NCBI RefSeq assembly: GCF_004005945.1
Contig: NZ_SACS01000016.1
Span: 1 to 64,000 of the forward strand
Direction: 5' to 3'
Origin: Rheinheimera riviphila
Lineage (GTDB): Bacteria; Pseudomonadota; Gammaproteobacteria; Enterobacterales; Alteromonadaceae
Length of the DNA: 64,000 bases
In this document: in pieces, positions 1-64,000 of the stretch
Position numbering within the stretch: the stretch's first letter is position 1
Layout: the number at the start of each line of letters is the position of its first letter
Translations under genes and position numbers: made by a program
Notes under the pieces: model-generated
What the model was told of the DNA's origin: nothing
The model's input: the letters and a program-made list of their open reading frames with translations, nothing else
Database searches by the model: none

Positions 1-79
1 GCGACTCGCCGCAGGCAGTCCGCCAATGTTTTTTTCACGTTCAACCGTAGGGCGCGACTCGCCGCAGGCAGTCCGCCAA
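1..79. repeat. Two REP-like palindromic repeat copies at the window edge
   Basis: Two near-identical copies of a unit reading TAGGGCGCGACTCGCCGC then AGGCAGTCCGCC lie at 1-26 (cut by the window start) and 45-79. The outer arms (GGCG-ACT and AGTCCGCC) can pair, as expected for a repetitive extragenic palindrome. The same unit recurs at 1170-1204 and, in a longer GTCAGCGGC-loop form, at 28754-28907 and 39239-39275, always outside genes. REP-type elements of this kind are usually spread by a RAYT transposase encoded elsewhere. No such gene is visible here. Confidence 0.7.
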
Positions 80-228
80 AGTTCATTGCTGCCGACACAT
101 TCAAAACCCGCTTAAACCACAGTTTCCGCGCCTGCCGGACTCCACCGGACGCCAACCCAGTTAAACTCACCTTACCACCGTATTTTTGGCAATAAATCCA
201 TTGAGCTGAACACAGTCACCACATTTGG
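80..228 (-). pseudogene. Decayed duplicate of the 3' end of the NhaP2 antiporter gene
   Basis: The stretch aligns by eye with 1206-1425, the 3' end of the complete antiporter gene. Both share GTTCATTGCTGCCGACACA, then AACCACAGTTTCC, then CATTGAGCTG-ACACAGTC-CCACATT. The copy here carries substitutions and an internal deletion of roughly 65 bp (between about positions 168 and 170), so it cannot encode the antiporter C terminus. Similarity stops near 228. The next bases on the plus strand (about 226-276) could encode a short hydrophobic tail ending GTALKWLI-stop, possibly another gene fragment. Because a REP copy precedes both versions, the duplication unit probably included REP plus antiporter tail. 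Confidence 0.7.
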
Positions 229-377
229 TGCGATCCCGCTATTGGTTGTTGGCACCGCACTGAAGTGGTTGATTTAGGGCTCACTTAAAGTTAAATTAAT
301 GAAACTAAATGCGCCAAAAAATGTATCTTAATTTGGATCTCGCGGGTTTAATCCCGTCGTGCATGGAGAGAGGGATC

Positions 378-1151
378 ATGAAACCTGCTGTACTTCCGAT
401 TTCGGTAAAGCCAGTCTGGCTTGGTCTGTCGAGTCATTTGTGGATATTGGCACTGGTGCTCGGCATCGTCTTTTTGTTTATGCGAGCGGCAGGAACTCTT
501 GGTTCAGCGTCGCTGCGTTGGTTGCTGCCGGTTGGATTTCTGGTCATGGCAGTTTTGCCCTGGATCCTGCTCACCGCCACCGGGCGACGACAAATCGGGC
601 TGCGGCGACCTAATAACGCAAGCTTCTACGTCGTTGGCGCCTGCACCGGGGTGCTCGCTGCCACGGTCTGTTTCCTGATCGGTATGTCACTGTTCGGCAA
701 CTCACCGGAAAATTGGTTTGTGAGCATCGCCAATGGTTATCGCCAGACTTTCGATACCACATCCTTTGGATTGTGGCAGCTGTATCTGATTTTTACCTTG
801 CCGGCCATCATCTTTAGCCCGGTTGGCGAGGAGATCTTCTTTCGGGGCTTGTTGCAGCGCGCACTGGAACAACAATTTTCTACCTGGCAGAGCACGATCG
901 CAGAGGCCGGTCTGTTCGCAATTGTGCATTTATGCCATCATGGACTCGTCCTCTCAGCAACTGGCTTCGAACTTTATCCGGCATCTGCAGCTATTTGGGT
1001 CATCTTGATGTTTGTCACAGCACTCTTATTTGCCTGGCTTCGAAAGGCTAGCGATTCGCTCGCTCCCGCTATCCTGTCCCATATCTTCTTTAATGCTGTG
1101 ATGAATTTGTTTATCTTTACCGCACTATGGGCAGCGCCGAGCACACCCTAA
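378..1151 (+). CDS. CPBP-family intramembrane metalloprotease
   Basis: Predicted integral membrane protein of about 257 residues with the three CPBP/ABI (formerly CAAX protease, Rce1-like) signatures in order: GEEIFFRG (EExxxR), the FAIVH segment (FxxxH) and ILSHIFFN (HxxxN). Family members place these glutamates and histidines in the membrane as a metal-dependent peptidase site. In bacteria many act in bacteriocin immunity or protein maturation, so the substrate cannot be named. I chose ATG 378 because GAGAGAGGGA sits just upstream; an in-frame ATG at 309 lacks a comparable ribosome site and would add an implausible soluble leader. The gene stands alone between two REP-plus-antiporter-tail repeats, which suggests it arrived as a single-gene insertion or by local duplication. 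Confidence 0.85.
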   Translation: MKPAVLPISVKPVWLGLSSHLWILALVLGIVFLFMRAAGTLGSASLRWLLPVGFLVMAVLPWILLTATGRRQIGLRRPNNASFYVVGACTGVLAATVCFLIGMSLFGNSPENWFVSIANGYRQTFDTTSFGLWQLYLIFTLPAIIFSPVGEEIFFRGLLQRALEQQFSTWQSTIAEAGLFAIVHLCHHGLVLSATGFELYPASAAIWVILMFVTALLFAWLRKASDSLAPAILSHIFFNAVMNLFIFTALWAAPSTP

Positions 1152-1169
1152 GGATCATTGAATGTCCAA

Positions 1170-1204
1170 CCGTAGGGCGCGACTCGCCGCAGGCTGTCCG
1201 CCAA
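1170..1204. repeat. REP-like palindromic repeat
   Basis: A copy of the 45-79 unit with one change (AGGCTGTCCGCC), placed between the CPBP gene and the 3' end of the antiporter gene. Together with 45-79 it brackets the CPBP gene in direct orientation. Confidence 0.65.
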
Positions 1205-1236
1205 TGTTCATTGCTGCCGACACACTCAAAAACCGC

Positions 1237-2976
1237 TTAAACCACAGTTTCCACACCAGCCGTTGTGACCGGACGCACGCCAACCCGGCTGATTTCACCG
1301 TCCTGCAGCTCTGCCACTGTCCACACCATCTCTGACCATAACACCGTATCGCCGACGACCAGCTTGCCACCGTGTTTTTGCGCGATAAATTCATTGAGCT
1401 GGACACAGTCGCCACATTCGGTTAAATCGAGTGTGTAGAACATCGCTAAATCATCAAGTTTGGCGGCGCCATCCAGCATAAAATCGCCGAAAAACTCAAA
1501 GTCAAAGTTACGTTGTGGCGTTTCGCTGAACATCCGGCCGAGGACCGGCAAGTCGGCATCGTGACCGATAATACACAGAATATCGCCCGCCATCAGTTTG
1601 GTACTGCCCGAAGGGTGCAGCAGCACATTGTCACGAAACAGCGCCACAATGCGGGTTTTATCCGGCATATTCAGGCTGCGCAGTTCACTGCCGATGCACC
1701 ATTTGTCTTCGTTGAGGCGGTAAACAAAAATTTCCCACTGGCTGGCTAGCTGAATTTCAATCCCGGCGCGTGAAATTGGCGATGGCATTGGTGGGATCAC
1801 CACTTTCGCCAAACGTGCGGCAAAGCCCAAAGTAGTGCCCTGCAATAACAACGATACCAGCACAATAAAAAACGCCACATTAAAAAACAGTTGCGCATTG
1901 GGTAGCCCGGCCATCAGCGGAAACACCGCCAGGATCACCGGCACCGCGCCACGCAGGCCAACCCAGGAAATAAACGCCCGCTCTTTAAAGCTAAAGCCAC
2001 GAAACGGCAGCAACCCAATAAACACCGATAACGGACGCGCGAACAAAATCATCCACAACGACAACAGCAGCGCCGGTACCGCAATCGGTAACAGCTCGCT
2101 TGGGGTTAACAATAAACCAAGCACCAGGAACATCCCGATTTGGCTGAGCCAGGCCAAACCATCAAACATATGCAAAATACCGTGGCGGTTACGGATCGCT
2201 TGGTTGCCAAGCACCAGACCACAGACGTACACGCTCAAAATACCGCTGCCACCGACAGCACCAGACAGCGCATACAAAATAATACCGCCACTGACCGCCA
2301 GCAACGGGTACAAACCATCGGCGATGTGAATAGAGTTGATGAGCTTCAGCAGCACCCAGCCGCCGGCGAGGCCAAGTAAAATACCGATACCAAATTGTTG
2401 CACCAGACTGACCAACACCGACCATTCAAATGACGTTTGGCCACTCGCCAGCATCGCAATTAAGGTAACAGTTAAAAACATCGCCATTGGGTCGTTACTG
2501 CCCGACTCTATTTCCAGCGTCGCGCCGACCCGCTCGTTCAGGCCTTTACCGTTGAGCAAATTAAATACCACAGCGGCATCGGTGGAACCGACAATAGCGC
2601 CGATCAGCAAACCTTCCAATAATTCAAGGTTAAACAACCAGGCCGCCGCAACACCGGTTAAACCAGCGGTAATTAATACACCAAAAGTTGCCAGAGATAA
2701 CGAAGGCGTCAGTGCCACCCGGAAACTGCGGGCATTGGTGCGCATCCCACCATCCAGCAGAATCACCGCCAAGGCTAAGTTACTGACCATATACGACAAT
2801 GAGTAGTCGTCAAACGCAATACCGCCAGGGCCATCGACGCCGGCAATCATGCCAACCGATAAAAATATCACCAGAATAGGCACGCCAATTTTATTGGCCA
2901 CTGAACTCACCATAATGCTGGCCGCGACTAAAATCGCGCCAATCAGCAATAAGTGATTAATGGTACTTGCATCCAA
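1237..2976 (-). CDS. nhaP2: K+/H+ antiporter, NhaP2 (CvrA) type
   Basis: 579-residue CPA1-family monovalent cation/proton antiporter. Residues about 5-395 form 12-13 hydrophobic segments with the conserved ESGSNDPMA motif, whose Asn-Asp pair sits in the transport site, and a conserved [11 protein letters not shown] stretch. Residues about 405-490 form a TrkA-C/RCK_C regulatory domain, and the last ~80 residues a CorC/HlyC-like cytoplasmic module, which is the NhaP2 arrangement. Family members expel K+ (or Na+) in exchange for protons and protect against excess cytoplasmic K+. The start is a TTG at 2976 preceded at 6 nt by a strong GGGAGG ribosome site; no nearby ATG is better placed. A damaged second copy of the gene's 3' end lies at 80-228. 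Confidence 0.92.
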
Positions 2977-3364
2977 GGTCGACCTCCCATCTCAGCTTTT
3001 TCCTGCATTCGAATTTGCAGGCTAATCATTAAAATAGTAGCTTAAGTCATCAACTTCAATCTGAAGTTCAGTTAAAATCAAAAATAAAATTTAAAAATAT
3101 TAAATATCAAATAGATAGAAAATTATAATATTTAGATTGGTGAGACATACTTGAACACTAAGTCTTTTTTACCTACAGAAAAAAGTAATTTGATGCAGAC
3201 TACATTTGAAAGCGACCATTTTCACAATTAACTGTTCTCTGAGCACAAAATATCAACTGGCGTACAGTTGAGATCTACGGCAATTCCCTTCATTCCCAGC
3301 AGGGAAAGCTGTTCTGCTACATCCTGCTTTGATGTAGCGGCTGACACAAGGTTGAAAAATTAAC
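2977..3364. other. Intergenic region, AT-rich with small hairpins
   Basis: No protein gene is supported. The region between the divergent nhaP2 and suhB genes is strongly AT-rich at 3050-3190. It holds three short inverted repeats: CCTGCA/TGCAGG at 3002-3021, TTCCC/GGGAA at 3293-3306 and GCTACATC/GATGTAGC at 3316-3338. The last two sit just upstream of the suhB promoter and could belong to a small RNA or a regulatory leader, but nothing identifies one. Confidence 0.4.
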
Positions 3365-3393
3365 CTGTACTTTCGGCTCCCAGCCGATATAAT
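3365..3393 (+). promoter_or_regulatory. Probable suhB promoter
   Basis: A perfect TATAAT at 3388-3393 stands 45 bp before the suhB start. The hexamer 17 bp upstream (CTGTAC, 3365-3370) is a weak -35 match, so the call rests mainly on the -10. Confidence 0.5.
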
Positions 3394-3437
3394 ACGCGCC
3401 GCTCTTTTGACTGTTCTTTATACAATAAGGTAATCCT

Positions 3438-4241
3438 ATGCATCCGATGTTAAACATCGCTGTTCGTGCTGCGCGTGGCGCAGGCAATATTATCGCGCGT
3501 GCTTGTGGTCAGCTGGACATGGTCCAGTCCATTCAGAAAGGCACCAACGACTTTGTCACCAACGTCGACAAAGAAGCCGAACAGGCCATCGTCAATATTC
3601 TGCGTAAGTCATATCCGGATCATGACATCATCGCGGAAGAAGGTGGCGAATACACCAACAACAATAGTGATTACCAATGGGTCATCGACCCGCTTGATGG
3701 CACCACCAACTTTATCAAAGGCATCCCCCACTTCGCTGTTTCTATCGCGCTGCGTTACCGCGGCAAGCTGGATCAAGCGGTTATTTTTGACCCGCTGCGT
3801 GGTGAAGTCTTTACCGCCAGTCGTGGTGGTGGCGCGCAGTTAAATGGTCGCCGTATCCGCGTGACGTCATTACCAGATTTAGGCGGCACCGTCCTTGCGA
3901 CCGGTTTCCCGTTTAAACATAAACACCATTTAGATGCTTACACTGAAACCTTTAAAACCTTCTTCACCGAAGCTGCTGATATCCGTCGCACCGGTTCTGC
4001 TGCACTGGATTTGGCTTATGTTGCTGCCGGTCGTTTTGATGGTTTCTGGGAAATTGGTTTAAAACCATGGGATATCGCTGCGGGCGAATTGATTGTGCGT
4101 GAAGCCGGTGGTTTGGTCAGCGACTTCGTCGGTGGCAATAACCAGATGAAGAGCGGTAATATTGTGGCAGCGAGCCCAAAAGTGCTGCAGGCGATGCTCA
4201 AGGGCATGCGTCCACATTTAACTGATTCATTAATGAAGTAA
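3438..4241 (+). CDS. suhB: Inositol-1-monophosphatase / SuhB
   Basis: 267-residue member of the Mg2+-dependent inositol monophosphatase family. Visible motifs are the metal-ligand pair around AEEGG (residues ~66-70), DPLDGTTNF (~83-91, catalytic metal ligands) and WDIAAGELIVREAGG (~210-224). The protein hydrolyses inositol phosphates. In enterobacteria SuhB also joins the ribosomal RNA antitermination complex with NusA and NusG, which is family knowledge rather than something seen here. The start ATG 3438 follows an AAGG ribosome site. The gene is monocistronic between its own promoter and a bidirectional terminator. Confidence 0.96.
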   Translation: MHPMLNIAVRAARGAGNIIARACGQLDMVQSIQKGTNDFVTNVDKEAEQAIVNILRKSYPDHDIIAEEGGEYTNNNSDYQWVIDPLDGTTNFIKGIPHFAVSIALRYRGKLDQAVIFDPLRGEVFTASRGGGAQLNGRRIRVTSLPDLGGTVLATGFPFKHKHHLDAYTETFKTFFTEAADIRRTGSAALDLAYVAAGRFDGFWEIGLKPWDIAAGELIVREAGGLVSDFVGGNNQMKSGNIVAASPKVLQAMLKGMRPHLTDSLMK

Positions 4242-4274
4242 CTGATGTAGCCTCCGTTCGAGGCGTCAGAATAC

Positions 4275-4302
4275 AAAAAACCGCCAACTGGCGGTTTTTT
4301 TA
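4275..4302. terminator. Bidirectional terminator between suhB and the rhodanese gene
   Basis: Stem CCGCC/GGCGG around AACT is extended by A6 on the left and T7 on the right, so it reads as an intrinsic terminator for both convergent genes. Confidence 0.85.
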
Positions 4303-4328
4303 TTCGGTTTTTCTACTGCCCTGCAACG

Positions 4329-4697
4329 TTACGGCTTTTCCAACGGCAAACCGGCATTAACCCAGGCCGAATAACCGCCGGCCAGACTCAGCACGTCGGT
4401 ATAACCCATCTTTTGCAGCACATCAGCAGCCAGCGCCGAGCGGAATCCACCACCACAATACAACACTAAGGTTTGTTGCTTGTCCTGCACTGCGGCTTCG
4501 ATATCACGTTCAATAATACCTTTGCCCAGATGCATGGCTTGCGGTAAATGGCCGGCCTGCCATTCGCGGTCTTCACGCACATCAATCAACACCGATGGCC
4601 GTTGATGTTGCTGGAATTCATCAATGGTAATTTCTTTGACCCGGCTTTTGGCATCCGTCACCAGCGCCAGAAAACCCGTGTTATGTTGTTTACTCAT
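4329..4697 (-). CDS. Rhodanese-like sulfurtransferase domain protein
   Basis: Single rhodanese domain of about 122 residues with the active-site loop YCGGGFRS, the Cys being the expected persulfide carrier, and the N-terminal structural motif LIDVREDREW. Single-domain rhodaneses move sulfane sulfur between donors and acceptors in the cytoplasm; the partner is not evident. The start is taken at ATG 4697 because GGAG lies 8 nt upstream, whereas the ATG at 4703 is only 2 nt from it. It lies downstream of secF on the same strand, separated by a 14-bp tandem repeat, and converges on suhB. Confidence 0.85.
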   Translation of the reverse strand: MSKQHNTGFLALVTDAKSRVKEITIDEFQQHQRPSVLIDVREDREWQAGHLPQAMHLGKGIIERDIEAAVQDKQQTLVLYCGGGFRSALAADVLQKMGYTDVLSLAGGYSAWVNAGLPLEKP

Positions 4698-4744
4698 AGT
4701 CATTGCTCCAACAATCGCGAATAGCTTTTTTATGACAAAGGCTC

Positions 4745-4800
4745 TGCTACCAACTTATTGCTACCAACTTTCTGCTACCAACTTTCTGCTACTAACTTTC
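4745..4800. repeat. 14-bp tandem repeat, four units
   Basis: Four consecutive 14-bp units, TGCTACCAACTTAT, TGCTACCAACTTTC twice, and TGCTACTAACTTTC, followed by a partial unit. They lie between the secF stop and the rhodanese start. The array is non-coding and looks like a small minisatellite that could vary in copy number. Confidence 0.9.
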
Positions 4801-4857
4801 TGCTGCGGTAAATAACCGGAGTCCGCGTGAACCGCCGACTCCGGCATGCAGCACAAG

Positions 4858-5799
4858 TTAGACCGGCGGTGTACCTTCGCCTTCTTTTTCAATCACGGTT
4901 GGCATCAAATCTTCACGGCTGGCGCCGAGAATCACAGTGATAGAACTCGCAACGTAAATTGACGAATAAGTACCGATCGCAATACCAAAAATCAACGCAG
5001 CAGCAAAGTTATGGATCAGCGCGCCGCCCATAAAGAACAAAGCAACCAGTGTTAATGCCGTGGTAAAAGACGTCATGGTCGTACGACTCAGGGTCGAAGT
5101 AATCGCTTCGTTGATACTCTCTTCTACCGTCGCGTCCCGCATTTTACGGAACATTTCCCGGATGCGGTCGAAGACCACGATGGTATCGTTAATCGAATAA
5201 CCAATCAGCGCCAGCAAGGCCGCCAATACGGTTAAGTCAAATTCAAGACCCAAAATGGAGAACATGCCCATGGTGACAATGACGTCGTGCACCAAGGCTG
5301 CAACAGCGCCCACCGAGAAGCGCCATTCAAAACGCGCCGCAACATAAAGCATGATGCCGATAAACGCACTGATGACGGCAAGGAAACCATCTTCTTTTAG
5401 TTCGTCACCAACTGCCGCACCCACCACTTCAACCCGGCGGTTGGTCACTTCTCCCGACTCGACCTGTTTGATCGCTTCCAGAATTTGCGTACCGATTTCA
5501 GCTGTTTGCAAATCTTCGCGCGGCGCAATCCGGATTAATACTTCGGTCGTATTGCCAAAGTACTGCACCACGGCATCCGGAAAGCCATTTTTCGCCAGGC
5601 TGTCCCGAACTTTATCCAAGTCGGCCTGTTGCTCAAACCCAACCTCGATGACAGTACCACCGGTGAAATCCAACCCCAGGTGGATGCCTTTGGTGAAAAT
5701 AGACACCAATGACGCCACAACCAGGAAGGTCGAAAATCCGATGGCCCACCATTTCAAACGCATGAAATCTAATGCTGATGTAAAGTTAAAAAGTCTCAT
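4858..5799 (-). CDS. secF: Protein translocase subunit SecF
   Basis: 313-residue inner-membrane subunit of the SecDF-YajC complex, which uses the proton motive force to help pull proteins through SecYEG from the periplasmic side. The first transmembrane segment (~residues 17-37) is followed by the conserved GLDFTGGT motif and a periplasmic domain to about residue 130. Five more membrane segments include GYSINDTIVVFDRIRE, the RND-like signature of SecF. Length and domain order are normal. It starts 9 bp after the secD stop and is the last gene of the queA-tgt-yajC-secD-secF operon, the usual gammaproteobacterial order. Confidence 0.97.
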   Translation of the reverse strand: MRLFNFTSALDFMRLKWWAIGFSTFLVVASLVSIFTKGIHLGLDFTGGTVIEVGFEQQADLDKVRDSLAKNGFPDAVVQYFGNTTEVLIRIAPREDLQTAEIGTQILEAIKQVESGEVTNRRVEVVGAAVGDELKEDGFLAVISAFIGIMLYVAARFEWRFSVGAVAALVHDVIVTMGMFSILGLEFDLTVLAALLALIGYSINDTIVVFDRIREMFRKMRDATVEESINEAITSTLSRTTMTSFTTALTLVALFFMGGALIHNFAAALIFGIAIGTYSSIYVASSITVILGASREDLMPTVIEKEGEGTPPV

Positions 5800-5808
5800 G
5801 GTGGTTCC

Positions 5809-7662
5809 TTAAATTGGCAGCTTGTCGATTTTGCGGCCATTACCCCAAATCATATTGACCATCACCCGTGATACCGTGACCGCAGTAAATACTGAAGTAA
5901 TGATACCGATAGCAAGGATCACAGCAAAACCTTTCACCGGACCTGTACCCACACCAAACAGGATCAAAGCGACCAGGAACGTGGTGATGTTGGAGTCGGC
6001 AATAGTGGCAAATGCCCTGTCATAACCTTCATGGATGGCTTGTTGTACCGAACGGCCTAAAGAGATTTCTTCGCGGATCCGCTCGTTAATCAAAACGTTG
6101 GCGTCAATCGCCATACCAATGGTTAACACAATCCCCGCCAGACCAGGCAAGGTGAGTGTGGCACCGGGCACCATCGACATCACGCCAATCAACACCACCA
6201 CGTTGGAAGCCAACGCCAGGTTTGCGACCACACCAACCCACTTGTAATAGATGGTCATAAAAATAACGACCGTCAACATACCCCAGATGATCGCATTGAT
6301 CCCCTGATCGATGTTTTCCTGGCCCAGGCTTGGACCAACAGTGCGTTCTTCGACAATCAGAATTGGCGCAATTAACGCACCGGCACGTAATAATACCGCC
6401 AGGTTTTGCGCTTCGCCCGGTGCATCCAGACCGGTGATCCGGAAGCTGCGCCCAAGCCGTGCCTGAATGGTGGCCACTGACACCACTTCTTCTTTTTTCT
6501 CTAAAATGGTTTTACCATTTTGATCTTTTTTATTGGTCGGTTTGTACTCAATAAATACCGTCGCCATCGATTTGCCGATGGCATTTTTGGTCACTTCAGA
6601 AATGGTCGAGCCGCCTTTGGCATCTAAATCGATATTAACCTGTGGCCGACCGTTTTCGTCAAAGCCACTATTGGCGCCAACGATATGGTTACCCGTTAAC
6701 ATCACCCGCTTTTGCAGTACCACCGGCCGACCACTACGGTCAACAAACAACTGCGAACTGGCTGGCACACGGCCTGCAACCGCGCTCTGTACGTCAGCAT
6801 TTTCATCAACTAACCGAAATTCCAGCGTGGCAGTTGCCCCCAGAATTTCTTTAGCACGGGCGGTATCCTGAATGCCTGGCAGTTGCACGACGATCCGCTC
6901 AGCACCCTGACGTTGGACCAAAGGTTCTGCCACACCAATCGCATTCACCCGGTTACGGATGATGGTAATGTTTTGTGCCACAGCGTCTTCACGTAAAGCT
7001 TTCAGGCGCGCTTCGCTGAAACCGGCCTGTAAACCAAAGTCAGCCGTTTCTTTGAATTCCATATCCGGATCATTTTTGCTCAGCAGTGCTTTAGCAGCGG
7101 TGACGTCTTCGGCAGTACGGAATGACATGTTCACTTTCTGTCCCACCAGATCGGCGGTCACTGAACGATAACGAAGTTTGGCGGTACGCAAATCGACCCG
7201 GTACACCTGCACCAAATCGTTGACGTTTTTATCCATGGCGGTTTTCATATCCACTTCCATCATGAAGTGCACACCACCACGTAAATCCAGACCCAGCTTC
7301 ATCGGTGCAGCACCAATAGCGTCTAACCAGGCCGGTGTCGCTGGCGCCAGGTTTAACGCGATGACAAATTTGTCACCTAACAAAGCTTCGACGGCTTCGC
7401 GGGCTTTTAACTGATCTTCGGTATTGTTAAAGCGGGCCAGAATGTGGCCTTTGTCCATCGCAATACTTTTCAGTTCGATATTTTTCTTCGTCAGCTCTGC
7501 TTGCAGGCTTGGGATAACGTCCTGGCTGATTTCAGCCCCACGGCTGGCGTTAATTTGTAATGACGGGTCGTTCGGGTAAAGATTAGGTAAGGCATAAATA
7601 AAACTTACCAACAGTACCATCGACACTAACAGATAACGCCAGATTGAATTCTGGTTTAACAC
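5809..7662 (-). CDS. secD: Protein translocase subunit SecD
   Basis: 617-residue partner of SecF. It has an N-terminal membrane anchor, then a large periplasmic region (residues ~30-450) containing GLDLRGGVHF and the P1 head, then five membrane segments with TIGMAIDANVLINERIREE carrying the conserved Asp thought to take part in proton movement. Length matches E. coli SecD (615). The gene lies 26 bp after yajC and 9 bp before secF, indicating co-transcription and probable translational coupling. Confidence 0.97.
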   Translation of the reverse strand: MLNQNSIWRYLLVSMVLLVSFIYALPNLYPNDPSLQINASRGAEISQDVIPSLQAELTKKNIELKSIAMDKGHILARFNNTEDQLKAREAVEALLGDKFVIALNLAPATPAWLDAIGAAPMKLGLDLRGGVHFMMEVDMKTAMDKNVNDLVQVYRVDLRTAKLRYRSVTADLVGQKVNMSFRTAEDVTAAKALLSKNDPDMEFKETADFGLQAGFSEARLKALREDAVAQNITIIRNRVNAIGVAEPLVQRQGAERIVVQLPGIQDTARAKEILGATATLEFRLVDENADVQSAVAGRVPASSQLFVDRSGRPVVLQKRVMLTGNHIVGANSGFDENGRPQVNIDLDAKGGSTISEVTKNAIGKSMATVFIEYKPTNKKDQNGKTILEKKEEVVSVATIQARLGRSFRITGLDAPGEAQNLAVLLRAGALIAPILIVEERTVGPSLGQENIDQGINAIIWGMLTVVIFMTIYYKWVGVVANLALASNVVVLIGVMSMVPGATLTLPGLAGIVLTIGMAIDANVLINERIREEISLGRSVQQAIHEGYDRAFATIADSNITTFLVALILFGVGTGPVKGFAVILAIGIITSVFTAVTVSRVMVNMIWGNGRKIDKLPI

Positions 7663-7688
7663 AATATAATCCTTGTGGTTAAGTTAGC

Positions 7689-8030
7689 TTACAGTGACTT
7701 CAAGGTGCCTTTTGGCAACACTGCGGTGATAGCGCCTTTTTGAACTGTCACTTCGGTGGTGTCGTTCAGCGCGATGACCGCAAAATCTTTGTCATCAGCA
7801 ATTTTGCTGATGCGACCAATCAAGCCGCCCTGGGTCAGTACTTCATCACCTTTAGCCAACGCCGCCATCAGGTTTTTATGCTCTTTCATCCGCTTGGCTT
7901 GTGGACGGTAGATCAGGAAATAGAAAATCAGACCAAAAGCCACCAACATGATGATCATGTCAAGGCCGCCGCCTGGCTGGCCGCCGGCTGGAGCTGTTTG
8001 CGCGTAGGCATTCGAAATAAATAAACTCAT
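7689..8030 (-). CDS. yajC: Preprotein translocase subunit YajC
   Basis: 113 residues with one membrane span (~residues 22-42, LDMIIMLVAFGLIFYFLIYR) followed by the conserved RPQAKRMKEHKNL segment and a small beta-rich cytoplasmic domain (LIGRISKIADD). YajC binds SecDF in the inner membrane. A GGGGACAACC ribosome site precedes ATG 8030. It sits between tgt and secD as expected. Confidence 0.96.
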   Translation of the reverse strand: MSLFISNAYAQTAPAGGQPGGGLDMIIMLVAFGLIFYFLIYRPQAKRMKEHKNLMAALAKGDEVLTQGGLIGRISKIADDKDFAVIALNDTTEVTVQKGAITAVLPKGTLKSL

Positions 8031-8067
8031 GGTTGTCCCCTTAAATTAAAAAACTAAAAATTAAAAA

Positions 8068-9306
<1,239 letters not shown>

Positions 9307-9346
9307 CTATTAAAAACCGGCCGATTGTAGCAGAAAGATTGGCGGG

Positions 9347-10381
9347 TTACAGGATCAACATCGCATCGCCGTAGGAGTAAAACCGATACTGCTCCGCGAT
9401 AGCGGTTTGATAAGCCTGCATCACAAAATCACGGCTGCTAAAGGCCGACACCAGCATAATCAAGGTTGATTCCGGCAAATGGAAGTTGGTGATCAGCGCA
9501 TCCACCACTGCAAACTGATAACCAGGGTAGATAAAAATCCGGGTATCACCGGCATAAGGCTGTAACGGCAATTGCTGCGCCTTGGCAAACTGCGCCGCCG
9601 ATTCCAACGAACGCACTGAAGTGGTCCCCACCGCTATCACTTTATTGCCACGTGCTTTACAGGCGTTGACCTTGTCCACCACCTCAGCCGGCACTTCGAT
9701 GTATTCGGCATGCATTTGATGTTCCAGCACATTATCCACCCGCACCGGCTGAAAAGTACCAGCGCCAACGTGCAAAGTAACAAAGGCAAATTCCACGCCT
9801 TTGGCCTGCAATGCATCCAATAGCGGCTGGTCAAAATGTAATCCAGCGGTGGGCGCGGCAACAGCGCCTGGTTTTTGGTTGTAGACGGTTTGATAACGTT
9901 CACGATCAGAAGCCGCATCCGGCCGGTCGATATAAGGCGGCAGCGGCATATGACCAAGGCGCTCCAGCATGTCCAGCACTGGCTCATCTGATGTAACGCG
10001 AAGCTCAAATAACTCGCCATGGCGCTGCACCATTTCGACTTCGGCATCGTTTTCCAGCACCAGCAGATTGCCCGCTTTGGGCGCTTTACTGGCGCGGACA
10101 TGGGCTAAAAAGCGCTTTGTATCTAAAATCCGCTCCACCAGCACTTCGACTTTGCCGCCGGAAGCTTTTTGGCCAAATAACCGTGCCGGAATGACGCGGG
10201 TATTGTTAAATACCAGCAAATCGCCAGCATTAAACGCAGCAAGAATATCGGTGAAATGTTGATGGTTCAGTTCGCCGGTGTGGCGGTTCAGTTTTAACAA
10301 CCGGCTGGCAGAACGCTCAGCTTGAGGATAACGGGCAATCAGCTGCTCCGGCAGCTCAAAGGAAAAATCGGTACGTAGCAT
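9347..10381 (-). CDS. queA: S-adenosylmethionine:tRNA ribosyltransferase-isomerase QueA
   Basis: 344 residues, normal for the family. QueA transfers and isomerises the ribosyl part of SAM onto preQ1 in tRNA to give epoxyqueuosine. Family stretches visible are [12 protein letters not shown] at the N terminus, LPPYIDR (~residues 150-156), TAGLHF (~180-185) and [11 protein letters not shown] (~203-213). It is the first gene of the minus-strand operon that continues to secF, with a well-formed promoter directly upstream. Confidence 0.97.
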
Positions 10382-10423
10382 AAAATAGTCCGCTTTACTG
10401 ACAAACTAGAAAAAAGGGTCGCC

Positions 10424-10452
10424 ATTGTACTTGGCTGCGCCTTTGAACTCAA
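10424..10452 (-). promoter_or_regulatory. Promoter of the queA-tgt-yajC-secDF operon
   Basis: On the minus strand TTGAGT (10452-10447) is followed after exactly 17 bp by TACAAT (10429-10424), a good sigma-70 pair 43 bp before the queA start. Confidence 0.65.
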
Positions 10453-10612
10453 ATTGGCTGCCAAGGCTAACAAGGCGTGGATCTGCAACAATGTTACCGA
10501 ACATAGGTATTCACAGCTGGATTGTTAAATAATGCTTTTTATATCAGCAATAGCTGAACTATAATCAGTCACATCTATGCAAGTGGCAGGATGCCAGAAC
10601 AGGAACAGTAAA

Positions 10613-10837
10613 ATGGATTTATGGTTTGCAGGATGGTTGTTTGGTTGTAGCCTGATTATCTTAAGCTGGTATTGTCACCAGTTGGCGAGCGAAAAAGGTT
10701 ATAGCCCCTGGTTGTTTGCAGTGCTTGGTTTGTTGCCGCTGCTCAACTTCTTCTCGTTATTGCTACTGTATCTGTTACCCGATAAACATGCTGAAGAACA
10801 CCGGGTGTACTTCAGCAAATTTCGCCAGCGCCCCTGA
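10613..10837 (+). CDS. Small two-span membrane protein of unknown function
   Basis: About 74 residues starting MDLWFAGWLF. Two hydrophobic helices (~residues 2-22 and ~31-55) are joined by a short loop with HQLASEKGYS, followed by a charged tail. ATG 10613 has AGGAACAG upstream and is preferred to the in-frame ATG at 10577, which would add a 12-residue leader with no ribosome site. I do not recognise the family. It lies alone between the queA operon promoter and the convergent oxyR end. Confidence 0.55.
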   Translation: MDLWFAGWLFGCSLIILSWYCHQLASEKGYSPWLFAVLGLLPLLNFFSLLLLYLLPDKHAEEHRVYFSKFRQRP

Positions 10838-10858
10838 TTTACTGTCAATAAAGCTGAT

Positions 10859-11782
10859 TCAGACTCCTGGATCAGCCACACACTTTTGCTGCAGCACTTC
10901 GGCAATCAAGGCTGCCATCAATTTATAACTACGCGCTTTGCTGGACGTTGGCCGCCAGGCCACACCGATATCACGGTAAGCGGTAGCATTCTGCGGCGAC
11001 TGACTAATCAGCTGCGTACCTTCTAACAAACCACTGTTAATCGCCATTTGTGGCATAAAAGTCACGCCGAGTTTGTTATTTACCATCTGGGTTAGCGTGT
11101 GCAGGCTGGTGGCGAAAAACGGGTTCACCTTCCGTGAGTCTTCCAACTCACAGGCTTTGACCGCATGGCCGGTTAAACAATGCTCGCGCTCTAGCAAAAA
11201 GATACTTTCATCCGGCCACTGCGAAATATCCTGCTGGAAACCACGTCCCAGCCAGTCCTGATGTAATACCAGCTTAAAACCGTCCTGCGCCAGCACTTCG
11301 GTATGAAAAGCGCCGGTTTCATAAGGCAACGCCAGTAACACCATGTCGAGCCGGCCTTCGGCTAAACCTTGTAGCGAATTGTCCGAGGTATCTTCGCGCA
11401 GCAACAATTGCAGCTCCGGATACCGCTCGCGGCACAAGGTCATCACTTCACTCAGCACAAAAGGCGCAATCGTTGGGATACAACCCAAGCGAAACGGGCC
11501 GGTCATCGGTTTGCCCTGATGCCGGGCGAAATCGGTCAGCTCTTCACATTGTTCGATAATATACCGCGCCTGGCGCACCACATCTTCGCCCAACGGCGTG
11601 AAAATAAAGGTTTTATGGTCGCGTTCCAGCAACTGCGCATTCATGGTTTCTTCCAGATTGGCAATAGCGGCACTTAAAGTCGATTGACCGATATAACAGG
11701 CATCGGCGGCACGACCAAAATGTTGGTGTTCGTGTAAAGCCAGCAGATATTGGAGTTGTTTGATACTGGGCAGACGTTTCAT
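10859..11782 (-). CDS. oxyR: LysR-family peroxide-sensing regulator OxyR
   Basis: LysR regulator of about 307 residues. The N-terminal helix-turn-helix resembles OxyR (YLLALHEHQHFGRAADACYIGQ). The effector domain contains EHCLTGHAVKAC, in which two Cys residues are separated by 9 positions exactly like Cys199 and Cys208 of E. coli OxyR, the pair that forms a disulfide on H2O2 exposure. Downstream GVTFMPQMAI and GVAWRP also match. An upstream in-frame GTG at 11806 would add 8 residues, but ATG 11782 gives the family's usual N terminus. No katG, ahpC or dps lies next to it in this window, so its targets are elsewhere. Confidence 0.88.
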   Translation of the reverse strand: MKRLPSIKQLQYLLALHEHQHFGRAADACYIGQSTLSAAIANLEETMNAQLLERDHKTFIFTPLGEDVVRQARYIIEQCEELTDFARHQGKPMTGPFRLGCIPTIAPFVLSEVMTLCRERYPELQLLLREDTSDNSLQGLAEGRLDMVLLALPYETGAFHTEVLAQDGFKLVLHQDWLGRGFQQDISQWPDESIFLLEREHCLTGHAVKACELEDSRKVNPFFATSLHTLTQMVNNKLGVTFMPQMAINSGLLEGTQLISQSPQNATAYRDIGVAWRPTSSKARSYKLMAALIAEVLQQKCVADPGV

Positions 11783-11913
11783 CAGATTTTCCGCAGCAAA
11801 GGGCACTTTGTACCTGTAATACCGATGAATTTGATGCTAGAGGAATTACCGGGAGACTGCAAGCGCATTCATTTGGCTTGCTGTTAAAAATAGTAGGCTC
11901 AAAAACAGTGGCC

Positions 11914-11947
11914 GCAGAAAAACAACAACCCGCCGTAGCGGGTTGTT
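11914..11947 (-). terminator. Terminator downstream of pitA
   Basis: Perfect 10-bp stem AACAACCCGC/GCGGGTTGTT (11924-11947) with a CGTA loop. On the minus strand it runs into a T-rich stretch at 11922-11914. Confidence 0.8.
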
Positions 11948-11977
11948 AAAACGTACACAACTTGTGAGTTGCTTCGG

Positions 11978-13249
11978 TTACAGCATTTCCATAATGGTTT
12001 TGATGATGTAGAAGAACAAAATCGACAAGAACGCACCGATTGGCAGCGTCACCACCCAGGAAATAAAGATGTTACGCACCACACTCAGGTTCAGCGCCGC
12101 AATACCACGGGCCATACCAACGCCGAGTACCGCACCGACCAAGGTTTGAGTGGTCGAAATTGGTAAACCCATACCTGAAGAAATAACCACGGTGCTGGCA
12201 GCAGCGATTTCAGCAGCAAAACCACGGCTTGGGGTTAAGTGAGTGATGTTCGAGCCGATGGTTTGGATAACCCGGGCACCAAAGGTCATCAAACCAATCA
12301 CGATACCAACGGCACCTAAAGGTAAAATCCACCAGTCCAGCGCGACTTTATCTAAAACCTGACCACCCGACTGAATCACCCCAACCACAGCAGCCAAAGG
12401 TCCTATCGCATTGGCCACATCATTTGAACCATGGGCAAATGCCATACAACAGGCAGTGAAAATCATCAGAATGCCGAAGATTTTTTCGACGTTGTTAAAG
12501 TGCATTTCTTTATCAGCTTCCGGATCAATCTTAACCCGGCTAATGGCGATTTTACCGATCAGACCCACCACCAGAGCAATAGCGACACAAAGTAAAAAAC
12601 CTTGTTCATCGGTCATGTTGATACCAACGTGCTTCAGGCCCTTGGTTACAGTGACAAACGCCATGATAAAGGCAGCAAACACCATATAAAACGGTACATA
12701 TTTCTTGGCACTTTCTAACGGATTATCGGTGTCAAAAATCAGCTTTTGTGCGCTCATAAAAATTAAATAAGCAAGAATACCCGCCAGTAACGGCGTGACG
12801 ACCCAGCTGCCGACGATGCCGCCAACTTCACCCCAATGCACAGCTTCCATACCAACGCCAACTGCACCAAAACCGATGATAGCGCCAACAATCGAGTGAG
12901 TGGTTGAGACCGGCCAGCCAAAATAAGTGGCAACTAATAACCAGCTACCAGCCGCCATCAAGGAGGCAATCATGCCGTACGCCAATAACTCCGGCACTGC
13001 GGCAAACACCTGCGCATCAACAATCCCACTACGGATAGTCGAAGTCACTTCACCACCGGCAAAAAAGGCACCGGTAAATTCAAAAACTGCAGCAATGATA
13101 ATGGCTTGTTTAATGGTCAGCGCTTTTGAACCGACCGAGGTCCCCATCGCGTTAGCTACGTCATTGGCACCTACACCGTAGGCCATGACAAAGCCAAAAA
13201 AAGCAGCGGCGGCCAGCAGATAGACGCCGTATTGTGACAAAATTTCCAT
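11978..13249 (-). CDS. pitA: Low-affinity inorganic phosphate transporter, PiT family
   Basis: 423-residue inner-membrane permease with the two inverted-repeat PHO4 signatures: GVGANDVANAMGTSVGSKAL near the N terminus and AHGSNDVANAIGPLAAV in the second half. It has about 10 membrane spans separated by a cytoplasmic loop (~residues 200-260). PiT proteins import metal-phosphate in symport with protons and work when phosphate is plentiful. It lies 18 bp after a DUF47 (PhoU-like) gene, a conserved pairing in which the accessory protein modulates Pit. A terminator follows. Confidence 0.95.
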   Translation of the reverse strand: MEILSQYGVYLLAAAAFFGFVMAYGVGANDVANAMGTSVGSKALTIKQAIIIAAVFEFTGAFFAGGEVTSTIRSGIVDAQVFAAVPELLAYGMIASLMAAGSWLLVATYFGWPVSTTHSIVGAIIGFGAVGVGMEAVHWGEVGGIVGSWVVTPLLAGILAYLIFMSAQKLIFDTDNPLESAKKYVPFYMVFAAFIMAFVTVTKGLKHVGINMTDEQGFLLCVAIALVVGLIGKIAISRVKIDPEADKEMHFNNVEKIFGILMIFTACCMAFAHGSNDVANAIGPLAAVVGVIQSGGQVLDKVALDWWILPLGAVGIVIGLMTFGARVIQTIGSNITHLTPSRGFAAEIAAASTVVISSGMGLPISTTQTLVGAVLGVGMARGIAALNLSVVRNIFISWVVTLPIGAFLSILFFYIIKTIMEML

Positions 13250-13267
13250 AATAAAATACCTTTGGAA

Positions 13268-13942
13268 TTAACGAGCTAACATGATTTCAAGCCGTGAACC
13301 AACCTTGAGGGCTGTGTCCGCCAGATCCCCGACCCACTCCAGAGTGCGGTACAGGAACATCACATCAACCGGATTTAACTCGGCTTCTGCTTTACGCACA
13401 AATTTGCGCAGGCCAATTTGCATTTGATCGGTGTCGTGTTCAATTTCATCGATTTTTTCGATCATTTTGATCACCAGATCAACTTCACGGCCACGGAAAC
13501 CAGTTTCCAGTAACTCGTCTAATTCGTTGATGGCTTCACAAGCCAACGCCACAGCATCAAGGCACCGTTGCAGATAGGCATGGAATTCAACCTGAATGGG
13601 TTGGGGGATTTCGAGCTCCCGACCTAATACCCGGCCGGTAATGTCTTTGGCTTTGTTCGCAATTTTATCTTGCTGTGATACCAGCTCGAGAATATCGGTA
13701 CGTTCTACCGGTAAAAACAAACCACGTGGTAAGTGGACCCGGATATCACGTTTTAATTTGTCGGCATCTTTTTCTAACGCGACGATGGTCTTCCTGACTT
13801 CCGCTGCAGTATCCCAGTCCTTGTTATACACCGCAGCAAAAAATGGCAGTAATTGTTCACTTGCTGCCAATACTTTGCGGATATGCTCTTCGATCGGCTT
13901 AATTGGAGATTTTGCGAATACAGCCAAAAATGCACTTGGCAT
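13268..13942 (-). CDS. DUF47 / TIGR00153 PhoU-like Pit accessory protein
   Basis: About 225 residues, all-helical, with the family's KSPIKPIEEH start, a central heptad-rich region (LEKDADKLKRDIRVHLPRG) and the C-terminal YRTLEWVGDLAD motif that resembles PhoU repeats. ATG 13942 follows AAGAGGC and fits the family N terminus; upstream in-frame codons to 13996 would add 18 unrelated residues. It precedes pitA by 18 bp in the same operon and is likely to regulate Pit activity rather than transport phosphate itself. Confidence 0.88.
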   Translation of the reverse strand: MPSAFLAVFAKSPIKPIEEHIRKVLAASEQLLPFFAAVYNKDWDTAAEVRKTIVALEKDADKLKRDIRVHLPRGLFLPVERTDILELVSQQDKIANKAKDITGRVLGRELEIPQPIQVEFHAYLQRCLDAVALACEAINELDELLETGFRGREVDLVIKMIEKIDEIEHDTDQMQIGLRKFVRKAEAELNPVDVMFLYRTLEWVGDLADTALKVGSRLEIMLAR

Positions 13943-14027
13943 AGGTTTGCCTCTTGGTTTTGATGTGGACGAAAGTCGGCGCGCATTGTACTGCAATCAT
14001 TCAGTAATAAAAATGACATTTTCCAGC

Positions 14028-14069
14028 AAAATGAAAACGCCAGCCTGAATTTTAGTCAGAACTGGCGTT
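14028..14069 (-). terminator. Terminator downstream of phoU
   Basis: Stem AACGCCAG/CTGGCGTT (14036-14043 with 14062-14069) is followed on the minus strand by TTTTCATTTT. It separates the pst-phoU operon from the pit operon. Confidence 0.75.
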
Positions 14070-14101
14070 GCTGTAACATTTTTATTTAAGAAAGTGATTT
14101 T

Positions 14102-14815
14102 TTAGCTGCGGGCATCCTGCTCCAGAATGTCTTCACCGCTATGGCGGACATCTTTTCCTTTCACAAAGGAAATGACGTACTCTGCGATATTTTTACAACG
14201 ATCGCCCATCCGCTCCAGCGAACGCGCCGACCATAATACATTCATGATTTTCGGGATAGATCGTGGATCTTCCATCATATAGGTCATCAATTGGCGGGTG
14301 ATCGCTTCATATTCGCGGTCGACTTTTTTATCTTCTTTGTACACAGCGAGTGCGGCTTCGACGTCCATTCTGGCAAAAGCATCCAGCACATCGTGCAGCA
14401 TCTGCGCCACATGGCGTCCCATATTTTCCAGATTCACCAGCAAATCCTGTTGCGCGCTGCTGAACGATTCCAGCGCCACTTTAGCGATACGTTCGGCTTC
14501 ATCACCAATCCGTTCTAAGTCGGAAATGGCTTTGATAATCGCCATAATCAGCCGTAAATCACTGGCGGCAGGCTGGCGTTTGGCAATGATACGGGTACAT
14601 TCGCCATCAATGCGAATTTCCCAGTCGTTGACCACTAAATCAGTTGCGATGACCTGGCGCGCCAGTTCGGCGTCGCTGGTGGCAATGGCCGTCAGCGCAT
14701 CAGACAGTTGCTGTTCAATCAAACCACCCATCGCCATCACGTGGTTGCGGATCTGCTCAATTTCTTCATTAAACTGGCTGGAAATGTGCTTGGTTAAATT
14801 TAATTTATCCATCAT
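14102..14815 (-). CDS. phoU: Phosphate signalling regulator PhoU
   Basis: 237 residues made of two three-helix PhoU repeats, with the metal-binding family segments [17 protein letters not shown] (~residues 88-104) and [16 protein letters not shown] (~192-207). PhoU links the Pst transporter to the PhoR kinase: when phosphate is plentiful it keeps PhoR from activating PhoB. An AATAGGAG ribosome site precedes the start at 14815. It is the last gene of the pstS-C-A-B-phoU order and ends just before a terminator. Confidence 0.96.
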
Positions 14816-14852
14816 GGACTCCTATTAAACCTTATGTCGGTGGCTGCTTCAA

Positions 14853-15659
14853 TTAGCCGAACCGGCCAGTAATGTAATCTTCTGTTTGCTGCTCTGATGG
14901 ATTGGTGAACATTTTGTTCGTCGCATCAAATTCAATCAGATCGCCCATGTACATAAAGGCAGTATAGTCAGAAACCCGTGCCGCCTGTTGCATGTTGTGC
15001 GTGACAATGACGATGGTGTAACGGTCTTTTAACTCGTAAATCAGCTCTTCAATTTTCAGCGTCGAGATTGGATCCAGCGCCGATGCCGGCTCATCGAGCA
15101 ACAGCACTTCAGGTTCGATTGCAATCGCACGGGCAATCACCAGTCGTTGTTGCTGACCACCTGACAAACCAAAGGCGTTGTCGTGTAACCGGTCTTTTAC
15201 TTCATTCCACAGCGCCGCGCCTTTGAGTGATGTTTCTACCACTTCATCCAGCACCCGCTTGTCTTTCACGCCTTGCAGACGCAGGCCATAAGCGACGTTT
15301 TCATAAATAGTTTTCGGGAACGGGTTGGGCTTTTGGAATACCATGCCAACCGAACGGCGCAGTTCCGACACATCCACCGATGGGGCGTAAATATTCTGAC
15401 CATCCATCAGAATTTCACCTTCAATCCGGCAGATATCGACCAAATCGTTCATCCGGTTAAAGCAGCGTAACAAGGTCGATTTACCACAACCTGACGGGCC
15501 GATAAAAGCGGTGACGCGCTTTTCCGGAATGGTCATATTGATGCCATTTAAGGCGCGGGCGTCAGCGTAATACAGATTCAGGTTGTTCACCGTCAGCTTT
15601 ACTTTTTCATCGGCCAGGATCAGGTCGCTGGTGCTGTTTTGCAGTTGCTGTTGACTCAT
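14853..15659 (-). CDS. pstB: Phosphate ABC transporter ATP-binding protein PstB
   Basis: About 268 residues. Walker [11 protein letters not shown]-loop VFQKPNPFP, signature LSGGQQQRL, Walker [13 protein letters not shown] and the switch His in [14 protein letters not shown] are all present and intact. The reading frame is open up to 15725 (TTG, then ATG 15722), which would add 22 Pro/Ala-rich residues. ATG 15659 (MSQQQLQ) gives a normal length and is preferred, but its ribosome site is weak, so the start is uncertain. It powers phosphate import with the PstA/PstC channel encoded just upstream. Confidence 0.95.
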
Positions 15660-15733
15660 TGTTTCATTCACTCTTTCAAATTTAATCCGGGTTGCAGTGG
15701 CGCCCGCAGGCGCCGGTGGCATCAAAGCTCAGC

Positions 15734-17395
15734 TTAATCCGATTCGCTGCGGTATTTTTCCCGCAATCTGTTACGCAATTGAATGGCCGCCATATTCAGC
15801 ACCACAATCAGCACCACCAGCACCAGCGCAGTGGCATACAACAATGGCCGTGACGCTTCGACGTTCGGGCTTTGGAAACCAACGTCATAAACGTGGAAAC
15901 CCAGGTGCATAATTTTCTGATCCAAATGTACAAACGGGAAGTTGCCATCGACCGGTAACGTTGGTGCTAATTTCACCACACCCACCAGCATCAGCGGCGC
16001 CACTTCACCGGCAGCACGGGCGATGGCCAGAATTAAACCGGTCATCATCGCAGGTGTGGCCAGCGGCACCACCACTTTCCACAAAGTTTCAGACTTGGTC
16101 GCACCAAGGGCCAATGAGCCCATGCGGATGGTACTCGGAATACGTGACAAGCCTTCTTCGGTTGACACAATCACCACCGGTAACGTCAGCAGCGCCAGCG
16201 TTAACGAGGCCCAGAATAAACCTGGAGTACCAAAAGTTGGCGAAGGCAAAGATTCCGCATAAAACAGCTGGTCGATATTGCCGCCCAGAATGTACACAAA
16301 AAAGCCCAGACCAAACACACCGTAAACGATTGAAGGTACACCGGCCAGGTTATACACCGAAATCCGGATAATTTTCAGCACCGTACCCTGCTTGGCATAT
16401 TCGCGCAGGTAAATCGCCGCCAGCACACCAAAGGGGGTCACGATGATCGACATCAAAATCACCATCGTCACGGTGCCGAAAATTGCCGGGAAAATCCCGC
16501 CTTCAGTATTCGCTTCGCGTGGATCATCAACCAGAAACGACCACAGCGCAAAGCCATAATGGCCAACTTTCTGCAGTGTATTCATCGCGTTTGGCTGATG
16601 GGCATGCACGATGTTGCTCAGACTGATGGTCATTTCAGTGCCTTCAGCAGACGTCATCACCAAACTGTCACGCTTAGCGTCAGCGTTGAGTGCATCCAGC
16701 TGCTGTTGTAACTGGGCATACTGTGCATCCAGCTCCGCTCTGTCCTGCGCGGCCTGTTGCTCATAAGCTGAAAGTTGTTCTGCGGTGGCGCCGGCCAATT
16801 CAAGCTTACGTTTTTCCAGTCGCAGTTTTTCGAGGCCTTTGTTGATGCGGCCAATATCGGTCTTTTCGATGGCGCTGATGGCATCATGGATATCGTTGGC
16901 GCGGTCAATCCGCAACTCCAGTTCCGCCCACAACGCATCGCCTTCAGCAACAACTTTATCCTGCTGCAGCAGTTTTTGCGGGAAGCCGAAGAAATGACCC
17001 CATTCGCGCCGCTCAATCACCGTGGCGTTTTGTGGCTGTTGCCAGTTCGCTAAATCGCGGTCTAAAAACCAGGCGAAATCACGGCCATATAGATCGCGGT
17101 TACCGACTTTCAGTAAATGCCGCGGGTAGACCAGCTGACCGTCATCCAGCTTAACGCCGGAGTCTTTTAACACTGCGGCACTGACTTCTTCGGTGCGCAC
17201 TAATTCCGCCAGCAGCATTTTTTCACTGCCATCCGGCTGTTTTGCTTGCACCGTCTGCAAATTACCCGGCCAGAAGTGACTGCCACCCTGCACCAGAATC
17301 AGCCCCAGAACGCCAATCACCATCACCAGACACAAAGCAATTGCGCCGGCGTTTAACCAAATCCACGGAGTTCCCGTTTTGAACCAAGCTCTCAT
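15734..17395 (-). CDS. pstA: Phosphate ABC transporter permease PstA, long form with coiled-coil insertion
   Basis: About 553 residues, nearly twice the E. coli PstA (296). The first membrane span (~residues 14-36) is followed by a periplasmic insertion to about residue 275. Its last part (~135-225) is rich in Leu, Glu, Lys and Gln with heptad character (KGLEKLRLEKRKLELAGA), a probable coiled coil. The conserved permease core follows, with the EAA-type loop LGATKSETLWKVVVPLA that docks onto PstB. ATG 17395 is chosen over 17401 because GGAG lies 8 nt upstream. The gene is packed 15 bp after pstC. The insertion probably meets the similarly enlarged PstC in the periplasm. Confidence 0.93.
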   Translation of the reverse strand: MRAWFKTGTPWIWLNAGAIALCLVMVIGVLGLILVQGGSHFWPGNLQTVQAKQPDGSEKMLLAELVRTEEVSAAVLKDSGVKLDDGQLVYPRHLLKVGNRDLYGRDFAWFLDRDLANWQQPQNATVIERREWGHFFGFPQKLLQQDKVVAEGDALWAELELRIDRANDIHDAISAIEKTDIGRINKGLEKLRLEKRKLELAGATAEQLSAYEQQAAQDRAELDAQYAQLQQQLDALNADAKRDSLVMTSAEGTEMTISLSNIVHAHQPNAMNTLQKVGHYGFALWSFLVDDPREANTEGGIFPAIFGTVTMVILMSIIVTPFGVLAAIYLREYAKQGTVLKIIRISVYNLAGVPSIVYGVFGLGFFVYILGGNIDQLFYAESLPSPTFGTPGLFWASLTLALLTLPVVIVSTEEGLSRIPSTIRMGSLALGATKSETLWKVVVPLATPAMMTGLILAIARAAGEVAPLMLVGVVKLAPTLPVDGNFPFVHLDQKIMHLGFHVYDVGFQSPNVEASRPLLYATALVLVVLIVVLNMAAIQLRNRLREKYRSESD

Positions 17396-17410
17396 CGTCA
17401 TGACTCCAAC

Positions 17411-19723
17411 TTACAGATTGCTAAAGCGTTGACGTAAACGCTGCCGTATCACTTCGGCTAATGTGTTAAAGACAAAGGTGAATACAAACAGCACCAGTGC
17501 CGCCAGGAACAACACGCGGAAGTGGGTACTGCCAACAGCAGTTTCCGGTAACTCCACCGCGATATTGGCCGAAAGTGTGCGCATGCCTTCAAACAGGTTG
17601 AAGTTCACCACCGGGCTATTGCCGGTTGCCATCAGCACGATCATCGTTTCACCCACAGCACGGCCAAAACCAACCATCACTGCGGCAAAAATACCAGGGC
17701 TTGCCGTTGGTAACACCACACCCATCATCGTTTGCCAAGGCGTTGCACCGAGGGCCAATGAACCTTGGGTTAAATGACGTGGCACGTTAAAAATCGCATC
17801 TTCGGCAATCGAGAAGATATTCGGAATGACCGCAAAACCCATGGCAATGCCCACTACCAGCGCGTTGCGTTGATCGTAAGTAATGCCATTGTCAGTAAAC
17901 CACTGGCGCAGGCTGCCATTAAAAAACTGATTATCAATCGCCGGGCTTAAACTGACACAAATCCAGATAAACGCGATGATCACCGGCACCAGCAGCGCCA
18001 CTTCCCAACCAAGTCCAATGCGGTTACGCAGGCTTGCCGGCAGATAACGGTAACACCAGGCGGCCAGTAACATCATCAGCGGCAACAACAGTAAAATGGA
18101 GAACACGGCACTTAAATAATTTTCGATAAAAGGCGCCAGCCACAAACCAGCCAGGAAACCCAGAATTACGGTTGGCAAGGCCGCCATAATTTCAATGGTC
18201 GGTTTGACCTTACCGCGCAGCTTTGGCGTCATAAAATAAGCGGTGTACAGCGCACTCATCACCGCCAGTGGCGTGGCAAATAACATCGCGAACAACGCTG
18301 CTTTTAACGTTCCTACTGCCAGTGGCACCAGACTCATTTTTGCTTCAAATTCATCAGAACCCGACGAGGCTTGCCAGATATAATCTGCTTCGCCACGACC
18401 TTCGTACCAGACTTCATTCCACATCGCTTTCCACGATACGTCCGGGTGGGCATTTTCCAGCAGGAAATTATGCGTCTGACCTTTGGTATCAAGGATCAAA
18501 AAAGCATCATTAATCGGACTAATCGCCAGCCTTGCCGGCTGAATGTCGTCGGCTAGCGGTTCCAACCACAAGGTGCGGGCTGAAGTACCGTAATGGATGC
18601 CCAGGTGGCCTTTTTCATCAATTGCCATAAAACCTTTGCGCGAATACTCAGGTTCAATCTGGGTAATGGCCGCCGGATGCTGGTCGAAGTCACGAATGTG
18701 CTTCAGGTGAAAGTTATTATGCTCGTCGCGGACTAAAAACCACTGACTGACAGTGCCATCACTGCCACCCACAATTAACGACACTGAACCGACCAAAAAC
18801 TCCAGCGCGGTAATGTTCTGACCAGTGGCGACTGCGGTTACGGCTTCCACATAACGGGCAGATGCCGGTTCGCTAATGTCGTAATAATGGATTTTGTTGT
18901 CCATATCCGCGACAAACAGGTTTTTCAGCGTGGTATCGACCAACATTTTACGCACAGTTTTTGGCGCTTCCGGCAGTTGATAGTCGGTCCGCACTAACGT
19001 TGTTTCGCCGCTCAGAAATTCGGTCTGGGCTTCAAACAGGTTGTAGGACAAACGGCCATCGGCGGTAAAGGCGGTAATCGCCGTACCTGAAGGGCCTTCC
19101 TGCACCGCCAGGCTTAAGATCGGTTGTTGTTGCGGATCAAGCTGGATCGGCGTGTCACCGAGTGGATAAGTCACCACCGGCACAATTTGCCGTTTGTCAT
19201 TCGGGTAGCTTAAGTTGTATTCATGTTTGGCCACCAGCACCTGGCCGTTGCTTAAACCAAAAGCAATCAGACCAGAGCGTGGTTCACCTTTAGCAAAACT
19301 GCTGATGGTGGCATCTGCCGGTAACGCCAGCTGAATTTTTTGCTGCGCGGCACCGGTTTTGGCATCAAAAAACTGCAACTGACCACCAGCATCGGCCACC
19401 AGACCGACTTCACCATAGCGTTCCAGATTACTGAACAGTGGTTGCGGGCTGGCACTTGGATAGCTGTGTTGTTTCTCGACATCGGCCGACGAAAATATCG
19501 GTCCAACTTCAGAAAACAAATAAATGAAGATTGTGGCAAAAGCCGCCACCACACTGATACCGGCAAAAGCGATACCATACTGTGACACTTTATCTTTAAA
19601 ACTGCGCCACTTGCGCAAGCGCGCCCTTTTCTCACCGCTGGGCAGTAAGGAACGGGTCACCTGAGTGGGCTCGGGACTTACAGTACTTGGGGTACTGGCG
19701 GTACTTACGGAGGTCTGTTGCAT
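17411..19723 (-). CDS. pstC: Phosphate ABC transporter permease PstC, long form with propeller-like insertion
   Basis: About 770 residues against ~320 in E. coli. After a Ser/Thr/Pro-rich cytoplasmic tail and one membrane span (~49-70) comes a periplasmic domain of some 380 residues. It has repeated short beta-strand blades of WD40/beta-propeller look (GEVGLVADAGGQLQFFDAKTG, VSLIVGGSDGTVSQWFLV). The transport core (~470-765) has the EAA loop LGATPWQTMMGVVLPTA. Long PstC proteins of this type are known in marine Gammaproteobacteria, but the role of the insertion is not established. ATG 19723 (MQQTSV) is the likeliest start; the frame is open to 19765. It follows pstS after a 220-bp gap containing hairpins. 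Confidence 0.92.
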   Translation of the reverse strand: MQQTSVSTASTPSTVSPEPTQVTRSLLPSGEKRARLRKWRSFKDKVSQYGIAFAGISVVAAFATIFIYLFSEVGPIFSSADVEKQHSYPSASPQPLFSNLERYGEVGLVADAGGQLQFFDAKTGAAQQKIQLALPADATISSFAKGEPRSGLIAFGLSNGQVLVAKHEYNLSYPNDKRQIVPVVTYPLGDTPIQLDPQQQPILSLAVQEGPSGTAITAFTADGRLSYNLFEAQTEFLSGETTLVRTDYQLPEAPKTVRKMLVDTTLKNLFVADMDNKIHYYDISEPASARYVEAVTAVATGQNITALEFLVGSVSLIVGGSDGTVSQWFLVRDEHNNFHLKHIRDFDQHPAAITQIEPEYSRKGFMAIDEKGHLGIHYGTSARTLWLEPLADDIQPARLAISPINDAFLILDTKGQTHNFLLENAHPDVSWKAMWNEVWYEGRGEADYIWQASSGSDEFEAKMSLVPLAVGTLKAALFAMLFATPLAVMSALYTAYFMTPKLRGKVKPTIEIMAALPTVILGFLAGLWLAPFIENYLSAVFSILLLLPLMMLLAAWCYRYLPASLRNRIGLGWEVALLVPVIIAFIWICVSLSPAIDNQFFNGSLRQWFTDNGITYDQRNALVVGIAMGFAVIPNIFSIAEDAIFNVPRHLTQGSLALGATPWQTMMGVVLPTASPGIFAAVMVGFGRAVGETMIVLMATGNSPVVNFNLFEGMRTLSANIAVELPETAVGSTHFRVLFLAALVLFVFTFVFNTLAEVIRQRLRQRFSNL

Positions 19724-19862
19724 TGGTGCACATCCACGACTGACTTTTCGGATAGTGCAAAGCATAGATGAGTTTTATTTCAGAAATATTACAATGAAGT
19801 TTTTTGTCACAATACGGTCATATAGACATTGAGCTACTCAGAAAAGAATAGCGGCAATTTGA

Positions 19863-19935
19863 CACTAGCCAAAACAGCTAAAGCACCGCGCAGGCAGTGC
19901 TTTGGCATATGCTGCAGCCAGACACTGCAGCAAAA
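19863..19935 (-). other. pstS-pstC intercistronic hairpins
   Basis: Two stem-loops in the minus-strand transcript after pstS: TGCTGCAG/CTGCAGCA (19910-19932), and AAAGCAC...GTGCTTT nearer pstC (about 19880-19903). The second is followed by a short GTTTTGGC run, a weak terminator at best. Such structures usually protect or attenuate mRNA so that the binding protein is made in excess over the permeases. Confidence 0.5.
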
Positions 19936-19946
19936 GTGGTTCGACG

Positions 19947-20927
19947 TTATTTGATACCTAAGTCAGCCAAAACTTTGGCAGCAACTTTGTTCGGCACTGG
20001 TACATAACCATCACGGACCACTACTTCCTGACCACGTTTTGACAACACCATTTTGATGAACTCACGCTCCATTGGCGCTAACTCTTTATTTGGATGTTTG
20101 TTGACATAAACGTACAGAAAGCGCGACAGCGGGTATGCACCTGATAAAGCGTTTTCAGCAGAAGCTTCGATAAATGGTGCACCTTCTTTTTTCGATAACG
20201 GCAGCGCACGCACACCTGAAGTGATGTAACCGATACCAGAATAACCGATACCATTAATCGATTCACTCACGCCTTGTACCACTGAAGCAGAACCAGGCTG
20301 TTCGTTGATACTGGCTTTAAAGTCACCGTTACATAAGGCGTGTTCTTTAAAGTAACCATAAGTACCAGAGACTGCGTTGCGGCTGTAAGTGGTGAAATCA
20401 CGATTGGCCCAGGCACCGGTTAAACCCAGCTGACCCCAGCGGGTGACATCTTCTTTATAACCACAACGGCGGGTCGCAGAAAACACGGCGTCGACCTGGG
20501 CAATGGTTAAACCTTTTAACGGGTTATCTTTATTGATATACACCGCCAGTAAGTCAATCGCGACTGGCACTGCAGTTGGCTTATAGCCATATTTTGTTTC
20601 AAACGCCTGAACTTCTGATGGCTTCATTGCACGGCTCATCGGGCCAAAGTTTGAAGTACCTTCAGTCAGCGCTGTTGGCGCCGTGGAAGAACCTGCGCCC
20701 TGGATCTGAATATTCACGTTTGGATACACTTTACGATAATCTTCAGCCCACAGCGTCATCAGGTTGTTTAAAGTGTCTGAACCGATGCTGGAGATATTGC
20801 CTGAAACACCGCTCGCTTTCTGATATTCAGGCAGCGCCGGGTCAACCTTGGCTGGTGCGGCAGTGGTGCTGAACGACAAAGTCGCGGCAACCAAAGTTGC
20901 GGTAGTTAACAGAGTAAAATTTTTCAC
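19947..20927 (-). CDS. pstS: Periplasmic phosphate-binding protein PstS
   Basis: 326 residues with a cleavable signal peptide (first ~23 residues, ending FSTTAAPA). Phosphate-contact motifs typical of PstS are seen: [25 protein letters not shown] and [16 protein letters not shown]. It captures phosphate in the periplasm for PstCAB. It is the first gene of the operon and has a clear Pho box and -10 upstream. Confidence 0.95.
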
Positions 20928-20979
20928 TGTGCAGTCCTCTTGTGGCTGAGTCAGGCGATTGCCTGTTTAATTCCTCGCC

Positions 20980-21012
20980 ATCATAAGAAGGTAATATGAC
21001 AATATTATGACG
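20980..21012 (-). promoter_or_regulatory. PhoB box and -10 of pstS
   Basis: On the minus strand GTCATAATATTGTCATATT gives two GTCATA half-sites spaced 11 bp (21011-20995), with TATGAT (20985-20980) about 10 bp downstream, the standard PhoB-activated promoter layout. The whole gap to gcvR (20928-21232) shows nothing else of note. Confidence 0.8.
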
Positions 21013-21232
21013 TTACGCAAATTTGTGTTGGCAATCTAAGTGGCTATGGATTGTATTTCTGAATTGAAGGTCTATAGTTTCTGCTGGTTTTGCCAAGCTG
21101 GGTAAAATCTTTGCGACCAACGCCGGTTCCACGGCTGGACATACCAGGGTTGAGCAGGTAAAACTATCGTTAATAGATCAGACAATAATAAAATTTGTTT
21201 TTGTAGTACGAATTAAGAAAAGGAATTGCGCT

Positions 21233-21739
21233 ATGAAGCAGTTAGTTCTGACACTGATTGGGAAAGACAAAGCCGGTTTAGTGGAGCAATTGGCCACTAT
21301 TATCAGCAGCCATCATGGCAACTGGACCGCCAGTAATTTGAGTCACTTAGCCGGATTTTTTGCCGGAATTTTACAAGTCGAAGTTGCAGCCGAGCATGCG
21401 GCTGAATTGTCAAAAGCACTGGAGTCGATGCCCGGATTAGATATTAAAATCCATGAAGGTATCGCTTCCGAAGTCAACGAACACAAACTGTTGAAATTTG
21501 TGATCACCGGCAACGATCGTCCGGGCATCGTGCGCGAACTGTCATCGGTGATTAAACACAAAGGCACCAACATTGTGCACTTTGAAAGCTCGAAGCAAAG
21601 CGCCCCGAACTGGGGAGTGCCGCTGTTTAACGCCATTGCGACGGTAGAGTTACCAGATGGTCTGGATAAAGACGAAGTCATTCGGGCACTGGAAGACATC
21701 GCCTCGGATGTGATGGTTGACGTCGAAAATCTGCATTAA
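21233..21739 (+). CDS. gcvR: GcvR-like glycine cleavage regulator (two ACT domains)
   Basis: 168 residues forming two ACT domains: LTLIGKDKAGLVEQLATII at the N terminus and VITGNDRPGIVRELSSVI from about residue 89. The two-ACT layout matches GcvR, which in E. coli binds glycine and restrains the activator GcvA. No gcvA or gcvTHP lies nearby, so the partner is not shown by context, and the name follows domain layout and length. A ribosome site GGAATTGCGCT precedes ATG 21233. Confidence 0.8.
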   Translation: MKQLVLTLIGKDKAGLVEQLATIISSHHGNWTASNLSHLAGFFAGILQVEVAAEHAAELSKALESMPGLDIKIHEGIASEVNEHKLLKFVITGNDRPGIVRELSSVIKHKGTNIVHFESSKQSAPNWGVPLFNAIATVELPDGLDKDEVIRALEDIASDVMVDVENLH

Positions 21740-21780
21740 CTGAGCTGCCGCGCAGACAAGATAGCTGGCAACAGCTATCT

Positions 21781-21814
21781 TGTTCATAAATCTTTCATCA
21801 AATTGCCATAGAGT
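21781..21814 (+). promoter_or_regulatory. Probable PhoB box and -10 of ppk-ppx
   Basis: TGTTCATAAATCTTTCAT (21781-21798) agrees with the Pho-box consensus CTGTCATAAATCTGTCAC/T at about 14 of 18 positions, with half-sites 11 bp apart. TAGAGT (21809-21814) lies 10 bp downstream. Confidence 0.6.
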
Positions 21815-21847
21815 AAGCCTTCATCCACAAAGATCATTGGTTTGTCT

Positions 21848-23965
21848 ATGAATGCACAACTACCGACAGTGAACGAATTGCATTATTTCCCTAAAGAACT
21901 GAGTTGGTTAGCTTTTAACGAGCGGGTATTGCAGGAAGCCGCGGACGAGCGCAATCCCTTGATCGAACGCCTGCGTTTTCTGGGTATTTACTCCAACAAT
22001 ATGGATGAGTTTTATCGGGTACGGGTGGCTGATGTGAAGCGACGTATCCTGCTGAAAAAATACCATTCCGAAGAAGAAGACGCCGAAGAGCTGATGTTAA
22101 AAATTCAGCGTAACGTGCTGAAATTAGGTGATAAATTCAATGGCATCTACTTGGAGTTATTGCTCGAACTGCGCAAGCACAACATTGAATTTATCGACCA
22201 TCACAAACTGAATGAATCGCAGTCGGCCTGGATCCGCACCTACTTTCGGGAGCGGGTACTGCGGCATATCTCGCCGATTTTATTATCGAATGAAGATCTG
22301 CATTTATCCAAACGTCTTGAAGACAACGCCACCTACCTGATGGTAGAAATGACCGGTACCAACAAAGCCGAATATGCCATTGTGCAGGTGCCGACCGACG
22401 AAGTGTCGCGGTTTATCGAACTGCCGCTGTACTTAAATAAAACCAAAAAACGCGGCCGTTATCGCCATCAGTTTATGATGCTGGATGATTTAATCATTCA
22501 TTGTCTGCATGACCTTTTCCGCGGCTTTTTTGAGTTTTGCGACATTCAGGCTTTTTCGCTGAAATTAACCAAAGATGCCGAATATAACTTAAGCGACACC
22601 CTGGATCAGAGCTTGCTCGACAAGATGTCCAAAGGCATCCGCCAACGGTTGGAATCAGAGCCGGTGCGGCTGGTGTACGATGCGACGATGCCAGAGCATA
22701 TGCTGAAAATTCTGAAAAAACAGCTCGGCGCCAGTTCGCTGGATTCGCTCATTCCTGGCAGCCGCTACCGCAATTTTAAAGACTTTATCAGCTTCCCGAA
22801 TATCGGCCACGCCAGCCTGGAATATCCGTCACTACCGCCGCTGCCCAGTCCGGATTTTGAACAACATACCACCACTTTTGATGCCATTCGCAGTAACGAT
22901 GTGCTGCTGCACTACCCTTATCACAACTTTACCTATTTCACTGAATGGGTACGGCAAGCGTCATTTGACCCGAAAGTTAGCTCGATCAAAATGACCATGT
23001 ATCGCGTCGCGAAAAACTCACGGGTGATCCAGTCGTTGCTGGATGCGGTGCGCAACGGCAAAAAAGTGACAGTGGTGGTTGAGCTCAAAGCGCGTTTTGA
23101 CGAAGAAAATAATATCCACTGGGCGAGGAGAATGACCCAGGCCGGTATTCAGGTGGTATTTGGCCTGACTACCTTAAAAATTCACTCAAAGTTATGTTTG
23201 ATCACCCGTCAGGAAAAAGGCAAAGCGGTGAAATACGCCCATATCGGCACCGGTAATTTTAATGAAAAAACTGCGCGCATTTACACCGATATGAGCTTGT
23301 TCACCTGCCACGATGAAATTTGTGATGAAGTAGACCAGGTGTTCGAGTTTATTGAATACAGCTATAAACCTTTTAAATTTAACCACTTAATTGTATCGCC
23401 CACCTGGAGTCGAGCCAAGTTAACCGCGCTTATTCAGCGGGAAATGGATTTTGCCACCAGCGGCCGCAATGCGGAAATTTTGCTCAAAATCAACAACCTG
23501 GTGGATAACGAAATTGTTGATTTGCTCTACAAAGCCAGTCAGGCCGGGGTGAAGATCCGCATTATCGTGCGTGGCATGTGTTCGCTTATTCCGGGAGTCG
23601 CGGGGAAAAGTAAGAATATTCAGGTGATTAGCGTGCTCGACCGCTATCTGGAACACGCGCGGGTTTATCAGTTCCTGAACGGTGGCGACATCGACTTGTA
23701 CTTATCTTCTGCCGACTGGATGACCCGCAATATTGATCAGCGGGTCGAAGTTGGCGTGCCGATTTACGATGCCAAAATCAAACAGCAAATTATGACGGTA
23801 CTGGATTTGCAATGGCACGATAACGTGAAAGCCCGTATCATTGACGCTCAGCAGCAAAATAACTACGTCAAACGTGGTAACAAAAAGAGTATCCGCTCGC
23901 AGCAGGCCATCTACGATTATCTGGCAGGCCAGCATTTTGGTCCGACTATTCAGGCAGAACAATGA
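21848..23965 (+). CDS. ppk1: Polyphosphate kinase 1
   Basis: About 705 residues, a full-length PPK1. It has the N-terminal ELSWLAFNERVLQEA and NMDEFYRVRVADVKRR segments, the catalytic region with HSKLCLI (~residue 440) and HIGTGNFNEKTARIYTD (the phosphorylated-His motif region), and a C-terminal second phospholipase-D-like domain (LNGGDIDLYLSSADWMTRN). It polymerises the gamma-phosphate of ATP into polyphosphate, reversibly. ATG 21848 is preferred to the in-frame TTG at 21842. Its end overlaps the ppx start by 4 bp (ATGA), implying translational coupling. A likely Pho box lies upstream. Confidence 0.96.
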   Translation: MNAQLPTVNELHYFPKELSWLAFNERVLQEAADERNPLIERLRFLGIYSNNMDEFYRVRVADVKRRILLKKYHSEEEDAEELMLKIQRNVLKLGDKFNGIYLELLLELRKHNIEFIDHHKLNESQSAWIRTYFRERVLRHISPILLSNEDLHLSKRLEDNATYLMVEMTGTNKAEYAIVQVPTDEVSRFIELPLYLNKTKKRGRYRHQFMMLDDLIIHCLHDLFRGFFEFCDIQAFSLKLTKDAEYNLSDTLDQSLLDKMSKGIRQRLESEPVRLVYDATMPEHMLKILKKQLGASSLDSLIPGSRYRNFKDFISFPNIGHASLEYPSLPPLPSPDFEQHTTTFDAIRSNDVLLHYPYHNFTYFTEWVRQASFDPKVSSIKMTMYRVAKNSRVIQSLLDAVRNGKKVTVVVELKARFDEENNIHWARRMTQAGIQVVFGLTTLKIHSKLCLITRQEKGKAVKYAHIGTGNFNEKTARIYTDMSLFTCHDEICDEVDQVFEFIEYSYKPFKFNHLIVSPTWSRAKLTALIQREMDFATSGRNAEILLKINNLVDNEIVDLLYKASQAGVKIRIIVRGMCSLIPGVAGKSKNIQVISVLDRYLEHARVYQFLNGGDIDLYLSSADWMTRNIDQRVEVGVPIYDAKIKQQIMTVLDLQWHDNVKARIIDAQQQNNYVKRGNKKSIRSQQAIYDYLAGQHFGPTIQAEQ

Positions 23966-25527
23966 CCCATTTAACTCCTATTGCAAGCTCGGCCAGTGCC
24001 AGCGCGGCCGACGCCATTCCGGCCGCCGAACTGATTGCGGCCGTTGATTTAGGCTCCAACAGTTTCCACCTGGTGATCGCCAGAATTGTGGATGGTGCCT
24101 TGCAGTTGTTGCACCGGGAGAAGCAAAAAGTCCAGTTAGCCGACGGCCTCGACGATCAACAAATGCTTAGCGATGAAGCAATGGCGCGTGGCCTGAACGT
24201 GTTGGCGCAATTTGCCGATACGCTCAAAGGTGTACCACCTTCTGCAGTGCGGGTGATTGCCACTTACACCTTGCGCCGGGCGAAAAACGCCAATAGTTTT
24301 TTGCACAAAGCCAAAACCGTCTTTCCCTTTCCGATTGAAGTGATTTCAGGTCAGGAAGAAGCGCGCTTTATTTATCAGGGCGTGGCCCATTTTGAGCACT
24401 ACGCCGATCAACGGCTGGTGATGGATATTGGTGGTGGCAGTACCGAATTTGCCATCGGCATCGACTTTCAGCCACTGAAATTAGCCAGCCGTAATATGGG
24501 CTGTGTCAGTTATGCCAAGCAGTTTTTTGCCCGCGGTAAAATCAGCGACAAACGCTTTGAGCGTGCGGTATTACAGGCCGAGCAGGAACTGGAAAATATC
24601 GTCAATGCCTATCGCAGCACTGGCTGGCAACAGGCGGTTGGCACTTCCGGCACCATTAAAACTATCAAAGATATTGTCACCGGTTTTGGCTGGCATCCGC
24701 ACTGTATCGAGCTGGAACATTTATTAAAAATCAAAGAATTAGTGCTAACCGTTGACAGCTGTGAGCTGCTGGATTTACCAGGCCTGACCGACGATCGTAA
24801 GCTGTTACTGGCACCCGGTTTAGCTATTTTGATTGCCGCCTTTCAAATGCTTGGCATCGAGCAAATGGTCTATGTCGATGCTGCGCTACGCGAAGGTGTG
24901 CTGTATGAAATGAGCGACCGGCTGCAACATCAGGATATTAAAAGCCATACTATCCAGAGTCTGGTAAAACGTTATGCCGTTGATGTCGCTCAGGCGAGAC
25001 GGGTGCAGACCACGGCACTGGAGATTTTTAGTCAGGTGCAAGAACGCTGGCAACTTCACGACAACTGGCAGCAGTTATTGTCGTTTGCCTCAGCGGTGTT
25101 CGAAATTGGCCTGCAAATTAACTCGTCCAGCGTGCAAAGGCACAGTGCCTATATTCTGTATAACGCCAACCTGCCGGGGTTTAATCAGGAACAACAGCAA
25201 CTGCTTGGCTGCCTGGTGCGTTTTCACCGCCGGAAAATTAAGCCGGAAGATTTCCCTGATTTTTACCTCTATACCGCACAGGATTTATGTTACGCCCTGG
25301 TGATTTTCCGCTTGGCGATTTTACTCAATCAAAAACGCCGCGACGATATGCTGCCGCAACTACAACTGACCGCCAGCGATCATGCCCTGCAATTGCAATT
25401 ACCCGAGCATTGGACTGAACAACAAACGGTGCTGGTGGCCGACCTCATCACGGAACAACAATTTCTGAAGCGGATTGATTTCACTCTGGAATGTCCGGGA
25501 GTGCCCAAGGACGTCATCGAAGATTAA
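23962..25527 (+). CDS. ppx: Exopolyphosphatase
   Basis: 521-residue Ppx/GppA phosphatase of the sugar-kinase/actin fold: AAVDLGSNSFHLVIAR (phosphate-1 loop, ~residues 27-42), ISGQEEARFIY (catalytic Glu region) and VMDIGGGSTEFAIG (phosphate-2 loop). A C-terminal helical half of HD-like appearance follows. It releases phosphate from the ends of polyphosphate, opposing the upstream kinase. The start overlaps ppk1. The first ~25 residues are Ala/Ser-rich and not conserved. GppA is the paralogue alternative; the operon with ppk1 favours Ppx. Confidence 0.94.
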   Translation: MTHLTPIASSASASAADAIPAAELIAAVDLGSNSFHLVIARIVDGALQLLHREKQKVQLADGLDDQQMLSDEAMARGLNVLAQFADTLKGVPPSAVRVIATYTLRRAKNANSFLHKAKTVFPFPIEVISGQEEARFIYQGVAHFEHYADQRLVMDIGGGSTEFAIGIDFQPLKLASRNMGCVSYAKQFFARGKISDKRFERAVLQAEQELENIVNAYRSTGWQQAVGTSGTIKTIKDIVTGFGWHPHCIELEHLLKIKELVLTVDSCELLDLPGLTDDRKLLLAPGLAILIAAFQMLGIEQMVYVDAALREGVLYEMSDRLQHQDIKSHTIQSLVKRYAVDVAQARRVQTTALEIFSQVQERWQLHDNWQQLLSFASAVFEIGLQINSSSVQRHSAYILYNANLPGFNQEQQQLLGCLVRFHRRKIKPEDFPDFYLYTAQDLCYALVIFRLAILLNQKRRDDMLPQLQLTASDHALQLQLPEHWTEQQTVLVADLITEQQFLKRIDFTLECPGVPKDVIED

Positions 25528-25613
25528 GCTTCAGTTGGCTTGTACTGTAAAAGTTGGCTTATGCTTTAAAATTAGTTACCTTGAATAGACCTTAGCCTAT
25601 TTTGGGAACCAGC

Positions 25614-26909
25614 ATGCGTTTATCTCTTATTGCCATCATGACAGCTGCCACGCTGTCGTCGCCCGCATTATTCGCGGCAGATTTAAAAGCCGCCCTAGCC
25701 ACTGATATTCAGGCTCTCATGCCAAAAGTCATCGAATGGCGGCGTGATTTACATCAACATCCGGAATTGTCCAACCGCGAATTTCGCACCAGTAAAATGG
25801 TGGCCATTGAACTCAAAAAGTTAGGTCTGGAAGTGCAAACCGGCATCGCCCATACCGGGGTGGTCGCGATTTTAAAAGGCGCTAAGCCCGGCCCGTTGGT
25901 GGCGCTGCGTGCCGATATGGACGCCTTACCGGTCAAAGAACAGGTTGATCTGCCCTTTGCCTCCAAAGCAACTGCCGAGTACAACGGCCAGCAAGTTGGC
26001 GTGATGCACGCTTGTGGTCATGATGCGCATGTGGCGATGCTCCTCGGCGCCGCGACGGTGCTGAGCAAGCATCAAAAAGAATTGGCGGGCAGCGTGATGT
26101 TTATCTTCCAACCGGCCGAAGAAGGCGCGCCAGCGGGTGAAGAAGGCGGCGCGTCATTAATGCTAAAACAAGGACTGTTTGCGAAGAACAAACCTGATGC
26201 CATTTTCGGTATCCACGTCTGGCCAGGGCCAACGGGTCAGTTGCAGGTGAAAGCTGAAGGCATTATGGCGGCGGCTGACAGTTTTGAAATTAAAGTCAAA
26301 GGCGTGCAGGTGCATGGTTCAAGCCCATGGCGTGGTATTGACCCGGTTGCCGTTAGCGGCCAACTGATCACCGCTTTACACCAAATTCCGGCGCGTCAGT
26401 TGGATGTGACCCAAGCGCCCGCCGTCATGTCTATTGGCCAGGTGCATGGTGGTGTGCGCTGGAATATTATTCCGGAAGAAGTGGTGCTTGGCGGCACCGT
26501 CCGCACTTTTGACCCGCAGATGCGCGAGCAGTTGCTGGCTAAAATGAAACACACCGCCGAACATATCACCGCCGCTAGCGGCGCCACCGCTGAATTTCAT
26601 CAACATAGTTTTGCAGCGGTAACCTGGAACGACGTCAAACTGACGGAATGGGCGATGCCAAGCTTAAACTGGGCGGCCGGTAAAGCGGGCGTCAGCGGCA
26701 TTAAACCCATTACCGCTTCGGAAGATTTTTCGTTTTATCAGCAGCAAGTGCCGGGGATGTTTTTCTTTTTGGGCATCGCCGATGCAGGCGCTGACATCAG
26801 TAAAACCGCCCCCAATCACTCACCGTTTTTCCGGGTGAACGAAGCAGCGCTGGAAAATGGCGTCCGGGCGTTATCAGGCCTGGCTGTGGATTTCCTGCAT
26901 AAAGGGTAA
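25614..26909 (+). CDS. Secreted M20D-family amidohydrolase (N-acyl amino acid/hippurate type)
   Basis: About 431 residues: a signal peptide (~residues 1-21, ending LFAAD), then a dinuclear zinc aminoacylase-type domain. The metal/catalytic signatures are HACGHDAHVAMLLG, FQPAEEG, GIHVWPG and the closing ASEDFSFYQQQVPG. Enzymes of this group remove acyl groups from amino acids or cut dipeptides. A secreted version would act on extracellular acyl amino acids, but the substrate cannot be read from sequence. ATG 25614 follows GGGAACC; a TTG 12 nt upstream is less likely. It is monocistronic, ending at a strong terminator. Confidence 0.88.
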   Translation: MRLSLIAIMTAATLSSPALFAADLKAALATDIQALMPKVIEWRRDLHQHPELSNREFRTSKMVAIELKKLGLEVQTGIAHTGVVAILKGAKPGPLVALRADMDALPVKEQVDLPFASKATAEYNGQQVGVMHACGHDAHVAMLLGAATVLSKHQKELAGSVMFIFQPAEEGAPAGEEGGASLMLKQGLFAKNKPDAIFGIHVWPGPTGQLQVKAEGIMAAADSFEIKVKGVQVHGSSPWRGIDPVAVSGQLITALHQIPARQLDVTQAPAVMSIGQVHGGVRWNIIPEEVVLGGTVRTFDPQMREQLLAKMKHTAEHITAASGATAEFHQHSFAAVTWNDVKLTEWAMPSLNWAAGKAGVSGIKPITASEDFSFYQQQVPGMFFFLGIADAGADISKTAPNHSPFFRVNEAALENGVRALSGLAVDFLHKG

Positions 26910-26918
26910 CCAGTAAAC

Positions 26919-26967
26919 AAAGGGGGCTGCGCTGTTTGTGCAATCAATCAGCGACGCCCCCTTTTTT
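26919..26967 (+). terminator. Terminator after the amidohydrolase gene
   Basis: Stem AAAGGGGGC/GCCCCCTTT, with further pairing CGCTG/CAGCG inside, ends in a T6 run. Confidence 0.85.
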
Positions 26968-27086
26968 CTGTTCTGCTATGCTTCATTCGTCGCTAGAGCA
27001 CCCTATAGTCAAGTAACACTGCTTCAGCATGGAATGCACGCCCTGCCCCTTGCTGCTGGTTGGCATCAGCAATCATAAGGACTTTG

Positions 27087-27863
27087 ATGAACTGTTCACG
27101 TCTTTGGTTGATTGGGTTGCTGCTTGGTCTTTTTAGCAACAGCACGCCGGTATTGGCGGCAAAACCCGATGTGGTGATCGGCATCGGCTTTACCGATCAG
27201 ATCCACGCCAGTCGCCAAGGCAGCGCTTATCATTTTGATGTGTTGTTGACCTATCGGCTGTTTACTGAACTTGGTTATCAGGTGCAGTTTGTGGTTGCGC
27301 CTTATGCCAAGCTGACGCAGCTATTACAACAAAAACGGATTGATGTCGCCACTCGGCAATCTGGCGACCAGCTGCCAGGCCTTTATTACAGCCCGGTTTA
27401 TCTGGAAGTGCATAATCTGGTATTCGCCCGCAAAGACTTTACTGCCCAAATCCGGCAAATTGCCGATTTAAGCCATTATCAGTTGGTTGGATTCCAAAAT
27501 GCCAGCCATGTGCTTGGTCCTGAATTCGCAGCGGCCAGTCAGCAAGCACCGTCTTATCAGGAAGTTTTTGATCATATCCAGGCGGTCAAATTGCTGCTCA
27601 AAGGCCGCACTGAATTGTTAGTGCTGAACAAACTGACGTTCTACCGGCGACTAGCGGAATTGCATCAGCCGGCCTCTGCAGTGCAGAGTTTTGATGTGTT
27701 ACCCAAAGTACATTACCGGCTGGCTTTTGCCAGGCCACAGCTGCAACAGCAGGTGGAATCACGCTTGTTGCAGTACCTGAAACAAGGTTCAATTGACCTG
27801 ATTGAACAGGAAGCCCGCCAGCGGCCGGAGCACGTGGAAAAACTGTTGCGCCGGAATCGTTAA
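27087..27863 (+). CDS. Orphan periplasmic solute-binding protein, family 3-like
   Basis: About 258 residues with a signal peptide (LWLIGLLLGLFSNSTPVLA, cleaved near residue 25) followed by an amino-acid-type binding-protein fold: GIGFTDQIHASRQGSAYHFDV, LTQLLQQKRIDVATR and a C-terminal helix pair. No permease or ATPase gene is adjacent, so it may sense or buffer a ligand rather than feed a transporter. ATG 27087 has AAGGAC 7 nt upstream. A second orphan protein of the same class is encoded at 56430-57173. Confidence 0.7.
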   Translation: MNCSRLWLIGLLLGLFSNSTPVLAAKPDVVIGIGFTDQIHASRQGSAYHFDVLLTYRLFTELGYQVQFVVAPYAKLTQLLQQKRIDVATRQSGDQLPGLYYSPVYLEVHNLVFARKDFTAQIRQIADLSHYQLVGFQNASHVLGPEFAAASQQAPSYQEVFDHIQAVKLLLKGRTELLVLNKLTFYRRLAELHQPASAVQSFDVLPKVHYRLAFARPQLQQQVESRLLQYLKQGSIDLIEQEARQRPEHVEKLLRRNR

Positions 27864-27894
27864 AGCCATCAAAGAGCCAGCGTAACCTGCCTGG

Positions 27895-28725
27895 CTAAAA
27901 CAAACATTGTCCCAACATCCTTACGCCGGTGCAGAGCACAACAATGGCGAAGATTTTTTTCAGTTTCGCACTATCCAACCGGGCTGCCAGCGCTGCGCCT
28001 ACTGGTGCGAACAAAACGGTGAGCGGCACGATGCAACAAAAACCAAGCAGATTCACAAAGCCGATGGTGCCAGTCGGCGCATCATTTGGGGTGTTGCCAA
28101 GCAGCAGCATGGTGAGTGCGCCTGGCAACGCAATTAGTAACCCGATGGCCGAAGCAGTGCCGACGGCCTGGTGGACTGGGTAGTTATAAAGTGTCAGTAA
28201 TGGCACCGAAATAGTCCCGCCACCAATGCCCACCATCGAACTGAAAAAGCCAGTACCGGCCGCCATCACGCGCTGCGCTGTGATACCGGGTAGTTGTGAA
28301 AACAGTGCTGATTTCCCTGTTCGAAACAACATGTTCAGCGCAGATAAAATTGCAATCACCCCAAACAGGATTGTCAGCATAGTGCCGTCAACCCGCGTCA
28401 CCAGCCAACTTCCGACCAACACACCACTGACAACAAATAAGCTCCAGCGTCGCAACAAGTCAACATCAACATTGCCTTGCTTGCGGTGCGAGCGAATTGA
28501 ACTCAAAGAGGTAGGGATCATGGTCGCCAGTGACGTCGCTGTGGCAATCAGCATGGCTGAATCGGCGGACACGCCATTACTTTGGAACAGAAAAAACAGC
28601 ACCGGCACAATCACGATACCGCCGCCCACGCCCAATAAACCTGCCAAAATGCCAGCGAAGATGCCAGTGACGGCTAAAGCTAAAACGCTGAAAAGGTGAG
28701 TGCTGGCAAATTCGATAAGATCCAT
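27895..28725 (-). CDS. TauE/SafE-family membrane permease
   Basis: 276 residues with about 8 membrane spans and the family's glycine-rich repeats: GLLGVGGGIVIVPVLFFLF near the N terminus and MVGIGGGTISVPLLTLYN in the second half. Family members export sulfite, sulfoacetate or related organosulfur anions, or take up such compounds; specificity is not predictable. It converges with the binding-protein gene and lies near the methionine synthase pair across a repeat cluster, a possible but unproven link to sulfur metabolism. Confidence 0.88.
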   Translation of the reverse strand: MDLIEFASTHLFSVLALAVTGIFAGILAGLLGVGGGIVIVPVLFFLFQSNGVSADSAMLIATATSLATMIPTSLSSIRSHRKQGNVDVDLLRRWSLFVVSGVLVGSWLVTRVDGTMLTILFGVIAILSALNMLFRTGKSALFSQLPGITAQRVMAAGTGFFSSMVGIGGGTISVPLLTLYNYPVHQAVGTASAIGLLIALPGALTMLLLGNTPNDAPTGTIGFVNLLGFCCIVPLTVLFAPVGAALAARLDSAKLKKIFAIVVLCTGVRMLGQCLF

Positions 28726-28753
28726 GGATGACTACTTCTTGTGATTAAGACAA

Positions 28754-28907
28754 TGGCGGACTGCCCCAGCGCGGGCGCTGGGTTGAGTCCGCCCTACGGT
28801 TTCTAATTGGATTACGGTAGGGCGCTACTCGCCGCGTCAGCGGCAGTACGCCGGATGGTGATACGCAATTTCAAAGCACAACGGCGGACGCGGCGAGTCC
28901 GCCCTAT
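28754..28907. repeat. Cluster of three REP-like palindromic repeats
   Basis: Three units in alternating orientation: inverted at 28754-28799 (ending AGTCCGCCCTACGG), direct at 28815-28854 (GGTAGGGCGCTACTCGCC then GCGTCAGCGGCAGTACGCC) and inverted at 28881-28907 (GGCGGACGCGGCGAGTCCGCC region). Such alternating clusters resemble the BIME arrangement of enterobacterial REPs. It occupies the gap between the TauE-like gene and the methionine synthase gene. Confidence 0.8.
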
Positions 28908-28923
28908 ACTGCTCGTGCTGGCG

Positions 28924-29979
28924 CTATCTGGCAGCTGCCAGCAGTTCTTGGCGGATAATTTCAGCGCCGGCATTCAGTGCAACGAGCTTATCTCGGGCCA
29001 CCTGGCGGGATAACGGCGCCATCCCGCAGTTGGTGCAAGGATAAAGCTTGTCGGCATCGACAAACTGCAGCGCTTTTCGCAGGGTCGCGGCTACGTCTTC
29101 CGGGGTTTCAATGATATTGCTGGCCACATCAATGGCCCCAACCATGATTTTTTTACCCCGGACCAGTTCCAGCAATTCCATCGGCACCTGCGAGTTATGA
29201 CATTCTAACGAAATAATATCGATGGCGGATTTTTGCAGTTTCGGGAACACTGCTTCATATTGCCGCCACTCAGAGCCCAGCGTTTTTTTCCACTCGGTAT
29301 TGGCTTTGATGCCGTAGCCATAACAAATATGTACCGCCGTTTCGCATTTCAGACCTTCAATAGCGCGCTCTAAGGTTGCGATGCCCCAATCATTCACTTC
29401 ATCAAAAAACACATTAAAAGCCGGCTCATCAAACTGAATGATATCGACCCCGGCGGCTTCTAGTTCTTTAGCTTCCTGATTAAGGATGATGGCAAATTCC
29501 CATGCCAGTTTTTCCCGGCTGTGATAATGATCGTCATACAGCGTATCGATCATCGTCATCGGACCTGGCAGCGCCCATTTAATCGGCTTGCTGGTTTGCT
29601 GGCGCAAAAACTTCGCATCTTCGACAAATACCGGTTTGGTTCTGGAAACAGGCCCCACCACCGTTGGCACACTGGCATCATAGCGATCACGAATGCGTAC
29701 CGTCTGGCGTTTGGTGAAGTCGACACCGCTTAAGTGTTCAATAAAAGTGGTGACAAAGTGCTGCCGGGTTTGCTCACCATCACTGACGATATCAATCCCC
29801 GCCAGTTGCTGTTCTTGCATGGCGATGCGTAACGCATCATTTTTGCCGTCGGTCAGTTCATCGCCTTGTAATTTCCACGGCGACCACAGGGTTTCGGGCT
29901 CTGCCAGCCATAACGGCTTGGGTAAACTGCCTGCAGTGGAGGTGGGTAATAGTTTTTTTGTCTTCGTATTCATCATCAT
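28924..29979 (-). CDS. mesD: Folate-independent core methionine synthase, MesD type
   Basis: 351 residues corresponding only to the catalytic C-terminal half of MetE. Zinc-site features are visible: the His and Cys in AVHICYGYG, the ECHNSQ segment and CTNCGMAPLSR near the end. The N-terminal, folate-holding half of full MetE is absent. Short MetE proteins encoded beside DUF1852 are known from Acinetobacter and others as MesD, which methylates homocysteine without methyltetrahydrofolate, needs the DUF1852 partner MesX, and was reported to depend on oxygen. The DUF1852 gene precedes it here by 69 bp, supporting that assignment. Three consecutive ATG codons (29979-29971) make the exact start uncertain. 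Confidence 0.88.
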   Translation of the reverse strand: MMMNTKTKKLLPTSTAGSLPKPLWLAEPETLWSPWKLQGDELTDGKNDALRIAMQEQQLAGIDIVSDGEQTRQHFVTTFIEHLSGVDFTKRQTVRIRDRYDASVPTVVGPVSRTKPVFVEDAKFLRQQTSKPIKWALPGPMTMIDTLYDDHYHSREKLAWEFAIILNQEAKELEAAGVDIIQFDEPAFNVFFDEVNDWGIATLERAIEGLKCETAVHICYGYGIKANTEWKKTLGSEWRQYEAVFPKLQKSAIDIISLECHNSQVPMELLELVRGKKIMVGAIDVASNIIETPEDVAATLRKALQFVDADKLYPCTNCGMAPLSRQVARDKLVALNAGAEIIRQELLAAAR

Positions 29980-30048
29980 ACCGCGCTGAATTTTAATAGA
30001 TTGTTGTACGGATTCTTGTCTGGATTCTTGTATGAACTGTTACTTGAA

Positions 30049-31026
30049 TTAGCGGGCGAAATTGGCCGACCACTGCTCAAGAAAGCTCTGGTAAGGCTTG
30101 ATAAATTGCTCCTCGGCAAACTTACCCTGCTGCATCGCCAGCTTGCTGCGCTCTTCCCGGTCATACACAATTTTGGTCAGTGAATGTTGCTGACTTTTTA
30201 AATCAGGTTGGTAGCGCAGCCCTGCCACGGCGTGGGCATTATAAATTTCTGGCCGGTAGATCTTTTGAAAGGTTTCCATGGTGCTGATGGTGCTGATGAG
30301 CTCCAGATTGCTGTAATCATTCAGCAAATCGCCAAAGAAATTAAAAGCCAAGGGCGCGACACAACTCTCCGGCATGAAATAACGCACCTGTAAGCCCATT
30401 TTCTTAAAATACTGCTCGGTCAACGACGACTCATTCGGCAGATATTCAAACCCAAGCACCGGATGATGATTGGCTGAGCGCTGATAAATTTTGTTATCGG
30501 ACACACTGAGGCAGATCACCGGCGGTTTTTTGAAGTTGTTTTTGTAGGCTGCTGAGTTGACGAAATGTTGGAATAACTGGCCATGCAGCTCACCAAAATT
30601 AGCCGGAATGCTAAATTGTGGCTGATTTTTGTTGTGTTCCAATAGCAACACGCTGAAATCGTAATCCCGGACATAAGAAGAAAAGTTATTGCCGACCACG
30701 CCGTCAAACCGCTCCTGGGTATGCTGATCCAGGATGCTGGTTTTCAGGATCTCAATCGACGGAAAGGCGTTGCCGGCGTTCTCGATATTGATATCCACCG
30801 ACACGATTTCCAGCTCAACCGCATAGCGATCGCCTGCCGGATTGTCCCAATGCGCCAGCGAGTTAAAACGATTGTTAATCATTTTTAAGGTATTACGCAG
30901 ATTCTGCTGCCGACTGTCGCCGCGCGCCAAATTAGCAAAGTTGGTGGTCATCCGCGTTTTGTCTGACGGCGAATAATGCTCATCAAAACAAATACTTTTA
31001 ATCGAAAATGTAAAATCTTTATGCAT
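30049..31026 (-). CDS. mesX: DUF1852 protein, MesX partner of MesD
   Basis: About 325 residues. It matches DUF1852 by its FTFSIKSICFDEHYSPSD start and the conserved RGDSRQQNLRNTLKMINNRFN, GNNFSSYVRDYDFSVLLLEHN and AGLRYQPDLKSQQHSLT segments. MesX is required for MesD-dependent methionine synthesis and may help supply the unknown methyl donor; its reaction is not established. ATG 31026 follows GGGGAGTGG and is preferred over an upstream ATG at 31101 that would add a hydrophobic leader without a ribosome site. mesX and mesD form a two-gene operon. Confidence 0.88.
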   Translation of the reverse strand: MHKDFTFSIKSICFDEHYSPSDKTRMTTNFANLARGDSRQQNLRNTLKMINNRFNSLAHWDNPAGDRYAVELEIVSVDINIENAGNAFPSIEILKTSILDQHTQERFDGVVGNNFSSYVRDYDFSVLLLEHNKNQPQFSIPANFGELHGQLFQHFVNSAAYKNNFKKPPVICLSVSDNKIYQRSANHHPVLGFEYLPNESSLTEQYFKKMGLQVRYFMPESCVAPLAFNFFGDLLNDYSNLELISTISTMETFQKIYRPEIYNAHAVAGLRYQPDLKSQQHSLTKIVYDREERSKLAMQQGKFAEEQFIKPYQSFLEQWSANFAR

Positions 31027-31100
31027 GGTGATCCACTCCCCAATGATTTGCGACAAACTTGAAGCCAGAGACAAACAGAAGGCTATACGTCTAAATGCCA

Positions 31101-31144
31101 CTTCTTAAGAAGCTTTATACGCGGATGGGGAAATGAACAAAAAC
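31101..31144 (-). promoter_or_regulatory. Possible mesXD promoter with palindromic operator
   Basis: On the minus strand TTGTTC is followed after 15 bp by TATAAA (31121-31116). A perfect 12-bp palindrome CTTCTTAAGAAG (31101-31112) sits just downstream of the -10, where a repressor could bind. The 15-bp spacer is short, so this is tentative. Confidence 0.35.
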
Positions 31145-31245
31145 GAATTATCTGCAATTCTGCTTGAGGATTTCTCATGCAAACGGGGGGCTGTGAAAAT
31201 TAGAGGGCATTCGAGGCCATACAATCTGACCCCGAATGTTAATCG

Positions 31246-32583
31246 TTATTTCTTACGCGGTAATTTCGGTTGATGTAGTGTTTGGACACCCACCACTAGC
31301 TCTGGCGGCAAACTAAAGGAAAAACTGCTGCCACGTTTTGGCTCGCTGAAAATCATCAGCTTACTGTGATGGCGTGACAATACGTGTTTGACGATGGCAA
31401 GCCCGAGGCCGGTACCACCGCTGCTGCGGGTGCGGGCTTCGTCGACGCGGTAGAATCTTTCAGTTAAGCGTTTGACGTGGTGCGGCGCGATGCCTTCGCC
31501 ATTATCGGTCACCGAAAACAACGCTTTTTGATGCTGTCGTTGCCAGCACACCTGAATTTCACCGCCCGGTGGCGTGTATTTAATCGCATTGGTAATGAGG
31601 TTAGAAAAAGCACTGCGTAGCTCTTCTGTCATGCCGGTGACCCGCAAATTGGGATCAACCTGAAACTGCAACTGATGCTGTTTTTCGCGATTTAAACTAA
31701 TGGCTTCCTGCTCCAGCAAATGCAGCATCGCCGGCACGTCGACCACCGCATCAAACTGCACTTTGGCTGCCGCTTCAATCCTGGACAAGGTCAATAGCTG
31801 TTGCACCAGTGCGTCCATCCGCTTGGTTTGCTCCAGCATCACGGTATGGGCTTTTTGCCAGATCGGCGGCGCTGGCATATTGTCAACATCCATCACTTCC
31901 AGGTAACCCTGCAATACCGTCAGCGGCGTCCGTAGTTCATGCGACACGTTGGCGACAAAGTCTTTGCGGATTTGCTCTAACTGCTTGATTTGGGTGATAT
32001 CGCGGATGATCAGCAGATATTGCTTCTCGCCATATTGCAGCACGCGGTATTCCAGCGTCACTTCATCGGACAGCGGTGACACGAGTTCAAGTGCGCTATC
32101 AAACTGTTTTTGTTGCAAAAATTGCTGGAATTCAGGGTTACGAATGAGGTTATCAATGCGCTGATGTTCATCCATCGGCCAGCGTAAACCAGCCAGTTGC
32201 TGCGCCAGTTTATTGCACCAGATGATCGACCAGTCGGACGTGAGCACAATAATGGCGTCAGGCAAGGCTTCGGCGCCATCGCGAAACCGACGCACTAATA
32301 CACGTAACTCTTTGTTTTTCTTGCGAGACTTACGCTGCCGGTAATAAATGCCGTCAAACACCTGTTGCCAGCTGCCATCACCGGCTGGCGGCGACAATTT
32401 GCGATCGCGCCACAACCAATTATCCAGCATAAACAAATGTTTGTAATGCCAGCCGACCAACACCATCTGGTAAACCAGCAAAAATTCCAGCGTCAGATCA
32501 AACAACCAGCCCAGTAAACCGACCACCAACGCAATCGATACCAATCGGACCAGAATGGCCTGTTTCGAAAGTAATAACCGCAT
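31246..32583 (-). CDS. phoR: Phosphate regulon sensor histidine kinase PhoR
   Basis: About 445 residues: N-terminal membrane segments (~residues 10-50), a linker, a PAS domain (~95-195, DAIIVLTSDWSIIWCNKLAQ), HisKA with FVANVSHELRTPLTVLQGY (phosphorylated His) and HATPase_c with NAIKYTPPGGE, DNGEGIAP and GGTGLGLAIVKHVL. No large periplasmic sensor domain is present, as expected for PhoR, which reads phosphate status through Pst and PhoU. ATG 32583 follows AGCAGG; the frame extends to 32628 without a ribosome site. It lies 51 bp downstream of phoB. Confidence 0.95.
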   Translation of the reverse strand: MRLLLSKQAILVRLVSIALVVGLLGWLFDLTLEFLLVYQMVLVGWHYKHLFMLDNWLWRDRKLSPPAGDGSWQQVFDGIYYRQRKSRKKNKELRVLVRRFRDGAEALPDAIIVLTSDWSIIWCNKLAQQLAGLRWPMDEHQRIDNLIRNPEFQQFLQQKQFDSALELVSPLSDEVTLEYRVLQYGEKQYLLIIRDITQIKQLEQIRKDFVANVSHELRTPLTVLQGYLEVMDVDNMPAPPIWQKAHTVMLEQTKRMDALVQQLLTLSRIEAAAKVQFDAVVDVPAMLHLLEQEAISLNREKQHQLQFQVDPNLRVTGMTEELRSAFSNLITNAIKYTPPGGEIQVCWQRQHQKALFSVTDNGEGIAPHHVKRLTERFYRVDEARTRSSGGTGLGLAIVKHVLSRHHSKLMIFSEPKRGSSFSFSLPPELVVGVQTLHQPKLPRKK

Positions 32584-32634
32584 AATACCTGCTGAAAATA
32601 GGTTTGGGCTTTGGCAAAAGCGCCACAACGGCGG

Positions 32635-33321
32635 TTATTTTACCGAAAAACGGTAGCCAGAACCACGTACAGTTTGCACTAACCGGTCATGACCTGCGAC
32701 CGAAATTGCTTTACGTAACCGGCGGATATGCACATCGACCGTTCGGTCTTCGACATACACATTGGTACCCCAAACATGGTCCAGCAACTGCTCACGGCTG
32801 TACACCCGCTCCGGATGGGTCATAAAGAAGTGTAATAACCGGAATTCGGTCGGTCCCATATCAAGAGGACTGTCTGAAGCAGTGACGCGGTGCGACACCG
32901 GATCCAGTTTTAAGCCTTGTACATCAATCACTTCGTCTAAGCTGGTTGGTGCAACCCGGCGGATCACCGCTTTGATGCGTGCCATCAGCTCTTTTGGTGA
33001 AAACGGCTTGGTGACGTAATCGTCCGCGCCCACTTCCAGGCCCCGTACTTTATCTTCTTCTTCACCGCGGGCGGTGATCATAATAATCGGGATGTTGCGG
33101 GTCAGCTCGTGTTGCTTCATTTTTTTGGCAATTTGAATACCACTGCCACCAGGCAGCATCCAGTCCAGTAACACTAAATCCGGGTACGGTTCTACCAGCT
33201 GATTAATCGCCGCATCAAAGTCACCGGCCACGCTGGCCTGATAACCATTTTGTTCCAGCACAAAGCACAACATATCGCGAATTGGTGCTTCATCTTCCAC
33301 AATCAAAATTCTTCTCGACAT
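32635..33321 (-). CDS. phoB: Phosphate regulon response regulator PhoB
   Basis: 228 residues: a receiver domain with the acidic pair EDEAP, phospho-acceptor Asp in [13 protein letters not shown] and the conserved Lys in [13 protein letters not shown]; then an OmpR-type winged helix (~130-228) ending [11 protein letters not shown]...VRGSGYRFS. It binds Pho boxes to activate phosphate-starvation genes. A Pho box upstream indicates autoactivation. Confidence 0.96.
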
Positions 33322-33356
33322 ATCCTGTCACCCGTAAGTACTGATCTGATAATCGC

Positions 33357-33390
33357 AGTATCCATGGCTATTATGACAATTTTATGAAAA
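33357..33390 (-). promoter_or_regulatory. PhoB box and -10 of phoBR
   Basis: Minus strand TTCATAAAATTGTCATAAT: two half-sites 11 bp apart (33388-33372), with GATACT (33362-33357) about 10 bp downstream. Autoregulation of phoBR through such a box is the rule in Gammaproteobacteria. Confidence 0.7.
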
Positions 33391-33557
33391 AACCAGCTTG
33401 TTTTCGAAGCTGTTTATTTCAGTACACTTATTGGTCACATTCAATTGTCACGCCTACGACCATTTTTCGCGGCCACGCTTTGCAGTTACATGACAGTTTA
33501 GTGAAGTTTTTTTGACTTACCCAGCTGCAAGCCCTGATTTGCATAAGCGCCAGCGCG

Positions 33558-33613
33558 CTGTCATCTGAACGTCGATTTTCTGTCATATAACAGTCACACC
33601 TCTCTTCTATCGT
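33558..33613 (+). promoter_or_regulatory. Tandem PhoB boxes and -10 before the duplicated lipoprotein gene
   Basis: CTGTCATATAACAGTCAC (33580-33597) is an almost perfect Pho box. A weaker copy beginning CTGTCATCTGAACGTCG starts at 33558, exactly 22 bp (two repeats) upstream. TATCGT (33608-33613) lies 10 bp after the strong box. The divergent gap 33322-33656 thus carries PhoB sites facing both phoBR and this gene. Confidence 0.8.
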
Positions 33614-33656
33614 CTGCACAGTTTTCGATAACCCACAGCTTTAGACGGAGAACGTA

Positions 33657-36347
33657 ATGGCTTTTGGTAAGATTTTAAAATTAAGCGCGATGGCAACAGC
33701 AATGATGCTGGCTGGTTGTGGCGGTGGTGACATCGTATTAAATACCGGTGCTGGCGCAAACCCAACCAATCCAACGACACCTACCACCCCACCAGTCACT
33801 TCAGTGTGCCCGACCTTTGCAAAACAAGGTGCCAGCTTAGGTGGTGTGTCTAAACCCATTTGTGAAATTACCGGCACTTTAACAGCAGACGCTACCTTAA
33901 CCGCCAATATCGCCTGGGCGTTAAGCGGTAAAGTAACAGTCGGTAACGATAACGCGCAAAGCGCAGTGTTAAATATCGAAGCCGGCACCACAGTGTTTGG
34001 TAAATCTGGTGCTGATTATCTGGTGATTGCCCGTGGCTCACAAATTCGCGCCGTTGGTACCAGCGCCAGCCCAATCGTCTTTACTTCTGTTAACGACATG
34101 ATTGGTTCAGTGACTGAAGATTCTGCCGCGCAATGGGGTGGTATCGTGTTACTGGGTAAAGCGCCAAGTAACAAGTGCGATCAAGCAGCACTGGCTGGTT
34201 GTAAAATTGAAGCTGAAGGTAACGCCGGCCCTTACGGTGGCGACAAACCAGAAGATAACAGCGGTATTTTAAAATTCGTGCAGGTGAAATACGCCGGTTA
34301 CGAAGTTATTACTGACAACGAATTAAACGGTATCACTTTCGCCGGTGTTGGTTCAGGCACTGTGGTTGACTACATTCAGGTTCACAACAACCTGGACGAT
34401 GGCGTGGAATTCTTCGGCGGTACGGTCAATGCCAAACACGTGGTATTAACCGGCAACCGCGACGACTCATTAGACTGGGCTGATGGTTGGACCGGTAAAA
34501 TGCAGCATGTGCTGATCCAGCACAGCAAAAATGACTCCAAAGCCAACCGCGGTATTGAAGCTGACAACCAGTCTTCAAACTTCTCGGCGACGCCAGTCAG
34601 TAAACCAAAAATCTCTAACATGACCATCCTTGGCAATAACTACAAATCAGCCGACGCTGACTCTGAAGGTATTTTGCTGCGCGCTGGCTCTGCTGGTGAA
34701 ATTTATAACAGTATCGTCAAAGGCCCGGCGGGCATGGGCGAATGTCTGGAAATCGAAACTGAGCAATCGGTACAGCAATCACAAAACGGTGGTTTGCTGA
34801 TGCGTAACTCAATCATCGACTGTAAAGAGCCGTTCAAAAACCCGAAAGATGCTGCCGGTAATACCTTACTGGACGTGAAAGCCTGGTTCCTGGCACAAAC
34901 TGGTAACAAAGCAACCGACGCCCTGCTTGGCGGTTATATGCCAGCCAGCACGTCACCAGCGCTGAAAAACGGTTACAACGTGTCGAACTTTGTTGATTCA
35001 TGGTTTGACGATGTCGATTACATCGGTGCTTTTGATGGTGTGTCTGATTGGACCAAGGGCTGGACTTTTGGCCTGCACCCGGCATCTGTGATCGCAGCTT
35101 GCCCGGCTGGTACGTCAGAAGTGGCATCGTTAACCGGCAAACTGAACTGTGAACTGAAAGGCGACATCACCAGCAATGTGACATTACTTGCCGGTGCGGA
35201 TTACGTGTTAAACGGCCGCGTGCGTATTGGTGTGGATAACACCACAGCGGCCACCTTAACAGTACAACCTGGTGTAACGGTTTATGGTCGTTCAGGTGCT
35301 GACTTCTTAGTGGTAACCCGCGGCTCAAAAATGAATGCTGAAGGTACTCAGCAAAGCCCAATCACGTTCACTTCACTGCAAGACGTGATTGGCGCGCCGA
35401 CGGCTGCCGGTCAGTGGGGCGGCATGGTGTTACTGGGTAAAGCACCAAGCAACAAGTGCGACCAGGCCAATCTGGCCGCTTGTAAAATCGAAGCCGAAGG
35501 CAACGCCGGTCCATACGGTGGCGCTGATGCAGCGGATAACTCTGGCGTGCTGAAGTACGTGCGAGTGAAACACGCCGGCTTCGAAGTACTGCAGGATAAC
35601 GAACTGAACGGCATCACTTTTGCTGGTGTTGGTTCAGGCACCACCGTCAGCCACATTCAGGTGCACCAGAACCTGGATGACGGTATCGAGTTCTTCGGTG
35701 GTACGGTGAACGTGAAATACGTGGTGCTGACCAGCAACGGTGATGACTATGTCGACTGGGCTGACGGCTGGAACGGTAAAGCACAATACATCCTGGCCAA
35801 ACACGGCAAGGACAATAGCGAAGCGAACCGCGGCATCGAAGGTGACAACCAGTCATCAAACTTCTCTGCCACACCAATCTCGAACCCGACTATCGCCAAC
35901 ATGACGATTATCGGTAACAGCTACAAATCGGCTGAAAAAGACTCTGAAGGCGTGTTGTTACGCGCGGGTTCAAACGGTCAGCTGCATAACTTCCTGATCA
36001 CCGGCCCAACCGGTATGGGTGAATGTCTGGAAATCGAAACCACGCAGTCTCAGGCATTAGCTGCTGCCGGTTCGTTAGTGATGACGCACTCAGTGATTGG
36101 CTGCCCGGAACCGTTTAAAGGTTCAGTCTCTGCAACAACCACTTTAAAACAATGGTTTGAAGCGCAGACCGGCAACAAAACAGCGGTAGACCAGGCGGCA
36201 GTGATCAACGGTATCTTCACCATCGATACCACCACACCAAAAGATATGTCCACTGTGAACAGCTTCTTCAGCAAACCAACCACTGTTGGTGCTGTTGATG
36301 CGGCCAGCGACTGGACCAAAGGCTGGACTGTTGGTTTAACCCAATAA
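33657..36347 (+). CDS. PhoB-controlled lipoprotein with two tandem beta-helix-like domains
   Basis: 896 residues with a lipoprotein signal (MMLAGCGGGD, lipidated Cys ~22) and a Thr/Pro linker (residues ~33-48). Two homologous domains follow, at about 50-480 and 481-896. Each contains in order a GADYLV/GADFLV segment, QWGGIVLLGKAPSNKCDQA, KIEAEGNAGPYGG, DNELNGITFAGVGSGT, QVHNNLDDGVEFFGGTVN, ANRGIEADNQSSNFSATP and MGECLEIET. The short repeating beta segments suggest a right-handed parallel beta-helix. No catalytic motif is recognised. The gene has the strongest Pho box in the window and is followed by a TonB-dependent receptor gene, so a surface role in capturing or processing a phosphorus source is likely but inferred. 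GGAG precedes ATG 33657. Confidence 0.8.
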   Translation: MAFGKILKLSAMATAMMLAGCGGGDIVLNTGAGANPTNPTTPTTPPVTSVCPTFAKQGASLGGVSKPICEITGTLTADATLTANIAWALSGKVTVGNDNAQSAVLNIEAGTTVFGKSGADYLVIARGSQIRAVGTSASPIVFTSVNDMIGSVTEDSAAQWGGIVLLGKAPSNKCDQAALAGCKIEAEGNAGPYGGDKPEDNSGILKFVQVKYAGYEVITDNELNGITFAGVGSGTVVDYIQVHNNLDDGVEFFGGTVNAKHVVLTGNRDDSLDWADGWTGKMQHVLIQHSKNDSKANRGIEADNQSSNFSATPVSKPKISNMTILGNNYKSADADSEGILLRAGSAGEIYNSIVKGPAGMGECLEIETEQSVQQSQNGGLLMRNSIIDCKEPFKNPKDAAGNTLLDVKAWFLAQTGNKATDALLGGYMPASTSPALKNGYNVSNFVDSWFDDVDYIGAFDGVSDWTKGWTFGLHPASVIAACPAGTSEVASLTGKLNCELKGDITSNVTLLAGADYVLNGRVRIGVDNTTAATLTVQPGVTVYGRSGADFLVVTRGSKMNAEGTQQSPITFTSLQDVIGAPTAAGQWGGMVLLGKAPSNKCDQANLAACKIEAEGNAGPYGGADAADNSGVLKYVRVKHAGFEVLQDNELNGITFAGVGSGTTVSHIQVHQNLDDGIEFFGGTVNVKYVVLTSNGDDYVDWADGWNGKAQYILAKHGKDNSEANRGIEGDNQSSNFSATPISNPTIANMTIIGNSYKSAEKDSEGVLLRAGSNGQLHNFLITGPTGMGECLEIETTQSQALAAAGSLVMTHSVIGCPEPFKGSVSATTTLKQWFEAQTGNKTAVDQAAVINGIFTIDTTTPKDMSTVNSFFSKPTTVGAVDAASDWTKGWTVGLTQ

Positions 36348-36355
36348 CCTGCCCT

Positions 36356-36389
36356 GCCGCCGGCCTCACTAGCCGGCGGCAATTTTTTA
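36356..36389 (+). terminator. Terminator between the lipoprotein and TonB-receptor genes
   Basis: Perfect 9-bp stem GCCGCCGGC/GCCGGCGGC with a 7-nt loop and a T6 run. Read-through would be needed for the receptor gene to share the Pho promoter. Confidence 0.85.
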
Positions 36390-36490
36390 TATAAGAAACA
36401 ACAAGTCACGTATGTACCCGCTGTAGTTATTGCCAAAGATGCAACAGCCGCAGCCAAAGCAGATCAGCAAGAGCACAGGAATTAGTCACA

Positions 36491-39166
36491 ATGAGCAGCA
36501 AGCAAAGTTTTGTATATAGTCGCGTGAACCGTGGTGTGCTTTTGGCGTTAGCCACCAGCGCTGCCGTAGCCTTCATGCCCGCCTCTGCCCAAGAAACGTC
36601 GGCCGCAGCGCCAGATGCAGCAATTGCTGAACAAGTTGAACGGATCAGTGTATCCGGCAGATTATTAAGCTCCGCTGCAGCCACAGCCGAAGAGCGCCGT
36701 CAGCAACCATATGTTGCTGAATTACTTGGTATTGAACAGATTTCCCGCGCCGGTGACAGCAATGCCGCTGCCGCCCTGCGCCGAGTCACTGGCCTGACGC
36801 TGGTGAAAGATAAATTTATCTACGTCCGTGGTCTGGGTGAACGTTATTCTTCAACCTTATTAAACGGCGCCCAGGTGCCAAGCCCGGATCCAACCCGGAA
36901 CGTGGTGCCACTGGACATGTTCCCGGCCGGCATTATCGAAAGTATGGTGGTGCAAAAAGCCTTTTCGCCGGAACTGCCAGCCGCCTTTGGTGGTGGTAAC
37001 GTCAATATCCGCACCGTCAGTATTCCACGTGAAGAAATCTTCAACTTCTCAGTGGGTGTTGGTTACAACAGCTTAAGCAGTGACGACGGTCTGGATTACC
37101 GCGGTGGCGGCGACGACTGGCGTGGTAAAGATGATGGCACCCGTGGTTTATCCACCGGTATTCAGGATGCGCTAAATAAATACGGCTCGCTCGATGTGGT
37201 GAAAATTGCTCAGGGCCTCGGCGGTATCACGCCTGCAAATTTAGTGGCGGCTGAAAAAATCAACCGCAACTTAGGTCTGGAACTGAACCGTGATTTAGAC
37301 ATCAACAATAAAAGCATCGGCCCTGAGTACGATACCAGCCTGTCTTACGGCAACCGTTTTGACATCGGCAGCACGGTATTTGGTGTGATGGCGGGTGTCA
37401 GCTACGACAAATCATCTGAAAACTTCAAAGAGCAGGAACGGTATTACTCCATCAGCTCTGGCACCGAACTGACGCCGCTCAATCGTTATGATGACATTCG
37501 CGGTACCGAGCATCAGGTGAAAATGTCTGGCATGCTGAACTTCGGTTTGGAGTTTGACAGTAACCACCGCATTGAAACTTCGAGCATTTATTTAAGCGAC
37601 ACCAAAGATGAGATCAAAATCAAAATTGGTGACTCGATTGAAACCATCAACGAAGCGCTGCGTGAAAACGAAGATTATTCGATTTTGTACGAAGAACGCA
37701 GCATGTTGACCAACCAGATCCGCGGTCGCCACACGCTCGACTTTTTAAATGACTTAGCGCTGGACTGGCAATACACCGACGCGAAAGCTGAGCGGAACGC
37801 GCCAAGCGAAGTCGAATATCGGTATGTGCGTCAGCTGGCCGAAGATGGCAGTTTACTCAACCGCACCATGCGCCGCAGCGACAACGCCGCCATTTACCAG
37901 TTTGGTCAGCTCGAAGACAACACTGAAAACGTTAGCTGGAATGCCAAGTACCCAATGACGATCGGCTCAACCGAATACGCGTTCAGCACCGGTTACGCTT
38001 ACTTCGAACGGCAGCGTAACGCCGGTACCAACCGCTTTAAGCTGGATACCCGTGGTTTTAGCAACGAAGAGTTAAGTCAGTCATTTTCAAACATTTTCTC
38101 CGATGCCAATATCAGCAACCCAGCCAAACGCTTTTTGCTGTCTGACGTGACGGCGCAAGCTGATGATTACGTGGCAGCGCAGCAGGTTGATGCCGCTTAT
38201 GTCGGCGTCGAAGCGACTTACGACATGACCTGGCGGGTGAACGCTGGTTTACGCTACGAAGATTTCCGCCAGATTTCAGTGCCGTTAAACCCAGCCACTG
38301 GCGAAATTCAAGGCAATGTTGCTGATTTCCCACGTCAGGAAGACGATCTGTACCCTGCCCTTGCCGTGACCTGGATGCAGTCGGAAGAAACCCAATATCG
38401 CTTCGGTTTTAGCGAAACTGTGGTGCGTCCGGACTTACGGGAAGTGACACCGGTGCTGTTTATTGATCCTATCACCGACTTTAAAGTGATTGGTTTTTCG
38501 GATTTGAAAAGCACCAGCATCAGCGCCTACGACCTGCGTTGGGAGCAATATCTGGACAGCGGCAGTAACTACAGTCTGGGTCTGTTCTATAAAGACTTAA
38601 CCAACCCGATTGAAGCCGTTGAACTCAAAGGCTCTGACGGTAACTTGCTGATGTCATTCAGAAATGCCATCGGCGGTGAAGTATACGGTGTCGAAGCTGA
38701 AGCGTTACAAAAACTGGATATGTTTGAAGGTGATTTTGGCCAGATGCTGGACAACTTCTTTGTGGTCAGTAACTTCACTTACAGCGAATCAGAAATTGAA
38801 ATCGAATCACTGGGTGAAACTAACCTGACCAACTTAGTAAGGCCGTTAACTGGTCACTCGAAATACGTGGTCAACTTCCAATTAGGTTTTGACTCGGACA
38901 ACGAAGACCATACCGCCACTTTAACTTACAACGTGTTCGGCAAACGCATCGCCTTCGCCGGTATCGACGGCAAAGACGACGCCTACGAGCAACCATTCAA
39001 CTCGCTGGACTTCGTCTACTCGTACAACGTATTTACCGATGGTTCGTTGAAATTCTCGGCGAAAAACATCCTGAACCGCGACATCGAAATTTTGCAACAA
39101 GGCGAAATTCTGCAAATGCGCGAGCAAGGGGTCAGCGTTGGCTTGAGTTTTAGCCAGAAGTTCTAA
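36491..39166 (+). CDS. TonB-dependent outer-membrane receptor
   Basis: 891 residues. A signal peptide (~residues 1-33, ending MPASAQE) is followed by a TonB-box-like EQVERISVSG, and a plug domain (~60-185) with LGIEQISRAGDSNAAAALRR, YVRGLGERYSSTLLNGAQVP and the PAAFGGGNVNIRT segment. A long beta-barrel ends in an aromatic C terminus (GVSLSFSQKF). Receptors of this kind actively import ligands too large or scarce for porins. The ligand is unknown; position next to phoBR and behind a PhoB-controlled lipoprotein points to a phosphorus-containing substrate. No own Pho box is seen in the 143-bp gap after the lipoprotein gene. Confidence 0.9.
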   Translation: MSSKQSFVYSRVNRGVLLALATSAAVAFMPASAQETSAAAPDAAIAEQVERISVSGRLLSSAAATAEERRQQPYVAELLGIEQISRAGDSNAAAALRRVTGLTLVKDKFIYVRGLGERYSSTLLNGAQVPSPDPTRNVVPLDMFPAGIIESMVVQKAFSPELPAAFGGGNVNIRTVSIPREEIFNFSVGVGYNSLSSDDGLDYRGGGDDWRGKDDGTRGLSTGIQDALNKYGSLDVVKIAQGLGGITPANLVAAEKINRNLGLELNRDLDINNKSIGPEYDTSLSYGNRFDIGSTVFGVMAGVSYDKSSENFKEQERYYSISSGTELTPLNRYDDIRGTEHQVKMSGMLNFGLEFDSNHRIETSSIYLSDTKDEIKIKIGDSIETINEALRENEDYSILYEERSMLTNQIRGRHTLDFLNDLALDWQYTDAKAERNAPSEVEYRYVRQLAEDGSLLNRTMRRSDNAAIYQFGQLEDNTENVSWNAKYPMTIGSTEYAFSTGYAYFERQRNAGTNRFKLDTRGFSNEELSQSFSNIFSDANISNPAKRFLLSDVTAQADDYVAAQQVDAAYVGVEATYDMTWRVNAGLRYEDFRQISVPLNPATGEIQGNVADFPRQEDDLYPALAVTWMQSEETQYRFGFSETVVRPDLREVTPVLFIDPITDFKVIGFSDLKSTSISAYDLRWEQYLDSGSNYSLGLFYKDLTNPIEAVELKGSDGNLLMSFRNAIGGEVYGVEAEALQKLDMFEGDFGQMLDNFFVVSNFTYSESEIEIESLGETNLTNLVRPLTGHSKYVVNFQLGFDSDNEDHTATLTYNVFGKRIAFAGIDGKDDAYEQPFNSLDFVYSYNVFTDGSLKFSAKNILNRDIEILQQGEILQMREQGVSVGLSFSQKF

Positions 39167-39187
39167 GGTTGTTCTAGTGCAACTACC

Positions 39188-39213
39188 AAGCCCTGGTTGA
39201 TGACCGGGGCTTT
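39188..39213 (+). terminator. Terminator after the TonB-receptor gene
   Basis: Stem AAGCCC/GGGGCTT with inner pairing around TTGATGA, followed by T8. The remaining gap to 39557 holds two repeats (separate entries) and no supported gene. Confidence 0.8.
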
Positions 39214-39238
39214 TTTTTACCGTTGAATTGTGCAAAAA

Positions 39239-39275
39239 GTAGGGCGTCACTCACCGCGTCAGCGGTAGTGCGCCG
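39239..39275. repeat. REP-like palindromic repeat
   Basis: GTAGGGCGTCACTCACCGC followed by GTCAGCGGTAGTGCGCC: the same family as 28815-28854, with compensated arms (GGCGTCACT and AGTGCGCC). Confidence 0.65.
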
Positions 39276-39385
39276 CTGTCGTCATATAGTTTTGTTTCTT
39301 TTACTCCAACTGCGAAACGCTTTTAAGACCAACTCCAAATGGCAATTGGTAAACAGACCTGACACTGACCTACAATCCTATCTCA

Positions 39386-39430
39386 TGTCGGATGGCGCGC
39401 TCCGCGCTTATCCAACCTACATTGCAAATA
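39386..39430. repeat. Second REP family, copy 1
   Basis: TGTCGGATGGCGCGC, TCCGCGCTTATCC, AACCTACATT: an imperfect palindrome of the common GTAGGTTGGATAAGCGC...GCGCCATCCGACA type. A near-identical copy stands at 40161-40205. Confidence 0.75.
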
Positions 39431-39557
39431 CAGTTTTCAGTTTTGCAAATGCCCGCAGCGTCAGCTCGTGCTTTTTCCTCACCTTTGAGACCAAGCAATG
39501 AAGGCACAAGCATCGATGACCTGCGCCGTCCCCAATAGCTTCCGCACTCAACAGCTT

Positions 39558-39965
39558 TTAATTGTATGTGATGTCTATTTTGTTCCATAGCCAGCCCGAT
39601 GAAACTTCTTGCTTATAGACCCGGAAGCCAGCGCGTTGATGAATATTGAGCTGATGGTCAGAAACCCACCGCACCTCAGGAGCAGCATCGTTAGGGTGGC
39701 CATCGGAGCTAAAAACATTGCCTCCACTTTCTTCTAAATCTTCGTTTGCACCCAAGATTGATATTTGCGTGCTGAACCCAGTTGTTGCGCCGCAATCAAA
39801 CTGATAGATCACCGCTTTGTATTTGCCATTTGGCGAAACGACAGATTTATAAGGTTCGCTCCCGCACCTACCACCCAAAAAATAGATGATACTTAGCACA
39901 AACAGCGCCATCACTATTCCAATGACCGAGAACACCCTGATTGCTATTTTTTTCCACATTTCCAT
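39558..39965 (-). CDS. Hypothetical membrane-anchored protein
   Basis: 135 residues: an N-terminal membrane anchor (~residues 10-31, FSVIGIVMALFVLSIIYFLGG) followed by a mainly beta extracytoplasmic domain with SPNGKYKAVIYQFDCGATTG and a conserved-looking PEVRWVSDHQLNI. Two Cys (in GRCGSE and FDCGA) could form a disulfide. I do not recognise a named function. It stands alone, bracketed by two directly repeated REP copies about 775 bp apart, so it may have been acquired or duplicated with them. Confidence 0.6.
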   Translation of the reverse strand: MEMWKKIAIRVFSVIGIVMALFVLSIIYFLGGRCGSEPYKSVVSPNGKYKAVIYQFDCGATTGFSTQISILGANEDLEESGGNVFSSDGHPNDAAPEVRWVSDHQLNIHQRAGFRVYKQEVSSGWLWNKIDITYN

Positions 39966-40414
39966 ATACAGTTAACTACCAAACATAGCCCTCAGGGTCA
40001 CCCATTAGTCGTTCCAGTGTCAATAGCACTGCGTGTCGCTGCTTGACCCCACTCATTTTTTCGTGAACTGCGACCGGCTTAAGAAAGCCAGTTTTTCCAA
40101 ATGTAGGGTGTTAAGTGAAGCCCCATTCCACCGGGAGCCACCACAAAGCAAGCCTATCGCCTGTCGGATGGCGCGCTTTGCGCTTATCCAACCTACATTA
40201 CAAATGCAGTTTTCCAGTTTTGCCAACGGCGAAACGCTTTTAAAACCGGCCCTTTGCCGCCAAAGAAAAAAACAACCCTTTGTTGCCAAAGAAAGATCCC
40301 CGCAAGTGCAGCTAACCAAGGTAAAATCAACCAGAATCAAAAATATCCAACAAAGTCCAAAAACAACAGCTTGGCGGTGCGCCCACTGACCCCAGGCAAC
40401 TGCTGGAGAAAACC
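39966..40414. other. Gene-free region before corA
   Basis: No gene is supported. The region contains REP copy 2 (40161-40205) and sequence beyond it (CAGTTTTCCAGTTTTGCCAA, about 40206-40226) that also follows copy 1 in decayed form. The duplicated segment is therefore longer than the palindrome itself. Confidence 0.5.
40161..40205. repeat. Second REP family, copy 2
   Basis: CTGTCGGATGGCGCGC, TTTGCGCTTATCC, AACCTACATTACAAAT: the same orientation as 39386-39430. Only a few bases differ. Confidence 0.75.
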
Positions 40415-41359
40415 ATGCTAAGAATTTTCAACCTGCATCAGCAACGGTTACAGCGACTGGAATTACAACAGCTAGATGACATATCACAAGCAATTTGGCT
40501 GGATTTACAGGAGCCGGATACGGCTGAGCGGCAGTTTATTACCGACCGTTTTGGCCAGGAGCTGGCACAGCGGCCGGAGCTAAATGATATCGAAGCATCA
40601 GCGCGTTTTTTTGAAGACGAAGACGGGCTGCATATTCACTCACTGTTTTTCTATCAGGAAGAACTCGCCAGCACCACCACTGTGGCCTTTACCATTCGTG
40701 ATGGCCGGCTTTTTACCTTGCGGGAGCGCGAGTTACCGGTATTCCGGTTGTACCGGATGCGGGCGCGGAATCACTTGTTGTCGGTCGGCAATGCCTACGA
40801 GCTGCTGCTCGATTTATTCGAAGTCAAAATTGAACAGCTGGCCGACACCATCGAAGAAATCTCGCTAGCGCTGGAAGTGATCAGCCAGGTGATTTTAAAA
40901 GGCAAACAAAACGAAGCCTTTAAAACCAGTTTGTTACGGCTGACGCAGCTGGAAGATATGAGCTGGAAAGTGCGGTTGTGTCTGATGGATACCCAGCGCG
41001 CGATCGGTTTTTTATTGCGCAAAGCCCGCTTGCCAGTGGATCAGCTGGAACAAGCAAGAGACGTCCTGCGCGACGTCGAATCTTTGTTGCCGCATAACGA
41101 ATCGTTTTCGCAGCGGGTCAACTTTTTACTGCAGTCGGCGATGGGTTTTATCAACATCGAACAAAACCGCATTATTAAAATTTTCTCGGTGGTGTCGGTG
41201 ATTTTCCTGCCACCAACGCTGGTCGCCAGCAGTTACGGCATGAACTTTCAGCTGATGCCGGAGCTTAATTGGCAGTTTGGTTATCCAATGGCGATTGGCC
41301 TGATGCTGTTGGCTGGTTTAGCGCCCTACTTGTTTTTTAAGCGCAAAGGTTGGCTGTAA
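40415..41359 (+). CDS. corA: Magnesium/cobalt transporter CorA
   Basis: 314 residues, essentially collinear with E. coli Cor[48 protein letters not shown] and the C-terminal SYGMNF signature with [11 protein letters not shown] between the two membrane helices. It forms a pentameric Mg2+ channel gated by intracellular Mg2+. It is a single gene; its upstream region shows repeats and no obvious M-box leader. Confidence 0.96.
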
Positions 41360-41524
41360 TAAAATTGCCACCTCAAAAATAAAAATAAAATCATTAAATA
41401 TCAATGATATAAAATTTATTTTGAAATATTTCAGCACTGTCATCTGCGTGTAACAAAAATATGCTGGCAACCAAACCCCTGCTTTGTCTATATTCAAGCT
41501 ACAGACGTAAATAAGGGGATCACA

Positions 41525-41752
41525 ATGAAAAAGAATGTAATGTATGCAGTAGCCGCTAGCCTGGTATTCGCCGTCACGGGTTGTGCCAATGTTGATAAAA
41601 ATTATGCTTTTGTGGTGGATCAGGAACAACTGGATCAGCTGGAAAATTCACAACGTAAGCAGCGCAATGTCGGTCATGTGGTGTGGGTCAACCCACCGCT
41701 GAAAAAAGTGGAAGTGGCAAAAGTTGCAGCGGCAAATCCATCGTCACTTTGA
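41525..41752 (+). CDS. Small lipoprotein of unknown function
   Basis: 75 residues with a lipoprotein signal (VFAVTGCANVDK, Cys ~20) and a short charged, probably helical mature part (DQEQLDQLENSQRKQRN) followed by HVVWVNPPLKKV. The ribosome site AAGGGGATC is strong. I recognise no family. It is monocistronic with its own terminator. Confidence 0.75.
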   Translation: MKKNVMYAVAASLVFAVTGCANVDKNYAFVVDQEQLDQLENSQRKQRNVGHVVWVNPPLKKVEVAKVAAANPSSL

Positions 41753-41795
41753 TGCTGATTAAACCTAAACCTTCATTACTGCGCTTTCTCCAAAT

Positions 41796-41834
41796 AAAAA
41801 TCCCGTCTGCAATGACTACAGACGGGATTTTTTA
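41796..41834 (+). terminator. Terminator after the small lipoprotein gene
   Basis: Stem AATCCCGTCTG/CAGACGGGATT with a 9-nt loop and T6 on the plus side. The A5 on the other side could let it serve the convergent porin gene too. Confidence 0.85.
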
Positions 41835-41893
41835 TTGAGTCTGGGTAGCGTGACCTGTCGGCCCCATAGAGGGGCAACAACCGTCAGCTCATC

Positions 41894-42802
41894 TTAAAAT
41901 TTATGTTCAATACCAATCGCCAGATAATCAGTATCAACTTTGTTATCAAAATCGAAGCTGCTGTACCAGGCGAATAACTTGGTGTCTTTGCCAATTTTAT
42001 AATCGGTACCAAAGCTAAAACCTTTGTGCTCTTCCAACGTCTGGTATTGAGCCTTTAACTCATATTTATCAAGTGGATAAGATAAGTTTGCTAACCAACC
42101 GTCTTCTTTTTTACCGGTCGCAACCGCTTCCTGCTGCACCAAACCGGCGCCCACTTTCAGCTGACCAAGCACTTTTACCTGACCCGTGACTCGCGTCGCA
42201 TCGTAGCCATTGACTTCGTTGTCCATCGCCACCGAGGCAAACAGCTTTGATTCTTTTAACGCGTCATCGCCGTACAACAGCGCAAACGACTGACCATCTT
42301 TGCCTTCCGGTGTGTCTTCCATAATATGGCTGACTAGCAGCGAAAAACCCTGAAACGAAGGGCTGATGTAGGCCAGCGAATTATTCATCCGGTTCTCGCC
42401 TTTCCACAACGTCTTGATATCTGCTTCGTAATCGTTAAATAAATCGACTTTACCCTGAGATAATTTCAGCGCGGTATCGTTGCGACCGGCTTTAATGGTA
42501 CCGAAGCTGCCTTTTAACCCGATGAACTGGTCGCGGCCTTTGATATTTTTCTCGTTAGCGTCGTCTGTCAGATCAACTTCCCATTCCAGCTGATACACCA
42601 ACGACAACTCACCATCCAGCTCATAATCGCCTTTAATGCCGAACCGCGAAGCGTTGCTTTTTAACTCACTGAAAGAACCGGCACCTTCGTCGGAGCTTTG
42701 TGCCGTCACATTAATTTTACCGTAGACCGTCAGCGGATCTGCCTGCAGCGGTAAGGCAACAGTCATGAACATAGCCAAAAGCAGAGTTTTCTTTGCAAAC
42801 AT
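41894..42802 (-). CDS. Gram-negative porin, probably phosphate-starvation induced
   Basis: 302 residues: a signal peptide (~residues 1-21, ending LPLQA) and then a 16-strand-type general porin of the Porin_4/OmpC-like class. It starts PLTVYGKINVTAQ, has FGIKGDYELDGELSLVYQLE and FGTIKAGRNDTALKL, and ends in a terminal Phe (LAIGIEHKF). Two Pho-box promoters precede it, so it is a plausible functional counterpart of PhoE or OprP for anion uptake under phosphate limitation. The channel selectivity itself cannot be read from the sequence. Confidence 0.88.
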   Translation of the reverse strand: MFAKKTLLLAMFMTVALPLQADPLTVYGKINVTAQSSDEGAGSFSELKSNASRFGIKGDYELDGELSLVYQLEWEVDLTDDANEKNIKGRDQFIGLKGSFGTIKAGRNDTALKLSQGKVDLFNDYEADIKTLWKGENRMNNSLAYISPSFQGFSLLVSHIMEDTPEGKDGQSFALLYGDDALKESKLFASVAMDNEVNGYDATRVTGQVKVLGQLKVGAGLVQQEAVATGKKEDGWLANLSYPLDKYELKAQYQTLEEHKGFSFGTDYKIGKDTKLFAWYSSFDFDNKVDTDYLAIGIEHKF

Positions 42803-42924
42803 AATTAAATCCTTCTCAGCATTGAGGAAAGTGATTCGACAGCTTAGACCCGATCAGTATAACCGTTGTGGTTAAATGTCCAGATCATTGGTGGCTAATT
42901 GGTGGCTACAGACGAAAATTTTCC

Positions 42925-43024
42925 CACATATCACAGCTTTATGACCGGATAATGTCTTCAGTATTACTTTGTCGTTGCAGTTGGAAGGCTATTTTATGGC
43001 TTTTATATGACAAGATTATGACAG
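42925..43024 (-). promoter_or_regulatory. Tandem PhoB-box promoters of the porin gene
   Basis: Distal: CTGTCATAATCTTGTCAT (43024-43007) matches the Pho consensus at about 15 of 18 positions, with TAAAAT (42996-42991) 10 bp downstream. Proximal: a weaker box ending GGTCAT (about 42957-42940), with TATGTG (42930-42925) 10 bp downstream. They would give 5' leaders of about 185 and 115 nt. The rest of the 42803-43138 gap shows nothing further. Confidence 0.7.
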
Positions 43025-43138
43025 GAAAGCCAATCCAACAAATGGCCGCTGCGCTTAACCAATAACGCTTTAACGATGACGCATTCACAATGCAGTTTTA
43101 TTAACAGCGACGCAGTACGCCATCCAACACCTGGCCCG

Positions 43139-44887
43139 CTAGCGCTTATCTGGAGCCGGCAATGCACGGCAAACCGCGTCTTTTGGGCTGCGATCAAAAT
43201 TCTGACCGGAAGCCAACAATCTTGGCCGCACCGTCAGTGACACCGGCGACTGGGCTAAACTAAGCTCAGGCTGCGCTGTGGGATAACCGATTTGTGCCAG
43301 ATGCAGCATGGAGTGAAAAATCTGATTGGTGCTCAGTGGCTGCTGCCGATTCATCGCAATTTGCTGCGCTATTTCTGGATAATGCTGGCGGAACTGCTTA
43401 GACCCCCACCACAACGCCGCCACCCGGTAATCATATTCGGTGTGATGACCATGGCCGCTTTTACTGCACTCACCATCAAACAGGTTTTCGCCGTGATCCG
43501 ACACATAGATAAAACTGCTGATGGCGTCTTGTTGTTGCAAGGTTTTGATCAGGTTAAACAGCAACTGATCGGTGTAGGCCACGGTGTTGTCATAAGCGTT
43601 ATTCAACATTTCTTTGTTAGCCCGGTCGTGCATCCCAATCGCCTGGTGTTTGCCAGATGGCTGAAATAAATCAAAATTATCCGGATAACGGTCGGCATAA
43701 CTGAAATGACTGCCGAGGGTGTGCAGCACAATAAGTTGTTTTTGGGCATTTTGTGCCAGCACACGCTGCACCGCTTTGACCAGCACTTCATCATAAAAAC
43801 CGGCTTTTTTATAGCCAACCGGATTGAGGTACTGCACCTGTTCCGCTTCAGCGGCATGCAGTGCCACCGAACTGTCGTGCACCCCCAGCGGGCTTTGAGT
43901 CGACAACCAGGCCGTGGCAAAACCGGCTTCCGCAAAAGCCGCGACGAACGACTTTTCCGACGAGAAATACTGCTGATCCTGCGCCGATTTACGCGAAATA
44001 ATCACCGGCACCGACATCCGGGTCCAGGACCAGGGGCTGATCATATCGGTAAAACTGACCACATCGCCAAGTCCAGCCAATCGCGGCGTGGTGGCTCTGG
44101 CATAGCCGTTCAATTGCAGTCGATCGGGGCGCAGCGTTTCACCAATCACCAGCACATAAATCTGTTTCGCTGCCGGTGGATGCGGCTGCGTGGCGCCAAA
44201 CTTAAAATCGGCAACCCTGGCAGCAACTTTTGCCAAAGCTTCTTTTTGCACCCGAAACTCATTGGCGGCCAATAATAAATTCAATGGGTAACTCTGATGA
44301 AATAAATTATGACTGTTCGGCAGCGGCCGTTGCGCCAGAGCGGTTTCGGTCCTATTGGCTTTTGGCTTAGGCGGATAAAGTTGTTGGTATTGCAGTTCTT
44401 GCTGCCACAACCATCCAACCATCACTAAACTTGCCGTCCACACCACAGGTCGGCCGAAACTTAGCCAGCGATATTGCTGCACTTTAAACACCGCACTGGT
44501 CACCACAAACAACAGCATCACCAGCAATACCGCAGGTAAAATCAGCCAGCCCAAGCCGGATAAATAACCGGCCGCTTCCGCCAAATCAGTTTCGGCAATA
44601 ATGGCCATGGCATGGGCATCGGTTACTTTGTGATAAGTCGCGATGTAAAACAGTTCTTGCGGAGCCAATAGCACTAACGGAAACCAGGCCCAGATTGACC
44701 GGTGCAACTGCTTACTGACGGTCAGCAATAACGCCAGCAACAACAAAGTTGGTGCGATGGACCAGCGCAGCCAATGCCCCAGCTTGGCCGGCTCTGGCCA
44801 CAGATAAAATTGGGGTGCTAACACCAGCAGCACGAGTAATAAAAAACACAGTGGGGCGGTGATTGGGTGACTTAACAGTGGTTTCAT
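43139..44887 (-). CDS. Phosphoethanolamine transferase, sulfatase superfamily
   Basis: 582 residues. Five N-terminal membrane helices (~residues 8-175) are followed by a periplasmic alkaline-phosphatase-fold domain. VIGETLRPDRLQLNGYARATTP contains the metal-ligand Glu and the nucleophilic Thr (~250). The second metal site is YVSDHGENLFDG, and KSGHGHHTEYDYRV supplies further ligands. Enzymes of the EptA/CptA/OpgE type add phosphoethanolamine from phosphatidylethanolamine to lipid A, core sugars or glucans, which lowers surface charge and can reduce polymyxin binding. Which acceptor is used here is not predictable. Confidence 0.9.
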   Translation of the reverse strand: MKPLLSHPITAPLCFLLLVLLVLAPQFYLWPEPAKLGHWLRWSIAPTLLLLALLLTVSKQLHRSIWAWFPLVLLAPQELFYIATYHKVTDAHAMAIIAETDLAEAAGYLSGLGWLILPAVLLVMLLFVVTSAVFKVQQYRWLSFGRPVVWTASLVMVGWLWQQELQYQQLYPPKPKANRTETALAQRPLPNSHNLFHQSYPLNLLLAANEFRVQKEALAKVAARVADFKFGATQPHPPAAKQIYVLVIGETLRPDRLQLNGYARATTPRLAGLGDVVSFTDMISPWSWTRMSVPVIISRKSAQDQQYFSSEKSFVAAFAEAGFATAWLSTQSPLGVHDSSVALHAAEAEQVQYLNPVGYKKAGFYDEVLVKAVQRVLAQNAQKQLIVLHTLGSHFSYADRYPDNFDLFQPSGKHQAIGMHDRANKEMLNNAYDNTVAYTDQLLFNLIKTLQQQDAISSFIYVSDHGENLFDGECSKSGHGHHTEYDYRVAALWWGSKQFRQHYPEIAQQIAMNRQQPLSTNQIFHSMLHLAQIGYPTAQPELSLAQSPVSLTVRPRLLASGQNFDRSPKDAVCRALPAPDKR

Positions 44888-45243
44888 CGGGCGTTATCAG
44901 GCTCTTCTGGCAATCTGGCGGTACGGTTTGTGGTGAGTGGGCTGTTCTTACTGCTCGATTTCAGCACTGTTCAACCCTTCGCAGTAAAATTTTTCTGGTG
45001 ATAAATTCGACAATTTTCTCAGCTTCACCCAAAAATTCAATTTGTTAGTCAGTTCGACAGCCAAACCAGTGGCTGGAACTGCCGCATTCATAGCATATTT
45101 CTTCAGATTTGCACTGGTATTTTGTCATATTTCTATAGTATGGTGCTCTGGTCTGAACTATTAAGGCCGGTACTTCAACCCGCGTATCACCACGCATTCT
45201 GCTGTATACCCGCCGTCAAATCTAATCTGTAAGGAACCTAATT
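44888..45243. other. Divergent intergenic region before sapC
   Basis: No gene is supported between the phosphoethanolamine transferase and sapC. A short inverted repeat CAGCCA/TGGCTG lies at about 45058-45075. TTGTCATATTTCTATAGT (45122-45139) resembles half a Pho box but lacks a -10 at the right distance. Confidence 0.35.
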
Positions 45244-45954
45244 ATGCTTGCCCAACCAGTTGTCTTAAATAACGAACAACACAAAGATCTGCACGTGTTA
45301 GCTCAGTTCTCTCTGGAAAGTGTTAATGGCCGTCATATCGCGCCGTTAATGCTGCAGGAATTTGCCGCGGCCTCAGCGTTTTATCCGATTTTTTTCCTGC
45401 AAGTAGAAGAACTATTCGCTCCGGTCGCGGTATTTGGTCTGAAAGAAGGTCAAAACCTGTTTATTAAAGACGGTCAGTGGGAAGGTCAGTATTTGCCAGC
45501 CGGCATCCGGGCTTATCCGTTTAATCTGGCACAAGCCAATGACGATCAGCTGTTATTGTGTGTCAATGAACAAGCCGACAACATCAGCCGCACTGAAGGT
45601 CAGGCACTGTTTAACGCGGACAACACCCCTACAGAATTCTTTAATGGCGTGAACACTTTCTTTAAAGACTATATCGATGCCAATGCCGTCAGCCGTAACA
45701 TTGTGGCGCAAATCAAAGAAATGGGTTTGTTAAAAGCCGATGGTCTGCAGTACCGTGACTTAGCTGGCAAAGAACATCGCTTAAACGGCTTTTTCGTAAT
45801 CGACCGTGAGAAGTTTGAAGCGCTGAGCGACGAACAATTCCTGACGCTGCGTAAATTCGGCGTGTTACAGGCGATTTATGCGCATTTTAGTTCTCTGGAC
45901 CGGATCGGCAGCTTGATCAATCGTTTACCGATTGATGCGCCAGCGGCTGAGTAA
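45244..45954 (+). CDS. SapC family protein
   Basis: 236 residues matching the SapC family (Pfam 07277): an N-terminal LNNEQHKDLHV segment, SAFYPIFFLQ, GQNLFIKDGQWEGQYLPA, AGIRAYPF and a C-terminal LRKFGVLQAIYAHFSSLDRI. The name comes from a Campylobacter S-layer locus. In Alteromonadales and Caulobacterales such genes often sit near TonB receptors; function is unknown and no S-layer gene is present here. AAGGAACC precedes the start. A terminator follows, so it is monocistronic. Confidence 0.85.
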   Translation: MLAQPVVLNNEQHKDLHVLAQFSLESVNGRHIAPLMLQEFAAASAFYPIFFLQVEELFAPVAVFGLKEGQNLFIKDGQWEGQYLPAGIRAYPFNLAQANDDQLLLCVNEQADNISRTEGQALFNADNTPTEFFNGVNTFFKDYIDANAVSRNIVAQIKEMGLLKADGLQYRDLAGKEHRLNGFFVIDREKFEALSDEQFLTLRKFGVLQAIYAHFSSLDRIGSLINRLPIDAPAAE

Positions 45955-45991
45955 TTAAAAGGCACTGTATCCAAGTGCTTTACACCGCAAC

Positions 45992-46019
45992 AAAAACGCC
46001 TCAACTGAGGCGTTTTTTT
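45992..46019. terminator. Terminator after sapC
   Basis: Stem AAAACGCCTCA/TGAGGCGTTTT with T7; the A-rich left side may also terminate the convergent GAF-GGDEF gene. Confidence 0.85.
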
Positions 46020-46053
46020 ATGTCTTCGATTCAGCGACATGTGCTGTTATTGG

Positions 46054-47019
46054 CTAACACAACCGCTGCCCTTGTTGCCTTTTGTACAACAAATGGTCGG
46101 CGCGGCTTAACAGATGCTCCAGCGTCGGGCTTTGCGCCGGCGAATAATGCACCGCCGCCACGCTAAATTGCAGCGGGCCCGGCCAACCTTCCTGCTGCTG
46201 CAGACTCAGCGCCGACTGGCGCATCCGATCCACCACCAGTTCCGCTTGCTGCGCTGAACTATTGGCCACCAATACCGCAAAAGAATTGTCGCCCAACCGT
46301 CCTAACACATCACTGCCGCGAAACGTCTGGCGTAATAATCTGGAAAAACGCATCAGCATCCGATCGCCTTCCGCTTCGCCATAATGGCGATTTAAGGTGG
46401 AAAAATCGTCCAAATCAAAATACAACAACACCGCAGGTAAACTCTGCCGTTCGCTACTATTCAGCAATAATCTGGCCATGGTTTCAAAACCACGGCGGTT
46501 CACCAGACCGGTTAAATCATCAATAATTGCCAGCTGTCCGGCGGCCAGTTCCTGTTCGGTTAACAGCGCTAAGTCACGTAAAGCGGCTAAATCGTCCGCC
46601 GCCACTTCACGCGGCACTTTATCCATCAGACACAAAGTGGCAATTTTACAGCCATTAAAGGCTCGGATCGGCATGCCAATATAACTGCGCACCCCTTCCG
46701 GTCCCACTACCAGTGGATTGTCGAAAAAATACGGATGATGGCGGGTATCCTGGATCACCAGCGCATCTTCACCCAAAATGGTATGGCCGCAAAACGAACT
46801 GGCGCGGGAAAATTCTGTTAGATCAACGCCTTGCCCCGCTAACACCCGCACATATTCCGCATCAACTAAATTCAGTAAACACACCGGCATTTGCAATAAA
46901 CGCCGGCCTAAACGGGTGAGCCGGTGGTATTGCTCGCCGCCGCGCAGGTTTAATAATTGGGAGGCATGAAGGGTGGCAAGCCGCATCGGCTCGTTATCAG
47001 GGATGGTGGCGTTATACAT
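46054..47019 (-). CDS. GAF-GGDEF domain protein with degenerate catalytic motif
   Basis: About 321 residues: a GAF domain (~residues 25-150; FSRASSFCGHTILGEDALVIQDT and GVRSYIGMPIRAFNG) followed by a GGDEF domain (~165-315; IDDLTGLVNRRGFE, FDLDDFSTLNRHYG). The active-site loop reads RLGDNSFAVL, so GGDEF is replaced by GDNSF (codons at 46293-46279). The catalytic acidic residue is lost and diguanylate cyclase activity is unlikely. It may be a c-di-GMP or GTP sensor, or act through protein contact. ATG 47019 has AGGAG 8 nt upstream; in-frame codons to 47196 lack one and would add 59 residues. Confidence 0.85.
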   Translation of the reverse strand: MYNATIPDNEPMRLATLHASQLLNLRGGEQYHRLTRLGRRLLQMPVCLLNLVDAEYVRVLAGQGVDLTEFSRASSFCGHTILGEDALVIQDTRHHPYFFDNPLVVGPEGVRSYIGMPIRAFNGCKIATLCLMDKVPREVAADDLAALRDLALLTEQELAAGQLAIIDDLTGLVNRRGFETMARLLLNSSERQSLPAVLLYFDLDDFSTLNRHYGEAEGDRMLMRFSRLLRQTFRGSDVLGRLGDNSFAVLVANSSAQQAELVVDRMRQSALSLQQQEGWPGPLQFSVAAVHYSPAQSPTLEHLLSRADHLLYKRQQGQRLC

Positions 47020-47282
47020 GGCGGTGACTCCTGTGATTAAGACATCGGGTGTCACGCGTGCAATCAGGTCTTCCTGACAACTTACAGTAAAAACCACTGC
47101 AAAACTGACGCATGTCGTAGTGTGACTGCAACTTTTGGCCAGAGGTTCAATCCTGTTACAAAGTTTCAGCAAATAACGGCGTCTGACGGTAGACAAAACA
47201 CCGGTAAAAAAGGGTGTTGTAAAGCAGATTGATGCGGCAGAATAACTTCGTCCGGACGGCGATTTGCAGAGAAGAACTGAAG

Positions 47283-49031
47283 ATGGTGTACCACCCGCTG
47301 TGTTTAATACTCAAATCCAAACTACAGGCAATCCTGCGCCATGGTACTTTGCTACCAGCGCTGCTATTCGGTCTGAGCGCCTGTACCACGCCGCCGAAAG
47401 TCATAGTGCAGCAAAAAGTGCTCTCAAACCCGTTGGTTACAATCTCGGATCCTGAACAGTTCCGGCTGTGGTATCAACACCTGCAAACGGAAACCCCGAG
47501 TGCACAGCTGGCGTTGTGTCAGATAGCCCAGACTTCTGCACAGATTAGCGCTTTTCATCAACTGGCCTGCGGTTTAACGCTACTACCCCATGCAAGCAAT
47601 ATCGCAGAGCGTTCCCAAGCTTTAGGTTGGTATCAAACCGGGCTTGAAGTTTTGGTGCGGTCGCAATTGCAACAAGGCAGATGGCAACCACGCCACCGCG
47701 ATTTTCAGCTGCAATTACAACTGCCAACCGATGAAAGTGGCTTGCCTTTTAGCCGTTATACCCAGATTGCAGATTTGGTATTTCGTGAACCATGGATTAC
47801 CCCGGCAGCGCCAAACCCACAAGGTATCGGATTGGTGCTGGCAGCAGAGCGCGCTTACAGCAAATTGGGGTCAGATCAAAATTACCCGCGCGAAGGCATT
47901 TTTCGCGCTGTGACGGTGCTGGCAACGCATCTGCATTTTGATGACCAGGATCAGCTGCAGATCCAGCTCACCGGCTATTATCTGACCGAGCCAAAATCGG
48001 TATTGTTTGGCACGCAACCTTACCCGCTGCAATACGACAGTGCCACGGCTTATCTGTTGTTGCTGCGAGAAGCGCGGATTGATCAGGCGGAATGGGCGGC
48101 ATTATTTGATGGCAATAACAGCAGTTATGACTTTGGTATTTATAGCATCGCGCCTTTGTCGGGCAGTAAAATTCCAATTCTGATGATCCATGGTTTGCAC
48201 TCTAGCCCGATGATTTGGCTACGGTTAAGCCATGCCATTTATGCCGATCCGAAGCTTTCCGACCGCTATCAGATCTGGCATGCCTTTTACCCGACCGGTG
48301 CGCCGCCGTTTTTTAATGCAATGCGGCTACGCACTCAGGTTGATGAGCTTCGCGCCAGGTTGCAGCAACAATTCGCGATGCCCGAAGATTTGCCGATGGT
48401 GCTGATCGGCCACAGTATGGGTGGCATTATCGCGAAGACTTTTATTGTCGACCCTGAGTATCGGTTATGGGATCAAACTTTTATGCGTCGGCCCGAACAA
48501 CTGCCCCGCGATCACCGCGACTTTATGCGTTACCAGGACGTGTTTATCTTTAAACCGCGGCCTTATGTGCAGTCGGTGTTCTTTTTGGATACACCACACC
48601 ATGGCGCTGAAATGGCCGAAAGCTGGTACAGCCGTCTCGCCAGTGCCTGGATCAGATTACCCAGTATTTTCAGCGATTTAAACCGGCGGGTGTTTAAAAA
48701 GCTCAGTTATGATTTGGTCACGCCACAGATGAAAGGGTATTTAAAAAAAGACGGGCCAACGAGCGTTGACGTGCTGTCGCCACAACATCCGCTGTTACAG
48801 GAGATCGCCAAACTCCCCTACCAAAAACCGGTCTTTTCCATCGTCGGCAGTACCAGCACACCGTTTTGTTACAACGAAAAAAGCTGCGCCCAGCTCAACG
48901 ACTCAGTGGTGCCATTTTTCAGCGCCCACCAAAGTCAGGCGCAAGAGCAAATCATCGTGTTGTCGGAACACAATTCTTACCAATCGCCGGAAGCCATTGC
49001 TTTTATCCTGAAAAAACTTCGGGCACAGTAA
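47283..49031 (+). CDS. Lipoprotein alpha/beta hydrolase, lipase-like
   Basis: About 582 residues with a lipoprotein signal (LFGLSACTTPP, Cys ~36). The last 300 residues are an alpha/beta hydrolase: oxyanion region LMIHGLHSSPMIW, nucleophile elbow VLIGHSMGG (Ser), FLDTPHHGAEMA, a candidate acid in DSVVPFF and a candidate His in LSEHNSYQSP. The N-terminal 250 residues are unrecognised. Likely a cell-envelope esterase or phospholipase; substrate unknown. ATG 47283 is preferred (GAAGAACTGAAG upstream, normal signal length) over 47229. It is divergent from the GAF-GGDEF gene. Confidence 0.82.
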   Translation: MVYHPLCLILKSKLQAILRHGTLLPALLFGLSACTTPPKVIVQQKVLSNPLVTISDPEQFRLWYQHLQTETPSAQLALCQIAQTSAQISAFHQLACGLTLLPHASNIAERSQALGWYQTGLEVLVRSQLQQGRWQPRHRDFQLQLQLPTDESGLPFSRYTQIADLVFREPWITPAAPNPQGIGLVLAAERAYSKLGSDQNYPREGIFRAVTVLATHLHFDDQDQLQIQLTGYYLTEPKSVLFGTQPYPLQYDSATAYLLLLREARIDQAEWAALFDGNNSSYDFGIYSIAPLSGSKIPILMIHGLHSSPMIWLRLSHAIYADPKLSDRYQIWHAFYPTGAPPFFNAMRLRTQVDELRARLQQQFAMPEDLPMVLIGHSMGGIIAKTFIVDPEYRLWDQTFMRRPEQLPRDHRDFMRYQDVFIFKPRPYVQSVFFLDTPHHGAEMAESWYSRLASAWIRLPSIFSDLNRRVFKKLSYDLVTPQMKGYLKKDGPTSVDVLSPQHPLLQEIAKLPYQKPVFSIVGSTSTPFCYNEKSCAQLNDSVVPFFSAHQSQAQEQIIVLSEHNSYQSPEAIAFILKKLRAQ

Positions 49032-49090
49032 TGAATGACTGGCATTAAAATTGCCAAACTTTATCGAGATTTGATGGCGAGTGATGGTTC

Positions 49091-49357
49091 ATGCGGGAGG
49101 CAAAGTTGGTTAGTCACAGGAGGTTTATTCGGCAGTTCGCGTTTTTGCTAACGTTGATTTTACTTGGCGTGCAGCCATCTTTAGCCGAGCCAGCTTATTG
49201 GTTTAAATGGCAAAGTAAATTGAATGGCAAGATGATTTGTAAGCAGGTATCGCCGGGGGAAGGCTGGCAACAACATGCCGGCCCTTTTTATGATGCGCAG
49301 TGCCGGAAGCCTGTGCCGCCCCCTGTAAAGGCATATCGCAGCGCACTAAACAACTAA
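49091..49357 (+). CDS. Small secreted protein of unknown function
   Basis: Up to 88 residues with a signal peptide (FAFLLTLILLGVQPSLAEPA) and a ~50-residue mature part containing two Cys (MICKQV, AQCRKP) and several Trp/Tyr residues. The ATG at 49091 has a weak ribosome site. A TTG at 49106, 5 nt after a strong GGGAGG, would give an 83-residue protein with a more usual signal peptide and may be the real start. It lies 59 bp after the lipase-like gene, perhaps in the same transcript. I recognise no family. Confidence 0.6.
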   Translation: MREAKLVSHRRFIRQFAFLLTLILLGVQPSLAEPAYWFKWQSKLNGKMICKQVSPGEGWQQHAGPFYDAQCRKPVPPPVKAYRSALNN

Positions 49358-49399
49358 CGTTGGTTGATGCGCTGCCAGGCGATTTACGGCCAACCCCAA

Positions 49400-50041
49400 C
49401 TAACTTGTGATATCAGTCGTCGCTATTTTGCCCGATGTCGCAGCCACAAAGGCCTCGAGCGCAATCGCTGCCACTTTTTGTAACTTTTCGCAGGAAGCGC
49501 CAGTGGTGGCTTGAATGGACATACCATGCAACTGCACCCCAATAAAACAAGCCAGTGCGGCGCAGTCGACATCCGCTGCAAATTCACCTTCGGCCTTGGC
49601 GCGCTCTAATCTTTGTTGTAATTGCAATTCGCCACTGCGGCGTTTTTCAATCAGGACCTGTTTGACACTGTTGGCATTGTCGCTACAGCTCAACGCACCC
49701 TGCACCATTAAACAGCCTTTGGGTAAACTCGGATCGCTGCTGGCCGCAGCACCACCAAATAACATTTGCTCTGCCATCAGATAAGCGGTTGGTTGCATCA
49801 AAGCCGGCTGAAAAAAGCCACAAGGACGATTTTCATAAAGCTCAATCGCTTTTAAAAATAGCTGCTCTTTGTTACCAAAAGCGGCATATAAACTGGGTTT
49901 ATTGATGCCCATGGCTTCGGTTAAATCTGGCAACGACGTTCCTTCGTAACCTTTCTCCCAAAACACTTCGAGGGCTTTTTGCAAAGCTTTGTCGACGTCA
50001 AAAGCACGTGGCCGACCAATAGTGCTGGTGTTTCCCGTCAT
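49400..50041 (-). CDS. TetR-family repressor of the adjacent RND efflux operon
   Basis: 213 residues. The N-terminal helix-turn-helix (GRPRAFDVDKALQKALEVFWEKG, then TSLPDLTEAMGINKPSLYAAFGNKEQLF) is a classic TetR/AcrR DNA-binding domain; the C-terminal ligand domain has several Cys. It is divergent from the efflux genes and four TACC-N4-GGTA-like sites lie in the shared promoter region, so it very probably represses the pump and itself until a toxic ligand binds. GGAG precedes ATG 50041. Confidence 0.9.
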   Translation of the reverse strand: MTGNTSTIGRPRAFDVDKALQKALEVFWEKGYEGTSLPDLTEAMGINKPSLYAAFGNKEQLFLKAIELYENRPCGFFQPALMQPTAYLMAEQMLFGGAAASSDPSLPKGCLMVQGALSCSDNANSVKQVLIEKRRSGELQLQQRLERAKAEGEFAADVDCAALACFIGVQLHGMSIQATTGASCEKLQKVAAIALEAFVAATSGKIATTDITS

Positions 50042-50137
50042 CTTCTGCGCTCCAAAATAAAACCATACCCGAAATAGGGTAATTCATAATGCACACAGAG
50101 TAATCACCTTTGCAAGCCTTGTAAAGCACAATATACC

Positions 50138-50299
50138 TACCGAACGGTACAGATATCTTGCCAAAATCCCCGATATAACCAAACGCAAAGCGCCTTAGCA
50201 GAAAAAGTTCTTTAATTTTTTACCATGCGGTACAAAAAAAGATTGACCTTAGATTTGAAATCTATATATTTACCAACCAGTACAAAATACCAATCGGTA
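50138..50299 (+). promoter_or_regulatory. Efflux operon promoter with four TetR-type operator sites
   Basis: TTGACC (50243-50248), a 16-bp spacer and TATATT (50265-50270) form a promoter facing the efflux genes. Around it are four 12-bp sites: TACCGAACGGTA (50138-50149, perfect), TACCATGCGGTA (50221-50232, next to the -35), TACCAACCAGTA (50271-50282) and TACCAATCGGTA (50288-50299). The last two directly follow the -10, ideal for blocking transcription. The 50042-50358 gap holds no gene. Confidence 0.75.
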
Positions 50300-50358
50300 C
50301 ATAACACAGCAACCATCAATGATTGCAGTCAGCAGACACCAACGAAGGGACCATTGCC

Positions 50359-51636
50359 ATGCGCAAAACACCAACTGTAAGAAACTTTTTACTCGCCAGC
50401 ATCGCCGCAGTTGTGCTTGCCGCATGTAGTCAACCAGAAGCCGCCGGTGCTGGTGCTGCGCCCGCCGCGCCAACGGTTGACGTTGCCACCGTGGTCGAAC
50501 AACGCATTACCGAATGGGACGAATTTACCGGCCGCTTACAAGCGCCGGAAACTGTGGCGTTGATGCCACGGGTATCAGGCTACCTCGATAAAGTGTTCTT
50601 CACTGAAGGCGCTTTAGTTAAAGCCGGTGACCTGTTATTCCAGATTGATGATCGCGCTTTAACAGCCGACGTCAGCCGTCTGCAAGCCGAACTACAAAGC
50701 GCCCTCAGCCAACAAAAATTAGCCAACAGCGACTATCAACGTGCTGAACAACTGCGTAGCCAAAAAGCCATCGCTGAAGAAATTCTGGACGCCCGCCGCG
50801 CCCGCAAAGATCAAAGTGCCTCGCAAGTTGCCGCCGTCAAAGCAGCGCTGACCAAAGCCGAACTGGATTTATCGCACACCCAAGTAAGAGCGCCAATCAG
50901 CGGCCGCGTGTCCAACGCGCTGATCACCGCCGGTAACTATGTGCAAGCCGGTCAAAGCCAACTCACCAGCATCGTCTCCACCGCGCGGATGTACGCTTAT
51001 TTTGATGCAGATGAACAAACTTACCTGAAATACGTCCAGCTCGCGGCCACCGGTAAACGTGGCGATAGCCGTAATGAAGCCAGTCCGGTGCTGATGGCGT
51101 TAAGTTCAGACAATGACTACCGCTTTTCAGGCTCGTTAGATTTCCTGGATAACAGCATCAACCCACAAACCGGCACCATCCGCGCCCGCGCCGTGTTTAG
51201 TAACGACGACAACAGCTTGATCCCAGGCTTGTTTGCCAAAATCAAACTGGTGGGTAGCGCCAGCTACAACGGTATTCTGATTGACGATAAAGCCGTTGGC
51301 ACCGACTTAAACAACAAGTTTGTGCTGGTGGTCGATGACAAACAACAACTGCAATACCGCCCTGTCACTTTAGGTGAAAAAGTCGGTGGCCTGCGCATCG
51401 TCACTTCCGGCTTAAAAGCCAGTGAAACCATTGTGGTGAATGGCTTACAGCGCGTTCGCCCGACCATGCAGGTGACACCGAACCCGGTAAAGATGGCCAG
51501 CGCCGAGCAGTTAGTGTCGCTGCAACAACAACAGCAAATACTGGATGAACAAGCAGCCAGCGCCAAAACGGCCACCGCCGCCATTGTTGATGCCGTTGTG
51601 AATACAGTCTCCACCCAAAGCGCACCACGCGGCTAA
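50359..51636 (+). CDS. RND efflux periplasmic adaptor, MexE-like
   Basis: About 425 residues, a membrane-fusion lipoprotein (AAVVLAACSQPE lipobox, Cys ~26). It has the MexE-type WDEFTGRLQAPETVALMPRVSG barrel-sandwich start, an alpha-helical hairpin (~residues 105-165) that reaches the outer-membrane channel, LSHTQVRAPISGRVSN, and the beta-barrel and membrane-proximal domains (LIPGLFAKIKLVGS). It couples the pump to the outer-membrane factor encoded two genes downstream. ATG 50359 is preferred over the upstream in-frame 50323 (GAAGGGACC upstream, normal signal). The C-terminal ~50 residues are Gln/Ala-rich. Confidence 0.93.
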   Translation: MRKTPTVRNFLLASIAAVVLAACSQPEAAGAGAAPAAPTVDVATVVEQRITEWDEFTGRLQAPETVALMPRVSGYLDKVFFTEGALVKAGDLLFQIDDRALTADVSRLQAELQSALSQQKLANSDYQRAEQLRSQKAIAEEILDARRARKDQSASQVAAVKAALTKAELDLSHTQVRAPISGRVSNALITAGNYVQAGQSQLTSIVSTARMYAYFDADEQTYLKYVQLAATGKRGDSRNEASPVLMALSSDNDYRFSGSLDFLDNSINPQTGTIRARAVFSNDDNSLIPGLFAKIKLVGSASYNGILIDDKAVGTDLNNKFVLVVDDKQQLQYRPVTLGEKVGGLRIVTSGLKASETIVVNGLQRVRPTMQVTPNPVKMASAEQLVSLQQQQQILDEQAASAKTATAAIVDAVVNTVSTQSAPRG

Positions 51637-51666
51637 GCCCAGCAGCTACTAAACCAGGACAGAATC

Positions 51667-54600
51667 ATGCTTTCACAATTTTTTATCAGAAGACCGATTT
51701 TTGCTGCCGTGTTGTCGCTGCTGTTTTTAATCAGCGGCGCCATCGCAGTGTGGCAATTGCCGATCACCGAATATCCGGAAGTCGTACCGCCAACAGTAGT
51801 CGTCACCGCCAACTATCCGGGCGCCAACCCAAAAGTCATCGCCGATACCGTCGCCTCGCCGCTGGAGCAGGAAATTAACGGCGTCGAAAATATGCTGTAT
51901 ATGTCATCACAAGCCACTTCGGATGGCCGGATGACCTTAACCATCACTTTCGCCATCGGTACCGATGTCGACCGTGCGCAAACCCAGGTACAAAGCCGGG
52001 TCGATCGCGCCAAGCCAAGATTGCCACAAGAAGTGCAGCGCCTTGGCATCGTCACCGAAAAATCCTCACCAGATTTAACCATGGTGGTGCATTTAACCTC
52101 GCCGGACGATCGTTATGACATGCTTTACTTATCGAACTATGCCGCGCAAAACGTCAAAGACGAATTAGCGCGGATTGAAGGTGTGGGTGCGGTACGGTTG
52201 TTTGGTGCCGGTGAATACAGCCTGCGGGTGTGGCTGGATCCGAATAAAGTGTCAGCGTTACAACTGACGCCACAAGATATCGTTGCCGCTATTCGTTCGC
52301 AAAACCAACAAGCAGCTGCCGGAAGCCTTGGCGCGCAGCCTTCAGGTTCCAGCGATTTTCAGCTGCTGATCAACGTCAAAGGCCGGTTAAGTTCGGTTGA
52401 AGAGTTTGAACAAATCATCGTTAAAGTGGGCGCAGAAGGTCAAATCAGCCGCTTAAAAGATGTGGCACGGTTGGAGTTGGGTGCCAGCACTTATGCGCTG
52501 AAATCACTGCTTGATAACAAAGACGCAGTGGCCATTCCGGTGTTTCAGGCCTCTGGTTCAAACGCCATTCAAATCTCTGATGACGTACGCGCCAAAATGG
52601 CCGAACTTTCAAAAAGTTTCCCACAAGGTTTAAGTTACGACATCGTTTATGACCCAACAGTGTTTGTGCGCGGCTCGATTGAAGCGGTGGTGAAAACGCT
52701 GCTGGAAGCGATTTTACTCGTGGTGTTGGTGGTGGTGCTGTTCCTGCAAACCTGGCGCGCCTCGATTATTCCATTGGTGGCCGTGCCGGTGTCGTTGGTT
52801 GGTACCTTTGCCTTTATGCACCTGATGGGCTTTTCGCTTAATGCCCTGTCACTGTTCGGTTTAGTGTTGGCGATTGGTATCGTGGTGGATGACGCCATAG
52901 TGGTGGTTGAAAACGTCGAGCGGAATATCGCTGATGGTTTATCACCATTAGAAGCCACCCAAAAAGCGATGAAAGAAGTGACTGGTCCGATTGTCGCCAC
53001 CACTTTGGTACTGGCTGCGGTCTTTATTCCAACTGCCTTTATGACCGGTTTAACCGGCCAGTTTTATAAGCAGTTTGCGTTAACCATCACCATTTCGACC
53101 TTTATCTCAGCGATTAACTCGTTGACGTTAAGCCCGGCGTTATCGGCACTACTGTTAAAAGCGCATGACGCGCCAAAAGACAAACTGACCCGCGTGATGG
53201 ACAAAGCTTTAGGCGGCTGGTTATTCAACCCGTTTAACCGCTTGTTTAATAAAGCGTCCCTTGGTTATGGTCTGCTGGTGCGTAAAGTGATCCGCTTTGG
53301 TGCTGTGGTCGGCATTATTTACATCGGCATGTTGGGTTTAACCGCAGGTTTGTTCCACAACACGCCAACCGGTTATGTACCTGGCCAGGACAAACAATAC
53401 CTGGTGGCCTTTGCCCAGTTACCGGACGCGTCATCGCTGGACCGTACTGAAGCGGTGATTAAAGAGATGTCACGCATCGCACTGGAACATCCTGGGGTCT
53501 CGAACTCAGTGGCTTTCCCTGGTCTTAGCATCAACGGTTTTACCAATAGTCCAAATAGCGGCATCGTGTTTACGCCACTGAAAGACTTTGACGAACGTCA
53601 AAGCCCGGAACTGTCTGCCAACGCCATTGCTGCCGATTTAAACGCCAAGTTCGCCGGTATTCAGGGCGCCTTTATTGCCATCTTCCCACCTCCACCGGTG
53701 CAGGGTTTGGGCACTATTGGCGGCTTCCGTTTACAGATTCAGGACCGCGCCAACTTAGGTTATGTTGAGCTGGCCAATATCACCCAACAAGTAATGATGA
53801 AAGCCTGGCAAACCCCGGAACTGGCAGGTGTGTTCTCTAGTTATCAAGTGAATGTACCGCAGCTGGATTTGGATGTGGACCGGACTAAAGCGCTGTCGCA
53901 AGGGGTGTCGTTAGATACCGTGTTCCAGACGTTACAGGGTTATTTAGGGACAACTTATGCCAACGACTTTAATCAGTTTGGCCGCACTTATCAGGTGAAT
54001 GTGCAGGCGGATGAAGCCTTCCGTCAGGATCCGGCGCAAATCTCGGCGTTAAAAGTCTCGAATAACCAAGGTGAAATGATCCCGTTGGGCTCGTTCATTA
54101 AGGTATCGCATAGCGCAGGTCCGGATCGGGTGATGCACTACAACGGTTACACCACCGCCGAAATTAACGGTGGCCCTGCCCCAGGTTTCAGCTCAGGTGA
54201 AGCGCAGGCAGCGATTGAAAAAATTCTGGCCGAAACTCTGCCAGCCGGTATGACGTACGAATGGACTGAGCTTTCTTATCAGCAAATTCTGGCCGGCAAT
54301 GCCGAATATCTGGTGTTCCCACTGGTGGTACTGCTGGTGTTTATGGTACTGGCCGCACAATACGAGAGTTTAAGTCTGCCACTGGCGATCATTTTAATTG
54401 TACCGATGACGCTGCTATCAGCCATCAGCGGCGTGCTGTTGTACGGCGGTGATAACAACATCTTCACCCAGATTGGCTTGATAGTGCTCGTCGGGCTCGC
54501 CACCAAAAATGCCATCCTGATGGTCGAGTTCGCCAAGGAAAAACAAGACCATGGCATGCGCGCAATGGACGCCATTTTAGAAGCAGCACGACTGCGGTTA

Positions 54601-54846
54601 CGGCCAATCCTGATGACATCGATCGCCTTTATTATGGGTGTGGTGCCGATGGTGTTCTCGACCGGTGCTGGTGCAGAAATGCGTCAAGCGATGGGTGTGG
54701 CGGTATTCGCCGGCATGATTGGGGTAACGATTTTTGGTCTGATTTTAACGCCGCTGTTTTACTACGCCTTATCCAAACGCGGTGAGCGTAAGGCGGCTGC
54801 CGCTGCGGCAACTCCAGCTGTGATTGAAGGAGCGACTCATGGTTAA
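51667..54846 (+). CDS. RND multidrug efflux transporter, MexF-like (HAE1)
   Basis: 1059 residues, full length. It has the FFIRRPIFAAVLSLLFLISG first helix, EYPEVVPPTVVVTANYPGANP porter start and the GFSLNALSLFGLVLAIGIVVDDAIVVVENVER helix-4 motif with the proton-relay Asp pair. A second half-repeat contains IGLIVLVGLATKNAILMVEFA. It exports drugs, dyes or solvents from the periplasm and inner leaflet using the proton motive force. It sits between adaptor and channel genes with gaps of 30 bp and an 8-bp overlap. The family close to MexF often handles chloramphenicol, quinolones and trimethoprim, but specificity here is unknown. Confidence 0.95.
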   Translation: MLSQFFIRRPIFAAVLSLLFLISGAIAVWQLPITEYPEVVPPTVVVTANYPGANPKVIADTVASPLEQEINGVENMLYMSSQATSDGRMTLTITFAIGTDVDRAQTQVQSRVDRAKPRLPQEVQRLGIVTEKSSPDLTMVVHLTSPDDRYDMLYLSNYAAQNVKDELARIEGVGAVRLFGAGEYSLRVWLDPNKVSALQLTPQDIVAAIRSQNQQAAAGSLGAQPSGSSDFQLLINVKGRLSSVEEFEQIIVKVGAEGQISRLKDVARLELGASTYALKSLLDNKDAVAIPVFQASGSNAIQISDDVRAKMAELSKSFPQGLSYDIVYDPTVFVRGSIEAVVKTLLEAILLVVLVVVLFLQTWRASIIPLVAVPVSLVGTFAFMHLMGFSLNALSLFGLVLAIGIVVDDAIVVVENVERNIADGLSPLEATQKAMKEVTGPIVATTLVLAAVFIPTAFMTGLTGQFYKQFALTITISTFISAINSLTLSPALSALLLKAHDAPKDKLTRVMDKALGGWLFNPFNRLFNKASLGYGLLVRKVIRFGAVVGIIYIGMLGLTAGLFHNTPTGYVPGQDKQYLVAFAQLPDASSLDRTEAVIKEMSRIALEHPGVSNSVAFPGLSINGFTNSPNSGIVFTPLKDFDERQSPELSANAIAADLNAKFAGIQGAFIAIFPPPPVQGLGTIGGFRLQIQDRANLGYVELANITQQVMMKAWQTPELAGVFSSYQVNVPQLDLDVDRTKALSQGVSLDTVFQTLQGYLGTTYANDFNQFGRTYQVNVQADEAFRQDPAQISALKVSNNQGEMIPLGSFIKVSHSAGPDRVMHYNGYTTAEINGGPAPGFSSGEAQAAIEKILAETLPAGMTYEWTELSYQQILAGNAEYLVFPLVVLLVFMVLAAQYESLSLPLAIILIVPMTLLSAISGVLLYGGDNNIFTQIGLIVLVGLATKNAILMVEFAKEKQDHGMRAMDAILEAARLRLRPILMTSIAFIMGVVPMVFSTGAGAEMRQAMGVAVFAGMIGVTIFGLILTPLFYYALSKRGERKAAAAAATPAVIEGATHG

Positions 54847-56302
54847 TTTATTCAACACAGCTGCCAAAGCGGCAACCAATACAAAAGCAACACAATACAA
54901 ATCAACCTTACGACTGAGCCTGCTCGCCTTAGCTCTAACCGGTTTGATTGGTTGTACTGTTGGCCCTGATTATCAGGCGCCAACCAAGCTCAGCCAAGAG
55001 CTCAATATGCCGCAGTTAGCGCCTGCCGCTGCTGCGCGCGATAACCAGCAACTAACGTCCTGGTGGCAGCGGTTTGCCGATGCGGAACTCAACCGGCTGA
55101 TTGACACGGCACTTGCCAACAATCAAACGCTGGCAGCCGCACAGGCGAACGTCGACCGGGCTTATGCGGTGTTTGCTGACAGTGACGATAACAATCTACC
55201 CAAAGGCATTCCCAGCCTGGGTTATCAGGCTAATGCCACACCGGCTGAAGTTTCTGCTTCAGGCGAACGGGTGACCAGTCGGCAGTTTCAAACCGGGGTT
55301 GGTTTAAGTTGGGATTTAGATTTATTCGGCAAAATCAAACGCGCCAGTGAAGTAGCTTTGGCCGATGCGCAAGGTGCTGAATTTGCTTGGCGCGACGCAC
55401 AGCTGACGTTGGTCGCGCAAGTGGCGCAGAGCTTTGGCGATTATCGCGGTGCAGCTTTGCGTCTGCAGGTAGCATCGCAAAATCTGGCCAATTTGCAGCA
55501 AACCACCAAGCTGATTAGCGCCAGACGTGATGCCGGTATGGCATCCGATCTGGAGCTGTCGCGGGTCAAAGCCCAGACTTTTGCCGTCGAGACCACGCTA
55601 CCAGATTTTCAGCTGGCAAAACGACGGGCTGAACTGACGTTAGCAGCACTGCTTGGCAGTTCAGTGGAAGCGTTAGCGCTTGATAATTCGGCGTTTAATC
55701 TGCCTGAGCTGAAAACCCCACAAGCGGTGGCCAAGGTAAATGAACAACTGCAACAACGACCGGATGTGGCAATCGCCGAACGGCGCTTAGCCGCCAGCAC
55801 CGCTTCTATCGGTGTGGCGAAGGCCGATTTATACCCGTCATTGTCGGTCGGTGGTTTTATCGGTTTTCTGGCGTCCCCAGATTTAGCCGTCGGCAGTGCG
55901 CAAAAAGCCTGGTCGGTCGCGCCTAGCTTAAGTTGGCAAGGTGCGGATTGGAGTTCAGTGCAGGCGCGAATTAACGCCGCCAATGCTGATGAACACGCGG
56001 CTTTGGCGACATTTCGCCAGACGGTGTTAAGCGCCTTAAGCGAGATGCAGCTTAGTCTCGACAGCTACAACCTCAGCCGTCGCCAGCAGCTGATCCAGCA
56101 ACAACAACTGGCCGCCACCGAGCAGGCTGTGAGCCTATCACAAGCACGCTTTAATGCCGGTAACGCTGATTTTCTGGAGTTATTGGACGCCCAGCGCGAA
56201 TTGCTGGCAGCCCGGGATCAACAAGCCCGGCTGACCCAGCAAAATTTCAGCCGGTTGGTCGATATTTACCGCAGCTTTGGCGGCGCGGTCCTGGAAGGGT
56301 AA
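54839..56302 (+). CDS. RND efflux outer-membrane factor, OprM/OprN (NodT) family
   Basis: About 487 residues: a lipoprotein signal (LALTGLIGCTVGPDYQAP; Cys ~35) and two outer-membrane-factor repeats with long helices (VSLSQARFNAGNADFLELLDAQRELL at the end, QRPDVAIAERRLAAS in the middle). It forms the trimeric exit duct of the pump. ATG 54839 follows AAGGAGCG and overlaps the transporter stop by 8 bp; an in-frame TTG at 54824 has no ribosome site. It is the last gene of the operon. Confidence 0.94.
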   Translation: MVNLFNTAAKAATNTKATQYKSTLRLSLLALALTGLIGCTVGPDYQAPTKLSQELNMPQLAPAAAARDNQQLTSWWQRFADAELNRLIDTALANNQTLAAAQANVDRAYAVFADSDDNNLPKGIPSLGYQANATPAEVSASGERVTSRQFQTGVGLSWDLDLFGKIKRASEVALADAQGAEFAWRDAQLTLVAQVAQSFGDYRGAALRLQVASQNLANLQQTTKLISARRDAGMASDLELSRVKAQTFAVETTLPDFQLAKRRAELTLAALLGSSVEALALDNSAFNLPELKTPQAVAKVNEQLQQRPDVAIAERRLAASTASIGVAKADLYPSLSVGGFIGFLASPDLAVGSAQKAWSVAPSLSWQGADWSSVQARINAANADEHAALATFRQTVLSALSEMQLSLDSYNLSRRQQLIQQQQLAATEQAVSLSQARFNAGNADFLELLDAQRELLAARDQQARLTQQNFSRLVDIYRSFGGAVLEG

Positions 56303-56336
56303 AGGGAGGGGAAAGAGAGGGTAAAAGTTCCTGCTT

Positions 56337-56420
56337 GGGAAAACGCTTGGTGGCATGAAGATCAAAGACTGCGGCCTGTCCCCCGCACTTTGATCGCTGC
56401 TGAGCGTTTTCCCTTTTTTA
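56337..56420 (+). terminator. Large three-tier terminator after the efflux operon
   Basis: Three nested stems separated by internal loops: GGGAAAACGCT/AGCGTTTTCCC, GATCAAAG/CTTTGATC and GCGG/CCGC, then T6. It is unusually long (about 77 nt of folded RNA) for an intrinsic terminator. It lies between convergent genes. Confidence 0.8.
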
Positions 56421-56429
56421 TGCTTTACA

Positions 56430-57173
56430 TCAACTTGGCGGCGGCACCACTGACGACAACAACCCTTGTTCACGGTATTGATCCAACACTTTTTGAAAAA
56501 CTCCGGTGCTGGCTTGTTGCTGAATAAACCGATTCAACTTCAGTCGTTGCAGCGGAGATAACGATGGACCATACATGCAGTGGATGGGATAACTGGTCAA
56601 CACCAGGGTTTTAAAATCAGTCAGTCGCAACATATAAAAGGCTTCGGTATCCGATAACACCACGGTATCGAGTTCACCGCGAAGTAACCGGATGGCATTG
56701 GTGGCAGGCGTCACACTGTCCACCCGCAACAGCTGCCCATTGCTAAACAAGGGTTGTAACTTTGGATAAACATACCCCAAAGTCGCGCCAACACTGCCTT
56801 TGCTACGCTTGGTAAAATCGCTTAAATTCAGATAATTACGGCGACTAATAATCAGATCCTGAAACACCAATAATGGCGGGCTCCATTTTAAGCCGGGATC
56901 GGGATACCACTCAGGGCTGGCGCGACAATAAATATCGGCCTGGCCAGTGAGTAAAAAGTCGGCCAGTCGTTTACGTGGCATCGCCACCAGGTCTAATTTG
57001 ACGCCAAGCTCGTTGGCAAGGAGTTGATAGATATCCGGCATAAAACCCGCAGCAACTTTACCCTCCTGCAAAATAACCGCTGGTGGACTGTTAAAGTCGC
57101 CATAAATTGCCCGCAACGACGCCGCCGACAACTCAAAACTGCATAAAAATACCCAGCAAAAAAGATATTTCAA
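56430..57173 (-). CDS. Orphan periplasmic solute-binding protein, family 3-like
   Basis: 247 residues with a signal peptide (LFCWVFLCSFELSAAS) and an amino-acid-type binding fold: AGFMPDIYQLLANELGVKLDLV, LADFLLTGQADIYCRASPEW and AIRLLRGELDTVVLSDTEAF. No ABC permease or kinase is adjacent, so it may be a free-standing sensor or scavenger. It is related in layout to the protein encoded at 27087-27863. Two Cys are in the mature protein. Confidence 0.75.
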   Translation of the reverse strand: MKYLFCWVFLCSFELSAASLRAIYGDFNSPPAVILQEGKVAAGFMPDIYQLLANELGVKLDLVAMPRKRLADFLLTGQADIYCRASPEWYPDPGLKWSPPLLVFQDLIISRRNYLNLSDFTKRSKGSVGATLGYVYPKLQPLFSNGQLLRVDSVTPATNAIRLLRGELDTVVLSDTEAFYMLRLTDFKTLVLTSYPIHCMYGPSLSPLQRLKLNRFIQQQASTGVFQKVLDQYREQGLLSSVVPPPS

Positions 57174-57240
57174 TTAATCCATGCCTCACTGCATTCCGGC
57201 GATTGTATGGGGTGGCTGAGGCTATTGTAGTCTTCAGAGC

Positions 57241-57582
57241 TTATATTGTCTGCTGTAATAGTGCTGGACGGGCCTGACGACGATACGATGGATGCACTAA
57301 ATAAGGTGCGGCAACCTGATAACGCTGACAAAAAAAGTCGAGTACTGAATCGGCGTTCAAACGACGATGTGGCAGTTGATGACGAACCATCACAGCATCA
57401 GCCAGCAGTTGCAAAGTGTCGTTGAGCGATAACCCTTGTGGTTTGGCAATCTGATAAACACCAAACAAGTAGTTCAAGGCCAACAATGCATATGAACACT
57501 CAGCACGACGGTTAATTAATTGCAATTCTTGCAATCTGAAACCGAGGTCGCGAATTTTTTGCAGGCGTTGATGTTCTTGCAT
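57241..57582 (-). CDS. Hypothetical cytoplasmic protein
   Basis: 113 residues, predominantly helical, with MQEHQRLQKIRDLGFRLQEL, a central CSYALLALNYLFGVYQIAK helix and a basic C terminus (YRRQARPALLQQ). AAGGAC stands upstream of ATG 57582. No membrane segment of full length, signal peptide or known motif is seen. It lies alone between the solute-binding protein gene and the transhydrogenase operon, so context gives no role. Confidence 0.6.
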   Translation of the reverse strand: MQEHQRLQKIRDLGFRLQELQLINRRAECSYALLALNYLFGVYQIAKPQGLSLNDTLQLLADAVMVRHQLPHRRLNADSVLDFFCQRYQVAAPYLVHPSYRRQARPALLQQTI

Positions 57583-57757
57583 GATGAGAGTCCTTGATAA
57601 CTGCTGATAGTTAGTTATCGGACGATTCTGGTATTCCTTAACCTGCTAATTTAGTTTTGCGGTACTTTTGCGGTACTTAGGCTGGCAGCCCAAAAGCAGA
57701 GTTACAGAAAATGACTATACTGCTCATGGGTTTAGCAACTGATGAGGATATGGGTGA

Positions 57758-58900
57758 ATGTCGATAAAATTAGTGGTATTAACCGAAAACCGACCGCATG
57801 AACGACGCGTGGCCCTGGTGCCACAGGTAGCAAGCAAACTCTCCGCCCTTGGCTTAGACATCTGGATCCAACAGGATGCTGGTCTTGCCAGCCGTATTCC
57901 CGATCAGGCGTATCTCGACGCCAGCGCCACGCCGCCGCTGCAAATTGCGGCATCGCTTCCCGAATTACTCCAAAACGCCCATATCGTATTAGCAGTTCAA
58001 CCGCCCGCAGCCGAAACTTTAAAACTTCTGGCGCCCGGCACCATTGTGTTGTGTTTTGTCTATGCGCAGCGTGAACCTGAAATGGTGAAGCTGCTGCGTG
58101 ATTTACAACTGACCTGCTTTGCGATGGAACTGGTGCCACGCATTAGCCGGGCACAAGCGATGGATGCTTTATCATCGCAGGCGGCATTGGCCGGTTATTA
58201 CGGCGCTTTGTTGGGTGCGACCACGCTAGCGCGCATTCTGCCGATGATGACCACAGCCGTAGGCTCGATTCGCCCGGCGAAATGTCTGGTGATGGGCCTT
58301 GGGGTGGCCGGTTTACAGGCACTGGCCACAGCGCGGCGACTGGGTGCGGTGACCGAAGGTTATGATGTAAGGCCTGACACCAAAGAGCAGGCCGAATCTT
58401 TGGGCGCAAAATTTGTCGATACCGGTGTTGATGGTCGCGGCGAAGGCGGTTACGCCCGTGAACTGACCATTGATGAACAACAAAAAATTCAGGCGGTGCT
58501 GACCAAGCATATTCAGCAGGCCGATTTAATTATTACCACCGCAGCTATTCCCGGCCGCCCTTCGCCGAAACTGATTAGCAAAGCGCAGGTCGATGGCATG
58601 AAAAACGGTGCGGTAATTGTCGACTTAGCCGCCGACGGTGGTGGCAACTGCGCATACAGTGTGCCGGGCGAAACGGTGCACATTGGCCAAGTGACGATTG
58701 CGGCACCTTTTAATGTGCCATCGCTTTTGGCCGAACACGCTTCAGAGCTTTATGCAAAAAACCTATTGAATTTAATTGGGTTATTTATCAAAGACGCGGC
58801 CATCCACTTAGACTGGGACGACGAAATCCTGGCCAAAACCGTGCTGACCCACCAAGGCGAGATTAAAAACGCCGCTGCTAAAACAATTGTTGAGGGCTAG
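57758..58900 (+). CDS. pntAa: NAD(P) transhydrogenase subunit alpha part 1 (domain I)
   Basis: 380 residues making the soluble NAD(H)-binding domain I: NRPHERRVALVPQVASKLSALG at the N terminus, the Rossmann glycine motif VMGLGVAGLQALATARRLGA (~residues 170-190) with DVRPDTKEQAESLGA, and the late AADGGGNCAYSV segment. It passes hydride between NADH and NADP+ driven by proton entry, with the membrane subunits encoded next. The alpha subunit is split into two genes here, as in Rhodospirillum rubrum, not fused as in E. coli. Confidence 0.95.
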   Translation: MSIKLVVLTENRPHERRVALVPQVASKLSALGLDIWIQQDAGLASRIPDQAYLDASATPPLQIAASLPELLQNAHIVLAVQPPAAETLKLLAPGTIVLCFVYAQREPEMVKLLRDLQLTCFAMELVPRISRAQAMDALSSQAALAGYYGALLGATTLARILPMMTTAVGSIRPAKCLVMGLGVAGLQALATARRLGAVTEGYDVRPDTKEQAESLGAKFVDTGVDGRGEGGYARELTIDEQQKIQAVLTKHIQQADLIITTAAIPGRPSPKLISKAQVDGMKNGAVIVDLAADGGGNCAYSVPGETVHIGQVTIAAPFNVPSLLAEHASELYAKNLLNLIGLFIKDAAIHLDWDDEILAKTVLTHQGEIKNAAAKTIVEG

Positions 58901-58903
58901 ATC

Positions 58904-59221
58904 ATGGATTATCAAAGTATGTTACTCACCGGTTTTGTCGCTTTATACATTTTTATGCTGGCCGCTTTTGCCGGTTTTGAAATTATTGGCCGGGTGCCGG
59001 CTATTTTGCATACCCCGCTGATGTCGGGCTCGAATTTTATTCACGGCATTGTGGTGGTCGGCGCTTTGTGGGCGTTACTCAACGCCAGCAATCTGACCCA
59101 GCAAATTATTGGTTTTATTGGCGTGTTACTCGGCGCTGGTAACGCCGCCGGCGGTTATGTGGTGACCGAGCGGATGCTGGAAATGTTTAAACCCTCCACC
59201 AACACCAAGTCGAAGGAGTAG
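58904..59221 (+). CDS. pntAb: NAD(P) transhydrogenase subunit alpha part 2 (domain II)
   Basis: 105 residues with three to four membrane helices (LTGFVALYIFMLAAFAGFEII, then FIHGIVVVGALWALL, then IGFIGVLLGAGNAAGGYVV). It is the membrane segment that in E. coli is fused to the C terminus of PntA, and it builds half of the proton channel with PntB. It starts 3 bp after pntAa. Confidence 0.94.
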   Translation: MDYQSMLLTGFVALYIFMLAAFAGFEIIGRVPAILHTPLMSGSNFIHGIVVVGALWALLNASNLTQQIIGFIGVLLGAGNAAGGYVVTERMLEMFKPSTNTKSKE

Positions 59222-59225
59222 GTTT

Positions 59226-60641
59226 ATGCAGGTCGCCTTCATTATCGACAGCAGTTATTTTATCGCCGCTTTTTTGTTTATTTATGGTCTGAAACAGATG
59301 TCGTCACCCCGCAGTGCTCGCGCCGGGATCGTGCTGGCCGGTGTTGGTATGGTGATAGCCGTGCTGGCGAGTTTCTTATATAGCCTCGATGTGCGGCCGG
59401 AAGCCAAACCTATGCTGCAAACCAATATGCTGCTGGCATTGGTGGCGCTTAGTCTTGGTCTTGGCTGGGCCTGGTGGAGTGGCAAAAAAGTCGCGATGAC
59501 CGCCATGCCGCAAATGGTTGCGCTGTACAACGGCATGGGCGGTGGTGCGGCTGCGGCCATCGCTGCGATTGAACTCAGTGGGTATCAGACTCATGGCAGT
59601 ATTTCGTTGTTATTGGCGGTGCTTGGCGGGTTGATTGGCGCGGTGTCGTTATCAGGTTCGCTGATTGCCTGGGCCAAGCTGGACGGGCGGATCAATAAAA
59701 CGCTGCGCATGACCGGTTTGCAGCTGATTAACGGTAGTTTGTTATTGGTGCTGGGTGGCGTTGCTATTTATATCGTTTGGCAAGGTGGTCAGGTGTCTCA
59801 GTGGCTGTTTTTGGCGTTTTTTGCGATGGCACTGCTCTACGGCGTGATGATGACAATGCCAATTGGTGGCGCCGATATGCCGGTGGTGATTTCACTCTAT
59901 AACGCTTTTACTGGCCTCGCCGTTGGTTTTGAAGGTTATGTGCTGAATAACCCGGCGCTGATGATTGCCGGGATGGTGGTCGGTTCAGCCGGTACCATGC
60001 TGACACTGTTGATGGCCAAAGCGATGAACCGTTCGGTGCGTAATGTGTTGTTTTCCAATTTTGGCGCCGCAGCCGATGATGGTGAACAAAACATCAGTGG
60101 CAGCCAAAAACCGATAGAAGCCAGCGACGCGGCGATTAATATGCGCTACGCCGGGAAAGTGATTATTGCCCCGGGATACGGTTTGGCGGTGGCACAAGCG
60201 CAGCATAAACTGTTTGAATTTGTTGAGTTATTACAAGCTGCCGGGGTGGAAGTGAAATTCGCCATTCACCCGGTCGCTGGCCGGATGCCAGGTCATATGA
60301 ACGTACTGCTGGCCGAGGCTGGCGTGCCTTATGACTTGATTTTTGACATGGAAGAAATTAATTCTGAATTTAAAGAAGCCGACGTCGCCATTGTGATTGG
60401 CGCCAACGATACGGTGAATCCGTCCGCCCGCACGAACAAATCATCACCGATTTACGGCATGCCGGTGCTGAATGTGGATCAGGCGCGACAGGTGTATGTG
60501 ATTAAACGCGGCCAGGGTAAAGGCTACTCAGGAGTCGAAAACGAGCTGTTTTTCGCCGACAACTGCCAACTGATTTACGGCGACGCGCAAAAAGTATTAG
60601 CGGCGATGTTGCAGGCGGTGAAAAACCTCGAATCCAGCTAA
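59226..60641 (+). CDS. pntB: NAD(P) transhydrogenase subunit beta
   Basis: 471 residues. The N-terminal ~260 residues hold eight or nine membrane helices (AALYNGMGGGAAAAIAA-type segment VALYNGMGGGAAAAIAAIEL). The C-terminal NADP(H)-binding domain III (~295-471) has VIIAPGYGLAVAQAQHKL, HPVAGRMPGHMNVLLAEA, VIGANDTVNPSAR and KRGQGKGYSGVEN, all characteristic. It follows pntAb by 4 bp. An ERIC-like element stands directly downstream. Confidence 0.96.
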   Translation: MQVAFIIDSSYFIAAFLFIYGLKQMSSPRSARAGIVLAGVGMVIAVLASFLYSLDVRPEAKPMLQTNMLLALVALSLGLGWAWWSGKKVAMTAMPQMVALYNGMGGGAAAAIAAIELSGYQTHGSISLLLAVLGGLIGAVSLSGSLIAWAKLDGRINKTLRMTGLQLINGSLLLVLGGVAIYIVWQGGQVSQWLFLAFFAMALLYGVMMTMPIGGADMPVVISLYNAFTGLAVGFEGYVLNNPALMIAGMVVGSAGTMLTLLMAKAMNRSVRNVLFSNFGAAADDGEQNISGSQKPIEASDAAINMRYAGKVIIAPGYGLAVAQAQHKLFEFVELLQAAGVEVKFAIHPVAGRMPGHMNVLLAEAGVPYDLIFDMEEINSEFKEADVAIVIGANDTVNPSARTNKSSPIYGMPVLNVDQARQVYVIKRGQGKGYSGVENELFFADNCQLIYGDAQKVLAAMLQAVKNLESS

Positions 60642-60658
60642 ATTATAACCATCAAACT

Positions 60659-60785
60659 TATACCCAAAATCATTGACGATGCAGGTAGGCGACAAGTAAG
60701 TGAGACCCCAGGAGCATAGTGAACTATGTGACTGGGGCGAGCGAGCGAAGGCAACACCCCTGCAGCTTCAAGGATGAAGGGTATA
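60659..60785. repeat. ERIC-like intergenic repeat
   Basis: A 127-bp imperfect palindrome bounded by TATACCC (60659-60665) and GGGTATA (60779-60785). Its interior matches the enterobacterial ERIC consensus strongly: AAGTAAGTGAGACCCCAGGA, then GTGACTGGGG, CGAGCGAGCG and GCAACACCCCTGCAGCTTCA. Length and position (between convergent genes, transcribed outside coding sequence) are typical. Confidence 0.88.
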
Positions 60786-60788
60786 CAC

Positions 60789-61286
60789 TTACTTAGCCTG
60801 TCGATGCAGATTCAACTCACGACTTTGTTCTTTACTCAGCTCCACCACCATGGTGCCGGATAGTTGATCCTGTAGTGCCAGCTTTTGCTTAAAACGCACC
60901 CAAAGCCAGAAATTACCGACACCGCCCAACGCCGTTACCACCCGGATCAAGGCTTGCTTCAGCGTCACCGGCTGACCATTTTGTTGCAGTAACAATAAAC
61001 GCCAGGCGCGCATCCCCAATGTCTGCCCCGCTTTGCACCAGAAATACAAATAGAACCAGACGACCCAACACACCAAATACAGCTGAAACCACAAGGCATG
61101 GCGCTGAATATAATCGGCACTGTCCAGATAACCCGCCAACGAAATCAGCCCGGTTCTCTCCAAAATCGCCACCGCGGCCAGCGCCAGCGTCATCGCGAAC
61201 ATCAATAGTGCTACAACAATTAGTGCATCATAAACAATAGCCGCCAGACGGCGAATCAGACCAGCGCGCGGAGCTTCAGCAAACAT
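60789..61286 (-). CDS. RDD family membrane protein
   Basis: 165 residues with three or four membrane helices and the name-giving residues: Arg in GLIRRLAAIVYD (with the following Asp) and Asp further on, plus a GQTLGMRAWRLLLL segment. RDD proteins are small membrane proteins; some are reported to act in ion transport or as partners of other membrane proteins, but function is not fixed. Its 3' end abuts the ERIC-like repeat. Confidence 0.85.
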   Translation of the reverse strand: MFAEAPRAGLIRRLAAIVYDALIVVALLMFAMTLALAAVAILERTGLISLAGYLDSADYIQRHALWFQLYLVCWVVWFYLYFWCKAGQTLGMRAWRLLLLQQNGQPVTLKQALIRVVTALGGVGNFWLWVRFKQKLALQDQLSGTMVVELSKEQSRELNLHRQAK

Positions 61287-61353
61287 AGGGGATCTCTTGA
61301 ATAATCAACGACAAATATCGGCATAAGCGCAGTTTAGCATGTCAGGCTGCTCG

Positions 61354-62379
61354 TTATACAACAGCAACCTGCCGCAATTGCTGCGTCCGAAACCTGGCCG
61401 GGGAAATTCCAACTAACAAATCAAACTGATCACGCAGCGCCTGCGCCGTGCCAAAACCACATAAAGTGGCAATTTGTTCAACGCTGGTATTTGACGTCGC
61501 CAGCAAGGTTTTCGCGTGTTCTACCCTGGCATTCAGCAACCACTGCTTCGGACTTTGCCCAAAACTAGCTTTAAACTTGCGGTCAAAACTGCGCCGACTC
61601 ATATGCACCAGCGCCGCCAATTCATCCATTTGCAACGGCTGCTGCAAATGTTGCAGCGCATAATCCTGCACCAGCCCTAATGCCGGGTCTGGTTTGCCCA
61701 GCGGCAACTCGATAAATTGCTGCTGGCCGCCATCGCGCTGACCCGGGATCACCAACCGGCGCGCCGCCTGATTCGCCCGCGCCGCGCCAAAATCTTCTTT
61801 GATCAGTTGCAGCGATAAATCCAGACAAGCCGCACTACCGGCTGAAGTAAAAATCCGCCCCGCCTGCACATACAACCGGTCGACTTTCAGATCCACTTGC
61901 GGGAACAACTGCGCAAACAGTTCAGCATATTTCCAGTGCGTGGTCGCCGCTTTACCATCCAGTAAACCAGCATGCGCCAGCAAAAAAGCTCCGGAGCAGA
62001 AACTCACCAACCGCGCACCACGCGCCGCAGCTTGTTGTAAAGCTTGCAGTAATTGCGGATCCGGCTCTTCACTCAACCGCCGCCAGCCCGGGATCACAAT
62101 GGTATCCGCTTCAGCCAGAATGCGCGCATCATCGCTGGTTTCAAGCCAGGTGCCACCATTCATCTGAATGCGCAAACCATCCAGCCCCGCCACCCGGCAT
62201 TGATACCAGGGCGCGTCGGCCGTGCGATGGCCGGCAAAAATATCAATAGCCGCGCCGTATTCCAGCATCGACAAACCGTGATAAGCGCACACCACCAGCT
62301 GATGCTCGGAACTGCCGTGGTCGTTGGCGGCGACTCGCGGCTTTTCGTTGCTTTCTATTGCAGATATTGGCGTGAGCAT
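61354..62379 (-). CDS. GlxA-type AraC-family transcriptional regulator
   Basis: 341 residues. The N-terminal DJ-1/PfpI-like domain (~residues 28-200) has the nucleophile-elbow sequence LVSFCSGAFLLAHAG and TTHWKYAELF. The C-terminal pair of AraC helix-turn-helix motifs (~235-335) has MDELAALVHMSRRSFDRKFK and VEQIATLCGFGTAQALRDQF. It probably senses a small molecule or reactive species. The rhodanese gene transcribed divergently 128 bp away is its most likely target. Confidence 0.9.
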   Translation of the reverse strand: MLTPISAIESNEKPRVAANDHGSSEHQLVVCAYHGLSMLEYGAAIDIFAGHRTADAPWYQCRVAGLDGLRIQMNGGTWLETSDDARILAEADTIVIPGWRRLSEEPDPQLLQALQQAAARGARLVSFCSGAFLLAHAGLLDGKAATTHWKYAELFAQLFPQVDLKVDRLYVQAGRIFTSAGSAACLDLSLQLIKEDFGAARANQAARRLVIPGQRDGGQQQFIELPLGKPDPALGLVQDYALQHLQQPLQMDELAALVHMSRRSFDRKFKASFGQSPKQWLLNARVEHAKTLLATSNTSVEQIATLCGFGTAQALRDQFDLLVGISPARFRTQQLRQVAVV

Positions 62380-62507
62380 TCTGGCTGGTTTCTTGGCTTT
62401 ATTGGCGAGTCAGCCAATGGTAGCAAACATCGGCAACTGTTCAAATAGCCATGTTGTTCCTGAACTCACAGCAATCTTGTTGCTTTATTTTTCCGAGGAG
62501 ATATTTG

Positions 62508-62999
62508 ATGTCGATAGTTGCTACTTTAGCCACACACACTTCTGATGTGCTGGCAACACCAGCCGCCCCCGCTGCACTTGCGACAGCGCATTTTGCCGCC
62601 AAACTGGCCTTTGAAACCGACTGCTCAGACGTCTTCAGCGCCTTATCCACCGGCGCCGACGATTTTATTTTGCTCGATGTCCGCTCCGAAGCAGCGTTTT
62701 TGCAGCAACACGCCAAAGGTGCTAAAAACCTGCCGCACCGCCAAATCAGCGCCGAACGGATGGCGCTATTCCCAACCGGCAAAACTTTTGTGGTGTACTG
62801 CGCTGGCCCGCATTGCAATGGCGCCGATCAGGCCGCCTACAAAATTGCCAAACTTGGCTATCCGGTGAAATTAATGATTGGCGGCATCACCGGCTGGGCC
62901 GATGAAGGGTTACCATTTGCGCAGGGTGAAAATATGGTCGCACCGGCAGCTGCGGAGCAAGCAAAACAAAAAGAAACTCAGATCTCCTGCAGCTGCTAG
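62508..62999 (+). CDS. Rhodanese-like sulfurtransferase
   Basis: 163 residues with one rhodanese domain (~residues 25-135): LLDVRSEAAF, active-site loop VVYCAGPHCNGAD (two Cys, the first being the expected catalytic one) and IGGITGWADEG. The last residues include a CSC pair, which could serve metal or sulfur binding. ATG 62508 has GAGGAGAT upstream and is preferred to the in-frame 62451. Divergent from the GlxA-type regulator. Confidence 0.87.
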   Translation: MSIVATLATHTSDVLATPAAPAALATAHFAAKLAFETDCSDVFSALSTGADDFILLDVRSEAAFLQQHAKGAKNLPHRQISAERMALFPTGKTFVVYCAGPHCNGADQAAYKIAKLGYPVKLMIGGITGWADEGLPFAQGENMVAPAAAEQAKQKETQISCSC

Positions 63000-63186
63000 C
63001 AGCACCAAACCAACGATCGCCGGTTGAAGCCATCCCCACCGGCGCACGTTTTTGCAGAGAACAAAACCCGCCAATACCTACCATTGCCGAAAAAACACGC
63101 AATCAATTGCTACCATTGAAATTTTACTTGCGAAGCCAACCAAGCTTTGTATAATCAGCCCTGTTTACTCCGCACGACCCCTCAAT

Positions 63187-63273
63187 GCCTGGGTGGCGAA
63201 ATCGGTAGACGCAGTGGATTCAAAATCCACCGTTGGAAACAACGTGTCGGTTCGAGTCCGACCCCAGGCACCA
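63187..63273 (+). tRNA. tRNA-Leu (anticodon CAA)
   Basis: 87 nt including encoded CCA. Acceptor arm GCCTGGG/CCCAGGC closes the cloverleaf; the D region is GGCGAAATCGGTAGACGC. The anticodon arm is GTGGA-TTCAAAA-TCCAC with CAA at positions 34-36. A long class-II variable arm (CGTTGGAAACAACG) and the T arm GTCGG-TTCGAGT-CCGAC follow. It reads UUG codons. Confidence 0.97.
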
Positions 63274-63482
63274 AAATCCTTATAAGTAATCCGCTAAAAC
63301 AAACAACCCATTACGCCCTAGTTATGCTACTTAGTGCATTGATTCTATTTAAGTATTTCTATTTCTTTTTTGGAAATTCTCGAGCATATTTCACTTTACA
63401 AAAACACTGCTAATAAACCACCCGGTCCAAACTTGGTTCTTTTTGTTGTGTATTTAGCTCGCATTGCTTGCAACTACTTGCA

Positions 63483-63506
63483 AACAAATCCCACGTGGGA
63501 TTTGTT
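63483..63506. repeat. Perfect 24-bp palindrome
   Basis: AACAAATCCCAC followed immediately by its exact complement, with no spacer. Candidates are a dimeric-protein binding site, a resolution or attachment site, or a remnant of a mobile element end. Confidence 0.8.
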
Positions 63507-63757
63507 GATGTTGATTTAATGGGACGTCGTTGCTTGGTAGACAGTTCCGAAGCTCCGGTACTTGTCTGTTACTGATGCTGATTTGTTTGAGTTATTGTCG
63601 CGTCCTTCAAGTTAACTACTTCTGTTTGACCCAGTAATGTACTGGGTGAATTCAAAGCGACAACTCACTTTAACAACCCGGCGCAATTGATGTATCTGCG
63701 AAAAACTCCAATGGTTAGCCTTTTATAATAATTACCCACCTTAAGGGTATTACTGCT

Positions 63758-63886
63758 TTGAGCGAGTTACAACTGTTCAGATTAGACGCTCTCGAAAAAA
63801 CGAATCTCTGGTTTGAGAGATTTGCGGACGTTCAGGATTTTTTGCAAATTTTAACTGATTCTAAAGAAAGCGGACGGTTGGTTTAA
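63758..63886 (+). pseudogene. Short open frame, possible 5' fragment of murB
   Basis: TTG 63758 follows AAGGG and opens a 42-codon frame (LSELQLFRLDAL...DFLQILTDSKESGRLV, stop at 63884). Spacing of the Leu/Phe/Asp residues faintly recalls the N terminus of UDP-N-acetylenolpyruvoylglucosamine reductase (MurB), but the following glycine-rich FAD motif is absent in all frames. It may instead be a random frame. Confidence 0.25.
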
Positions 63887-64000
63887 AGCTAATTTCTTTT
63901 GTCGGATTATTTTACATACTCCAAAATTAGATTCATTGCATGCCTTTAACTCATTGTAATTATTTAACATATTAATGATGGCGCGTTTTTTGCTCAACCC

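Follow-up and report, generated by a model that had tools for sequence, protein, structure and literature searches.

We asked what a lipoprotein gene and a TonB-dependent receptor gene that lie beside phoBR in Rheinheimera riviphila do, and whether PhoB controls them. The window (the whole stretch of DNA that was analysed) is 64,000 nucleotides long, and its open reading frames and coordinates place the lipoprotein and receptor genes both divergent from phoBR (Table 1). The 896-residue and 891-residue reading frames and the divergent phoBR that an earlier note on this DNA had described are all present, as judged by coordinates and profile cut-offs. The other neighbours of the pair in the window are CorA/porin genes.

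Scored against what we take to be the Pho consensus, the array upstream of the lipoprotein gene (CTGTCAT-N4-ACGTCGA-N4-CTGTCAT-N4-CAGTCAC) is the top four-half-site match on both strands of the whole window. It agrees with the consensus at 22/28 positions, and no sequence in a set of 30 simulated with a first-order Markov model, each 64 kb long, exceeded 20/28. In an alignment of 20 same-genus upstream regions, which includes the window's own region and was read by eye, the proximal box (CTGT[CA]A[TC]-N4-[CA]AGTCA) and the -10 block (TA[TC][CG][GT]T) are kept in all 20. The distal box pair is weaker (10/14 consensus), and its CTGTCAT or ATGTCAT half is recognisable in only 8/20 of these regions. 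The earlier note had read this promoter as near-perfect tandem Pho boxes with a correctly spaced -10; the array and its -10 stand, whereas "near-perfect" applies to the proximal box only. Control of the lipoprotein gene by PhoB, also proposed there, is supported by the sequence of the conserved Pho box, and PhoB would be expected to bind the array in R. riviphila. On the phoB side, the 20 aligned regions all retain a block that contains TGAC and TATGAAA, and the Pho box there possibly reflects phoBR autoregulation.

Table 1. Coordinates of features at the phoBR-lipoprotein-receptor locus.
Feature	Position	Strand	Basis or detail
phoR	31246-32628	-	NF008235, 568 bits (cut-off 390); TIGR02966 cut-off also passed
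phoB	32635-33321	-	TIGR02154, 372 bits (cut-off 296)
Pho box, phoB side	33373-33390	-	3 mismatches
Pho array of four half sites with a period of 11 bp	33558-33597	+	22/28 consensus positions
Proximal Pho box	33580-33597	+	12/14 consensus; near-perfect
-10-like hexamer TATCGT	33608-33613	+	sequence; 10 bp past Pho array
Lipoprotein of the ElpS family (896 aa) with two beta-helix domains	33657-36347	+	ORF, self-alignment, model
Signal peptide and lipobox LAGC (residues 18-21), Cys21	33657-33719	+	sequence
Pro/Thr-containing tether (residues 22-49), predicted disordered	33720-33803	+	pLDDT <50, residues 1-49
Beta-helix domain 1 (predicted)	33804-35066	+	acidic D247 D248 E251 D269 D270 D273 E301
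Beta-helix domain 2 (predicted)	35067-36344	+	acidic D674 D675 E678 D696 D697 D700 E728
Terminator-like hairpin, lipoprotein-receptor gap	36355-36381	+	10-bp stem, 9 G-C pairs, ATTTTTT tail
TonB-dependent receptor, 891 aa, plug and barrel	36491-39166	+	PF07715 9.3e-9, PF00593 2.9e-21, both above cut-off

The earlier note had recognised no described function for the lipoprotein family, but the family itself is described: it is that of ElpS (paired with Cc0171) of Caulobacter and, by way of ElpS, of FI/FII/FIII of Flavobacterium. ElpS (CC_0170, CCNA_00169) is a surface-anchored lipoprotein induced by phosphate starvation (PMC2996285), and elpS induction is PhoB-dependent (PMC5172544). Homology to ElpS was tested by way of stand-ins for the CC_0170 sequence itself, namely the protein of a Caulobacter-like genome (locus L150) and those of Brevundimonas loci L116, L117, and L119. 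The L150 protein has 518 residues, LAGC at 17-20, and a mature mass of 51.7 kDa, as published for ElpS; it is 35% identical to domain 2 of the window lipoprotein (E 3e-61), and a receptor, gspD, and gspE are encoded next door. The window and L150 receptors are 29% identical (E 9e-86). Judged by these alignments, the window pair is a two-copy form of the ElpS-type phosphate-starvation family.

The two domain copies of the lipoprotein are 58% identical over 427 columns (E 1e-174), and an AF2 model of domain 2 (35064-36344) is a confident beta-helix (pLDDT 94.9, pTM 0.94), bearing out the claim of a duplicated beta-helix-like domain. The predicted fold class is the right-handed beta-helix. Seven clustered positions are acidic in 71/71 domains aligned; those of domain 1 are invariant in a 26-row two-domain alignment and, except for E301, also among 9 diverse members. 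This cluster most likely binds a divalent cation. Searches against Pfam with the lipoprotein gave nothing below E 0.02, and no Pfam or NCBIfam family scored above cut-off. Likewise, Pfam and NCBIfam matches of the 71 domains were only sporadic, none shared by more than two members, with the Pfam Beta_helix match in 2 of them (best E 4e-4), and a PDB sequence search with the protein and with the 71-row profile returned nothing better than E 0.8.

Across genomes, the receptor adjoins the lipoprotein on the same strand in 74/80 named loci, and four of the six other loci end at a contig edge within 750 bases downstream. Co-occurrence of the two genes, which had been suggested as a check for Alteromonadales, thus extends well beyond that group. 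The companion check on Pho boxes (counted in the named loci if they had ≤3 mismatches within 350 bases upstream of an ORF) gave enrichment before lipoprotein ORFs, at 40/77 compared to 70/869 other ORFs (Fisher p 2e-20), with 37/77 lipoprotein upstream regions lacking a box at this threshold. In several Alteromonadales, phoBR, pstS, or ExbB/ExbD/TonB genes share a cluster with the pair. Single-domain copies beside secDF-like genes (L047, L049) and the annotated Bacteroidota plasmid loci of the family show no visible Pho link. The domain occurs one to three times per protein, and in a dozen or so lineages the copies of one protein cluster together. It was found in 153/284 genomes of one family, probably Caulobacteraceae (by its Caulobacter-like member G513, the L150 genome), and in 21/249 sampled Pseudomonadota genomes, R. 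riviphila counted. After removal of recognised T2SS, Pho, and Exb genes, of genes containing masked letters, and of those >700 aa, 106 neighbouring candidates remained in the 80 loci, of which 87 were scanned and 19, most <190 aa, were left out. No recurrent phosphatase, nuclease, or phytase beside the pair appeared among the 25 of 75 neighbour families listed.

A prolyl-4-hydroxylase-like enzyme is encoded near the pair in a subset of lineages. An association of this enzyme with more Pro-rich tethers was not supported (mean 9.5 vs 7.6 prolines per 50 residues, p 0.07, in 17 vs 54 loci, after exclusion of 9 loci in which no lipobox was recognised, and with some starts misplaced by the finder). 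Pho boxes (≤3 mismatches) precede 3/20 hydroxylase genes, not clearly above the 70/869 background. The genome of the window has no hydroxylase homologue at E 1e-10, and therefore the enzyme lies outside the system here.

Pho control may reach the two genes of the pair unequally. The hairpin between them has z = -3.6, and z is below -2 in 34/36 sequences (30/32 after removal of four duplicates); 13 such terminator-like sites were counted in the region compared to a shuffle mean of 7.2. The hairpin is possibly an attenuator and, because it is strong and separates the genes, the receptor gene may owe its expression only partly to the Pho promoter. The window receptor scores 218 bits against TIGR01782, under the cut-off of 310, and receptors of the TIGR01782 type serve many nutrients. 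By the count used above, Pho boxes precede only 3/74 receptor ORFs. This near absence and the hairpin fit the Caulobacter receptor gene cc0171, which, unlike elpS, is reported to be constitutive in a statement given as data not shown (PMC2996285).

We consider that there is about an even chance that the locus encodes a PhoB-controlled ElpS-type pair in which a phosphorus ligand is captured at the surface with the assistance of a cation and imported by a TonB-driven receptor. When phosphate is scarce, PhoB would turn on the lipoprotein gene strongly, and the hairpin between the genes would make the response of the downstream receptor gene weaker or separate. Held in the outer membrane by its flexible tether, the lipoprotein would face outward, and the seven-acidic cluster in each of its two beta-helix domains would most likely carry a divalent cation. 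This cation, or the adjacent helix face, would catch a phosphorus-containing ligand, which would be passed to the cognate receptor, imported with TonB energy, and delivered to periplasmic phosphatases and PstSCAB. Binding and import of a phosphorus compound by the two proteins is plausible; we infer the type of ligand, its hand-over, and its import. Our own observations cover the genes and their pairing, the conserved Pho box, the predicted fold class, and the acidic cluster; starvation induction, PhoB dependence, and surface anchoring were shown for relatives by others (PMC2996285, PMC5172544). The acidic site would bind phosphate only through a bridging cation, which counts against this mechanism, as do the lack of a phosphatase change upon elpS deletion, the reportedly constitutive Cc0171, the family members lacking a Pho link, the 37/77 lipoprotein upstream regions without a box, and the resemblance, below cut-off, of the window receptor to the TIGR01782 receptors with their many nutrients.

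Alternatively, as proposed for ElpS, the lipoprotein could assist or activate secreted phosphatases, with the receptor in a supporting or separate role, which we regard as unlikely. ElpS overproduction raised alkaline phosphatase in the supernatant, and purified or immunoprecipitated ElpS was inactive, but deletion of elpS left phosphatase activity unchanged (PMC2996285). The T2SS genes gspC/gspD lie within the locus in 25/80 named loci (28/80 without the score limit), including those of Brevundimonas (L116, L117) and Xanthomonas (L111), in keeping with this alternative; at that frequency, T2SS adjacency is not a trait of the whole family, and the receptor (74/80) is a far more constant neighbour. 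Moreover, no T2SS gene adjoins the pair in the window, and gspD (above cut-off) is on a separate contig of the same genome.

It is less probable again that the lipoprotein is itself an enzyme, a hydrolase or lyase of the beta-helix type, which would release phosphorus-bearing pieces from polymers, the products being imported by the receptor. The invariant acidic pairs are spaced one 22-residue turn apart, as such an enzyme might have them, and FI/FII/FIII of Flavobacterium were modelled on polygalacturonase (PMC8115612). Foldseek comparison of the right-handed beta-helix with PDB and viral models gave weak matches to phage tailspikes, pectate lyase Pel9A, AlgE4, polygalacturonases, and the adhesin PfbA, but these are only generic beta-helices, none at E ≤1e-3, with TM-scores by query of 0.14-0.36 among the 50 PDB matches listed and ≤0.41 among the viral-model matches listed. 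Against an enzyme, too, the 71-domain alignment has no invariant basic column (Lys, Arg, or His), the top ones being R86 (94%) and H201 (86%). The catalytic signatures of polygalacturonases (GH28) are GHG and R-I-K; GHG is present in 0/71 domains and R-[IVL]-K in 2/71.

Oar of Myxococcus, a TonB-receptor-like protein that acts in secretion, is a precedent for a receptor that serves export, displaying or releasing the lipoprotein at the surface instead of importing a ligand. The near-constant pairing would suit this reading, as would the finding of ElpS and FI outside the cell (PMC2996285; PMC8115612). However, deletion of cc0171 did not abolish ElpS production, according to a statement given as data not shown (PMC2996285), and import would equally suit the ExbB/ExbD/TonB modules that accompany some pairs; we regard export as very improbable. 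Least probable of all is a structural or adhesive starvation surface protein with no part in phosphorus uptake, since the variable domain number and the occurrence of beta-helix folds in adhesins, PfbA among the weak matches, are set against a near-constant receptor partner and Pho control.

Phosphate limits growth in many waters. Our literature search, which covered few subscription papers, found no proteobacterial TonB-dependent phosphorus uptake system shown to work. The adjacency count, Pho box distribution, recurrent hairpin, domain-copy pattern, and conserved acidic residues are new. Pho boxes occur in many lineages, and the domain is widespread yet lacks a Pfam or NCBIfam model above cut-off. 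The job of the family may well be the capture and import of phosphorus-containing molecules, and a defined domain, invariant residues, and a receptor make the question of ElpS function directly testable. More tentatively, and with doubt, the ElpS family could be the capture half of a proteobacterial outer-membrane phosphorus importer, SusCD-like in its working and not in its fold, in which an acidic stack and its cations bridge phosphate ligands, repeated domain multiplication (1-3) raises avidity, and the prolyl-4-hydroxylase-like enzyme modifies the Pro-rich tether in some lineages.

Among known systems, polygalacturonases and pectate lyases have the right-handed beta-helix fold class in common with the window lipoprotein; membership in the polygalacturonases was rejected, N[TS]DG occurring in 3/71 domains besides the GHG and R-[IVL]-K counts given above. 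SusCD/PusCD systems would work alike, by a surface lipoprotein and a TonB-dependent receptor, but neither the window lipoprotein, a predicted beta-helix, nor the 71 domains have a SusD-type Pfam match (PF07980/PF14322; PMC8115612). In Flavobacterium johnsoniae, the FI/FII/FIII lipoproteins with TBDTs (PUSIII, PUSIV) are induced by Pi depletion and are reported to be 31-36% identical to ElpS (PMC8115612), by way of which alone we draw their homology to the window lipoprotein. FII lies in a phoBR cluster with a TBDT, like the window pair (PMC8115612), although by locus number the TBDT (Fjoh_0545) comes before FII (Fjoh_0546), unlike in the window. ElpS/Cc0171 and the window pair share the same lipobox, the lipoprotein-then-receptor order, and, by the stand-ins, a homologous lipoprotein domain. 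In contrast to ElpS, which has one domain (~50 kDa) and is encoded beside T2SS genes, the window lipoprotein has two domains (mature 90.9 kDa), and its gene lies with that of its receptor beside phoBR.

The sequence bore out what the earlier note had described here, namely a lipoprotein gene and a receptor gene divergent from phoBR, with a lipobox and an internal duplication in the lipoprotein. The lipoprotein-receptor pair sits inside a phosphate island. Scored against the Pho consensus, the array upstream of the lipoprotein gene matches 22 of 28 positions and is the top four-half-site match within the 64 kb; simulated sequences (n = 30) reached at most 20. With a two-half-site pattern, a box upstream of a nearby porin gene surpasses the array (1 mismatch versus 2), and this porin is likely under PhoB control. 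All 20 same-genus upstream regions retain the proximal box, a -10 block (a TATCGT-like hexamer) and a box-like block near phoB.

Features of the phosphate island and its surroundings in the window
Feature	Position (strand)	Remark
Pit and PhoU_div	11978-13996	phosphate island
phoU, pstB, two permeases, PBP-like pstS	14102-20927	phosphate island
ppk	21842-23965	phosphate island
ppx	23962-25527	phosphate island
MesX-family protein (PF08908)	within 28924-31101(-)	adjoins phoR
MetE-like protein	within 28924-31101(-)	beside phoR; named by reading of the sequence
phoR	31246-32628(-)	
phoB	32635-33321(-)	
Four-half-site Pho array	33558-33597	
Proximal Pho box	33580-33597	part of the array
Lipoprotein	33657-36347(+)	896 aa; two beta-helix domains
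Hairpin with T tail	36355-36381	just after lipoprotein stop codon
TonB-dependent receptor	36491-39166(+)	891 aa
Porin_4 family porin	41894-42802(-)	
Porin upstream box	42930-42947(-)	2 mismatches
Porin upstream box	43007-43024	1 mismatch; best two-half-site box of the window

At E 1e-5 the lipoprotein had matches in 36 of 60 genomes searched, its own included: 22/22 of the same genus (G020 at only 37% identity, at a contig end), 12/14 of other genera of the family and 2/24 of other families of the order. A divergent phoB adjoins the gene in 20 of 21 genus loci fetched; the remaining one, L019, begins ≈150 bases before the gene. Lipoprotein and receptor genes are adjacent in 18 of 20 larger regions taken around hits of this search, the exceptions being L048 (contig end) and L050 (a distant homologue). 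In other genera the cluster can run phoB-phoR-(pstS)-(oxygenase)-lipoprotein-receptor, and some relatives in Alteromonas and Pseudoalteromonas have a DUF3450-ExbB-ExbB-ExbD(-TonB) module beside it. Alteromonas macleodii plasmid pBGP9 (L003) carries the full cassette, phoB-phoR-pstS-oxygenase-lipoprotein-receptor-DUF3450-ExbB-ExbB-ExbD-TonB, with a three-domain lipoprotein of 1356 aa. Single-domain relatives in L047 and L049 lie with a receptor beside secDF-like genes, and no phoBR or pstS was recognised in 16 kb of these loci; judging by these two cases, the family may act on further nutrients as well. More widely, the domain was found in 21 of 249 genomes evenly sampled from Pseudomonadota, and in 153 of 284 genomes (completeness ≥95%) of one family to which a Caulobacter-like genome belongs.

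Genome contigs scanned with a domain alignment yielded at least 552 confirmed relatives; the best 80 make up the named loci. Ranking was by likeness to a Sphingomonas protein, which biases the set towards sphingomonads. The nearest to the window is L133 (an Arsukibacterium MAG), 70% identical across the whole protein. Among these best 80 of at least 552, a same-strand receptor gene is adjacent in 74 (71 downstream, 3 upstream) and T2SS gspC/gspD genes occur in 25. In L086, L121, L131 and L139 the contig ends within 750 bases downstream, and L141 and L146 have no receptor despite room on at least one side. Pho boxes (≤3 mismatches, 350 bases upstream) precede 40 of 77 lipoprotein ORFs, 39 of them on the sense strand, versus 3 of 74 receptor ORFs and 70 of 869 other ORFs (≥250 aa), a tally that leaves out ORFs lying too close to the end of a contig and takes each split gene as two ORFs. 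The lipoprotein enrichment over these other ORFs has an odds ratio of 12 and a p value of 2e-20, which is optimistic because related loci are not independent. In Xanthomonas arboricola pv. guizotiae (L111, 7530-9275) the lipoprotein gene shows as two ORFs.

A 2OG-Fe(II) oxygenase gene accompanies the pair in 17 of the best 80 of at least 552 (L071-L082, L084, L093, L111, L118 and L134), within 600 bases in 16 and ≈1.5 kb away in L084, and also occurs in L003 and in two further genera (L036, L044). All eight oxygenases scanned contain PF13640, and one was closest in the PDB to prolyl 4-hydroxylases (E 8e-31). The gene lies upstream in line in Alteromonas, divergent in Xanthomonas and Steroidobacteraceae, and convergent downstream in Sphingomonas. 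At E 1e-10 the window's genome has no homologue, and one is present in 6 of the 36 genomes covered.

Hairpins are common at gene ends. The hairpin following the lipoprotein gene in the window and its relatives had z below -2 in 34 of the 36 post-lipoprotein regions covered, or 30 of 32 once duplicates are removed (misses, L041 and L026). Its sequence varies, yet a hairpin is present across genera. Many of these hairpins have no long T run, which would fit attenuators or stability elements better than full terminators. Together with the scarcity of receptor Pho boxes, the hairpin would fit both production of the lipoprotein in excess over the receptor and the reported constitutive expression of Cc0171, the Caulobacter crescentus receptor.

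Domain 2 was predicted with high confidence (pLDDT 94.9, pTM 0.94) from 71 sequences, the two window domains plus 69 of 108 domain stretches. The full-protein model shows two domains predicted with confidence (pLDDT 88.2) but arranged uncertainly relative to each other (pTM 0.58); residues 1-49 are of low confidence. Fold matches were generic right-handed beta-helices, the best being a phage tailspike in the PDB (E 1.4e-3, TM 0.26) and a viral model (E 1.1e-3, TM 0.41). Eight positions are acidic in all 71 domains: D205, D206, E209, D227, D228, D231 and E259 (domain-2 numbering) cluster, with the two DD pairs spaced by 22 residues, and E145 stands apart. The top basic columns are R86 (94%) and H201 (86%), Cys is conserved at six columns (83-96%), and the GHG signature is missing from all 71. 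The acidic cluster suggests a cation site rather than a catalytic site of known glycan hydrolases. After the lipid-bearing Cys a motif recurs, CGADDIASPG-like in many Alphaproteobacteria and CGGDININ-like in several Gammaproteobacteria, which could be a surface-export signal.

In a FastTree phylogeny of the 71 domains, with three-copy proteins represented by two copies each, copies of one protein or one small clade fall together at about a dozen distinct points: window/L133/L138/L132 (support 0.61), L100 (0.71), L122/L125/L126 (0.99), L143 and L129 (0.99 each), L135, L127 and L136 (0.995 or more), and Shewanella L144/L147, L134 with L145, L124/L130 and L104/L115 (1.0 each). Independent duplications that occurred repeatedly, or else concerted evolution inside genes, would explain this pattern, which is not described in any of the papers that broader searches brought up.

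The pairing and the Pho box are direct observations. We infer that the lipoprotein would bind a cation and that lipoprotein and receptor would together capture and import a ligand; to this capture and import we give about even weight. The kinship of the pair is much firmer. In published work, ElpS (CC_0170) of C. crescentus is a surface-anchored, starvation-induced lipoprotein of ≈50 kDa with LAGC at residues 17-20, its gene is followed by the receptor gene cc0171 and T2SS genes, and homologues in Shewanella and Bacteroides and co-occurrence with receptors were already noted (Le Blastier et al., 2010; PMC2996285). Induction of elpS (CCNA_00169) depends on PhoB (PMC5172544), and the PhoB regulon includes the T2SS and various TonB receptors (PMC11208175). 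In Flavobacterium johnsoniae, FI, FII and FIII are described as ElpS-related lipoproteins of Pi depletion, with FI the most abundant exoprotein (18.7%) and FII in a phoBR cluster with a TBDT (PMC8115612). The lipoprotein of locus L150, in the 4.14-Mb Caulobacter-like genome G513, is 518 aa long, carries LAGC at residues 17-20 and weighs 51.7 kDa when mature; genes for a receptor, gspD and gspE follow. Since the upstream GANTC spacing does not match the Caulobacter promoter positions given in PMC5172544, G513 is taken as a relative and may not be strain NA1000 itself. Window domain 2 shares 35% identity with the L150 domain (E 3e-61), and the two receptors share 29% (E 9e-86). The likeness to ElpS (CC_0170) and FII (Fjoh_0546) is drawn from this relative and from published descriptions. 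The window pair is thus very probably an ElpS-type pair under PhoB control.
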